Source of the DNA: Halorubrum lipolyticum DSM 21995
GTDB lineage: Archaea; Halobacteriota; Halobacteria; Halobacteriales; Haloferacaceae
NCBI RefSeq assembly: GCF_000337375.1
Contig: NZ_AOJG01000028.1
Coordinates: 204,237-242,385, forward strand
DNA: 38,149 nt
Reading direction: 5' to 3'
Shown: piece by piece, positions 1-38,149 of the stretch
Layout: the number at the start of each line of letters is the position of its first letter
How positions within the stretch are numbered: position 1 is the first letter of the stretch
Made by a program: the position numbers and the translations under genes
Notes under the pieces: generated by a model
Told to the model about the DNA's origin: nothing
Seen by the model: the letters and a program-made list of their open reading frames with translations, nothing else
Database searches by the model: none

Positions 1-2
1 GC

Positions 3-935
3 GAGCGTCTCGCGGAGTTGTTCGAAGAGCGGGTTCGCAAGCCGGCGATCGTCGCGTGGGCCGACCGGCGCACGCGCGTCGGGCTGTCGATCCTCTCCGT
101 TTACGTCGGCATGGCCGTCGTCGCCGTGTTCGACCTGTACCGCGCCCCGTCGACGAACCAGGCGCCGCAGCTCGTCGGGCCGTTCGAGAGCTGGGGACAC
201 CCGCTCGGGACGACGATGTCCGGCGTGGACCTCCTGTCGCTGATCGTTCACTCCACGCCCGACATCTTGCTCATGATCGTCGCCGGGAGCGTCTGGGCGA
301 CGGGCGTCGCCGTGCTCGTCGGCACCCTCGCCGGCTACAAGGGAGGGATGGTCGATCGCGTGCTCATGTCCATCTCGGACGTGGTCATGGCGATTCCCGG
401 GCTCCCGCTGGTTATCATCCTCGCCGTCACGTTCAACCCGCAGAACCCAATCGTCCTCGGGATCCTCATCAACATCAACTACTGGGCCGGCCTGGGTCGG
501 TCGCTGCGCTCGCAGGTGCTCACGATCCGCGAGGACAGCTACGTCGAGGCGTCTCGGACGATGGGCGTCGGAACGCCCCGGATCATCGCGAAAGACATCG
601 TCCCGAACCTGATGCCGTACGTGACGGTGAACTTCGTCTTCGCGGCCCGGTACGTCGTGTTCGCGTCGATCGGGCTGTTCTTCCTCGGCGTGTTGCCGTA
701 CTCGGTACAGAACTGGGGCGTCACCCTGAACTACGCGTACAGCGGCGGAGCGCTGTTCACGTGGGAAGCCGCTCACTGGCTGATCTTCCCGATGATCGCT
801 ATCATGGGGCTGTCGCTGGCGCTGATCCTGCTCGGACAGGGGATGGACAGGGTGTTCAACCCCCGCGTCCGCACACGCCTCGCGGAGAGTTCCGAATCGA
901 CGAGAGACGCGGACGACGCTACGGAGGGATTCTAA
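3..935 (+). CDS. ABC transporter permease, DppC/OppC type (5'-partial)
   Basis: Inner-membrane permease of a peptide/nickel-type ABC importer (BPD_transp_1 family). The frame is open to the left window edge; an internal TTG at 18 could be read as a start, but the codons before it (ERLAEL) continue the same acidic helix, so the true start lies outside the window. Several hydrophobic segments are visible, and the cytoplasmic EAA loop that contacts the ATPase is present around 550-620 (EASRTMGVGTPRIIAKDIVPN, with the conserved Gly). The stop TAA at 933 directly abuts the ATG of the first ATPase, so the genes form one operon. The partner permease and the binding protein should lie to the left. 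Substrate is not readable from the sequence; oligopeptide, dipeptide or oligosaccharide are all known for this family in haloarchaea. Confidence 0.9.
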   Translation, partial: ERLAELFEERVRKPAIVAWADRRTRVGLSILSVYVGMAVVAVFDLYRAPSTNQAPQLVGPFESWGHPLGTTMSGVDLLSLIVHSTPDILLMIVAGSVWATGVAVLVGTLAGYKGGMVDRVLMSISDVVMAIPGLPLVIILAVTFNPQNPIVLGILININYWAGLGRSLRSQVLTIREDSYVEASRTMGVGTPRIIAKDIVPNLMPYVTVNFVFAARYVVFASIGLFFLGVLPYSVQNWGVTLNYAYSGGALFTWEAAHWLIFPMIAIMGLSLALILLGQGMDRVFNPRVRTRLAESSESTRDADDATEGF

Positions 936-2018
936 ATGACGACCACATCCGAACGGTTGCACCGCGCGGGAGACGGCGTTTCCGACCCGATCGTCGAGGT
1001 CAGGAACGCGAGCGTCACGTACGACGACGGAGACACGCACGTGCTCGACGACGTGACGTTCTCGATCGAGCGCAACGAGATCCTCGGCGTGGTCGGCGAG
1101 AGCGGGAGCGGGAAGTCGATGCTCGCGTCGGCGCTGCTCGACGCGGTCCCCGCGCCGGGCCACCTCTCCGGCGAAGTGCTCTATCACCCGGACCGGGACG
1201 CGACCGTCGACATTCTGGAGTTCTCGGACGCGGAACTGAACGAGTACCGATGGGCGGAGGTCTCGATGGTGTTCCAGGGGGCGATGAGCTCGTTCAACCC
1301 CACGATGAAGGTGGGCGCTCACTTCAGCGACACGCTGAAAGCCCACGACCGAGCGGTCTCCGAGGGGTTGGAGTTCGCGCGCGAAATCCTCTCGGACCTG
1401 TATCTCGAGCCCGAGCGCGTCCTCGATTCGTACCCGCACGAGCTCAGCGGGGGGATGCAACAGCGCGCGCTCATCGCGCTCAGCCTCATCCTCGAACCCG
1501 AGGTGCTCGTCATGGACGAGCCGACGGCCGCGCTCGACCTCCTGATGCAGCGGTCGATCCTGCTGTTGCTCGAGGAGATCAAAGAGAAGTACGACGTCAC
1601 GATGGTGTTCATCACCCACGACCTGCCGCTCGTCGCGTCGCTGGCCGACCGCATGGCGGTCATGTACGCGTTCGAACTCGTCGAGGCCGGTCCCCGCGAT
1701 CAGATCATCGGCGACTCGGCGCACCCGTACACGCGGGCGTTGCTCAACTCGACGCCGAACATCGACGCGCCGCTCGAAGACATGCAACCGATTCCGGGCA
1801 AGAGCCCGGCGCCGGTGAACGTCCCGACCGGCTGTTCGTACGCGGACCGCTGCCCGTTGGCGTCCGACACCTGCAGACGGCAGGATCCGACGTTCGAAGC
1901 GGTCAGAGAAGGTCACGCGGTCGCCTGCCACCACTGGGAACGGGCCTCGGAGGAAATCAAACTGACGTTCGGTGAGGCAGCTGCGACAGGCGGAGACGCC
2001 GGGGGTGATCCGCGATGA
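936..2018 (+). CDS. ABC transporter ATP-binding protein, DppD/OppD type
   Basis: First of the two ATPases that energise the peptide-type importer. Walker A is GESGSGKS at residues 54-61, the signature is LSGGMQQR, and Walker B is LVMDEPTAALD, followed by the H-loop His in ITHDLP. The C-terminal oligopeptide-transporter extension is present, with its Cys pattern (GCSYADRCPLASDTC). Length 360 aa is normal. The ATG immediately follows the permease stop codon, and the end overlaps the next ATPase by ATGA, which indicates translational coupling. Confident on family, not on substrate. Confidence 0.95.
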   Translation: MTTTSERLHRAGDGVSDPIVEVRNASVTYDDGDTHVLDDVTFSIERNEILGVVGESGSGKSMLASALLDAVPAPGHLSGEVLYHPDRDATVDILEFSDAELNEYRWAEVSMVFQGAMSSFNPTMKVGAHFSDTLKAHDRAVSEGLEFAREILSDLYLEPERVLDSYPHELSGGMQQRALIALSLILEPEVLVMDEPTAALDLLMQRSILLLLEEIKEKYDVTMVFITHDLPLVASLADRMAVMYAFELVEAGPRDQIIGDSAHPYTRALLNSTPNIDAPLEDMQPIPGKSPAPVNVPTGCSYADRCPLASDTCRRQDPTFEAVREGHAVACHHWERASEEIKLTFGEAAATGGDAGGDPR

Positions 2019-3103
2019 GTCGCGCCCGTGACACCGCCGCAGACAGCGACGGGGACGCTCCGCTGATCTCCGTTAACGACCTCGAGGTGCACTTCGAAAC
2101 GGAACAGGGGCTCCTCGAAATGTTCGACGATCCGGACGTCGTGAGGGCCGTCGACGGCGTGTCAGTCGACATCGGGGAAAACGACGTGCTCGCGCTCGTC
2201 GGGGAGAGCGGCTGCGGGAAGACGACGCTCGGCAAGACGATTATCGGGCTCCAGGAGCCGACCGGGGGGTCGATCGCTTACCGGGGGAGAGACATCTGGG
2301 AAACGAAGGCCGGGAACACCGACCTCTCGTTCGACGACATCCGGTCGTCGCTGCAGATCATCCACCAGGACCCGGGGAGCTCGCTGAATCCGAATCGTCG
2401 GATCGTCGAAACGCTCTCGGAACCGATCAGGCTCACGCACCCGGACATCTCAGCCGGCGAGCGTCGGAGTCGGATCTACTCGCTGCTCGAACGGGTCGGG
2501 ATGACGCCGCCGCGCGATTTCGCGAGCCGGTATCCCCACCAGCTGTCGGGCGGCGAGAAACAGCGCGTGGCCCTGGCGCGCGCGCTGCTGATGAACCCCG
2601 ACGTGATTCTGGCCGACGAGGCGATCAGCGCGCTCGACGTCTCGCTGCGGGTGGAGATGATGGACCTGATGCTCGACTTGCAAGAGGAGTTCGACACCTC
2701 GTTCGTCTTCATCTCGCACGACCTCTCGAACGCTCGGTACTTCGCGGCGCACGGGAACGGCCGCATCGGCGTGATGTACCTCGGAAACCTGGTCGAGGTC
2801 GGTCCGCCGGACCGGCTCATCTCCGACCCGAAGCACCCGTACACTGAGGTGTTGCGGTGGGCCACCCCGAACCTTGCGTTAGACGCGTCCGAGGCCGGGG
2901 ATCCGCCGATGCGGAAGATCGATATCCCCGACCCGGTCAATCCGCCCAGCGGCTGTCGGTTCCACACCCGCTGTCCGGAGGCGAGAACGGCGTGTACACG
3001 GGAGCAACCGGAGCTACGAACGCTCGAGGACGGTCACCGAGCCGCCTGTTTCCGGTCGGAATCCGACCATCGGTACTGGGAGAGCGACCCGATAGAGGAC
3101 TGA
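2015..3103 (+). CDS. ABC transporter ATP-binding protein, DppF/OppF type
   Basis: Second ATPase of the same importer, 362 aa. Walker A GESGCGKTT, signature LSGGEKQR and Walker B ILADEAISALD are all present, with the C-terminal oligopeptide-type extension (GCRFHTRCPEARTAC). It overlaps the preceding gene by 4 bases (ATGA). The Walker B segment reads DEAISALD rather than the more usual DEPTSALD, a common variation in the second ATPase of peptide importers. It is the last gene of the operon. Confidence 0.95.
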   Translation: MSRARDTAADSDGDAPLISVNDLEVHFETEQGLLEMFDDPDVVRAVDGVSVDIGENDVLALVGESGCGKTTLGKTIIGLQEPTGGSIAYRGRDIWETKAGNTDLSFDDIRSSLQIIHQDPGSSLNPNRRIVETLSEPIRLTHPDISAGERRSRIYSLLERVGMTPPRDFASRYPHQLSGGEKQRVALARALLMNPDVILADEAISALDVSLRVEMMDLMLDLQEEFDTSFVFISHDLSNARYFAAHGNGRIGVMYLGNLVEVGPPDRLISDPKHPYTEVLRWATPNLALDASEAGDPPMRKIDIPDPVNPPSGCRFHTRCPEARTACTREQPELRTLEDGHRAACFRSESDHRYWESDPIED

Positions 3104-3164
3104 CAGCGGTGGCCCGGGAGGTCCGATCACGAACCTCTTTGGGTGTCGCTTCTCACTACTCGGT

Positions 3165-3395
3165 ATGACTCCTCGCGAAACCGTCGTCGACGCGGTGTGT
3201 GGCCAGCGCGATCAGATCCCGCTCGTCCTCGCGGTCTGTCTCGTGATGGGGCTGCTCCTCGTGTTCCCGCTTCTCCTCTTAGAGCCCGGTACGGTCGGAT
3301 ACACCATCGCGGTGCTCGACGGAATTCTCGTGGTGAGTCTCCTCGCGGTTCTCGGACCGACGTACTGGTACTGCGTGAGACGGCGGATGGAGTGA
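3165..3395 (+). CDS. Small two-helix membrane protein, function unknown
   Basis: 76 aa. A charged N-terminal stretch of about 18 residues (TPRETVVDAVCGQRDQ) is followed by two hydrophobic segments, about residues 19-38 (LVLAVCLVMGLLLVFPLLLL) and 44-66, and a short basic tail (YCVRRRME). Codon use is GC3-rich like the neighbours, which supports a real gene. It starts 62 bases after the transporter operon. I do not recognise a function; small double-TM proteins of this sort are frequent in haloarchaea. Confidence 0.65.
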   Translation: MTPRETVVDAVCGQRDQIPLVLAVCLVMGLLLVFPLLLLEPGTVGYTIAVLDGILVVSLLAVLGPTYWYCVRRRME

Positions 3396-3422
3396 GCCGC
3401 CCGACGGATGGGGTGAGTCGCT

Positions 3423-3580
3423 CTATCGCGGGGAGCGATCCGTCCCCCGTCCGAATCGCGCGGTCCGTCTCGACGCCGAGGAAGTGTCCAGACCGAACGC
3501 GTTGAACACCTCGTGGTCGGCGTCGGTGACCCATCGCCGACGCCGCCGAGGGCGCCGGTGACGAGGATGTCTGTCGGCAT
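3423..3580 (-). pseudogene. Remnant of an NAD-dependent epimerase/dehydratase-like gene
   Basis: On the minus strand an ATG at 3580 opens MPTDILVTGALGGVG, a typical Rossmann start of an extended SDR. After about 15 codons the coding signal moves to another frame (WVTDADHEVFNAFGLDT) and stops at 3423. This looks like an N-terminal piece joined to a later part by deletion and frameshift. It lies divergent to the aldo/keto reductase. Evidence is the motif alone; a chance ORF is possible. Confidence 0.35.
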
Positions 3581-3668
3581 ACACGGTCTCGACTCGCGAA
3601 CCACATAGTCGTTTTTCCGAGCGAGACCGATGACCCACCTTTTTCGTCCCCTTCGACGATCGTATCGT

Positions 3669-4643
3669 ATGGAGTACACGACGCTGGGTTCGACGGGCAT
3701 GGAAGTCTCCAAAATCTGTCTCGGCTGCATGAGTTTCGGCGACGAAGAGCCGTGGATGCTCGACCGGGAGGAGAGCGAGGCGCTCATCGAACGCGCGATC
3801 GATCTCGGAGTCAACTTCTTCGACACCGCTAACGCGTACTCGGACGGTCGATCGGAGGAGCTGCTCGGTGACACGCTCGCGGACTACGACCGCGACCGGC
3901 AGGTCGTGGCGACGAAGGTTCGGTTCCCCGCCGGGACAGAACACCCGAACGCGGCCGGCCTCTCCAGGAAGACGATCGAGCAGGAACTCGACGCGAGCCT
4001 CGAGCGGCTGGGGATGGAGACGATCGATCTGTATCAGACCCACCGTGTCGATCCGTCGACGCCGCCGGAAGTGACGTTGCGAGCACTCGACGACGCGGTC
4101 CGCCGCGGGAAGGTCCGGCACGTCGGCACCTCCTCGATGTGGGCGCACCAACTCGCCGAGCGACTGCGGACGAGCGAGCGCGAGGGCCTCGTCCGGTTCG
4201 AGACGATGCAGAACCACTACCACCTCGCGTACCGCGAGGAGGAACGCGAGATGTTGCCGCTGTGTGACCGAGAGGACATGGGCGTCATCCCGTGGGGGCC
4301 GCTCGGTCAGGGTTTCCTGACGCGGCCGTTCGATGAACTGGAACGCACCGATCGGGGCGACCCCGAGAACTTCCACAACCCGACGGCAGACTACGACCGC
4401 GGTGGCGGCAGAGAAATCAATGAGCGCGTCTCGGAGCTCGCGGACGAGAACGGCGTCACGATGGCGCAGATCGCGCTCGCGTGGCAGTTCCAGAACGAGT
4501 CCGTCGACGCCCCGATCGTCGGGACGACCTCTATCGGCCACCTGGAAGAGGCGGTCGAGGCGTTGGAGATCGACCTGTCCGACTCGGACGTCGCCTACCT
4601 CGAAGAGCCGTACGAGGCCCAACCGATCATCGGCCACGAGTGA
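3669..4643 (+). CDS. Aldo/keto reductase
   Basis: 324 aa NADPH-dependent (beta/alpha)8-barrel oxidoreductase of the AKR superfamily, probably cytosolic. The catalytic tetrad is visible: Asp52 and Tyr57 in FFDTANAYSDG, Lys83 in ATKVRF, His125 in YQTHRVD. The cofactor-binding end (IVGTTSIGHLEEAVEAL) is intact. The ATG at 3669 is preferred over an in-frame ATG 39 bases upstream, because MEYTTLGSTGMEVSKICLG is the normal family start and a T-rich TATA-like stretch lies at about 3641-3648. Close to haloarchaeal AKRs of the YajO/Tas kind; substrate unknown. It is convergent with the next gene. Confidence 0.93.
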   Translation: MEYTTLGSTGMEVSKICLGCMSFGDEEPWMLDREESEALIERAIDLGVNFFDTANAYSDGRSEELLGDTLADYDRDRQVVATKVRFPAGTEHPNAAGLSRKTIEQELDASLERLGMETIDLYQTHRVDPSTPPEVTLRALDDAVRRGKVRHVGTSSMWAHQLAERLRTSEREGLVRFETMQNHYHLAYREEEREMLPLCDREDMGVIPWGPLGQGFLTRPFDELERTDRGDPENFHNPTADYDRGGGREINERVSELADENGVTMAQIALAWQFQNESVDAPIVGTTSIGHLEEAVEALEIDLSDSDVAYLEEPYEAQPIIGHE

Positions 4644-5102
4644 CGGCTCGGACGGCGCCCGCGACCGAATCCGGTGTCCGCGACGAAGCGGTCTGATACA
4701 TACGCTATCGTACCATTTATTAGAAGTACACCATTTCTGGTATCCGCTCGATTTATTTTCTGCGTGCCGTGACGCTCGACCCGGTATCGACGCGACTCGA
4801 TATCGAGGGTCGTCGAGCACCGATCGATAAGCTGCTCGTCTGTTTATATTCTCGTGGACACTGAACCTAATTCACCACTCTAGTCGGAATAACTCGGATA
4901 TCTCTCTGAGAACGTGCAGGGAAGTCGGGCTTCGATGCGGTGGAGTGATCGCGGCAACGGCTGTCCTGATCGGGTCTGTCCGTTCCGACATCTCTCCAAA
5001 GTACGTGTATTCTTATATGTATTCTTATATATGTATTTATAATATATTCGCGCCCACCGGGCGGAGCGTCCGCGGTCGACGCCCGGACCGCACCGCGGGC
5101 CG
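4644..5102. other. AT-rich intergenic region between convergent genes
   Basis: No ORF with a coding signature. It separates the aldo/keto reductase (+) from the extended SDR (-). The middle (about 4700-4860) is AT-rich with short T runs that could end transcription. The right part holds a 12-base tandem duplication and an AT-only tract of about 35 bases (5007-5049), then turns abruptly GC-rich just before the SDR stop. Confidence 0.6.
5007..5030 (+). repeat. Tandem duplication of a 12-base unit
   Basis: GTATTCTTATAT occurs twice head to tail and is followed by a related partial copy (ATGTATTTATAATAT). The tract is A/T only apart from single G and C bases, so it is an easily melted site downstream of two convergent genes. 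Confidence 0.75.
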
Positions 5103-6122
5103 TCACCGGTCGATCCGGTCGGAAACCCCGCTCGCGAAGTCGTCGGTCGCCTCGCGCCAGGCGTCGATTACGGCGTCGTCGGACTCGCTGTCCCAGGGCT
5201 CGATGCGGTCTTCGGCCTCCAAGCGCTCGACCGTCCGGCGAACGCCGGTCTCGAACGGGACCGTGTAGGCGAAGTCCAGATCCCGGCGAGCCTTCGCGTT
5301 GTCGAACACCGTGCTGTACTGGAAGTGATCGACCAGCATCTCGGTTCGATCGGGAAGCGCGGTCCGGAGCTGATCGGTCGGGACGTGGACCAGCTCCGGC
5401 TCCGGTGCGTCGAGCGCGCGAGCGACCCGGAGGTGGTACTGGTTCCACGTCATCGTCTCCTCGCTGGTGACGTGATACGCCTCGCCGAACGCGTCCGTGT
5501 TGCCGACCGCGTTCACGAAGGCGCGAGCGACGTCGTCTCGGTGGCACGGCCCCCACAGCGAGGTCCCGTCGCCGTGAACGAGGACGGGCTTCCCCTTCCG
5601 GATGCGGTCGATGTAGTACGTCCCCGTCCCCAGCGTGTGTAACACCGGTCCGCCCTCGCCGTACGTACTCCACGGGCGGACGATCGTCGTCGCGAACGCG
5701 TCGCCGTCTGCGGCTCGGAAGACGTCCTCCGCGGCGGCCTTGCCGGCCGCGTACTCGCTAACCGGAGGCTCCCGCGAGGCGTCTTCACGCACCGGATTCC
5801 GCTCGGGCGGTCGGTGATAAACGTCCACGGTGGAGCAGAACACGTACTGGTCGGTCCGGTCGGCGAACACCGCGACTGCCTCCCGCGCGGTCTCCGCGTC
5901 GAAACACACCATGTCGATGACGCAGTCGAAGTCGTCGTCTGAGACCGCATCGGCCAGCGCCGCACGGTCGGTCCGGTCGGCACGGCGAAACGACACCGAC
6001 GACGGGAGGTCGGCGTCGGTTTCCCCGCGCGTGAGACAAGTCACGTCGTGGCCGTCCGCGGCGAGCAGCCGCGTGATAGCCGTACTGATTAACCCCGTAC
6101 CGCCGATGATGAGAACGGACAT
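5103..6122 (-). CDS. NAD-dependent epimerase/dehydratase (extended SDR)
   Basis: 339 aa. The Rossmann glycine motif GGTGLIS is at residues 7-13 and the catalytic YxxxK is Tyr124-Lys128 (EYAAGKAAAED). The active-site Ser/Thr lies in VFCSTVDVYHR, and the C-terminal substrate domain has the usual WNQYH segment. It resembles haloarchaeal 'NAD-dependent epimerase' proteins related to UDP-glucose 4-epimerases and isoflavone reductase-like reductases; the exact sugar or other substrate is unknown. A TATA-like CTTATACC lies about 25 bases before the ATG. It follows the GH81 gene on the same strand with an 87-base gap and probably has its own promoter. Confidence 0.9.
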   Translation of the reverse strand: MSVLIIGGTGLISTAITRLLAADGHDVTCLTRGETDADLPSSVSFRRADRTDRAALADAVSDDDFDCVIDMVCFDAETAREAVAVFADRTDQYVFCSTVDVYHRPPERNPVREDASREPPVSEYAAGKAAAEDVFRAADGDAFATTIVRPWSTYGEGGPVLHTLGTGTYYIDRIRKGKPVLVHGDGTSLWGPCHRDDVARAFVNAVGNTDAFGEAYHVTSEETMTWNQYHLRVARALDAPEPELVHVPTDQLRTALPDRTEMLVDHFQYSTVFDNAKARRDLDFAYTVPFETGVRRTVERLEAEDRIEPWDSESDDAVIDAWREATDDFASGVSDRIDR

Positions 6123-6209
6123 ACCTCCGTATCGACACAGCGTGGTATAAGGACCGATGCTTCTCGCGCCACGTGAGCCGGCCGCCGGTGCGAGCGGCGA
6201 CCGAGAGTC

Positions 6210-8672
6210 TCAGTCGGTCTTCTCCCCCTTCCTGCCGCTCTCGCCGCCCGTTCGGGCGTCGCCGTTCGAACCCTCAACGCGCGGGAACGCGCCGTCCATC
6301 GACGGCAGCGACTCGAACGACCGAGTCGTCGTGGCCATCTCGTTCGGTTCGACGGTCAGTTCCGCGCCGTCGGAAAACGACGCCTCGACCCGCTCGTCGC
6401 CGGCGTTGTACGCGACGTAGGTGCGCGTCGACCCGTCCCGAAACACGCCGTAGAACGGCGTGTCCGCTGACACGGTCGCGTCCGGCGTCCCCACGGCGTC
6501 GAGCGTGTGAATCCAGTGGGCGGTGTGGGCGCGGGATTCCGCGAAGTCGGCGGTCGCGTAGTCGGCGTCGTACCAGGCGCGCGCTTCGTCCGGATCCGAG
6601 AGCGCCCGGAACTCCCAGAGGACGTCCGTGTACCACCCGAGGTCGAACGACCCGTCGCCGCCGTCGTTCTCGAGCAGCTCCGACCAGTTCGCCGCGGCGG
6701 CGTCCCGGTTCCACCCGAGATACAGCGAGTGGCCGCCGACCGGGAGGTAGTTGATCGCGTGGATCGACTCCGGGTCCTGATCGAACCACGTGGCGTACTT
6801 GTATCCGCGTCCCCAGACGATGCCGGCGTAGTCGTACGGCCACGCGTCGGGGAGATTCTCGTCGGCGACGTCGAACCAGTACTCGAGGGCCGCGTGGATC
6901 TCATGGGTGTAGAGGTAGATGCCCGCGTCACGGATCGCGTCGTCGCCCGTCTGTTCCCCCCAGAGTATCATGGCGGCGTAGGCGTTGATCGCCTCCGACG
7001 ACGACTCCTGGTTACAGCCGGCCGGCAGCTCGCCGCTCCCGGACGCCCACGAGTGGCCCGCGTACGGACTGAAGTTCCGAAAGAACGGGTATCGGGAGTC
7101 GTCACGGTCGGGATTCGCATAGTCCCGGACGAGGTGGTCGACAACTCCTCCGTACGCGTCCTCGCGTGCCCACTGCGGGTCGGCCCGTGCGATCTCCGCC
7201 GCCGCCTTGACCCAGTAGCCGTAATGGAAGTGGTGGTCGTTCAGCTCGGCGTCGGCACCGAACCCCATCGGCGCTCCGTTCAACGTCCCCCAGACGCCGT
7301 CGTACCAGAACAGATCTCTCTCGTCGACGTCACCCTCGCTTCCCGCGGAGAACCACGTCTCTAACTCGTCGCGAATCGCGTCTCGGAACCGCTCCGCGGC
7401 GTCGTCGTCGTCGACCTGCTCGGCGATCGGAGCGAGCTGGAGGAGCCGTTCGAAGTTCTTCCCGGTCCAGTAGGTCCCGTCGCCCTGCCAGTCGCGAATG
7501 AGCGTGTCTTCGGCCTCGACTGCGTCGACGGCGTCCGCCAGGTTTGGAACGTCAGCCGCGTCGGGGAGGAAGGGAACGAGCCCGCGATACGGGAGTTCGG
7601 TCGCGAATCTCGAGCCGGCGTAGACCGGCATGTCGCCCCGCGGCGAGACGTAGGACCAGTCGCTCAGCTCGTTCGCGGTTCGCTTCGCTTGGTGGGGGTA
7701 GAGCGCGGTCAGCGTCTCGTCTGCCCGGCCGTGCTTCGCTTCGAGGTCGAACTCGTAGTCGGTGACGACCGCGGAGCGGTCCGCGTCGTACTCCCACGTC
7801 ACCGTGGTGTCCGTGACGAACGCGTACGCGTGGCGTCGGTAGGCGTTCAACGCCTTCGGCGTGGCCTCGGGGAGCACCGCGAGAGAGGCGTACCCCTCCT
7901 CACCGAGCCCGGACGAGGTTGCGTCGTCGTCGACACCGTCCCAGGTTGCCCCCGGCGGCGCGAACAGCCCGTAGTGACTGCCCGCGACCGACACTCCCAA
8001 CACGTGGTCTCGCTCGTGCCAGACCGACACGTCGTCTTCGAACGCCACGTCGATGCCGGCTCCGGCCGTCTCGAAGTAGACGAACGGTGACCCCTGCGTG
8101 AGCGTCACCTCCAGGCTGGCCTCGCCGTCGGTCTGTCGATAGGTGACGGACCAGTCACCGTAGTCGGCGACCTCGGCCGGCACGTCGGCGTCGATGCGTG
8201 GGTGAGAGACGGTCAGGTCGGGGGCGATGGGACCGGTACTCGCGTCCGGTGAGGACGTCAGCTCTGCGAAGTCGTCGGTCCGCTCGCCCCACGTGAACGG
8301 TGCGTCGCCGACCTGCCACTCGTCCGGATACGTGATCGCGAGTCCAGACTCGGTCACGCGCGCCGCCAGCGGATGGATCCAGAGGTTTTCAGAGCGCGGT
8401 CGCCAGAGGAGCGTCGTCCACCAGTCGTTCGTTGGATACGGTGCCGAGAGGTCGTCTACCGCGTAGACGGTCCGAGGCGGTGCACCCGCTGCGTCCGGTC
8501 GTCTGTGCGCGATGCTGCCCGCTCCGACCGCTTCGATGTCGGCGTCCGCCGCGCTCGCGTTGAAACTCCCCGTTGCCGTGAGTACGCCGCCCGCGAGCAG
8601 CCCTCCGAGCCACGTTCGCCTGGTCACGTTCGAATTCGATCCGTCGATCGGGGTGTGTGCGTTGTCTTCCAT
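6210..8672 (-). CDS. Tat-exported GH81 endo-beta-1,3-glucanase (laminarinase)
   Basis: 820 aa secreted enzyme that cleaves beta-1,3-glucan such as laminarin. A twin-arginine signal is at residues 17-42 (TRRTWLGG, then a hydrophobic stretch and an ASAA cleavage region). The GH81 start motif PTNDWWTTLLW follows. The catalytic core is intact: Asp479 in NDHHFHYGYW (acid) and Glu556/Glu560 in CNQESSSEA (base region), preceded by YAGHSWASG. The C-terminal part ends in a short beta-type segment and a charged tail (GGESGRKGEKTD). Length fits the family. A beta-glucanase in a haloarchaeon implies use of algal or yeast glucan. No glucan-specific transporter is adjacent; the ribose-type importer is 11 kb away. 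Confidence 0.93.
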   Translation of the reverse strand: MEDNAHTPIDGSNSNVTRRTWLGGLLAGGVLTATGSFNASAADADIEAVGAGSIAHRRPDAAGAPPRTVYAVDDLSAPYPTNDWWTTLLWRPRSENLWIHPLAARVTESGLAITYPDEWQVGDAPFTWGERTDDFAELTSSPDASTGPIAPDLTVSHPRIDADVPAEVADYGDWSVTYRQTDGEASLEVTLTQGSPFVYFETAGAGIDVAFEDDVSVWHERDHVLGVSVAGSHYGLFAPPGATWDGVDDDATSSGLGEEGYASLAVLPEATPKALNAYRRHAYAFVTDTTVTWEYDADRSAVVTDYEFDLEAKHGRADETLTALYPHQAKRTANELSDWSYVSPRGDMPVYAGSRFATELPYRGLVPFLPDAADVPNLADAVDAVEAEDTLIRDWQGDGTYWTGKNFERLLQLAPIAEQVDDDDAAERFRDAIRDELETWFSAGSEGDVDERDLFWYDGVWGTLNGAPMGFGADAELNDHHFHYGYWVKAAAEIARADPQWAREDAYGGVVDHLVRDYANPDRDDSRYPFFRNFSPYAGHSWASGSGELPAGCNQESSSEAINAYAAMILWGEQTGDDAIRDAGIYLYTHEIHAALEYWFDVADENLPDAWPYDYAGIVWGRGYKYATWFDQDPESIHAINYLPVGGHSLYLGWNRDAAAANWSELLENDGGDGSFDLGWYTDVLWEFRALSDPDEARAWYDADYATADFAESRAHTAHWIHTLDAVGTPDATVSADTPFYGVFRDGSTRTYVAYNAGDERVEASFSDGAELTVEPNEMATTTRSFESLPSMDGAFPRVEGSNGDARTGGESGRKGEKTD

Positions 8673-9253
8673 AGCTGTCGCTCACTGTTGTTCGGCGGTC
8701 ACACACCGCCGTACAGGCTCAATAACCTGTTCTTTCATTAAAAAAGTTTATAGAAATAAATTATAGATGTCTTGTAGCCAATACAAAAAACTTTATTGAC
8801 ATTATCTCCGTCTCACCGATTCTCCGACTCTTCGGCCGAACGCGTACGGCGGCGACGGCTCCCGCGTCGCTTCCGATGCCACATTCCAACGCGCTCTCTG
8901 CAACTGATTTCGGGACGAAACCGTCCTCCCCGCGACTCTCGTCGAAAGGGGATCCGACGAGTAGCCGAGACCATTAAAAAGCGGCGTCGCCTCCGACACG
9001 GCGAGACCACGTCGAAACCGCACTTCGCTCTTGAGCAGACACGCGGACAGCCCGGGTCTGTGGGAAGTATAATAATTTTATAGACACTATCTCGGTGCAG
9101 TCAATCAACACAAATTTATCATAATTATTATTTATATGATATCGGATAGATATATTTGGAATTCGTGAAGCGAGAGCGGACACTCCATGAGATTATTAAA
9201 ATAGATACTCGCTTCTGTTTTTCTGATTTATCACTTATAAATACTGTAATTTT
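8673..9253. other. AT-rich intergenic region upstream of the GH81 gene
   Basis: Contains the promoter side of the minus-strand glucanase: AT runs at about 8730-8800 with several TATA-like strings. No convincing gene. 8800-9070 is of normal GC but every frame is either Arg-rich shadow or broken. 9070-9260 is strongly AT-rich. Together with the transposase remnant that follows, the stretch looks like decayed mobile DNA. Confidence 0.5.
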
Positions 9254-9755
9254 TCTTTAGAATTCGGATTCAATCGAAGTCGTGTCGCTGTTCACCATTG
9301 GGTGCAGAAAGTCAGTCTACGGCCAGTGGGCGGTGGGGGTTCGGGTCGCGTTGCGATCGGTCCGAAAGCGATCCGGATCCACGACGAGCGGCACTGGCTG
9401 TACGCTGCCGTCGTTCCGCAGACGGACTAAATCCTTCATTTACAGCCGCTTCCGACGTACACGATGCCGATCACACGAGAATTTCTCACTGATTAGCTGA
9501 GAAACTCGGCGTCGAAGATGCGCTGTTTCTCGTCGATGACACAGACGATCTGATCGCTGATATCCGCCGCGAAAACCACAGCTACCGCGTCGAACCACAC
9601 GGCTTCAGAGATTCCGTCACACGTATCGTATAAGTAGTAGAAACATAGGAACCTCTGTTTTCAAATATTTTAATTATGTCGATTCACCGACCGCAGAGGC
9701 GTGGTTGCAAGCTCACGCTGTCTGGTGGTACCGTAGTCATGTTAACACGTTCTCG
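9254..9755 (+). pseudogene. Decayed IS6-like (DDE) transposase, remnant A
   Basis: Translating across frames gives recognisable pieces of the common haloarchaeal IS6-like transposase in the right order. They are SLEFGFNRSRVAVHHWVQK (from 9254), then AIRIHDERHWLYAAVVPQTD followed by a stop, PTYTMPITREFL, a frameshift, LAEKLGVEDALFLVDDTDDL, HSYRVEPHGFRDSVTRI, a stop, and YVDSPTAEAWLQAHAVWW near 9680-9740. The first catalytic Asp region (normally VDET) has become IGPK, so the enzyme is dead. At least two stops and two frameshifts are present. The N-terminal part is missing. IS family assignment is from memory of the motif pattern. Confidence 0.75.
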
Positions 9756-10024
9756 CTGGCTGGTAATCGATTTATGTATTAAGTTACAAACGTTCGATTG
9801 AACGCGATCATTACTAATATATAAAATTACATTAATAAGTGAACTAGATAACTCGAGCAAAGAGAACGTAACACCGAGAATCACCAGCAGCCACGGTGTT
9901 TCTTTTCGCTCCCCGAACGCCACCGTGCTTGTACCCGTCGCGAACCGCTCCGACGCGGGTGAGAGGGGTCACCCACAGCAGTGAGAACGATTGTCAGGAA
10001 GTCAGGTCACCGATTCGATAGTGT
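9756..10024. other. AT-rich spacer after transposase remnant A
   Basis: A stretch of low GC at 9760-9860 followed by normal GC. A 79-codon minus-strand frame (9684-9923) with a hydrophobic N-terminus exists here, but its last third is antisense to the transposase remnant, so I do not call it. No other signal seen. Confidence 0.4.
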
Positions 10025-10429
10025 TCACTCAACCGGGACGATGGTCACCGGAACCGATGACTCGAGCGCAACCGACTGAGTAACGCTCCCGAAGAGCGCC
10101 TTCCCGGCCGGTGAGCGTTTTCGTCCGCACAGCACGACCTCGTCTGCGTCTAACTCGTCAGACATGTCCACGATTGACCCCGCAACCGGAACGTACAGTT
10201 CCCTCTGTTCGACCGCGATGCCGGCGGCAGAGAGGATGTCCGTCGCCTCGATCACGCCCGGGCTCTCCTCGTCAAAGCTGTCGTCGCCTGCATTGCTCGA
10301 ATCGTCGTGATAGGCGTGAGCAACTGTCACGGTGAGCTCGTCCGTGTCGCCGGGAAGCCCCAAGACGTACCGAGCCTGAGAAGCTGCCCGATCGGTGTCG
10401 TCGTCTACCGGGAGTAGTATCTCGTACAT
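10025..10429 (-). CDS. Universal stress protein (UspA family)
   Basis: 134 aa single-domain Usp fold. The start MYEILLPVDDD is the classical first strand with the nucleotide-contacting Asp. The C-terminal nucleotide-binding region is GRKRSPAGKALFGSVTQSV, followed by the last strand VPVTIVPVE, so an ATP-binding type is likely. The ATG at 10429 is chosen because upstream codons have no family similarity and because a TATA-like CGTATTTATCGA (about 10453-10464 on the plus strand) sits 25-35 bases before it. It is divergent from the thiolase gene. Role: stress or metabolic-state response, target unknown. Confidence 0.93.
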   Translation of the reverse strand: MYEILLPVDDDTDRAASQARYVLGLPGDTDELTVTVAHAYHDDSSNAGDDSFDEESPGVIEATDILSAAGIAVEQRELYVPVAGSIVDMSDELDADEVVLCGRKRSPAGKALFGSVTQSVALESSVPVTIVPVE

Positions 10430-10653
10430 CGCATGAGTGAGAATAGCGCGTGTCGATAAATACGTTCCCCCGGACGGCAGTCGGAAACGCCGATCCGCCG
10501 CGGCCGATGAGGCCACCCCGCGGCGTGTGGGAGACACGGTCCCGGGGTGCTGGGTACCGACGTCGCACCGAGGACAACACTGGCCGGGCGCACTCGAAAT
10601 TCGGTGTCCGGGGACCGTAACACCTACAATCGGAACGGGAATAATCGGTGTGT

Positions 10654-11820
10654 ATGCAAGCAGTTCGCATAGCCGGTGCTGGTTCGACAGCGTTCGGCGC
10701 ATCTCCCGAACGGACCGGGCGCGACCTCTTCGGAGAGGCGGCCCGTATCGCCATCGACGACTCGGGCGTCCCGAGGGCGGCCATCGACCGTCTCTGTTAC
10801 GGGAACTTCGTCGGAACGGTCACCGAACGTCAGGGTCATCAGGCACCGCTGATGGCGAAAGCGGCGGGCGTGACCGCACCGGCGACGCGGTACGAGAGCG
10901 CGTGTGCGTCGGGCGGCGTCGCGCTGAAGAGCGCGGTCGAGGCGGTTCGGTCGGGAGCGGCCGACGTCGTCCTCGTCGGCGGGATGGAGCGGATGCACAA
11001 CGTCACGACGGAGCGGGCGACGGAGGGTCTGGCGATGGCGGCGGACCACCTCTACGAGAGTCGTGCCGGCGTGACGTTCCCCGGTGCGTACGCGCTCATG
11101 GCGCGCGCGTACTTCGAGGAGTTCGGCGGGACGCGAGCGGATCTCGCCGCGGTCGCGGTGAAGAATCACCGGAACGCCCTCGGAAACGACAAGGCTCAGT
11201 TCCAGACGGAGATATCCACGAGTGACGTCCTCGAAGCGCCCACGGTCGCCGACCCGCTCGGACTGTACGACGCCTGTCCGATCACCGACGGGGCGAGTGC
11301 CTGCGTCCTCGTCAGCGAGGCGTACGCAGAGGAGAACAACCTGGACGCACCGATTGCCGTCACTGGCGCCGGACAGGGGACCGACTCGCTGGCCTTACAG
11401 CAGCGCGACTCGCTCACGCGGACCCCGGCAACGACGACGGCGGCGACGGCCGCCTACGACGAGGCCGAGATCGCTCCGAGCGACATCGATCTGCTCGAAG
11501 TCCACGACTGCTTCACTATCGCCGAGGTACTGGCGCTGGAGGGGTTGGGAGTGTACGACCGCGGAGCGGCCATCGACGCCGCGAGGTCCGGCGAGACGAC
11601 GCGAGACGGCGATCTCCCCGTCAATCTCTCTGGCGGGCTGAAAGCGAAGGGGCACCCGGTCGGCGCGACCGGCGTGAGTCAGGTCGTCGAGCTGACGAAG
11701 CTGCTCCGCGGCGACCACGTCAACAGCGCCGCGGTTCCCGACGCCTCCCTCGCCGTCGCTCACAACGCCGGCGGCACGGTCGCGAGTGCGACCGTCCACG
11801 TCCTCGAGGTGCGTTCCTGA
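10654..11820 (+). CDS. Thiolase family protein (acetyl-CoA C-acyltransferase, SCPx type)
   Basis: 388 aa. Cleaves or forms the C-C bond of beta-ketoacyl-CoA. The nucleophile is Cys84 in ESACASGG, the active-site His is in HDCFT, and GGLKAKGHPVGATG with HNAGG forms the C-terminal catalytic loop. The His of HDCFT in place of the NEAF of bacterial thiolases, together with the adjacent DUF35 gene, places it in the archaeal/SCPx group that works with an OB-fold partner. ATG 10654 is preferred over a GTG two codons earlier. The stop overlaps the DUF35 start (TGATG), so the two are translationally coupled. Likely substrate acetoacetyl-CoA or a longer or branched beta-ketoacyl-CoA. Confidence 0.93.
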   Translation: MQAVRIAGAGSTAFGASPERTGRDLFGEAARIAIDDSGVPRAAIDRLCYGNFVGTVTERQGHQAPLMAKAAGVTAPATRYESACASGGVALKSAVEAVRSGAADVVLVGGMERMHNVTTERATEGLAMAADHLYESRAGVTFPGAYALMARAYFEEFGGTRADLAAVAVKNHRNALGNDKAQFQTEISTSDVLEAPTVADPLGLYDACPITDGASACVLVSEAYAEENNLDAPIAVTGAGQGTDSLALQQRDSLTRTPATTTAATAAYDEAEIAPSDIDLLEVHDCFTIAEVLALEGLGVYDRGAAIDAARSGETTRDGDLPVNLSGGLKAKGHPVGATGVSQVVELTKLLRGDHVNSAAVPDASLAVAHNAGGTVASATVHVLEVRS

Positions 11821-12203
11821 TGCGCGACCAGAGAGCGGACGGCTACGACGACCTGCTCGACGCGCTCGAATCCGACGCCGGCTACTACCTCTCCTGTCCG
11901 GCGGGCCACGGGTCGCTCCCGCCTCGACAGGTGTGCCCGACCTGTGGCGACGACGAGCTGTCGACGGAGCCACTGCCCGACACGGGGACGGTCGTCACGT
12001 TCACCGAGGTCGCCGTTCCGGCCCCGGCGTTCGCCGGCCAGACGCCAGTGGTGGTCATCGCCGACTTCGGACCGGTCCGGCTCACCGGACGGCTCCTAGA
12101 CGACCCGGACGCACTCGAGGTGGGAAGTGAGGTGGTACCGACCGTCGCGTCGTCTCCGGACGGCAGCCGTCACGTCGGTGCTCGGCTGGCGTCCAAGCGG
12201 TGA
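11820..12203 (+). CDS. DUF35 / OB-fold zinc-ribbon partner of thiolase
   Basis: 127 aa. The N-terminal helix (YDDLLDALESDAGYYLSC) leads into a rubredoxin-like zinc ribbon, with CPTC at about residues 40-43 and an earlier Cys at about 26. The OB-fold follows (TGTVVTFTEVAVPAP, VVIADFGPVRLTGRL). Proteins of this family bridge thiolase and HMG-CoA synthase in archaea and bind CoA substrates; here only a thiolase is adjacent. Overlaps the thiolase gene by one base. Only two Cys plus one are obvious, so the metal site may be three-Cys with a His (PAGH), which I infer rather than see proven. Confidence 0.88.
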   Translation: MRDQRADGYDDLLDALESDAGYYLSCPAGHGSLPPRQVCPTCGDDELSTEPLPDTGTVVTFTEVAVPAPAFAGQTPVVVIADFGPVRLTGRLLDDPDALEVGSEVVPTVASSPDGSRHVGARLASKR

Positions 12204-12286
12204 TCGCGGCTCGCTCACCGCACCGTACTGCGTCGTTTCCGCAGCGTCCCGGTAGCACTATACTGTCTCATTCTCATGGGGTCAGT

Positions 12287-12787
12287 ATGCAACGCACTCT
12301 CGAGGAGGAGACGCCGAGCGTCGCCGAGTCGGCGTTCGTCTCGGAACAGTCGTACCTGATCGGCGACGTCGTGGTCGGTGACCGTGCGAGCCTCTGGCCG
12401 TTCACCTGTCTTCGGGGAGACGGCGGCTCCACGGTCGTCGGCAAGGAGACGAACGTCCAGGAGTTCACGATGCTCCACGGCGCGATCCTCGGCGACGAGG
12501 TCACCGTTGGTCACAACGCCGTCGTCGATTACGCGACCGTCGAGGATCACTCCCTCGTGGGGATGGGGAGCCGCGTCCTCCGGGACGCGACGGTCGAATC
12601 CGACTGCATCGTCGCCGCCGGTGCGGTGGTCCTCCAAGACCAGACGATTCCGGAAGGACACCTCGCCTACGGCGCCCCGGCCGAGACGAAACCCCTCACG
12701 GACGACCAGCGCGACGAGATCGACCGCGTCCACCGGCACTACGTCGACCTCGGCCGTCGGTACAAAACGGCCGGCGGCTTCGAGTAG
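12287..12787 (+). CDS. Gamma-carbonic-anhydrase-like hexapeptide-repeat protein with an altered zinc site
   Basis: 166 aa left-handed beta-helix protein with imperfect hexapeptide repeats (IGDVVVGDRA, ILGDEVTVGHNAVVDYATVEDHSLVGMGSRV) and a C-terminal helix. Residues aligning with archaeal Cam are conserved for Arg (LRGD, Arg43), Gln58, His64 (MLHG) and His76 (GHNAVV). The third zinc ligand, five residues after His76, is Asp81 instead of His. ATG 12287 is chosen because MQRTLEEETPSVAESAFV begins the fold; a longer frame upstream has no family similarity. A CACTATACTG box lies about 30 bases before it. It could be a CoA-dependent acyltransferase-like or PaaY-like protein rather than a carbonic anhydrase; PaaY-type thioesterases occur in CoA pathways like this one. 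Confidence 0.88.
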   Translation: MQRTLEEETPSVAESAFVSEQSYLIGDVVVGDRASLWPFTCLRGDGGSTVVGKETNVQEFTMLHGAILGDEVTVGHNAVVDYATVEDHSLVGMGSRVLRDATVESDCIVAAGAVVLQDQTIPEGHLAYGAPAETKPLTDDQRDEIDRVHRHYVDLGRRYKTAGGFE

Positions 12788-12806
12788 TCGGAGCGGCCGG
12801 ACGATT

Positions 12807-12884
12807 GACTCCGCCGTCCACCACGGCGGGTCGACTTCACCGTCCACCGCGGCGGGTCGACTCCGCCGTCCACCGCGACGTATC
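12807..12884 (+). repeat. Tandem repeat, three 26-base units
   Basis: Three head-to-tail units at 12807-12832, 12833-12858 and 12859-12884 share the core GTCCACCGCGGCGGGTC with a few substitutions (the third ends GCGACGTATC). They lie between the hexapeptide-protein stop and the acyl-CoA synthetase promoter and are non-coding. Confidence 0.85.
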
Positions 12885-12911
12885 GACGAGTTCGCCCGCG
12901 GAGACCCCGAG

Positions 12912-12920
12912 ATTTTATAT
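12912..12920 (+). promoter_or_regulatory. TATA box of the acyl-CoA synthetase gene
   Basis: ATTTTATAT is a strong archaeal TATA element 33-41 bases before the ATG at 12953, placing the transcription start within a few bases of the start codon (leaderless or near-leaderless). Confidence 0.7.
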
Positions 12921-12952
12921 CTAATGCTGCAGCAACCTTGAGGTACGCAACC

Positions 12953-14992
12953 ATGACAGAGGACATCCAGCAAGAGTCATCGATCATCCACGAGCCGAGC
13001 CGGGAGTTCGTCGAGTCGACGAACGTCTACGAGTTCATGCAGACGTACGATATCGAGGACTACGACGAGCTCATCCGTCGAACGACGGAGGAGGTCGACG
13101 GCGTCGAGGCGTCGGGCGTCGAGTGGTTCTGGGACACCATGCCCGACTACCTCGACATCGACTTTTACGAGCCGTACGACACGGTTCGCGACAGCGCGGA
13201 GCGGAGCTCCGCTGGCAACCGGACGCAGTCCGGTGACAACAGCGACGGCCCGCAGTTCTCCGAGTGGTATCCCGGCGGCGAGATCAACCTCGCGCACAAC
13301 GTCGTCGATCGCCACGCCGCCGTCGACTCGGAGGAGAGAAACAGCGTCGCGTGTCTCTTCGAGGGCGAACCGGGCGACGTGAGGGAAGTGACGTACCACG
13401 AACTCGCTCGCCAGTCGAACAAGGTGGCGAACTACCTCGAATCGGTCGGCGTCGAGACCGGCGACACCGTGGGGATGTATATGCCGATGGTCCCGGAAGT
13501 CATCTCGATCCTGTACGGCTGTTTCAAGGTCGGCGCCATCGCGGTCCCGATATTCTCCGGGTTCGGTGTCGAGGCCACGGCCACGCGCATCGATGATTCG
13601 GAGTGCTCGGTGCTGTTCACCGGTGACGGGTTCTACCGGCGCGGGAAGTCGCTCACGCTCAAAGAGGCGGCCGACGACGCCATCGCGGCGGCGGGACACG
13701 TCGAACACACCGTCGTCTACGACCGCCTCGGCGACGACGCCGAAGTCCCGATGGGGGAGCGCGACGAGTGGTGGGACGACGCGATCGAAGGTCGTGACGA
13801 CGAGTACGACACCAAATCGCTTCCCTCCTCACAGGAGTCATTGCTGTTGTACTCGTCGGGGACGACCGGCAAACCGAAGGGGATCGTCCACACCCACGCC
13901 GGCGTGCAGCTGCAGTGTGCGAAGGAGATCTACTTCGGCTTCGACCACAAGCCCTCGGACCGGTTCTTCTGGGTCTCCGACATCGGCTGGATGATGGGTC
14001 CGTGGACGCTCATCGGCAACCACACGTTCGGTGGGACGGTGTTCATGTACGAGGGTGCGCCGGATCACCCCGAGCCCGACCGGTTCTGGGAGATGATCGA
14101 TCGACACTCGCTGTCGACGTTCGGCATTTCTCCGACGGCTATCAGAGCGCTGCGCAAACACGGAGACGAGTGGGTCGAGGGGCACGACCTCTCCTCGATA
14201 CGCCTGCTGGGTTCGACCGGAGAGCCGTGGGACCCCGAGTCGTGGCAGTGGTTCTACGAACACGTCGGGGGAAGCGAGGCGCCGATAATCAACATCTCCG
14301 GCGGCACCGAGATCTGCGGCTGTTTCCTGATGCCGATGCCGACCCAGCCGTTGAAGCCCACGTCGCTCGGCGGTCCGGGACTCGGCATGAACATCGACAT
14401 CGTCGACGACTCCGGGACCTCCATCGCCGACGATCACGAGCGCGGCTTCCTCGTCGCGCGCGACTCCTGCCCGTCGATGACGAAGTCGCTGTGGTCCGGC
14501 GACGAGCGCTACCTCGAGGAGTACTGGTCGACGTGGGACGATCTGTGGGATCACGGCGACTGGGCACAGAAGGACGAAGACGGCTTCTGGTTCCTCCACG
14601 GACGGGCCGACGACGCGCTCAACGTCGCGGGTCGGAAGGTCGGCCCGGCCGAGATAGAGGGCGTCCTCACCGAACACGAGGCCGTGAACCAGGCCGCCGC
14701 CGTCGGCGTCCCCGACGAGACCACCGGCACCGCGGTCGTGACGTACGTCGTCCTCGAAGACGGCTCGGACGGGAGCGACGACCTCCGCGCCGAACTGTCG
14801 GCGCTCGTCGGCGAGGAGCACGGGAAACCGTTCCGCCCGCGCGAGATCCTCTTCGTCTCCGACTTCCCGAAGACGCAGTCGGGGAAGGTGATCCGCCGGG
14901 CCATCTCGTCGCTCTACCAGGGCGAGGAGCTGGGCGACATGTCGAGCATCGAGAATCCCGAGGCGCTCGACGAGATCGACGCGGCGTCGTAG
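12953..14992 (+). CDS. AMP-forming acyl-CoA synthetase, acetyl-CoA synthetase-like
   Basis: 679 aa adenylate-forming enzyme. The N-terminal ACAS_N segment (FSEWYPGGEINLAHNVVDRHA) is preceded by an acidic extension of about 110 residues. The P-loop YSSGTTGKPKG begins at Tyr300, the A5 region is SGGTEICGCF, the hinge is HGRADDALNVAGRKVGPAEIE, and the catalytic A10 lysine is Lys645 in PKTQSGKVIRR. An in-frame TTG five codons upstream exists, but the TATA position and family start favour ATG 12953. ACS subfamily members use acetate, propionate or acetoacetate; the long N-terminus and the neighbouring thiolase make acetoacetate or a short branched acid plausible, but this is inference. Confidence 0.93.
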   Translation: MTEDIQQESSIIHEPSREFVESTNVYEFMQTYDIEDYDELIRRTTEEVDGVEASGVEWFWDTMPDYLDIDFYEPYDTVRDSAERSSAGNRTQSGDNSDGPQFSEWYPGGEINLAHNVVDRHAAVDSEERNSVACLFEGEPGDVREVTYHELARQSNKVANYLESVGVETGDTVGMYMPMVPEVISILYGCFKVGAIAVPIFSGFGVEATATRIDDSECSVLFTGDGFYRRGKSLTLKEAADDAIAAAGHVEHTVVYDRLGDDAEVPMGERDEWWDDAIEGRDDEYDTKSLPSSQESLLLYSSGTTGKPKGIVHTHAGVQLQCAKEIYFGFDHKPSDRFFWVSDIGWMMGPWTLIGNHTFGGTVFMYEGAPDHPEPDRFWEMIDRHSLSTFGISPTAIRALRKHGDEWVEGHDLSSIRLLGSTGEPWDPESWQWFYEHVGGSEAPIINISGGTEICGCFLMPMPTQPLKPTSLGGPGLGMNIDIVDDSGTSIADDHERGFLVARDSCPSMTKSLWSGDERYLEEYWSTWDDLWDHGDWAQKDEDGFWFLHGRADDALNVAGRKVGPAEIEGVLTEHEAVNQAAAVGVPDETTGTAVVTYVVLEDGSDGSDDLRAELSALVGEEHGKPFRPREILFVSDFPKTQSGKVIRRAISSLYQGEELGDMSSIENPEALDEIDAAS

Positions 14993-15183
14993 CGAGTCGG
15001 CAGGGAGTGCGGGCGGCGAGGCTGTTTTATAAGCAGCGTGGCGGCGTGGCACGGTCCGGGTCGCTCGTCAAACGCGGCGAGAAGTGAGAGCGGGAACGAG
15101 GGGTCCGATCGGTTGCGTCGGGTGGTCGAGCAGGTGGATTGAGTCGGGTGAGCGGGCTGAGTCGGCTACAGCTGCCGCCGCAC

Positions 15184-15627
15184 TCAGTCGGACCGCTCGG
15201 CGTAAGGCGTAACGCCCGCGGCGTCCATCTGATCGTGGAAGCGCTTCCGTCGGGCCTTCCGCTGCTCGGTCGCCATCCGGTCGTTGGTCCAGATCTGGCC
15301 GCTGGTGTCCTGGTGGACCTCACAGCTGTCGAACTCGTCGAGCGCCTCGACGCGCTCGCGCACCTCGTCGTTGATATCGAGGAAGTACGTGCACCGCTGT
15401 GAGGTCAAGAGGAGGGTTACCTCCACGTCGCGGTCGTCGATGGAGATGGACTCGACGAGACCCAGATCGAGGATGCTGATCGGATGGTCGCTCATACAGC
15501 TACACGGGTCAAGCACCTCGTCGAGTTCGGCTTTGACGCGCGTTTTGCGGTCGTCGTCGAACTCCGTGTCCGGAGTGACGTGCGTGGCTTCCTCCGTTCG
15601 CTCGTAGGGGTCGGTGTGTGCGGACAT
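15184..15627 (-). CDS. DUF59/MIP18-like metal-sulfur cluster assembly protein
   Basis: 147 aa. The DUF59 core runs from about residue 45 to 110: HPISILDLGLVESISIDDRDVEVTLLL, then TSQRC with the conserved Cys79 and a helix (DINDEVRERVEAL). An additional N-terminal CSC pair (Cys42, Cys44) precedes the core. The family (PaaD, SufT, MIP18) helps insert Fe-S or other metal centres into target enzymes. The ATG at 15627 lies 2 bases after the amidohydrolase stop, so it is co-transcribed and probably serves that enzyme or one close by (the tungsten/iron-sulfur oxidoreductase 2 kb away is a candidate). The basic C-terminal tail (EQRKARRKRF) is unusual for an acidic proteome. Confidence 0.88.
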   Translation of the reverse strand: MSAHTDPYERTEEATHVTPDTEFDDDRKTRVKAELDEVLDPCSCMSDHPISILDLGLVESISIDDRDVEVTLLLTSQRCTYFLDINDEVRERVEALDEFDSCEVHQDTSGQIWTNDRMATEQRKARRKRFHDQMDAAGVTPYAERSD

Positions 15628-15629
15628 GG

Positions 15630-16724
15630 TCAGTCGTCGGACGCGAGCGCCGAGTCGGCCTCGTAGGTCGACCACGGGTCGGCGGGGTAGTCGCCGCTCT
15701 CTTCGCGCTCTCGCCGGAGCTGGTCCCACTTGTCGCCCTCGATGTCCTTTTTAATCTGCTCGGGGTCCTTATCGAGGAGCCGGAGCGCGTTCTTGCCCAG
15801 GATCTTCTCTTTCATGTCCTGGGTGACTTCGGGGTAGTCGTAGTCCTCGATGAGGTCTTCGGGCATCTCGAAGTTCCGGATGCCCTCGATCGGGGGCTGC
15901 GGGTGCAGCGCCGTCGCGCCGCCGGCGTAGACGATGCGGTCCGGTCCGGCCCAGTAGAGCATCTCGCCGAGCGCCTTCGCGAACTTCCGCGGGCGGGTGT
16001 TGACGAGACAGGCCGTGTTCTCGAGATTGGCGTAGACGTTGTCGTGGCTCGCCATCGCGAGGACCGTCTCCTCGACGAACGAGAAGCCCGCGTGGATGAT
16101 CTCGAAGTTGACGTCGGGGAACGAGTTGGCCGCGTCCTCGATGTCGTCCGGTTTGAAGTAGCGGACGGGCGCCGTCGCGAACGGGATGAACTTGTGGATC
16201 GCCAGCGTGTCCACCTCCGAGTCGGCCACCCGCTGGAGGAGGGGCCAGACGGCGTCTTCGGTCAGCTGGAGCGAGAGGTCGTTGCCGTTCTGGTAGCGCG
16301 CGGGGTAGAACTTGATGCCCTCGACCCCGTCTTTCGCGGCGAACTCCTCTATCTGGTCGCCCGCGTCGTCTTCGAGGGGGTTGACGTCGACGTACATCGA
16401 GACGCGCTCTGGGTTCTGCTCCATGAACTCGAACCCCTTCTCACGGGAGACGTAGCCGTCGTGGAAGTAGTCGTCGAGCGGCAGCGAGTGGTACACCGAG
16501 TAGTCGATCTGACTCTCCAAAAAGAGGAGCCGAGCGAGTTCTTCGGGCTGGTGATCGCGGTAGAACACCTCTTCGGACGGCACGTAACCGTCGGGGAGAA
16601 TCTTCGCCCCCATCTCGTACGTCTCATCGTCCCAGACCTGTGCGTGCGGGTGTTTGTGGTTCTCCGGCGTGTGGTTAAAGCAGTGTGACACGGAATCCAC
16701 TACCAGCGAGTCGCTGTCTAGCAT
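15630..16724 (-). CDS. Amidohydrolase-family (COG2159/ACMSD-like) protein with a degenerate metal site
   Basis: 364 aa TIM-barrel protein. The normal N-terminal DxHxH metal motif is here Asp10-x-Val12-x-His14 (VVDSVSHCFNHTPEN), so one His is lost. Internal His residues are kept (AIHKF, IIHAGF). The usual C-terminal GSDxP that carries the catalytic Asp reads YAGGATALHP. It therefore binds metal differently or acts as a non-hydrolytic protein. Start ATG 16724 is chosen because a TATA box (16749-16757) predicts transcription from about 16727; an ATG at 16760 would lie inside or before that box. Forms a two-gene operon with DUF59 (2-base gap). From memory, similar pairs accompany diiron propane/acetone monooxygenases in actinobacteria. 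Confidence 0.85.
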   Translation of the reverse strand: MLDSDSLVVDSVSHCFNHTPENHKHPHAQVWDDETYEMGAKILPDGYVPSEEVFYRDHQPEELARLLFLESQIDYSVYHSLPLDDYFHDGYVSREKGFEFMEQNPERVSMYVDVNPLEDDAGDQIEEFAAKDGVEGIKFYPARYQNGNDLSLQLTEDAVWPLLQRVADSEVDTLAIHKFIPFATAPVRYFKPDDIEDAANSFPDVNFEIIHAGFSFVEETVLAMASHDNVYANLENTACLVNTRPRKFAKALGEMLYWAGPDRIVYAGGATALHPQPPIEGIRNFEMPEDLIEDYDYPEVTQDMKEKILGKNALRLLDKDPEQIKKDIEGDKWDQLRREREESGDYPADPWSTYEADSALASDD

Positions 16725-16748
16725 CTCGTTTGAGAGAACAGATGAATC

Positions 16749-16757
16749 ATTAATAAA
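16749..16757 (-). promoter_or_regulatory. TATA box of the amidohydrolase-DUF59 operon
   Basis: Read on the minus strand the box is TTTATTAAT, centred about 29 bases before the chosen ATG at 16724. The same nonamer stands at the same distance before the SDR at 24412. Confidence 0.65.
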
Positions 16758-16838
16758 CATTTGGGTTAGTGGCGGGAAGCGTGTACGTCGACCGCGCGCG
16801 ACCCAGCCGGGATACGGCCAACTGGGCCGGTGCCCGAG

Positions 16839-16850
16839 AAACACTTATCT
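16839..16850 (+). promoter_or_regulatory. TATA box of the SDR gene
   Basis: AAACACTTATCT lies 27-38 bases before the ATG at 16877. The next gene downstream has a nearly identical element (ACACTTATTG), suggesting that both are transcribed from similar promoters. Confidence 0.6.
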
Positions 16851-16876
16851 GAACGGCAGTAGCACCTTCGTTCGTT

Positions 16877-17632
16877 ATGTCTGAGCGCTTGCAGGGGAAG
16901 ACGGCACTGGTCACCGGTGGCTCCTCCGGCAACGGACGGGCGATCGCTCGACGGTTCGCCGAGGAAGGTGCGAACGTGACGGTCGCCGACGTCCGCGAGG
17001 ACCCGCGGATGGGCGGTGAACCGACACACAACCTCATCGAGGGAGAGGGCGGAAACGCGCAGTTCGTCCGCTGCGACGTCAGCTCGGTCGACGATCTCCA
17101 CGCGGCGGTCGACGCCACCGTCGAGGCGTTCGGCTCGCTAGACGTGATGGTCAACAACGCCGGGGTCGAGCGTCAAAAGCCATTAGAAGACGTCACGGAG
17201 GACGACTACGAGTGGCTCATGGACATCAATCTCAAAGGCGTGTTCTTCGGGAGCCAAGCGGCCGTCGAGGTAATGCGCGACCAGGACGAGGGGGGCAGCA
17301 TCATCAATATGTCCTCGATCGGCGGTATCCGCGGCTTGGAGAACTCCTCGCTGTACTGTACCTCGAAAGGCGGGGTGACGAACTTGACACGGGAGCTAGC
17401 CGTCGAACACGGTGAACACGACGTCCGCGTCAACGCCCTCAATCCGGGGTTCATCGAGACGGCGATGACGATGGAGGACGGTGACACGGCCGGCGGCATT
17501 CTCGATCAGACGCCGCTGGGGCGGGCGGGCCAACCCGATGAGGTCGCGGACGCGGCGCTGTTCCTCGCGAGCGACGAGTCGTCGTTCGTCACGGGGCACA
17601 ACCTCGTCATGGACGGCGGCTTCACCGCCTGA
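16877..17632 (+). CDS. Short-chain dehydrogenase/reductase (classical SDR)
   Basis: 251 aa NAD(P)-dependent oxidoreductase. The cofactor motif is TGGSSGNGRAIA (residues 13-24) and Asp38 after the second strand favours NAD. NNAGV is at 93-97, the catalytic Ser is in NMSSIGG (146/147), and Tyr160-Lys164 form YCTSK. The C-terminus GHNLVMDGGFTA is typical of 3-oxoacyl-reductase/glucose-1-dehydrogenase-type SDRs. The gene sits directly upstream of the aldehyde oxidoreductase (53 bases) and divergent from the amidohydrolase. It probably oxidises an alcohol or hydroxy acid of the same pathway; substrate unknown. Confidence 0.94.
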   Translation: MSERLQGKTALVTGGSSGNGRAIARRFAEEGANVTVADVREDPRMGGEPTHNLIEGEGGNAQFVRCDVSSVDDLHAAVDATVEAFGSLDVMVNNAGVERQKPLEDVTEDDYEWLMDINLKGVFFGSQAAVEVMRDQDEGGSIINMSSIGGIRGLENSSLYCTSKGGVTNLTRELAVEHGEHDVRVNALNPGFIETAMTMEDGDTAGGILDQTPLGRAGQPDEVADAALFLASDESSFVTGHNLVMDGGFTA

Positions 17633-17650
17633 CTCGGGACGGGGTGAGCA

Positions 17651-17660
17651 ACACTTATTG
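17651..17660 (+). promoter_or_regulatory. TATA box of the aldehyde oxidoreductase gene
   Basis: ACACTTATTG lies 26-35 bases before the ATG at 17686, giving a leaderless start. It shares the ACACTTAT core with the promoter of the upstream SDR. Confidence 0.6.
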
Positions 17661-17685
17661 TTTCGTGCCCGCGACATCCGTGCGT

Positions 17686-19362
17686 ATGCTTCACGCAGAG
17701 GGACCTCTCTTGACGGTCGACATCGGTGACCGCTCGACGGAAACGACCGATATCGGCGAGATTAACGAGACGTTCATCGGCGGGCGCGGCGTCGCGACGC
17801 GGCTCGCTCACGACCGACTCCCGTTCGACGCCGACGCGCTGGGCGCGGAGAACCGACTCTACTTCGCGACGGGACCGATGCAGTCGTCGACCATGTCGTT
17901 CACCGGCCGGATGAACTGCACGGGTATCTCGCCGCTCACGGGCGGACTGCTCTCGTCGAACGCCGGCGGATTCATGTCGCGCAACTTCGCTGCGACGGGT
18001 TACAGCGCCGTCGAACTCGTGGGGGCGAGCGACGAACTCGTCGTCGTTCACGTCACCGACACCGGCGTCGAGTTCGAACCCGTCCCGGATCTCGCGGGCG
18101 CGACGGTGCCGGAGACGGTCGAGTACATCGAGACGGAACACGGCATGGAGAGCGAGCACGTCGCCTGTATCGGCCCCGGCGGGGAGAATCGAGTCCGCTT
18201 CGCCTCCATCATCACCTCGGAGTCGAGGGCGTTCGGCCGCGGAGGGCTGGGTGCCGTTCTCGGGGCCAAAGGGGTCAAGGCGATCACGTTCGACGGCGAT
18301 TCGAGCCCGGAGATCGAGATCCCCCCGATCCAGATGGACGTCCACCGCGACGCGGCCACCTCCGACCACATCATGAAACGGCAGGGGACGACGTCGGTGA
18401 CCGAACTGGCCAACGAGGTGTCGGCCCTGCCGACGAGGTACTTCTCCGAGTTGCAGTTCGAGGGGGTCGAGGGCATCAACGGGGACAGAGTCGAGGAGAA
18501 GAAGTTCAAGAAGGCGACCTGCTCGTCGTGTGCGTTCGCCTGTAAACTCCCGACGAAAGACGAGGCGCGCGGCGTCGAGACGGAGGGACCGGAGTTCGAG
18601 ACGGTGATGTCGTTCGGGTCGAATGCCGGCGTCGACGACATCGTCGACGTGATGCAGTCGAACGAGCTGTGCGATCGGTACGGACTGGACAGCATCACCT
18701 GCGGGAACGTCGTCTCCGCGTACTTGGCGAGCGAAGAGGAGTTCGGGAACACGGAGCTGATCTTCGAGACGGTCGAGAAGATCGCTCATCGAGAGGGCGT
18801 CGGCGACCTCCTCGCGGAGGGGATCGACCGCTTCCACGAGGAGCTGGACGTCGAGAATTGGACCGTCAAGGGGCTCGACTTCGCCGCTCACGACGGCCGC
18901 ACCCTGAACGGTCAGGGGCTGTCGTACGCGACGGCCACCAGGGGTGCAGACCACATGTTTACCACGATGTACGCGTGGGAGTACCCCCTCGTCGACGGCG
19001 AGGAGGCGTACGATCCCACCGGGCTCGAGGGGAAACCCGAGATGGTCATCGAGCAAGAGAACGCCCGTGCACTGGAGGACTGCGGCATCATCTGTCGGTT
19101 CTCGCGGAGCTTCATGACGCCAGAACGGCTCGAGGGGCTGTTCTCGACCGACTACGAGGCGCTTCTGAACGTGGGGTCGGCGGTCGTCGACCTCGAACGG
19201 CACTTCAACAATCAGCGCGGTGTCGACCGTGAAGACGACACGCTCCCCTACTCGCTTCCGGACTTCGAGGCGGCGCTCGACGAGTACTACGACCGCCGGG
19301 GCTGGACCGAGGAAGGCACCGTGCCGAGCGGTCACGTCGACGCCGTCGCGAGCGCCGACTGA
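17686..19362 (+). CDS. Tungsten-type aldehyde:ferredoxin oxidoreductase family protein
   Basis: 558 aa member of the AOR family, which oxidises aldehydes to acids and passes electrons to ferredoxin through a tungsto-bispterin and a [4Fe-4S] cluster. The N-terminal domain carries FIGGRGVATRL (pterin-contacting) and TGPMQSSTMSFTGRMN. The cluster ligands are visible as Cys279-x2-Cys282-x3-Cys286 (CSSCAFAC) and Cys470, the last in the expected DxxxxC context (DCGIICRF). Length is slightly shorter than hyperthermophile AORs of about 605 aa, with the difference at the C-terminus. ATG 17686 is chosen from the family start LLTVDIGDRST and the TATA position; an upstream in-frame start lies before the promoter. 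No MoaD-like gene is adjacent. Confidence 0.93.
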   Translation: MLHAEGPLLTVDIGDRSTETTDIGEINETFIGGRGVATRLAHDRLPFDADALGAENRLYFATGPMQSSTMSFTGRMNCTGISPLTGGLLSSNAGGFMSRNFAATGYSAVELVGASDELVVVHVTDTGVEFEPVPDLAGATVPETVEYIETEHGMESEHVACIGPGGENRVRFASIITSESRAFGRGGLGAVLGAKGVKAITFDGDSSPEIEIPPIQMDVHRDAATSDHIMKRQGTTSVTELANEVSALPTRYFSELQFEGVEGINGDRVEEKKFKKATCSSCAFACKLPTKDEARGVETEGPEFETVMSFGSNAGVDDIVDVMQSNELCDRYGLDSITCGNVVSAYLASEEEFGNTELIFETVEKIAHREGVGDLLAEGIDRFHEELDVENWTVKGLDFAAHDGRTLNGQGLSYATATRGADHMFTTMYAWEYPLVDGEEAYDPTGLEGKPEMVIEQENARALEDCGIICRFSRSFMTPERLEGLFSTDYEALLNVGSAVVDLERHFNNQRGVDREDDTLPYSLPDFEAALDEYYDRRGWTEEGTVPSGHVDAVASAD

Positions 19363-19572
19363 CCGCTCTTCGCTCTTTTTGCGGGCAGCACACGATGAAC
19401 CGTCGTCGGGACCGGTGACGGACTCGCCGGAACCGATAGCGCGGATGCAAACGGACCCGTCGTACGCGACGAGCGTGCGTCCCGTACCGTGTCGTACGGG
19501 ACTGAGAGAGACGAACCTGCGGGTCACGCGGGGATACGAATGCGAAGGAACGAAGAATCGGGACGCGCCGCG
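19363..19572. terminator. Convergent intergenic region with T-tract
   Basis: Between the oxidoreductase (+) and the ABC permease (-). A T5 run in CTCTTTTTGCGGG (about 19373-19383) just after the + strand stop is a plausible archaeal terminator. The rest has normal GC and no gene seen. Confidence 0.4.
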
Positions 19573-20565
19573 CTACTTCACCACGTCGATCTTTTCACGG
19601 TCGATCGACAGGGCCACCGCCCCGACCACCACGAGTCCAAGGATAATTTCCTGGATGAACGAGTCGATCCCGGTCAGGTTCATGCCGTTGTTGAGGACCG
19701 CGATAACGAGCACCCCCAGAATGGTCCGGTGCGGCCCGCCGACGCCGCCGGTCAGCGCCGTCCCGCCCATGACGATGGCGGCGATGCTGGGGAGCATGAG
19801 CCCGCTTCCGATGTTCGGGGAGGCCGACGAAATGCGCAGCGTCAACAGCACGCCGGCGGTCCCACAGAGCAGTCCCGACAGTACGAACGGGTAGATCTTG
19901 TACCGGTCGACCTTCGCACCGGCCAGCTCCACGACGCGCTCGTTCTCGCCCAGCGCGAAGCAGTACCGACCGAACTTCGTCCGGAAGGCTAACACGATGG
20001 TGCCGACGTAGATGAGCAGCCCCCAGAGCACGAGGTTGGGAATCCCGAGGACTTCGCCGTTCGAGATGGTCCGGATGGCGGGGTTCCGGAACGTGATGGT
20101 CGACCCGCCGGTAATGATCTTCCCGACCCCGGCCATCACCGAGAGCGTCCCGAGCGTGACGAGGAACGAGGGCACCTTGAGCTTCGTGAAGATGATGCCG
20201 TTGAACAGGCCGGCGAGCATCCCGACGCCGATGGCGATCGGGATGGCCAACAGGCCCAAGCCGAACTCCGAAATCAGGACGACGGTCACGACGCCCGTCA
20301 GTAGCACCATCGACTCGACGGAGAGGTCGATGCTCTGCTGGAGGATGGGGAAGGTCCCCGCGAGCGCGACCAGCAGCAGCGTGACGGCGTTTTTCGCGAC
20401 GTTGTCGATCAGGTTGCCCTCGGTCAAAAAGCGATCCGACGCGAACGAGAATGTGATTATCAACCCGAACAGCATGACGAACGGGCCCAGATCCTGTATC
20501 CAGTCCTTAAGCGTGCGCTGTTCTCGTTGGTCGGTGATCCACTCGCTGATGCTGCTTGTACTCAT
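19573..20565 (-). CDS. Ribose/sugar-type ABC transporter permease (RbsC family)
   Basis: 330 aa polytopic membrane protein with about nine hydrophobic segments (for example residues 29-42, 60-75, 85-118, 140-155, 175-195, 230-250, 290-320). The BPD_transp_2 signature region GRYCFALGENERVVELAGAKVDRYKI and the glycine-rich GGTALTGGVGG loop are typical of the RbsC/XylH group. It is the third gene of a minus-strand operon; its ATG lies 2 bases after the ATPase stop. Imports a monosaccharide or similar polar molecule. Confidence 0.93.
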   Translation of the reverse strand: MSTSSISEWITDQREQRTLKDWIQDLGPFVMLFGLIITFSFASDRFLTEGNLIDNVAKNAVTLLLVALAGTFPILQQSIDLSVESMVLLTGVVTVVLISEFGLGLLAIPIAIGVGMLAGLFNGIIFTKLKVPSFLVTLGTLSVMAGVGKIITGGSTITFRNPAIRTISNGEVLGIPNLVLWGLLIYVGTIVLAFRTKFGRYCFALGENERVVELAGAKVDRYKIYPFVLSGLLCGTAGVLLTLRISSASPNIGSGLMLPSIAAIVMGGTALTGGVGGPHRTILGVLVIAVLNNGMNLTGIDSFIQEIILGLVVVGAVALSIDREKIDVVK

Positions 20566-20567
20566 TG

Positions 20568-22142
20568 TCAGATCATCTCCTGTATCAGGTCTTGTTCGGT
20601 CGGTTTGTTCCCCGGCGAGGCGTCTATGGCATCGCCGACGAACTCCCCGTTCGCCATCACGGCGATGCGGTTGGACATACCGATGACCTCGGGCAGCTCG
20701 TCGCCGATGAAAACGATCGAGACGCCTTTGTCGGTCAACTCACGGCAGAGACGATACACCTCCTCTTTGGCACCGACGTCGATGCCTCGGGTCACGTTGT
20801 CCATCACGAGTATCGGCGTCTCTTGGGCCAGCCAGCGGGCGATAACGACCTTCTGCTGGTTCCCGCCGCTCAGGCCGTGGACCAGCGCGTTGGGACCCGG
20901 CGTCTTGATCGACAGCTCCTCGATGGCGTCAATGGTCGCCTCCTTCTCGGCGTCGAGGTCGAGTAACGGTACGTTGCCGTTCATGTCTCGAACCATCGCG
21001 AGAGAGGTGTTGACTAACACCGACTGGTAGAGTAACAGACCCTCGGACTTCCGGTCTTTCGGGATGTAGCCGACGCCCGCGTCGACCATCTCGGAAACCG
21101 TCGGACTCTCCAGGGTTGTGCCGTCGACTGAGACCGAGCCCTGCGTTATGACGAGGTCGCCCGCGAGCAGGCGACCCAGCTGCTGTTTTCCGGAGCCCTC
21201 GACGCCGACGATCCCGAATATCTCGCCCTCGCGGACGGAAAACGAGACCGGCCCGACGGTATCACCGTAGACCGCGCCGTCGACGGTCAGGGCCGTCTCG
21301 CCGAGGTCGGTTTCGCGCTGCTGGTCGGGGACCTGGTAGTACTCGTCGGCGGTCTCTCGGCCCACCATCGCCTTCTGCAGCGAGTCAGTGGTGGCGTCGG
21401 CCGTGGCCATGTCCGCCACGCGCTCGCCGTCTTTGAGAACGTAGATCCGGTCGGATATCTCCAGCACCTCGTCGAGCTCGTGGGAGACGAAGACGAACGT
21501 CGCCCGGTCCCGCAGGTCGTTCACGAGGTCGAAGAGGATCTGGCGGCCGCTCTCTTCGAGCGCGGCCGTCGGTTCGTCGAGAAGGATGACAGGATTCTCG
21601 GACTTCTGTGAGACGTGAAACGCCTTCGCGATTTCGAGCATCTGGCGCTCGTTGAACGAGTAGTTTCGGACGCGCTCGTCCACGTCGATGTTGATGCCCA
21701 AGTCGTCGACGAATGCCTGCGCCTCCTTGCGCATCGTCTCTTTCTCGAGCACTCCAAGGCGTTCGATCTCCCGCCCGAGATAGAGGTTTTCGTACCCCCG
21801 CATGGTCTTGATGATGTCCTGCTCTTGATGGACGAGCGAGACGCCGTAGTCCGCCGCCTCACGTGGGTTCGTGAACGTGACGGCTTCCCCGTCGACGAAC
21901 AGCTGTCCCTCGTCGGCCTGCAACACCCCGGTCAGGATGTTCAGGAGCGTGCTCTTGCCCGCGCCGTTCTCTCCGACGAGACCGATAACCTCGCCGTGGT
22001 CGACTGCCAGCGATACGTCCTTGAGGGCCTGTACGTGGCGGAACGACTTCGAGATACCCTCGACGCGGAAGCTGTGGTCGTCGCCGCCGGCCGGGTCGGA
22101 TTGGTCCACGTTCGTCGCATTGGTGTGAGTCTGTGATGCCAT
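20568..22142 (-). CDS. Ribose/sugar-type ABC transporter ATPase (RbsA family, two NBDs)
   Basis: 524 aa with two fused nucleotide-binding domains. NBD1 has Walker A GENGAGKST, signature-like YSFNERQMLEIAKAF and Walker B ILLDEPTAALE. NBD2 has the usual degenerate Walker A (GVEGSGKQQL), signature LSGGNQQKVVIARWLA and Walker B ILVMDNVTRGIDVG, where the catalytic Glu is replaced by Asn. In RbsA-like proteins the second Walker B usually reads DEPTRGIDVG, so this Asn is notable. ATG 22142 is preferred to a GTG 15 bases upstream. Spacing to the binding-protein stop is 18 bases. Confidence 0.94.
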   Translation of the reverse strand: MASQTHTNATNVDQSDPAGGDDHSFRVEGISKSFRHVQALKDVSLAVDHGEVIGLVGENGAGKSTLLNILTGVLQADEGQLFVDGEAVTFTNPREAADYGVSLVHQEQDIIKTMRGYENLYLGREIERLGVLEKETMRKEAQAFVDDLGINIDVDERVRNYSFNERQMLEIAKAFHVSQKSENPVILLDEPTAALEESGRQILFDLVNDLRDRATFVFVSHELDEVLEISDRIYVLKDGERVADMATADATTDSLQKAMVGRETADEYYQVPDQQRETDLGETALTVDGAVYGDTVGPVSFSVREGEIFGIVGVEGSGKQQLGRLLAGDLVITQGSVSVDGTTLESPTVSEMVDAGVGYIPKDRKSEGLLLYQSVLVNTSLAMVRDMNGNVPLLDLDAEKEATIDAIEELSIKTPGPNALVHGLSGGNQQKVVIARWLAQETPILVMDNVTRGIDVGAKEEVYRLCRELTDKGVSIVFIGDELPEVIGMSNRIAVMANGEFVGDAIDASPGNKPTEQDLIQEMI

Positions 22143-22160
22143 GGGGGAATGTGACACGGA

Positions 22161-23510
22161 TTATTTGAGCGGGTTCGATTGGAACCGGTCCTGGTACAGC
22201 TGGGCGGTCTCCTCTTGGACCGCACTATCGGTGTAGGCGCCCGGCAAGGAATAGCCGCTCGGTTTGTCCTCATCCTTCCAGTCGAGGACCTCTTTCATGT
22301 CGTCGAGGTTCATGGGCTGCATGTCGATCTGGGGGTCCCAGGCGTCCTCGCCGGACTCGACGACGGACATCTTCTCCCAGTCGTAGGGCGTCTCGCCCGA
22401 GAAGATCGCCTCGTTGTAGTCGGCGGCGTCGACGACCGGAAGCCGGTCGATCGTGTCGGTCCAGTCGTCGGGGTTCTTGACGCAGACCGGCGCGTTGAAC
22501 GACATCATCTTTTCGGCGTCGCTGAGCCTGTGGCCGTTGAGGTAGTCGTGGCACTTCGCGACCGACCAGCCGGCCTGCCACGGACCCATGCCCGAGACGG
22601 TCCCGGTCATCCGGTCCTCGGCGACGGCCGCGAGCCCGGGCTCGCTGGCGTCGATGCCGACGACGGGCACGTCGATGTCGTTCTCCTCGAGGACGGTGAT
22701 CCCACCGAGCGCGACGGCGTCGTTCTGGCCGAAGAAGCCGTCGATGTCGTCGCCGTACTGGGAGACCTTGTCGTTCATGACATCGCGGGCGTCCGAGCGG
22801 ATGAAGTTGCCCGGCTGGCGGGACCCAGCCATCTCGATGTCGGGGTACTCTTCTAACGCCAGGTCGACGCCCTTGTTCCGACCGATGTTCGGGGCCGTGC
22901 CGCGGTTCCCCTCGATGTGGACGAAGGTCCCGCTGCCCCCCATCGCCTCGAACAGCATCTTCGCGCCGCTGTACGCGTGGTTGACGAAGTGCGGCGTGAA
23001 GAACGTCGCGTACTCCTCACCGGCGTCCTGCGGGACGTACCAGTCGGCGATGGTGACGGCGAGGACACCGGGGGTGCCCGCCTCGACCAGCGTCTCCGCC
23101 AGCGTAATCGCGGCGGCGTTGGTGTACGTCTGGCCGACGATGAAGTCGGCGTCGTTAGACACTGCCGAGTCAAACTGCTGTTGCTGTGTCTGTACCTCGC
23201 CGTTGTTCGTCTGGACGTTCGTGTCGTAGCCGAAGGCCTCGCACGCCTCGAGGTAGCCTTTCTCCCAGCTGAGCCAGTAGGAGTTCTGTCGGTTCGCGAT
23301 GGACGCCATCGAGGTCATCGAGCCGCCGGACCCGCCCGAGTCGTCGGAGGATGACGACGAGCCGCCGCCCGACGAGCCGTCACCGCCCGAATCGCCACCG
23401 TCAGAGTCGCCCGTACACCCCGCCAAGCCGCCCAGTGCGACCGCGGATCCGCCCATAGTGGTTTTCTTCATGAACCGGCGCCTCGTCTGATTGGTGCTAT
23501 CTTGTGCCAT
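22161..23510 (-). CDS. Sugar-type ABC transporter substrate-binding lipoprotein (Peripla_BP_4)
   Basis: 449 aa. A twin-arginine motif (TRRRFM, residues 9-14) and a hydrophobic stretch end in a lipobox LAGC with Cys32, so it is exported by Tat and lipid-anchored outside the membrane. A long Gly/Ser/Asp-rich linker follows (residues 33-65), as usual for haloarchaeal binding proteins. The mature domain has the two-lobed ribose-binding fold (NRQNSYWLSWEKGYLEACEAFGYD, GIDASEPGLAAV, FGQNDAVALGG). It is the first gene of the importer operon. A TATA-like element and a palindrome lie upstream. The ligand cannot be told from sequence. Confidence 0.94.
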   Translation of the reverse strand: MAQDSTNQTRRRFMKKTTMGGSAVALGGLAGCTGDSDGGDSGGDGSSGGGSSSSSDDSGGSGGSMTSMASIANRQNSYWLSWEKGYLEACEAFGYDTNVQTNNGEVQTQQQQFDSAVSNDADFIVGQTYTNAAAITLAETLVEAGTPGVLAVTIADWYVPQDAGEEYATFFTPHFVNHAYSGAKMLFEAMGGSGTFVHIEGNRGTAPNIGRNKGVDLALEEYPDIEMAGSRQPGNFIRSDARDVMNDKVSQYGDDIDGFFGQNDAVALGGITVLEENDIDVPVVGIDASEPGLAAVAEDRMTGTVSGMGPWQAGWSVAKCHDYLNGHRLSDAEKMMSFNAPVCVKNPDDWTDTIDRLPVVDAADYNEAIFSGETPYDWEKMSVVESGEDAWDPQIDMQPMNLDDMKEVLDWKDEDKPSGYSLPGAYTDSAVQEETAQLYQDRFQSNPLK

Positions 23511-23543
23511 GTTTGCGTCAATACCCTGTGTAGAGCCCCCGGA

Positions 23544-23565
23544 TATATAATTTATGATCGATCAT
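23544..23565 (-). promoter_or_regulatory. Promoter and palindromic candidate operator of the sugar importer
   Basis: On the minus strand AAATTATATA (rc of 23544-23553) is the likely TATA box, 34-43 bases before the ATG at 23510. Directly upstream of it is a perfect 12-base palindrome, ATGATCGATCAT (23554-23565), in the position of the B-recognition element, where a bound regulator would affect TFB/TBP. The IclR protein encoded nearby is a candidate. Confidence 0.45.
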
Positions 23566-23635
23566 GCGATACGTTTCCGCGGTCGTCACTTTTGCCGGGC
23601 GGGCTTCGTTCCTCCGGCTCACGTGTCGAGTCTCT

Positions 23636-24412
23636 TCAGTACATCACTTTGCCCGCCGAGACGTTGAGGTCCTGCCCGGTCATCCGGTCGGCGTCGGACG
23701 AGCAGAGGAACGCGACCGCGTTCGCGACGTCTTCTCTGTTGACCAGTTCCTGCCGAGGGCTCTGATCCTCGGCGTCCGACCGGACCTCCTCGTAGGACCG
23801 GCCGGTCGCCTCCGCCTTCTCCTCGAAAACCCGCTGGATGCGGGGACCGTCGACCGACCCCGGACAGATGGAGTTGACGTTGATATCGTGTCCACCGACC
23901 TCGGCGGCGAGCGTTCGCGTGAATCCGATGAGCCCCATCTTCGAGGCCGCGTACGGTGTCCGCTGCGTGAGCGGCCGCTTCCCCGTCACCGAGGCGATGT
24001 TGACGATGCGGCCGTACGACTGTCCTTTCATCGAGGGAAGCAGCGTCCGGCAGGTGTAAAACGCTCCCCGAAGGTTCACGTCGAGCGTGGCGTCCCACTC
24101 GTCTGAGTCGATGGACTCACACGACGCGGTCGGTCCCGCGATGCCGGCGTTGTTGACGAGCCACTCCACGCTGCCGAACTCCTCGAGTGCGGTCTCAACC
24201 GTCGATTCGACGGAGTCGAGATCGGTGACGTCCGTCTCGAGCGCGCGGGCACGCCCGTTCTCGGCTTCGACGAGTTCGACGGTCTCCTGCATCTCGTCGG
24301 GGTTGAGGTCGGCGATGACGATGTCCGCCCCGTGTCGTGCCAGCTCGACGCAGATGGCTTGGCCGATACCACGGCCGCCACCGGTAACCAAAGCTGTGCT
24401 ATCTTGCTGCAT
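23636..24412 (-). CDS. Short-chain dehydrogenase/reductase, divergent from BKACE
   Basis: 258 aa NAD-dependent SDR. TGGGRGIGQAI is at residues 10-20, Asp35 after the second strand favours NAD, and NNAGIAG is at 87-93. Ser141 lies in NIASVTG, and Tyr154/Lys158 form YAASK. The C-terminal half has the loop CPGSVDGPRIQRVFEEKAEATG seen in SDRs that act on sugar acids and hydroxy acids. ATG 24412 is chosen from the family start (STALVTGGGRGIG); longer frames begin in the promoter region. Gene order suggests it makes the beta-keto acid used by the divergent BKACE; that is inference. Confidence 0.93.
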   Translation of the reverse strand: MQQDSTALVTGGGRGIGQAICVELARHGADIVIADLNPDEMQETVELVEAENGRARALETDVTDLDSVESTVETALEEFGSVEWLVNNAGIAGPTASCESIDSDEWDATLDVNLRGAFYTCRTLLPSMKGQSYGRIVNIASVTGKRPLTQRTPYAASKMGLIGFTRTLAAEVGGHDINVNSICPGSVDGPRIQRVFEEKAEATGRSYEEVRSDAEDQSPRQELVNREDVANAVAFLCSSDADRMTGQDLNVSAGKVMY

Positions 24413-24433
24413 GCCCTCCCATCTCGAACAATG

Positions 24434-24462
24434 ATTAATAAATATTAGGATCCCACGGTGGG
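24434..24462 (-). promoter_or_regulatory. TATA box and palindrome in the SDR/BKACE divergent region
   Basis: On the minus strand TTTATTAAT (rc of 24434-24442) lies about 26 bases before the SDR start at 24412. Just upstream is the 11-base palindrome CCCACGGTGGG (24452-24462). The region drives the SDR on one side and BKACE (ATG 24585; a GAATTATCAC box about 25 bases before it) on the other. Confidence 0.5.
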
Positions 24463-24584
24463 TCGAGCCCATCGCACCCGTACGTCCCACTCGGAAATCG
24501 CCGTGGAAACGAGTGGCGTCACCGAACGGCCGTCTCGGATTCGCCCCCGGAAGAATTATCACGATAAAACGGCTGGGTTGGGGT

Positions 24585-25439
24585 ATGCCATACAGTGGCT
24601 ACGAAGATTACTTCGACCGAAAGCTCATCATCTCCGTCGCGACGACTGGGGGACACCAAGGAAAGGAAGCGAACCCGAACCTCCCGACTCAGCCCGTCGA
24701 GGTGGCACAGGACGTCGCCGCCTGCGAGGAGGCGGGGGCGTCGATCGTCCACCTCCACGCCCGTGACGAACGCGGTGAGAAGACGAAGTCGGTCGCGAGG
24801 TACCAGGAGCTCAGGGACGAGATCGACGAGCACTGCGACGACATCATTGTCAACTTCACCACGGGCGGTGGTGGTATCTACCCGCGAGAAGAGCGCATCG
24901 CTCCGGTGCTGGAGACGGATCCGGGGCCGGAGATGGCGACCGTCGACCTCGGTCCCATCAACTTCGGCCAGACGCGGACCGCCGAGAACACGCGCGAACA
25001 GAGCGAGGAATACGCCGAGCGAATGCGTGAGGCCGGGGTCAAACCCGAACTCGAACTGTTCAATCCGGGGCATATCCCGGAGGCGGAACACCTCATCGAC
25101 GAGGGCCTCCTCGCGGAACCGTACTGGGCGACGGTCATCTTCGGGATGCAAAACGGAATGCCACCCGGTCCCCACAATCTGAAGGCGTTCGTCGACAACT
25201 TGCCCGACCCCGTCGAGTGGCAGTGCCTCGCAGTCGGCAAACATCAACTCCCGATGACGACAGCGGCCATCACGATGGGCGGTCACGTCCGCGTCGGGAT
25301 GGAAGATAACGTCTACTACCGGAAAGGAGAACTCGCCGAGAGTAACGCACAGCTCGTCCGGCGGACCGCCCGCATCGCAGACGAACTCGAACGGCCCGTT
25401 GCGTCCCCCGCGGAGGCTCGCGAGATGCTCGGGATCTGA
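24585..25439 (+). CDS. Beta-keto acid cleavage enzyme (BKACE, DUF849)
   Basis: 284 aa TIM-barrel Zn enzyme that splits a beta-keto acid with acetyl-CoA to give acetoacetate and a new acyl-CoA (the reaction of 3-keto-5-aminohexanoate cleavage enzyme, Kce). Metal ligands His56 and His58 are in VHLHARD, and the C-terminal signature GGHVRVGMEDNVYY is present. FTTGGGGIYPREERI and ELFNPGHI are other family blocks. ATG 24585 gives the usual MPYSGYEDYFDRKLIISVATTGG-like start; upstream in-frame codons lie in the promoter. The BKACE substrate is set by pocket residues that I cannot assign; it could be a keto-sugar acid, dehydrocarnitine-like or other beta-keto acid. Confidence 0.94.
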   Translation: MPYSGYEDYFDRKLIISVATTGGHQGKEANPNLPTQPVEVAQDVAACEEAGASIVHLHARDERGEKTKSVARYQELRDEIDEHCDDIIVNFTTGGGGIYPREERIAPVLETDPGPEMATVDLGPINFGQTRTAENTREQSEEYAERMREAGVKPELELFNPGHIPEAEHLIDEGLLAEPYWATVIFGMQNGMPPGPHNLKAFVDNLPDPVEWQCLAVGKHQLPMTTAAITMGGHVRVGMEDNVYYRKGELAESNAQLVRRTARIADELERPVASPAEAREMLGI

Positions 25440-25801
25440 ATCACGAACGCTCCGTGGCACCTGAAAAGCGCTCGAATTTTCCATAGATATTCGGGAGGCG
25501 CGAATCGGGGGGTAATCCCTACCACGGGCCGAATCCTCCGGCGCCCGTACCCGAGGTCGCCGCATCCTGCCCGAAAATGAGAGAGATACCAACTTTCGTT
25601 CGCTTACTATTGTGGATTCCGACAGTCGCCGGATATCTGCCGTTCGCTCGTCGCCGGATATCGTTTTGGCAGACGCGAATAATATATACTATGCTACTTT
25701 GTCTCAGGGTTGTGCAGATTTCAATTCTCAAACGTTACGTAGAAAATATCCATATATTCGGTAGACCCGAACTTTATATACTATCCAGAGAATACGGTAC
25801 C
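25440..25801. other. Intergenic region upstream of the IclR regulator
   Basis: No gene seen. After 25590 the sequence becomes AT-rich and carries the regulator promoter. A long frame runs through from 25577, but its codons before 25802 have no family similarity and lie upstream of the TATA box. Confidence 0.6.
25742..25784 (+). promoter_or_regulatory. IclR-gene promoter with inverted repeat
   Basis: An 18-base imperfect inverted repeat (25742-25759, GAAAATATCCATATATTC, 7 of 8 arm positions paired) is followed by a TATA element ACTTTATATACTAT (25771-25784), which places transcription start a few bases before ATG 25802. The repeat is a candidate autoregulatory operator. Confidence 0.5.
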
Positions 25802-26569
25802 ATGAACAAGGAAAGCGGCGGTCGGCGGGTACAGGCCACGATGACCTCGCTCGAGATCGTAGAGATGCTGCGCGAACTGGACGGCGCTCGGGTAACGGAG
25901 CTCGCGGAGGCACTCGACCTCTCGCCGAGCACCGTTCACACCCACCTCTCGACCCTCGTCGATGCGGATTACGTCGTCAAGTCCGGGGACATCTACCACC
26001 TCAGTCTCCATTTCCTCGGATTGGCTAACTACGTTCGCAACAGGCGAAACGCCTACGCGATCGCCGACTCGTACACCGACCAGCTCGCACGGGAGACGGA
26101 GTGTCGGGCCGTCTTCGTCGTCGAAGAGAACGGTCGGGGCGTCTACATGTACACTTATTCCGGGAAACACGCCGTCTGGAAGTACTCCACCGTTGGCAAA
26201 CGGTTCCACCTCCACCAGACCGCTGCCGGAAAGGCGATCCTCTCCCAGCTCCCTCGGGAGCGAGTCATCGACATTGTCGAGGAGTGGGGCCTTCCAGCGG
26301 GCACGGAGAACACCACCACCGACCAGTCCGTGCTGCTCGAAGAACTGGAAGCCGTCGAGGAGCGGGGTGTCGCGTTCAACGACGAGGAGCAACTGGAGGG
26401 AGTGAAGGCCGTCGGCGTCCCCGTCGACGGCTCCGACGGTCGCGTCGTCGGTGCCTTCAGCGTCGCCAGTCCCGCGAATCGGATGACCGAAGACCGGTTC
26501 AAAAAGGAAATTCCGAAAACTCTCCTCGGCGTCGCAAACGAGTTCGAACTCGAGAACTCGATGTCCTGA
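25802..26569 (+). CDS. IclR-family transcriptional regulator
   Basis: 255 aa one-component regulator. The N-terminal winged HTH (residues about 12-70) includes MTSLEIVEMLRELDGARVTELAEALDLSPSTVHTHLSTL and the wing DYVVKSGDIYHLSL. The IclR effector domain (about 80-250) has TAAGKAILSQLPRERV, RGVAFNDEEQLEGVKAVGVPV and GAFSVASPANRM, the typical effector-pocket blocks. The ATG at 25802 is chosen because of the TATA box about 20-30 bases before it and the family start. Placed beside BKACE, it probably controls the importer, SDR and BKACE genes in response to a pathway metabolite. Confidence 0.94.
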   Translation: MNKESGGRRVQATMTSLEIVEMLRELDGARVTELAEALDLSPSTVHTHLSTLVDADYVVKSGDIYHLSLHFLGLANYVRNRRNAYAIADSYTDQLARETECRAVFVVEENGRGVYMYTYSGKHAVWKYSTVGKRFHLHQTAAGKAILSQLPRERVIDIVEEWGLPAGTENTTTDQSVLLEELEAVEERGVAFNDEEQLEGVKAVGVPVDGSDGRVVGAFSVASPANRMTEDRFKKEIPKTLLGVANEFELENSMS

Positions 26570-26785
26570 TGCCGAGCAAACCAAGTATACTCCCATCACA
26601 ATCATAAAGCTGTAATGGGACAGGCGGTCCGAATTGCTATCATCTCCGATAGCATTACACTCGTAATATTGTAATTGGGGCAGCCCTCACTGCTGATCTA
26701 GGCTTCGGACCGGAGATGGTAGCTCAATCGCGCGATCCTCAGTGTCTCGAACAATCTGCGTCCGAACCCGACCGACTCGATCTCC
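26570..26785. other. Intergenic region after IclR with small hairpins
   Basis: Two adjacent perfect short hairpins, GCTATC-N6-GATAGC (26636-26653) and ATTAC-N4-GTAAT (26654-26667), follow the regulator and may end its transcript. No gene is seen. A minus-strand 60-codon frame at 26698-26880 is antisense to the transposase remnant. Confidence 0.4.
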
Positions 26786-27081
26786 CGATTAAATACTCTA
26801 CTACAGTTTGAGGAGTAAGAGCGAACGTCCACCGAGAGTATTGAAGTCGAGATTCGATTCCACCTCAGACTATCACTCATAAATATAATATACTGTTTTG
26901 ATACGTTACCATCTACAAAATCGAATGCAGTTCACAATTGGATTCAAAAACCTGATTCCAGCCAGCTAGCAGTGCGAGTCTGAATCGCGATGCAGTCGAT
27001 GAAAATTCCATTCAGATCGACTCAGACCAATTCTGGCTGGATACTGTCGTAGACCGTGGTACAAGCGATGCTCCAATATAA
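26786..27081 (+). pseudogene. Decayed IS6-like transposase, remnant B (N-terminal half)
   Basis: Reading the plus strand gives RLNTLLQFEE, a stop, then ERTSTESIEVEIRFHLRLSL and on to SNAVHNWIQKPDSSQ. After a frameshift comes AVDENSIQIDSDQFWLDTVV, ending at a stop at 27079. This follows the N-terminal half of the same haloarchaeal transposase as remnant A, and here the first catalytic Asp motif (VDEN) is kept. The C-terminal half is absent at this place. The DNA is much more AT-rich than the neighbouring genes. Confidence 0.72.
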
Positions 27082-27323
27082 TGACAATTTATTAAATAAA
27101 CAATCTATTCCCATATTTCTTTATAATATCTAATAATATTAGAAGATAGCGTCTTTTAGTGGTTTATATAGACATTTATCACCAGATTCGCATAACACAA
27201 GCTGATTGAATTTAGGCCTTAGAAATCGGGATGCCAATACATATTAATAGAAAGATAAAACAGCAAAATTATCTATTTTCGTATGCTTAAAACACGTGGC
27301 GACGACCGCTAAAGCGGTTGACG
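27082..27323. other. AT-rich region with hairpin after the histidine kinase stop
   Basis: Mostly A/T with no gene. At its right end ACCGCTAAAGCGGT (about 27306-27319) forms a 5-6 bp hairpin; on the minus strand it follows the histidine kinase stop and is followed by a TTTT run, so it may be that gene's terminator. It also resembles the ends of IS200/IS605-type elements (CTTTAG loop). Confidence 0.4.
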
Positions 27324-29582
27324 TCAGCGATCGCTCGTTTCGATCGAATCCGTTGTTCGGAATTCAAACCGCGCCCCGCCTTCCGGACTGTCCGTGAGGG
27401 TGATGTCCCAGTTGTGGGCCTGGGCGATGCGTGAGACGATCGTGAGTCCGACGCCGCTCCCGCCGTAGCCGGTCGTGTAGCCGTGATCGAACACGGAATC
27501 ACGGTCGGCAGGCGGGATTCCGTCACCGGTGTCTTCGACGTAGAAGCCGCCTTCGAGTGGGCCGACGCGAACGGTGACGTCGTCACCGCCGTGTCCGACC
27601 GCGTTCCGGAACACGTTCTCGAAGAGCGCCATGAACTGGCCGGGGTCACCGGTCACCGTACACGGCTCCGTCGACAGCGTTGCCGACCGCGTCTCGATCG
27701 ACTCCCACGCGTCGCGGGCCACCTCGTGTACCGACACCGGTTCGTGTGTTTCCGTAAGTGTGTCGTGACGTGCGAGGGCGGTGAGGTCGGTTACGAGGTC
27801 TTGGATCCGAGTGAGAGACGTTTCGACCGTGTCAAGGCGTGATTCGTCCCCGGCCTCTCGATATAACTCGAGGTTCCCGATCGCAACTGATAACGGGTTA
27901 CGGAGGTCGTGTGAGACCATACTGGCGAACTGTTCGAGTCGCTCGTTTTGCGCTTCTAACTCCGTTTCTCGCTCGCGCAACATCTGTTCGGTTGTGACCT
28001 GAGAGAGCGCGGTGGTGATGTGGCTGGCCAGTATCTCTCCGACCGTCACATCCTGCGTATCGAAATTTGAGGGGGTCGGCGATCCGGCCATCAAAATACC
28101 GTACTCACCCAGCGGGAGATGTAACTCGCTGCGGATCGGTGACTCCGGGTTATAGATATCTGCGTCGGCCTGGACATCACCGATCGCCGTCGCGGCCCCC
28201 TCTTCGAAGACTCGCCAAGCGATGCTCTCTCCCTCACGGAACGTCGGCGGCTCACCGATGAGCTCTCGAACTCCGTCAGTGTACGCGACCGGATCCAACG
28301 TCCCGGTTTCCGCGTCGTACAGATGAATTGCGTTTGCTTGGAGGTCTAAAATCTCGCGTGCGGCGATAACGCCACGTTCGGCGACGTCTTCGACCGTCTC
28401 CGCTGACAGTAGCCGCGGAATGGCTCGATTGAGTCCTTCGAGCTGTTGTTCTCGTTTCTTGCGTTCAGTAATCTCCGTGGACACGCCGAACACGCCCTCG
28501 ACTTCGCCGGCAGCGTCCAACGCCGGAACTTTCAATGAGAGATACGTCCGGTCGTCGCCGTCAACCGTGATCTGCTCTTCGGCTTCGAGCGGTTCGCCCG
28601 TCTCAAGCACGCGGCGATCGTTCGCTTGGACAGCCTCGGCCACGTCGGGCGGGTGGATGTCCTCGTCGTACCGCCCGACGATGTCCTCGGTGTCGACATC
28701 GAACAAGCGCTCGTACTCGGTATTCACGAACACGTACCGCCCCTCCGTATCTTTCAGATACATCACTGCGGTCGTGTTCTCGAGGATGAGGTTGAGACGA
28801 TGGTCCGCCGCTTGTAGATCCGAGAGCACGCGTCGCCGGTCGAGGTACGCCGTGACGAGCTGCAGAATAGTGGTGAGTAACTCCCGTTCTTCCGGGAGAA
28901 ACACATCGCCGTCCGCCTCGGTCACAGTGGTGGCCGTGTAACCGATCGTGAGCGCGACTTCGGTGCCGGCGGCGGTCACGTCGTGGACCGTTAGCTGATC
29001 GACTGGCGGTTCGTACTCCGGGGAGGTGAACTCCGTTTCACCGATGGTGAGCGACGCGACGGCTTCCTCGGGGAACTGCAGCGACCGTGGAAGGTGTGTG
29101 ACCACCTGTCGGAGGTGTCCGCCGGACTGGCCGTCACCCTCGATGAGGAGATCGCTGATCGTCTGAATCGCAGTGAGCTCCTTGACGCGTTCTCGCAGTT
29201 CGTGCTCCGTTTGGTACTCGGCAACTGCGTGACGGATGCGCGTGGCCAGCCGGTCGTACTGTTCCGGGCCTCGTTTCTGTAGGTAATCGGTCACGCCCGC
29301 AGAGATGGCTTCGCTGGCGATTTCCTCTGAGCCCTTTCCGGTAAAAAGGATAAACGGCAACTCCGGGTGGGTTTCACGAACCGTGTGTAAGAGTTCAAGC
29401 CCGTTCTGATCCGGCATCTCGTAGTCGCTCACGATACACGCGATCGGCTCGGCTTCGATGATTTCGCGCGCGTCGTCGACACGCGTCGCAGTATGAATCG
29501 TCGCCGCGGGGAGCTTCCGTCGTAAACACGTGGCCGTGAGATCTAAGAAATTCGCCTCGTCATCGACGCAGAGAAGATGCAT
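27324..29582 (-). CDS. Hybrid sensor histidine kinase: REC-PAS-GAF-HisKA-HATPase
   Basis: 752 aa soluble kinase, no membrane segments. An N-terminal receiver domain (residues 1-115) has the acidic pair DD at 7-8, phospho-acceptor Asp53 (IVSDYEMPD) and Lys83 (FTGKG). A region of about 130-260 residues follows that may be a divergent GAF. A PAS domain (about 265-385, NLILENTTAVMYLKDTEGRYVFVN, ending EITERKKREQQL) is next, then a GAF domain (about 395-535, GESIAWRVFEEGAATAIGDV). HisKA carries His558 (SMVSHDLRNPL). The HATPase domain has N (FENVFRNAVGHG), G1 (VEDTGDGIP) and G2 (YGGSGVGLTIV). A REC at the N-terminus suggests it receives phosphate from another kinase. No separate response regulator gene is beside it. 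Confidence 0.94.
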   Translation of the reverse strand: MHLLCVDDEANFLDLTATCLRRKLPAATIHTATRVDDAREIIEAEPIACIVSDYEMPDQNGLELLHTVRETHPELPFILFTGKGSEEIASEAISAGVTDYLQKRGPEQYDRLATRIRHAVAEYQTEHELRERVKELTAIQTISDLLIEGDGQSGGHLRQVVTHLPRSLQFPEEAVASLTIGETEFTSPEYEPPVDQLTVHDVTAAGTEVALTIGYTATTVTEADGDVFLPEERELLTTILQLVTAYLDRRRVLSDLQAADHRLNLILENTTAVMYLKDTEGRYVFVNTEYERLFDVDTEDIVGRYDEDIHPPDVAEAVQANDRRVLETGEPLEAEEQITVDGDDRTYLSLKVPALDAAGEVEGVFGVSTEITERKKREQQLEGLNRAIPRLLSAETVEDVAERGVIAAREILDLQANAIHLYDAETGTLDPVAYTDGVRELIGEPPTFREGESIAWRVFEEGAATAIGDVQADADIYNPESPIRSELHLPLGEYGILMAGSPTPSNFDTQDVTVGEILASHITTALSQVTTEQMLRERETELEAQNERLEQFASMVSHDLRNPLSVAIGNLELYREAGDESRLDTVETSLTRIQDLVTDLTALARHDTLTETHEPVSVHEVARDAWESIETRSATLSTEPCTVTGDPGQFMALFENVFRNAVGHGGDDVTVRVGPLEGGFYVEDTGDGIPPADRDSVFDHGYTTGYGGSGVGLTIVSRIAQAHNWDITLTDSPEGGARFEFRTTDSIETSDR

Positions 29583-29595
29583 AGGCGAGTGTATA

Positions 29596-29814
29596 TCACC
29601 TTGTTAGATATTCTTTTTGCGAACGGACCGTCTCACGTCTCTCCACATCACCGTCGGCAGTTGCCACCGTGCGTGACTCCTGACTCGGTTTCTGGAGCAG
29701 AGCGAACGCGGCCAGCGCGCTCGATCGCTTCGTGGCGGCGATAGGGATACGGCCGTACTCGGCTTTCTCACCCTCGTCGGGTTGATACGGGCGATCCGGC
29801 GGGATAAGATTCAT
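29596..29814 (-). CDS. Hypothetical 72-aa protein upstream of the kinase
   Basis: Minus-strand frame starting MNLIPPDRPYQPDEGEKAEYGRIP and ending QKEYLTR 13 bases before the kinase start. A TTATTTAT box lies about 12-17 bases before the ATG, which is close for a promoter. Composition is acidic/basic mixed without any domain I recognise, and the end of the frame overlaps the likely kinase TATA box (AGAATATCT). It may be a short leader gene or a chance ORF. Confidence 0.25.
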   Translation of the reverse strand: MNLIPPDRPYQPDEGEKAEYGRIPIAATKRSSALAAFALLQKPSQESRTVATADGDVERRETVRSQKEYLTR

Positions 29815-30033
29815 ATGGGATAAATAACGTGTGTTTGACACCATCGCACCCAAGACAGAGAAGCCGAGGTGAGCCGGCCGTGGACTACCGGGTCGCGTAC
29901 GCCATTGCGGCCGTCTCGACCCAGGCTATCCGGTTAATCGCCTTCACCGCACTCGACTCCGGCACGAACTCGACCGGACGACTCGCCCCGCCCTCCACGG
30001 CGTGAACTCTCTCTCTCAGACACACCGCCACCG
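29815..30033. other. Intergenic region with an unexplained GC3-rich fragment
   Basis: Between 29880 and 30005 both strands have a short GC-rich frame (minus strand: RPVEFVPESSAVKAINRIAWVETAAMAYATR, then stop). It may be the tail of a lost minus-strand gene; no family recognised. Confidence 0.3.
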
Positions 30034-31938
30034 ATGCCCTCCACACTCTCACGACGCCGATTCCTCTCGCGGTCCGCTGCCGTCGGCGCCGGCACCGCCG
30101 TCGCGGCCAGTGGTCTCGCGAGCGGCTCGACCGAACCGACACGGACGACCGACGTGGATACGCTCGTCGACGACGCGGCCACCCGCGCGTTGGCGGAACA
30201 CGACGCGGGCGGACTGACAGTCGCCGTCGTCGACGGCGACGAGGTCCACACGAGCGGCTACGGCCACGCCTTTCGGAGCGAAGACGTCCCGGTTCGAGCG
30301 GACGAGACGCTCTTTCGCATCGGCTCCGTCTCGAAAGTGCTCACGTGGACGGCCGCGATGCAGATCGTCGATCGCGGTCGGGTCGCACCGGACGACTCGG
30401 TCGACGACCACCTCGAGGCCGTCGACATCCCCGAAACGTACGACGAAGCGATCACGCTCGAACACCTCGCCACCCACACGCCGGGATTCGAGGTTCGAGG
30501 GCGAGGCGATTCGGTGAGCGATCCTCGGCACGTCCGTCCGCTCGCCGAGTCGGTGTCGACAGACGTCCCGGCGCGTGTCCGCCCGCCGGGTGAACTCTAC
30601 CAGTACACCAACTACGCCGCCGCACTGACCGGACAGCTGATCGCGGACGTCTCCGGGCAGCAATTCGACTCGTTCGTCACGGAGAACGTGTTCGCGCCGC
30701 TCGGGATGTCGAACAGCACGTTCCGAGCGGCTCCGTCCGGACTCGTGCCTGCCGACGGAACGGCCGTCGACGATGTCGTGAGCTTCTACTCCGACGTGTC
30801 GCCGGCCTCCGGCCTCCACACGACCGGCGCGGATATGGCGCAACTGCTGCAGGCACATCTCCACGACGGCGTCGTCGACGGCGAACGGATCCTCTCGGAG
30901 AGCGCGGTCGACGCGATGCACCGACAGTGGTTCACACCTCACGAACGGATCGACGGCATGGCGTTCGGTCTCTTTGAGAGAACCCGTGGCGATACTCGGA
31001 TCGTTCGTCACGACGGTGGAGTTCCACAGTTTTCGACCGAGTTCGCCCTGCTCCCGGAGGAGGGAGTCGGCCTGTTCGTCGTCGCCCACGGTAGCGAAGC
31101 ATACAATGCGAAACAGGAGGTCGCAGATGCGCTCTACGACCGGTACGCACCCGTTGATTCGAGTGGCCAACGGCGGTCTCCTGACGGGACACCCGAACGT
31201 GCTGACGAACTCGGCGGTCGATACCGATCGGTGAACGCGACTGACACGGTCAGTTCCGAGAGAATTGTCTTCGGACTTTTTACCGGCCAACCGATCGACG
31301 CCCGAGTCGCCGACGACGGTCGGCTCATTACGGAGCAAGGAGACAGCACGGACGAATGGGTGGAAGTCGAGCCGCTCGTCTTCGAACACGTTGAGAAGGA
31401 ATCGACGCTGGTGTTCCGCGAGACGGACGGTGAGGTGACCCACCTGTTAGACGGACTCAGCGCGTACGAACAGATCGGCTACCGCGAGCGGCTCTCGGTA
31501 CAGGGATGGCTAACAATGGCCGCTTCGGTGGTCGCGCTCACCGGTCTCGTGGGGTGGCCGGCGGCCCGGGGGTGGCGTCGATACCGCGGCGGGGAGTCAC
31601 CGCCGGAATCTGCCGCTCACGCTCGGTGGGTCGCCGGCGCGGGCGTCGCCGGGCTCTTGGTGTTCGTCCTCGCCTTCGTCGCCGTTTCCGTTGCCGTGGT
31701 GTCGATGGGCAGGCCGACACTGTTCGACCGCCCGCCAGCGTGGTTCGAGCTCGTGTTCGTCGTGCCGACGTTCGGAGCCGTTGCGACCGCCGGTGCGGTC
31801 GCCTACGCGGTTCGTGCGTGGGTCCGAGAGGACTGGTCACTCGCCAGTCGCGTCCACTACTCGCTCGTCGTCGTCGCGGCGACCGTCCTGTACTGGCTCC
31901 TGCAGTATTGGAACCTGCTGTGGGTACGGATGGGCTAA
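30034..31938 (+). CDS. Tat-exported serine hydrolase (beta-lactamase class C/AmpC fold) with C-terminal membrane domain
   Basis: 634 aa. A twin-arginine signal (SRRRFLSRS, residues 6-14, then an Ala/Gly-rich stretch to about 30) is followed by a penicillin-binding-like hydrolase domain (PF00144). It has the nucleophile motif Ser98-Val-Ser-Lys101, Tyr191-Thr-Asn193 and the KTG-equivalent His326-Asp-Gly328. After an all-beta linker (about 390-480), four hydrophobic helices (about 495-515, 535-560, 570-595, 605-630) anchor the C-terminus in the membrane, so the hydrolase faces outside. Archaea lack murein, so the substrate is probably a D-amino-acid peptide, ester or lactone rather than peptidoglycan; it is not evidence of clinical beta-lactam resistance. 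Confidence 0.92.
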   Translation: MPSTLSRRRFLSRSAAVGAGTAVAASGLASGSTEPTRTTDVDTLVDDAATRALAEHDAGGLTVAVVDGDEVHTSGYGHAFRSEDVPVRADETLFRIGSVSKVLTWTAAMQIVDRGRVAPDDSVDDHLEAVDIPETYDEAITLEHLATHTPGFEVRGRGDSVSDPRHVRPLAESVSTDVPARVRPPGELYQYTNYAAALTGQLIADVSGQQFDSFVTENVFAPLGMSNSTFRAAPSGLVPADGTAVDDVVSFYSDVSPASGLHTTGADMAQLLQAHLHDGVVDGERILSESAVDAMHRQWFTPHERIDGMAFGLFERTRGDTRIVRHDGGVPQFSTEFALLPEEGVGLFVVAHGSEAYNAKQEVADALYDRYAPVDSSGQRRSPDGTPERADELGGRYRSVNATDTVSSERIVFGLFTGQPIDARVADDGRLITEQGDSTDEWVEVEPLVFEHVEKESTLVFRETDGEVTHLLDGLSAYEQIGYRERLSVQGWLTMAASVVALTGLVGWPAARGWRRYRGGESPPESAAHARWVAGAGVAGLLVFVLAFVAVSVAVVSMGRPTLFDRPPAWFELVFVVPTFGAVATAGAVAYAVRAWVREDWSLASRVHYSLVVVAATVLYWLLQYWNLLWVRMG

Positions 31939-31950
31939 CGGACCACGCGA

Positions 31951-32220
31951 CGAACTACGCGATCGTTTCTGACCGGCGCGATCCGCTCGATAGCGTGGAG
32001 TGTTCCCGTCGACGGCGCGGACTGTCTCGGATTCATTCCTGCTGAAGATGACCATCGATCTCGAGTCATTCAACGTGGAACTCGGAGTGCTACCGAAAGT
32101 GTAGGTTAAGAGATAGAACGACAAACATCATCGTTTTCAGATAGTTTTGATAGTGTCTCGCTAGAGACCGCTCAAAACTGGCTCGAAGCCGTCGCCGTCG
32201 ACCACAATTCACGCCAAACT
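31951..32220 (+). pseudogene. Decayed IS6-like transposase, remnant C (C-terminal half)
   Basis: The plus strand encodes FLTGAIRSIAWSVPVDGADCLGF (second Asp region), VIQRGTRSATESVG, a stop, then EIERQTSSFSDSFDSVSLETAQNWLEAVAVDHNSRQT. This follows the C-terminal half of the same transposase family in order (HGNRNSVERVFREIKRRTSSFSN, TAENWLQA). It begins right after the serine hydrolase stop and is followed at 32243 by the TnpB element. Confidence 0.72.
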
Positions 32221-32240
32221 CTACGAGATCTCGTTCAGTC

Positions 32241-33536
<1,296 letters not shown>

Positions 33537-33589
33537 TACAAATGTAATTAGATACTTGGCTTAAGTAATTGTTGGAATATCAGGCTGTG

Positions 33590-34057
<468 letters not shown>

Positions 34058-34247
34058 ACATATTGATAGTTTACGGGTTGTATAAGCATTTCATCTAGAG
34101 GCTTTGCGGGAAATCAGATATATATATATCGTAGAGCTCTGTTGAAATCCTCACCAGTTGATGGTTTCACGCTCTCAATCACTCAGTACAGGTGAAGGAT
34201 GACTCATCAGTAGCGATGGCAGTTCGCAACACCGGCGACGCCGGTAG
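34058..34247. other. AT-rich spacer, possible IS end
   Basis: Holds the membrane protein promoter and a (TA)-rich run near 34120-34130. The string GAGCTCTGTTGAAATCC (about 34134-34150) resembles inverted-repeat ends of some haloarchaeal insertion sequences as I remember them, but no partner end or transposase is seen. Confidence 0.3.
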
Positions 34248-34427
34248 TCACTCTCCTGCCCTCGTCGAGACGATCTCCTTCGAACCGCATTCCGGGCACT
34301 GGTCGTCGTTGGCATTGAACCGCGCGTTGCACGACTGACACTGGTAGTCCGCGTTGTCGTCGGCTACTTCCTTCGCAGTCTGTTTGAATTTCTCGACCTG
34401 TCGCCCGGCTCTTTCGAAGAATCCCAT
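34248..34427 (-). CDS. Small zinc-ribbon protein
   Basis: 59 aa. A helical N-terminus (MGFFERAGRQVEKFKQTAKEVADDNA) is followed by a C4 zinc ribbon (CQSC and CPECG separated by 13 residues). Tiny C-terminal zinc-ribbon proteins with this MGFFERAGR start are widespread in haloarchaea; many affect growth, biofilm or stress adaptation, though the role of this one is not known. ATG 34427 is preferred over a GC-rich upstream extension because of the family start. Confidence 0.8.
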   Translation of the reverse strand: MGFFERAGRQVEKFKQTAKEVADDNADYQCQSCNARFNANDDQCPECGSKEIVSTRAGE

Positions 34428-35081
34428 CCGTCCTTTCCTACTAGCCGGTCGAACGGGATAAGCGTTCATCGAGTGTAGGCTGTTAGATTCGCATCTCTCA
34501 GCGATCGGCTGTTTCGGGGGAGAATACGTCTGAAGATGAACATTGTATTAGGACCAGACGTAGAGAGAGGGACTCGTCACAGGATCCGCGGTAGCGTACG
34601 GCCGGTATCGACTGTTGTTGAGCCGCATCACCGTTCCGAGGGGTCGATCCGAGTTTGAGTCCTCGATCGAACGTCGATGACCACCTTCTGGTCCAGCGAT
34701 GAATGCTGGACCGGCACTGATTGATCCCGAATACCTCGAGAGTTAATATTGTATCTAAAAGTGGTAATACGGTCGGAGACCGAGCCTAGTCTCGATCGCC
34801 GTTTTCACACGGTCGACTAGTCGAGGACAACGGTGATACCGCGTACATTCTCTCGACACATGACCGCCCAATAGTTGTGAAAATGAGGCGCGTATCAAAC
34901 ACACTCCTCGAGATTGTGGAGTCGCCCGGAGTTTCGGAGGAGAGACCTTTTTGAAACAGTCTGGGGTCGTCGCGATCGCGGCGTCCACACCGGAACCAAG
35001 CGCGACGGTATGTACAGTAGTTCAATGGAATTCGGTACATGACTCCGTATTTTCATAAGGAACTCCGACGTGTCGGCGGGT
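34428..35081. other. 654-base region without a recognised gene
   Basis: Both strands hold only short frames (for example minus 34755-34988) without family features. A hairpin with an 8-bp perfect stem (GGTCCAGC, 7-base loop, GCTGGACC) is at 34690-34712. Right before 35082 an AT-rich TTTTCATAAGG could be the promoter of the exchanger gene. Some of it may be eroded mobile DNA, given its neighbours. Confidence 0.5.
34690..34712. repeat. Inverted repeat, 8-bp stem
   Basis: GGTCCAGC-GATGAAT-GCTGGACC. A perfect stem with a 7-base loop in non-coding DNA between divergent genes; no T-tract follows, so it is not an obvious terminator. Confidence 0.6.
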
Positions 35082-36266
35082 ATGAACGTCTCACGGCTGG
35101 TCGTCGCGTCGCTCGTCGTCGTGATGCTCGTGTCGCTCCCGGTCGCTCCCGCGGCCGCACAGGACGGCGGAGGAGACGCGGGGGCGTCGGACGAAGGCGG
35201 TATCGAGGGACAGATCGAGGGCTTCGTCGAGGGGCTCGGACTGGCCGGCGCCGTGGCCGTGCTCGTCGCCGGTGCCGTCATCCTGACCGTCTGCGCCGAG
35301 AAGCTGATAAGCTACCTCACACGGGCGGCGCTGGGGTTGCGGGTCTCGCTGTTCACCCTCGCGATCCTCTTTACTGGGATCGAGTTCGACGACACGATCC
35401 TCGCGCTCGTGTTGTCCGCGGGCGACCTCGAGGGGGCCGCGCTCGGGACGGCGCTCGGCACCGGGCTGGCGATCGTCGGCGTCACGCTGGCGCTCGCCGC
35501 GATCATCAGGCCCTTCCCGGTCGATCTCCCGGCCGACTACGTCGTGCTCTTCGCGCTGGGACCGATACTGCTGATCCCGTTCGTGCTCGCGGGGACCCTG
35601 ACGACCGTTCACGGGCTGGTGCTTCTCGGCTTCTTCCTCCTGACGTTCGGGTACATCATCGCCCGCGAGCGGCAGCGCGACACGCCGGTGTTTCGCGACA
35701 CCGAGCTCGGCGAGACGCTCCGGTCCGACGGCGGAGTCGCCGCGCCGCAGTCGCTCTCGGAGATCCCGGAGGACCGGCTCATCGGGGGCCGGTCGGCGTC
35801 CGGGTGGCCGTGGATGGCGCTCGCGGTCCTCGCGCTTGCCGGGATCGTGTTCGCGTCGATGCTGCTCGAGGCCGGCTCGGAGGTCGTCATGGAGGGGTTC
35901 GGCCTCGAACAGACCGTCTTCGGCGCAACCGTGCTGACGGTGATCCTCACGTTCGAGGACATCATGCTCACGATCGAGCCGGTGCGTCGGGGGGTCCCCG
36001 AGATCGGGGTCGGAAACGTCATCGGGAGCGTTCTCTTCTCGGTGACGGGCAACGTCGGCGTCATCATGCTACTCAGCGACCTCGAGATATCCCGGTCGGT
36101 GCTGACGTTCCACCTCCCGTCGGTGATCATCGTCACGACGCTTGCGGCGTACTTCCTCTATTCGGGCGAACTCAAGCGCTGGCACGGGTTCCTTCTCGGC
36201 GGGCTCTACGTCGTCTACTGGGTGGCCGCGATCCTCGTCTTCGGCGGCGTTCCGATCGGTGGCTGA
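35082..36266 (+). CDS. Sodium/calcium exchanger-like membrane protein
   Basis: 394 aa. An N-terminal Sec-type signal (NVSRLVVASLVVVMLVSLPVAPAAAQ, residues 2-27) and an acidic Gly-rich segment precede about ten membrane helices. Two internally repeated alpha-type motifs can be seen. One is IEFDDTILALVLSAGDLEGAALGTALG in the first half; the other is LTFEDIMLTIEPVRRGVPEIGVGNVIGSVLFS in the second half, each with an acidic residue in a helix, matching the Na+/Ca2+ exchanger fold. A central loop of about 50 residues (195-240) separates the halves. The usual GTSLPE of the exchangers is changed to LTFEDI, so ion specificity is uncertain. ATG 35082 is chosen over a GTG 12 bases upstream by the signal peptide. 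Confidence 0.8.
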   Translation: MNVSRLVVASLVVVMLVSLPVAPAAAQDGGGDAGASDEGGIEGQIEGFVEGLGLAGAVAVLVAGAVILTVCAEKLISYLTRAALGLRVSLFTLAILFTGIEFDDTILALVLSAGDLEGAALGTALGTGLAIVGVTLALAAIIRPFPVDLPADYVVLFALGPILLIPFVLAGTLTTVHGLVLLGFFLLTFGYIIARERQRDTPVFRDTELGETLRSDGGVAAPQSLSEIPEDRLIGGRSASGWPWMALAVLALAGIVFASMLLEAGSEVVMEGFGLEQTVFGATVLTVILTFEDIMLTIEPVRRGVPEIGVGNVIGSVLFSVTGNVGVIMLLSDLEISRSVLTFHLPSVIIVTTLAAYFLYSGELKRWHGFLLGGLYVVYWVAAILVFGGVPIGG

Positions 36267-36349
36267 TCGACGGCGTTCCGAGCGGTGGTTGATCGACGGC
36301 GTTCCGATCGGCGGTCGGTCGGCGGCGTTCCGATCGGTCCCGCGACGCG
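36246..36349 (+). repeat. Tandem repeat, four 26-base units
   Basis: Units at 36246-36271, 36272-36297, 36298-36323 and 36324-36349 share GGCGTTCCGATCGG with divergent tails. The first unit includes the last codons and stop of the exchanger gene, so the array grew from its 3' end. It lies between that gene and the HTH fusion. Confidence 0.85.
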
Positions 36350-36385
36350 CCGGCGGGAGGGTCGCCTGCCGGTCGCCGAGGCGAG

Positions 36386-36395
36386 CATTTTTACC
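36386..36395 (+). promoter_or_regulatory. TATA-like element of the HTH-binding protein gene
   Basis: CATTTTTACC lies 24-33 bases before the ATG at 36419, implying a leaderless transcript. Confidence 0.5.
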
Positions 36396-36418
36396 TCGGT
36401 TCGACTCATACGTGAACG

Positions 36419-37726
36419 ATGGACACGGTTGAACACTGGGTACTCGACGACGACGACCGCGTGCTCGTCGAGCGGTTGGCGGCCGGGCTCGGCCGCGACG
36501 CGGCGCGGGTGCTCGCGTACCTCCTCTTGCGCCGCGATCACGAGCGGATCGACCGGTCGCGGGCGACGTCGATGGCGATCCGCATCGGGACGGGACTGAA
36601 CGGGAAGGCCGTCGACGACGCGGTCTCGAAGCTCGAAGCGCGGGACCTGATCGAGCGAGCCGTCGTCGAGTCGTCCGGGGGCGGACGACCGCCGAACGCG
36701 TGGCGCCCGGCACGGGACCACCGCGAGACCCTCGACCGCGTGTACCACACCCATTCGATCGCCCTCCTCGAACGGGCGGCCGCGGTCGCGGACGCCGATC
36801 GGGAGCCGGCAGCGGGGGCAGAGCCGCTCAACGAACCGGGAGACGAGTCCGCACCCGAGCGCAGAGCCGAGGTCGTCGTCGCGCTCAACTGGCGGCCGAA
36901 CGCGCTCCATCTCCCGCTGTACGCCGCCGTCGACGAGGGGGCGTACGAGCGACGAGGGCTCGACGTGAGCGTCACCAACCACCGCGGCTCGCACCAGGCG
37001 CTCGAAGCGGTACTCGACGGGAGCGCGGACGTCGGGCTCGTCGGGGCGGGGTCGGTCGTCCGGGCGCTGGCCGCGGATCGCCCGGTCGTCCCGCTCGCCG
37101 TACTCCACCAGCGGACCGCGACGGTGCTGTACGCGATCCGCGACCGCTTCGGCGAGCCGTTCGAGAGTGTGAACCAGCTGCGCGGGCGGCGGATCCTCAC
37201 GACGACGGGGTCCGAGACGTGTCTGCTTGCGAGACTGTTCCTCTCTCAGACCGACCTGCTCAGCGAGGTAGAGCTCGTCGACGCCGACGGCGAGGAGCGC
37301 GACGCGCTGATCGCCGGCGACGCCGACGTGGCGACGGGATCGTTCGCTGATCCGCTCGAACTGGAGACGGACGGCCGGACGGTCGACGTCCTCTCGATCG
37401 GCGACCACTTCCCGATCTACGGGCTCACGCTCGTGGGCTCGGCGGCCGCGTTCGAGCGGGGAGGCGAGCCCTGGCGGCGGTTCCTCGCGGGGACCGCGTC
37501 GGGCTGGGCGACGGCGCGGACCGATCCCGTCTCGGGGGCCGCGGCGGTGGCCGCGGAGACTGACGAGCCCGCGGGCGCCGTGAGCGAGCGCTTCGCGCGG
37601 GCGGTCGAGTCGTTCGGGGCGCGGGACGTGGTGCGGGACGAGGGGTGGGGGTGGCACGGGCCGGCGAGGTGGGACCGGATGGAGGCCGCGCTGGAGCAGG
37701 GAGATCTGCTCGGTGAGGCCCCGTGA
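36419..37726 (+). CDS. HTH domain fused to NMT1/THI5-like ABC substrate-binding domain
   Basis: 435 aa, no signal peptide or membrane segment, so it stays in the cytoplasm. Residues about 15-100 form a winged helix (LGRDAARVLAYLLLRRDHERIDRS, LNGKAVDDAVSKLEARDLIERAV, then the wing SSGGGRPPNAWRP), similar to archaeal GntR/MarR/TrmB-type wHTHs. After an acidic linker (about 120-150) comes a complete periplasmic-binding-protein domain (NWRPNALHLPLYAAVDEGAYERRGLDV, GSADVGLVGAGSVVRALAADRP, VNQLRGRRILTTTGSE, and a C-terminal helix set). The stop overlaps the GTG start of an ABC ATPase. It therefore looks like a regulator that senses the transported ligand (nitrate, sulfonate, bicarbonate or pyrimidine-like class) and controls its operon. 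Confidence 0.88.
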   Translation: MDTVEHWVLDDDDRVLVERLAAGLGRDAARVLAYLLLRRDHERIDRSRATSMAIRIGTGLNGKAVDDAVSKLEARDLIERAVVESSGGGRPPNAWRPARDHRETLDRVYHTHSIALLERAAAVADADREPAAGAEPLNEPGDESAPERRAEVVVALNWRPNALHLPLYAAVDEGAYERRGLDVSVTNHRGSHQALEAVLDGSADVGLVGAGSVVRALAADRPVVPLAVLHQRTATVLYAIRDRFGEPFESVNQLRGRRILTTTGSETCLLARLFLSQTDLLSEVELVDADGEERDALIAGDADVATGSFADPLELETDGRTVDVLSIGDHFPIYGLTLVGSAAAFERGGEPWRRFLAGTASGWATARTDPVSGAAAVAAETDEPAGAVSERFARAVESFGARDVVRDEGWGWHGPARWDRMEAALEQGDLLGEAP

Positions 37727-38125
37727 TCGAAATCGACGGCGTGACCGTCGCGTTCGACGACGTTCGGGCGGTCGAGGACGTCGATCTGACGGTCGAAGAC
37801 GGGGAGTTCCTCACGGTGGTCGGCCCGTCCGGCTGCGGAAAGACCACGCTGTTGCGAACCGTCGGCGGGCTCCAGGAGCCGACCGCGGGCCGCGTCCGCG
37901 TGAACGGACGGACCACGGACGCGGCGCGGACGAACGCGGAGCTCGGGTACGTGTTCCAACAGTACACGCTGCTGCCGTGGAAGTCGGCCGTGGAGAACGT
38001 CGCCTTCCTCCGAGAGATGGCCGGAAAGCCGCCCGACAGGGAGGGGGCGAGACGGCTCCTGCGCGAGGTCGGCCTGGAGGAGTTCGAAGACGCTCGCCCG
38101 GAGACGCTCTCGGGAGGGATGAAAC
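37723..38125 (+). CDS. ABC transporter ATPase, SsuB/TauB type (3'-partial)
   Basis: 134 residues of an ATPase of the nitrate/sulfonate/taurine group: Walker A GPSGCGKTT (about residues 34-42), Q-loop YVFQQYTLLPW, and the signature LSGGMK at the break. The GTG start overlaps the fusion gene (GTGA). Genomic sequence ends near 38125; the continuation (PVSYTHL) is adapter translation. Its permease partner should lie beyond the contig end. Confidence 0.9.
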
Positions 38126-38149
38126 CTGTCTCTTATACACATCTCTGAG
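38126..38149 (+). other. Tn5/Nextera mosaic-end adapter (sequencing artefact)
   Basis: CTGTCTCTTATACACATCT (38126-38144) is exactly the 19-base mosaic end used in Nextera libraries, and the last 5 bases (CTGAG) match the adapter continuation CCGAG with one mismatch. It interrupts the ABC ATPase after LSGGMK. It is not host sequence. Confidence 0.97.

What the first reader, a model, noticed from the sequence alone, without database searches (positions are those of the whole stretch)
15184..16724. Orphan amidohydrolase-DUF59 pair with a rewired metal site
The amidohydrolase lacks one His of DxHxH (D10-x-V12-x-H14) and the C-terminal catalytic Asp (AGGATA instead of GSDxP), yet is tightly coupled to a metal-cluster assembly protein. 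From memory, such pairs occur in actinobacterial propane/acetone diiron monooxygenase operons. No monooxygenase is in this window; a tungsten AOR is 2 kb away. It may be a metal-centre maturation module used for another enzyme.
Basis: partly seen in the sequence, partly recalled or inferred. Interest (0 to 1): 0.65.

Follow-up and report, generated by a model that had tools for sequence, protein, structure and literature searches.

The report
Paired enzyme with swapped metal site
A salt-loving archaeon carries two neighbouring genes, a barrel-shaped enzyme that has lost its usual metal-holding residues and gained others, and a small iron-handling protein, and the two stay side by side across distant bacteria and archaea with matching changes in both, which points to an uncharacterised two-part enzyme.

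Summary
The window protein (PF04909 fold) lacks His at position 12 and the beta-8 Asp; a PF01883/DUF59 gene starts 2 bp after its stop. In 64 related loci of this type, from haloarchaea, Actinomycetota and Pseudomonadota, position 12 is never His and 269 never acidic, but His14, Lys138, His177, His211, Glu235 and His274 are invariant and His79 occurs in 63. Their DUF59 partner always has a second cysteine (DPC) besides the usual one. A sister clade (21 loci), which includes the pairs of diiron-monooxygenase operons, keeps the full metal site and has a longer DPE partner with one cysteine. A motif-free search gave the same matching: 16 of 16 and 17 of 18. Best reading: an obligate two-protein catabolic metalloenzyme, the barrel holding a His/Glu-rich site and the two-Cys partner supplying iron or electrons. 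Metal, reaction and substrate are unproven.

The parts
15630..16724 (-). Amidohydrolase-fold protein (PF04909), 364 aa, reduced-type metal site: V12 and G269 in place of the first His of HxH and the beta-8 Asp
   Evidence: ORF and translation; Pfam 74.1 bits; AlphaFold2 pLDDT 90.7, pTM 0.91; closest solved fold 3irs Z 26.1, rmsd 2.7, 268 aligned
15184..15627 (-). DUF59/FeS_assembly_P protein, 147 aa, starts 2 bp after the amidohydrolase stop
   Evidence: Sequence; Pfam 38.0 bits; TM0487 1uwd E 1.6e-4
16683..16697 (-). D10-S-V12-S-H14: first His of HxH replaced by Val, H14 kept
   Evidence: Position 12 His in 0 of 64 reduced-type and 21 of 21 full-type loci; H14 64 of 64
16488..16490 (-). His79, end of strand beta-2, gained in the reduced type
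   Evidence: 63 of 64 against Gln in 19 of 21 full-type; strand 75-79
16311..16313 (-). Lys138, near the end of strand beta-4, kept in all types
   Evidence: 64 of 64, 21 of 21, 3 of 3
16194..16196 (-). His177, end of strand beta-5, kept
   Evidence: 64 of 64 and 21 of 21
16092..16094 (-). His211, just after strand beta-6, kept
   Evidence: 64 of 64 and 21 of 21
16020..16022 (-). Glu235, just after strand beta-7, gained in the reduced type (Ala in full type)
   Evidence: 64 of 64 against 0 of 21
15918..15920 (-). Gly269 in place of the catalytic beta-8 Asp
   Evidence: Never acidic in 64; Asp in 21 of 21 full-type
15903..15905 (-). His274, loop after beta-8, invariant in the reduced type
   Evidence: 64 of 64 against 0 of the first 21 full-type; 6 of 18 full-type rows of the held-out set do have His here
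15502..15510 (-). D-P-C42 of the DUF59 protein (Met = 1; printed as C43): second cysteine, where full-type partners have DPE
   Evidence: Cys in 64 of 64 reduced-type partners; absent in 20 of 20 full-type partners; 16 of 16 and 0 of 17 in the motif-free set
15391..15393 (-). Cys79 of the DUF59 protein (C80), the general DUF59 cysteine
   Evidence: 64 of 64 and 20 of 20
15289..15291 (-). Trp113 of the DUF59 protein (W114)
   Evidence: 64 of 64 in reduced-type partners, not conserved in full-type
16877..17632 (+). SDR oxidoreductase, divergent neighbour
   Evidence: Pfam; present in 22 of 22 group-1 loci
17644..19362 (+). Aldehyde ferredoxin oxidoreductase-family protein (AOR)
   Evidence: AFOR_N and AFOR_C; 18 of 22 group-1 loci
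19573..23510 (-). ABC transporter: permease, ATPase, Peripla_BP_4 binding protein
   Evidence: Pfam; permease in 22 of 22 group-1 loci
23636..25439 (.). Second SDR (23636-24562, -) and beta-keto acid cleavage enzyme BKACE (24513-25439, +)
   Evidence: Pfam; seen in group-1 loci with enough flank
10648..14992 (+). Thiolase, OB-fold protein, hexapeptide (gamma-carbonic-anhydrase-like) protein, acetate-CoA-ligase-like protein
   Evidence: Pfam and NCBIfam; conserved in many group-1 loci

Best explanation
The two genes encode an obligate two-protein unit that is itself a catabolic metalloenzyme. The TIM-barrel protein has exchanged the canonical PF04909 metal site (HxH, His, His, Asp) for a His/Glu-rich set at the same barrel mouth (H14, H79, H177, H211, E235, H274, with K138). 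The DUF59 protein carries two invariant cysteines and is its dedicated iron partner: it loads the metal, or holds a cluster that feeds electrons, most likely while bound to the barrel. In the window the pair sits in a transport-and-oxidation cluster (ABC uptake, two SDRs, AOR or aldehyde dehydrogenase, CoA ligase, thiolase/OB, BKACE), so it probably forms or consumes an intermediate near the aldehyde step. Shown here: gene pairing, conservation, matched residue changes, predicted fold and barrel-mouth position. Inferred: metal binding, iron transfer, catalysis, complex formation, pathway step.
For: DUF59 is the same-strand neighbour just downstream in 39 of 39 genome loci and in 33 of 38 loci of a motif-free search. 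Four of the other five, plus L101, have it just upstream; two plasmid loci have a NifU-domain protein instead. Residue and partner changes match: 64 and 21 loci; 16 of 16, 17 of 18. The reduced type is one side of a branch, 100/98. Barrel and partner divergences correlate, r 0.917 over 41 non-redundant loci, 0 of 2000 permutations as high. Gained residues lie at or after the C-terminal ends of strands. A read-through chain of the two proteins gave pTM 0.84, and the barrel's C-terminal tail (351-360) rose from pLDDT 63 alone to 86. SDR and permease are in 22 of 22 group-1 clusters, and AOR and ALDH replace each other. The contexts vary but are mostly catabolic.
Against: No metal, activity or complex is measured. 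The reduced/full difference is essentially one event on the tree, so the matched changes are one correlation kept by selection, not many independent ones. The Glu type (L101, L119-L122) has the DPC cysteine without H79 or E235, so the cysteine tracks the loss of His12, not the gained residues. PF04909 includes members that lack a cofactor (PMC10811679, read). pTM is not an interface score: the fusion is artificial, its lead sequence is L065, and no coordinates or PAE were available. The distance correlation has no correction for organism relatedness and falls to 0.577 for 13 bacterial loci.
Confidence: 0.5

Rival explanations
1. Maturation module: the pair assembles the metal centre of another enzyme (AOR here, diiron monooxygenases elsewhere).
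For: DUF59 proteins are tied to iron-sulfur maturation; PaaD is needed in vivo but not in vitro for PaaABCE (PMC4498308 passages). Full-type pairs lie in diiron monooxygenase operons.
Against: AOR absent in 4 of 22 pair-bearing clusters; no soluble diiron monooxygenase alpha in the window's genome or in 12 of 14 other genomes with the reduced pair; no shared client among 107 neighbours of 14 bacterial loci; the full-type amidohydrolase is listed at 3.2% relative abundance beside the Mim subunits in one strain's proteome (PMC7176365 passage), high for a catalytic maturase. A client encoded far from the pair is not excluded.
Confidence: 0.2
2. Oxygenase of the amidohydrolase-related dinuclear type: the pair activates O2, with DUF59 in the role of the Rieske partner.
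For: PF04909 oxygenases (AibH2, SfbO, PtmU3) exist, with an adjacent small Rieske protein in 90% and permeases in 40% of AibH2-like loci (PMC10401708 section 7). DitZ (Z 20.2) and TruffO (Z 19.3) are among the solved fold matches.
Against: Of the six AibH2 ligands (D25, H27, H211, E265, D337, H340; PMC7782822 passages), matched by order along the barrel, only H14 and H177 have clear counterparts; V12, H211 and G269 replace Asp, Glu and Asp. The fold matches are no closer than many decarboxylases.
Confidence: 0.12
3. Metal-free hydrolase, lactonase or decarboxylase: the reduced barrel works without metal and the partner is structural.
For: Loss of two canonical ligands; PF04909 has cofactor-free members (PMC10811679); COG3618-type and decarboxylase folds are near.
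Against: Four invariant histidines and Glu235 at the barrel mouth; the partner keeps its cysteines in all DUF59 types.
Confidence: 0.1
4. Degenerate amidohydrolase that serves as a scaffold for the DUF59 protein.
For: Canonical ligands lost.
Against: Barrel-mouth positions are invariant over several phyla, stronger than expected for a scaffold.
Confidence: 0.06

Closest known systems
Amidohydrolase/iron-sulfur-assembly pair of soluble diiron monooxygenase operons (prm, mim; with GroEL and ADH)
   Same: Same two families, adjacent; barrel profiles match over 341 columns, hhalign probability 100
   Different: Those keep H12 and D269, have a long DPE partner with one cysteine, and sit with a monooxygenase in 4 of 8 plasmid loci; the window type has none of these
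Amidohydrolase-related dinuclear oxygenases (AibH2, SfbO, PtmU3)
   Same: PF04909 barrel with a small iron-sulfur partner, often in transporter-bearing catabolic operons
   Different: Ligand set not conserved; partner is DUF59 and not Rieske
PaaD / SufT / SUF_assoc DUF59 proteins
   Same: PF01883 domain; weak NCBIfam matches
   Different: Scores far under cut-offs (43.3 of 180; 29.6 of 202.6; 38.8 of 143.4); DPC in place of DPE; different neighbour
BB4693 (3irs), uncharacterised PF04909 protein
   Same: Closest solved fold, Z 26.1, rmsd 2.7, 268 aligned
   Different: 16% identity; function unknown

Membership tests
PF04909 Amidohydro_2 | Profile score over the gathering cut-off, TIM-barrel fold | tested here: met
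   74.1 against 26.4 bits; AlphaFold2 barrel, 3irs Z 26.1
PF04909 Amidohydro_2 | Canonical metal ligands HxH and beta-8 Asp | tested here: not met
   V12 and G269; conserved absence in 64 loci
PF04909 Amidohydro_2 | beta-5 and beta-6 histidines | tested here: met
   H177 and H211, 64 of 64
PF01883 FeS_assembly_P / DUF59 | Profile score over the gathering cut-off | tested here: met
   38.0 against 23.5 bits
PaaD of phenylacetyl-CoA epoxidase | NCBIfam equivalog score and PaaA/PaaC present | tested here: not met
   43.3 of 180 bits; no PF05138 in the genome while 4 of 14 controls ring
SufT / SUF_assoc | NCBIfam equivalog score | tested here: not met
   29.6 of 202.6 and 38.8 of 143.4 bits
Diiron-monooxygenase-operon amidohydrolase/DUF59 pair | His12, Asp269 and a long DPE partner | tested here: not met
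   V12, G269, 147-aa DPC partner
Diiron-monooxygenase-operon amidohydrolase/DUF59 pair | Soluble diiron monooxygenase nearby or in the genome | tested here: not met
   No match in G000, three controls found
Amidohydrolase-related dinuclear oxygenase | Six dinuclear ligands of AibH2 | tested here: not met
   Ligand list from PMC7782822, mapped by order along the barrel, not by a residue-level alignment: V12, H211, G269 differ
Amidohydrolase-related dinuclear oxygenase | Adjacent Rieske protein | tested here: inconclusive
   Direct neighbour is DUF59; PF00355 is not among the 25 families listed of 125 for 107 bacterial neighbours
Amidohydrolase-related dinuclear oxygenase | Fe2 or Mn/Fe content and O2-dependent product | not testable with these tools
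   Needs purified protein

The most novel reading that the evidence does not exclude
The active metal site is shared between the two proteins: the DPC cysteine of the DUF59 partner enters the barrel and takes the place of the lost first histidine, so one metallo-active site is built from two chains. What fits best is that every type seen that has lost His12 has a partner with two or more cysteines (reduced DPC, Glu-type DPCC, NifU-type CxxC), while the His12 type has one conserved cysteine.
Probability: 0.13. Interest if true: 0.85.

Novelty: new variant of a known kind. Interest (0 to 1): 0.6.

Why it matters
PF04909 proteins are usually annotated as hydrolases. Here a clade spanning archaea and bacteria has a different, conserved set of candidate metal ligands and a dedicated partner that changed with it, so the annotation 'amidohydrolase' is probably wrong for it. 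The matched residues name the exact positions to mutate. It also makes the unexplained amidohydrolase/DUF59 pair of propane and acetone monooxygenase operons easier to study, because the pair occurs without any monooxygenase here. In the six literature searches on this subject I saw no paper that describes the reduced type or assigns the pair a function; the library lacks most subscription papers.

Tried and rejected
AOR maturation: rejected as the general role. PaaD or SufT identity: rejected by scores and by absence of PaaA/PaaC. The PF02332 family search in the own genome is not used as evidence, because none of its 14 controls rang; one search replaces it. Gene fusion as proof of complex: none among 84 pairs. 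A cysteine-ligated site within the barrel protein: no conserved Cys there. DitZ literature: no relevant paper. The single-sequence PDB search gave nothing; the reduced-type profile found only 3irs at E <= 0.001, and the full-type profile found 3irs plus two weak matches. Foldseek and VIA lists contain mostly decarboxylases, which shows fold only. One search's ORF caller missed many DUF59 genes that overlap the amidohydrolase; the HMM scan replaces its counts. Column labels printed were shifted; one search corrects them.

Dropped or unread rows: 19 of 38 plasmid hits were fetched; of the matches (70 of 194 genomes) only the 30 with loci were typed; only the 38 with loci were typed; L001 is the window itself and was left out of the 64; L029 ends at a contig end; L147 is distant and has no partner; 16 of the 123 neighbour proteins listed were left out of alignment A3. 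Genomes without a match were not examined further.

Full report
WHAT IS THERE. On the minus strand, 16724-15630 encodes a 364-aa PF04909 protein and 15627-15184 a 147-aa DUF59 protein, two bases apart. The window lies in a 3.43-Mb haloarchaeal genome; its nearest named relatives for this locus are Halorubrum (98% identity). Facing the pair are an SDR and an AOR-family gene; further out lie an ABC transporter with a Peripla_BP_4 protein, a second SDR and a BKACE, and on the other side a thiolase, an OB-fold protein, a hexapeptide protein and an acetate-CoA-ligase-like protein.

THE METAL SITE. One search compared 64 loci of the window's type with 21 of a sister type. Window type: position 12 His in 0 of 64, position 269 acidic in 0 of 64; H14, K138, H177, H211, E219, N233, E235 and H274 in 64 of 64; H79 in 63 of 64. 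Sister type: H12 in 21 of 21, H14 in 20 of 21, D269 in 21 of 21, with Q79 (19 of 21), D219, G233, A235 and no H274. Repeats of the same locus are among the 64; 51 reduced-type rows remain after near-copies are removed. In the AlphaFold2 model (pLDDT 90.7, pTM 0.91) H79, H177 and N233 end strands 2, 5 and 7, K138 lies in the last two residues of strand 4, H14 and H211 follow strands 1 and 6, E235 follows strand 7, and G269 and H274 lie in the stretch after strand 8: all at the barrel mouth where such enzymes bind metal (general knowledge of the fold).

THE PARTNER. In the window type the DUF59 protein has DPC (Cys in 64 of 64), the general DUF59 cysteine (64 of 64) and a Trp (64 of 64). In the sister type it is about twice as long, with DPE and one conserved cysteine (20 of 20 with a partner). 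numbers one too high, because its translation began one codon before the Met; the residues are C42, C79 and W113. Linkage: downstream and same strand in 39 of 39 named genome loci. Over all 88 typed loci a DUF59 was found in 84; of the other four, L029 ends at a contig end, L101 has it upstream, and L102 and L103 have a NifU-domain protein with CxxC. In L058 the DUF59 gene is upstream.

INDEPENDENT TEST. A profile search without any motif, over 150 genomes of one actinobacterial family and 196 and 194 of two proteobacterial orders, gave 38 loci. All 16 reduced-type loci have DPC, Cys and Trp partners (13 are new; L112, L142, L149 repeat L084, L083, L079), 17 of 18 full-type loci have DPE-type partners, one (L147) none. 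Six of those 18 full-type rows do have His at 274, so H274 alone does not mark the reduced type. Four further loci are a Glu type (V12, M79, A235, E269); with L101 they make 5 of 5 with a DPCC...C DUF59 gene just upstream.

TREE. Reduced type: one side of a branch, 100/98; full type: 100/100. Haloarchaeal rows fall in at least three places among bacterial ones, the window's group next to a Solirubrobacterales protein, which suggests repeated transfer; the tree is unrooted and several bacterial branches are long. The matched change of barrel and partner is therefore about one event that has been kept, not many.

CONTEXT. Group 1 (the window's close relatives), 22 loci: pair, SDR and permease in 22 of 22; AOR in 18; aldehyde dehydrogenase in 9; AOR only 13, both 5, aldehyde dehydrogenase only 4 (L052, L067, L072, L073). 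L032 and L064 are the same contig, and some loci are short, so other absences may be due to missing flank. AOR was found in no locus outside group 1. Of 107 neighbours at 14 bacterial loci, the commonest families are SDR (9), AMP-binding (7), P450 (5), thiolase (4), TonB receptor (4) and TetR (4). Other haloarchaeal pairs stand alone or beside acyl-CoA genes. Full-type pairs: a soluble diiron monooxygenase alpha gene lies in 4 of 8 plasmid loci (L057, L104, L105, L107) and not in the stretches read of L058, L059, L106, L108; a Zn-ADH is beside 12 of 13 haloarchaeal full-type loci L018-L030.

NO CLIENT FOUND. The own genome has no soluble diiron monooxygenase alpha subunit (three control records found) and no PaaA/PaaC (4 of 14 controls ring). 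Of 14 other genomes with the reduced pair, 12 have none; two Amycolatopsis do (L099 was not held). The own genome is 99.4% complete in 41 contigs, so absence is likely but not certain.

HOW IT MAY WORK. The simplest account is an enzyme of two parts: barrel as catalyst, DUF59 as iron donor or electron carrier. Support for a physical complex is modest: a read-through chain of the two proteins was predicted with pTM 0.84 for 514 residues, and the barrel's tail became ordered (pLDDT 63 alone, 86 in the chain, block 351-360). Barrel and partner distances correlate (r 0.917, 41 loci; r 0.577, 13 bacterial), which shared ancestry alone could produce. The cluster around the window pair, with uptake, oxidation, AOR or aldehyde dehydrogenase, CoA ligation and thiolase, places the pair near an aldehyde intermediate; this is inference.

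COMPARISON WITH THE KNOWN. In diiron monooxygenase operons the amidohydrolase and the small gene beside it are noted without function (PMC9213486 legend, PMC6849523 passage), and one strain's proteome table lists the amidohydrolase-like protein of the Mim cluster at 3.2% relative abundance (PMC7176365 passage). Amidohydrolase-related dinuclear oxygenases pair PF04909 with a Rieske protein (PMC10401708 section 7; PMC10811679 parts 1 and 2 of 3). Their six ligands (PMC7782822 passages) are not the ones here, so the window pair may work in a like manner but is not a member. PaaD is needed in vivo and not in vitro for a diiron epoxidase (PMC4498308 passages), the nearest precedent I found for a DUF59 protein with a dedicated client.

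LIMITS. I have no metal, structure or activity data for this pair. The most novel reading, a metal site built from both chains, is not excluded and is not shown.

Noticed in passing
window 6210-8672(-): Glycoside hydrolase family 81 protein (both Pfam GH81 domains) with a twin-arginine-like N-terminus (by eye) in a haloarchaeon; a related 1032-aa protein lies in L033, near the pair there.
   Followed up: no
L102 8810-9118 and L103 8807-9103: In Ensifer and Shinella a NifU-domain (CxxC) protein takes the place of DUF59 behind a related amidohydrolase with DxAxH and Glu269.
   Followed up: partly
L101, L119-L122: A fourth type with V12 and Glu269 has its DUF59 gene (DPCC) upstream of the amidohydrolase and not downstream.
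   Followed up: partly
L106 7944-8969: The Peribacillus full-type protein has Ala at position 14, a lost ligand within the otherwise intact type; no monooxygenase in the stretch read.
   Followed up: no
L058 and haloarchaeal L019-L030: Full-type pair with a Zn-dependent alcohol dehydrogenase but no monooxygenase in the stretch read, so the full-type pair too may act without one.
   Followed up: partly
window 12200-12787(+): Gamma-carbonic-anhydrase-like hexapeptide protein within the thiolase/CoA-ligase run, conserved in many group-1 clusters.
   Followed up: no

Follow-up and report, generated by a model that had tools for sequence, protein, structure and literature searches.

At the end of the window, by which we mean the whole 38,149-nucleotide stretch of Halorubrum lipolyticum DSM 21995 DNA analysed here, a gene predicted to join a DNA-binding helix-turn-helix (HTH) to an importer-type binding-protein domain directly precedes the gene of an ABC ATPase. 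This arrangement raises the question of whether the importer is controlled by a cytoplasmic protein that senses the imported compound, and of which compound that may be.

Architecture and location of the fusion protein

The gene and the predicted parts of its product are:

36419–37726, forward strand: gene of the HTH–binding-protein fusion (435 aa), a putative regulator that senses a ligand
36449–36709, forward strand: predicted winged-helix DNA-binding domain, residues 11–97 (AlphaFold2 secondary structure, invariant columns, MarR_2 matches)
36719–36793, forward strand: long helix, residues 101–125 (AlphaFold2)
36803–36865, forward strand: flexible linker, residues 129–149 (low pLDDT at 129–146; variable in the family alignment)
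36866–37699, forward strand: NMT1/THI5-type periplasmic-binding-protein domain, residues 150–427 (PF09084, Foldseek)

Residues 162–370 of the fusion match the Pfam family NMT1 (PF09084) with an E-value of 2.2e-25 and 90.3 bits against a gathering score of 20.5, and all 53 members of the fusion family match PF09084 above that score. Foldseek relates the protein to ThiY (3ix1) with an E-value of 8.8e-16. Of the two domain checks proposed in the sequence-only reading of this DNA, that of the N-terminal part was less conclusive: MarR_2 is matched by 26 of the 53 family members at E ≤ 0.1 (best 7.7e-6), but the N-terminus of the window's own member has no Pfam match. Its match to the NCBIfam regulator MreA (1.1e-4) lies below the cut-off, and a search of the N-terminal domain alone against the PDB returned no meaningful match. 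The AlphaFold2 model computed with the 53-member alignment displays a confident winged helix followed by the binding-protein fold (mean pLDDT 90.9, pTM 0.89). The N-terminal helices span residues 11–24, 26–40, 51–58 and 62–74, the last being the predicted recognition helix, and the wing, with strands 78–82 and 93–97, carries a GRP motif at 89–91 that is invariant across the fusion family. The long helix 101–125 that follows is likely a dimerisation helix.

The reading frame comprises just 436 codons from stop to stop, and a stop codon stands directly 5′ of the fusion start, so that a longer, signal-bearing form is impossible. An overlooked start further upstream that would add a signal peptide, raised earlier as an objection to the cytoplasmic reading, is therefore ruled out. 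In none of the 54 fusions collected could an export signal (signal peptide or lipobox) be recognised; the exported partner binding proteins are for the most part Tat lipoproteins. With a real ORF, the PF09084 match, the modelled winged helix and this uniform lack of signals, the original description of an HTH–binding-protein fusion that stays inside the cell is borne out. Judged by the absence of a signal, the fusion protein is cytoplasmic, and with a predicted DNA-binding and a predicted ligand-binding domain in one cytoplasmic chain it has the architecture of a one-component regulator. At the level of architecture, the predicted regulatory role is well supported.

Regulators of the LacI/GalR type pair an HTH with an importer-type binding-protein domain that serves as a cytoplasmic sensor; theirs is a type I binding fold with a LacI HTH, whereas the fusion joins a type II NMT1 domain to a MarR-like winged helix. 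In the YhfZ-type regulators of E. coli, for which no transporter link is known, an HTH is likewise followed by a binding-protein-like C-terminal domain. Their layout is like that of the fusion, but the HTH family is different and the similarity marginal, PF14503 (YhfZ-type) being weakly matched by five of the 53 fusion members (best E = 0.034). The LysR-type regulator CysB is cytoplasmic and consists of an N-terminal winged helix and a binding-protein-like effector domain (PMC11329422), and on paper LysR-type regulators are like the fusion in layout and as cytoplasmic sensors. However, neither HTH_1 (PF00126) nor LysR_substrate (PF03466) is among the families listed for the 53 fusion members, the NMT1 domain of the fusion is much nearer to true importer proteins, and the fusion family is archaeal. 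The fusion would work like known one-component regulators with binding-protein sensors, but it could be assigned to none of the regulator families tested.

The adjoining importer and the fusion family

The genes surrounding the fusion lie partly in the window and partly on a second contig, C27:

35082–36266, forward strand: Na+/Ca2+ exchanger family membrane protein (PF01699, E = 1.4e-22), just upstream of the fusion
37723–38125, forward strand: ABC ATPase, N-terminal 134 residues, cut by the contig end (PF00005)
38126–38149, no strand: Tn5/Nextera mosaic-end adapter and a few bases, an assembly artefact (from the sequence)
C27 132–914, forward strand: permease 1, continuing the fusion–ATPase operon
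C27 954–1784, reverse strand: permease 2, convergent to permease 1
C27 about 1856–3019, reverse strand: exported Tat-lipoprotein binding protein, in a convergent operon with permease 2

The GTG start of the ATPase gene at 37723 overlaps the TGA of the fusion by 4 bp, and exactly this overlap is kept in 33 of the 34 relatives in which the ATPase adjoins the fusion, in agreement with the coupling to the ATPase first read from the sequence. Contig C28 ends with the window, whose last 24 bases open with the 19-bp mosaic end CTGTCTCTTATACACATCT (38126–38144), which is adapter and not genome; the ATPase residues beyond about 134 are therefore an artefact. Contig C27 opens with the identical adapter (C27:9–27). 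Compared with Halorubrum salsamenti (L040), which has an intact ATPase orthologue of 259 aa (L040:7305–8084), C28 ends at 7707 and C27 resumes at 7971, both within the ATPase gene, with about 263 bp absent. The permease and the separate exported binding protein that had been suspected past the contig end are both present on C27. The mosaic-end adapter also occurs inside the fetched stretch L084 (11668–11686), and ORFs running into adapter begin or end with adapter-coded residues such as MCIRDR or VYKRQ.

Upstream, a 26-bp tandem repeat of 3.8 copies (36241–36338, consensus TCGACGGCGTTCCGATCGGTGGTTGA) overlaps the 3′ end of the exchanger gene and continues into the intergenic stretch before the fusion. 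Close to the locus, a 349-aa protein encoded at 32487–33536 on the reverse strand resembles, by eye, an IS200/IS605-type TnpB/transposase-associated protein. A defence system was considered and set aside, as PADLOC gave no match.

The fusions form an old family of the haloarchaea: the full fusion is encoded in 57 of 392 genomes of the order, across several families, and in a phylum-level sample of 295 genomes it is confined to the same order. Its relatives are 38–88% identical, most of them 41–54% over their length, with two Halorubrum relatives at 80% and 88%. Neighbourhood maps of 53 fusion loci place the ATPase next to the fusion in 34, the permease as well in 33, and the convergent permease 2 and binding protein in 30; the usual layout is fusion–ATPase–permease facing permease 2–exported binding protein, and some fusions have no adjacent transporter genes. 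Three loci (L065, L075 and L080) encode a single permease-family protein of 510–540 aa, apparently a natural fusion, where others have two permeases, which suggests that permeases 1 and 2 form a heterodimer with one ATPase.

The phylogenetic tree unites the fusion domains in one clade (SH-aLRT 98) and places the exported partners together with a set of cytosolic NMT1 proteins in a second (97). The fusion domain likely arose by duplication of the importer's own binding protein, an origin that falls short of proof because the deeper branching order is weak (69). The cytosolic NMT1-like proteins, which have neither signal peptide nor HTH (CYT, c8, c21), number up to three per locus and often accompany cupin-like and glyoxalase genes (L048, L052, L056, L061, L063, L064, L067, L071, L074, L091, L092). 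Their presence in several of the same loci lends something to the idea that the fusion senses no ligand at all, its binding domain being either a scaffold that has degenerated or a carrier of cofactors in the cytoplasm, and its winged helix not being used to bind DNA. Against this, the 53 diverged members have invariant residues in each of the two domains, including the GRP of the wing and the lobe motifs, which argue that both domains are under selection, and we regard this reading as very unlikely.

Promoter and candidate operator

One element upstream of the fusion is proposed as its promoter:

36387–36393, forward strand: TATA-like element attttta, probable promoter, about 26–32 bp ahead of the ATG of the fusion; also kept in L039 and L040

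An inverted repeat close to TAAAnATTCC-N3-GAAAYGTTTA is often found 10–40 bp upstream of exported-binding-protein genes. At a palindrome score of at least 16 of 20, nine sites occur in about 0.75 Mb, all of them intergenic, compared with about one expected in shuffled sequence. Six lie upstream of exported-binding-protein genes and two in the divergent promoter between cupin-like and cytosolic NMT1 (c21) genes (L056, L063); the pattern was derived first from the exported-binding-protein promoters, which leaves the cupin/c21 sites as the sole independent ones. In the genome of the window the palindrome is weaker (15/20). In most genomes no such palindrome turned up at the promoter of the fusion itself, and it is absent from four orthologous operons in fusion-free genomes. 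This distribution is consistent with the fusion acting at the exported-binding-protein promoter, with the palindrome as its putative operator, a fit rather than a proof; a neighbouring ArsR-type regulator could be its owner instead. The word repressor in the sequence-only reading is not supported, since the sign of control is something that we infer.

Candidate ligands of the proposed sensor domain

The nitrate/sulfonate type first assigned to the binding domain is not supported. By sequence and fold, the solved proteins nearest to the domain are ThiY (3ix1), the thiamin-bound 4nmy and Thi5, which bind pyrimidines or thiamin; the SsuA family scores weakly (36 bits against a cut-off of 163.5), and Foldseek places SsuA/TauA under ThiY/Thi5; a nitrate/sulfonate ligand was rejected accordingly. 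The C-terminal domain of the fusion has its fold and a W-x-x-N-x-x-H entry motif in common with ThiY/Thi5 (NMT1/THI5; 3ix1, 4nmy, 4h65). However, ThiY is an exported protein and Thi5 an enzyme, both without a DNA-binding domain, whereas the fusion is cytoplasmic and carries a winged helix.

These relatives, together with the lack of ThiC in the window's genome, would favour a regulator of the same kind whose ligand is thiamin or a precursor (HMP, formylaminopyrimidine), as for ThiY/Thi5. Yet ThiC is present in 17 of the 24 fusion genomes tested and missing from four of six fusion-free genus-mates, so that the fusion does not follow pyrimidine auxotrophy, and thiamin auxotrophy was dismissed as the driver. 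No thiamin genes were recognised among the recurrent neighbours. Nor does any Rfam family reach its gathering score in 34000–38149, which leaves no TPP riboswitch there and disposes of a riboswitch near the fusion. In addition, the positions conserved in both the fusion and the exported partner are N157, W158, H164, G190-S191, Q231-R232, R241, D311 and G335 (fusion numbering); ThiY has equivalents of W158 and H164 but differs at G190-S191, Q231-R232, R241, D311 and G335. A thiamin-type ligand is thus unlikely in our estimation.

The recurrent neighbours point elsewhere. Among them are an alcohol dehydrogenase that depends on PQQ (TIGR03075 family, E = 1e-111, under that model's cut-off), a 300-aa protein beside the dehydrogenase, a probable cupredoxin and Na/Ca exchanger proteins. 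A PQQ dehydrogenase is encoded in 54 of the 57 fusion genomes versus 18 of 335 others (392 genomes; Fisher 1e-46), and, by genus, in 21 of the 22 with the fusion and in 0 of the 73 others, counts in which kinship is addressed through the genera alone and linked genes travel together. Among the genus-mates listed, the fusion or a PQQ dehydrogenase occurs only in the window's genome. In 40 of 53 loci, no more than 25 kb separates the dehydrogenase from the fusion; the fusion also stands beside the dehydrogenase in loci that lack the transporter (L128, L129), and in fusion-free loci (L125, L126, L134, L135) the transporter accompanies it. This linkage changed the likely ligand from that of the first reading, and a fusion conserved beside both an importer and PQQ-requiring enzymes is probably a switch sensing an imported cofactor. 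PQQ or a PQQ–metal complex is, by genetic context, the leading candidate ligand.

The WDYD motif, the mark of lanthanide-type PQQ dehydrogenases, is present in all 23 close and eight second-clade PQQ dehydrogenases inspected; examples of the DYD type are L007:7485–9200 (G000 C27), L042 and L065. No signal peptide was seen in the PQQ dehydrogenases inspected; if these enzymes are cytoplasmic, it would be sensible for PQQ to be brought into the cytoplasm and to be sensed there. Their 300-aa partner has no Pfam match and a Tat-like N-terminus only in some loci. The DYD motif in every dehydrogenase inspected could also favour a regulator of the same kind that senses a metal, a metal chelate or the alcohol substrate of the neighbouring dehydrogenases instead of PQQ, as could the Na+/Ca2+ exchanger family genes found in 24 of the related loci and the aldehyde oxidoreductase-like (AOR) genes identified by eye in 10. 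We consider such a ligand improbable, as the NMT1 fold, given the conservation of its Trp/Asn/His entry motif, would seem to suit ring compounds more than bare ions.

For PQQ itself, a solved binding protein offers a comparison. PqqT is the periplasmic PQQ-binding protein of Methylobacterium (Methylorubrum) extorquens (9b1u, 9b1v; PMC12124388, PMC12828617) and binds PQQ with a Kd of about 50 nM (PMC12124388). Its fold (9b1u) is the same as that of the fusion's binding domain (Foldseek 1.7e-9), and the fusion locus is likewise tied to PQQ enzymes. PqqT is, however, periplasmic and has no HTH, and a sequence relationship was not detected, the fusion profile searched against PDB chains not returning PqqT at E ≤ 10.

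Canonical PQQ synthesis was not found in the fusion genomes searched, which argues for import. PqqC had no match in 24 fusion genomes, an absence that is suggestive only because the model was silent everywhere, including in a bacterial MAG meant as positive control; PqqE-like matches were far under the cut-off, as in the control genomes. We tentatively propose, at somewhat less than even confidence, that haloarchaea which have lanthanide-type dehydrogenases, and which apparently lack canonical PQQ synthesis, scavenge PQQ or a PQQ–metal complex by an ABC importer dedicated to this task, its permease being a heterodimer, under a PQQ-sensing winged-helix/binding-protein regulator.

Taken together, these predictions seem to support, on balance, the broader reading of the fusion as a one-component transcription regulator that is located in the cytoplasm and senses whatever the adjacent importer takes up, PQQ or a PQQ–metal complex being the first candidate. 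Its C-terminal domain would come from the NMT1-type stock common to the importer's exported binding protein and would bind what the importer brings in, or some form of that compound, within the cell. Ligand binding would close the two lobes as a switch, and this closure, passed on through the linker and the long helix, may alter how the presumed winged-helix dimer is seated on DNA. The outcome would be an adjustment, in whichever direction, of importer transcription: of the ATPase and permease 1 in the fusion's own operon, and of permease 2 and the exported binding protein in the convergent one. Neighbouring cofactor-using genes would probably also be controlled by the fusion.

The open-access literature searched yielded no description of the fusion architecture or of haloarchaeal PQQ uptake, and the fusions make up a family of regulators that is real, conserved and, it appears, undescribed so far. 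If this reading is right, archaea would gain a named, testable regulator family in which an importer binding protein has been recruited as an intracellular sensor, probably for its own importer's ligand. The locus would then represent a complete archaeal cofactor-scavenging route, with an exported binding protein, a heterodimeric permease, a sensor, a metal exchanger and DYD-type dehydrogenases, and it renders the PQQ supply of haloarchaea directly testable.
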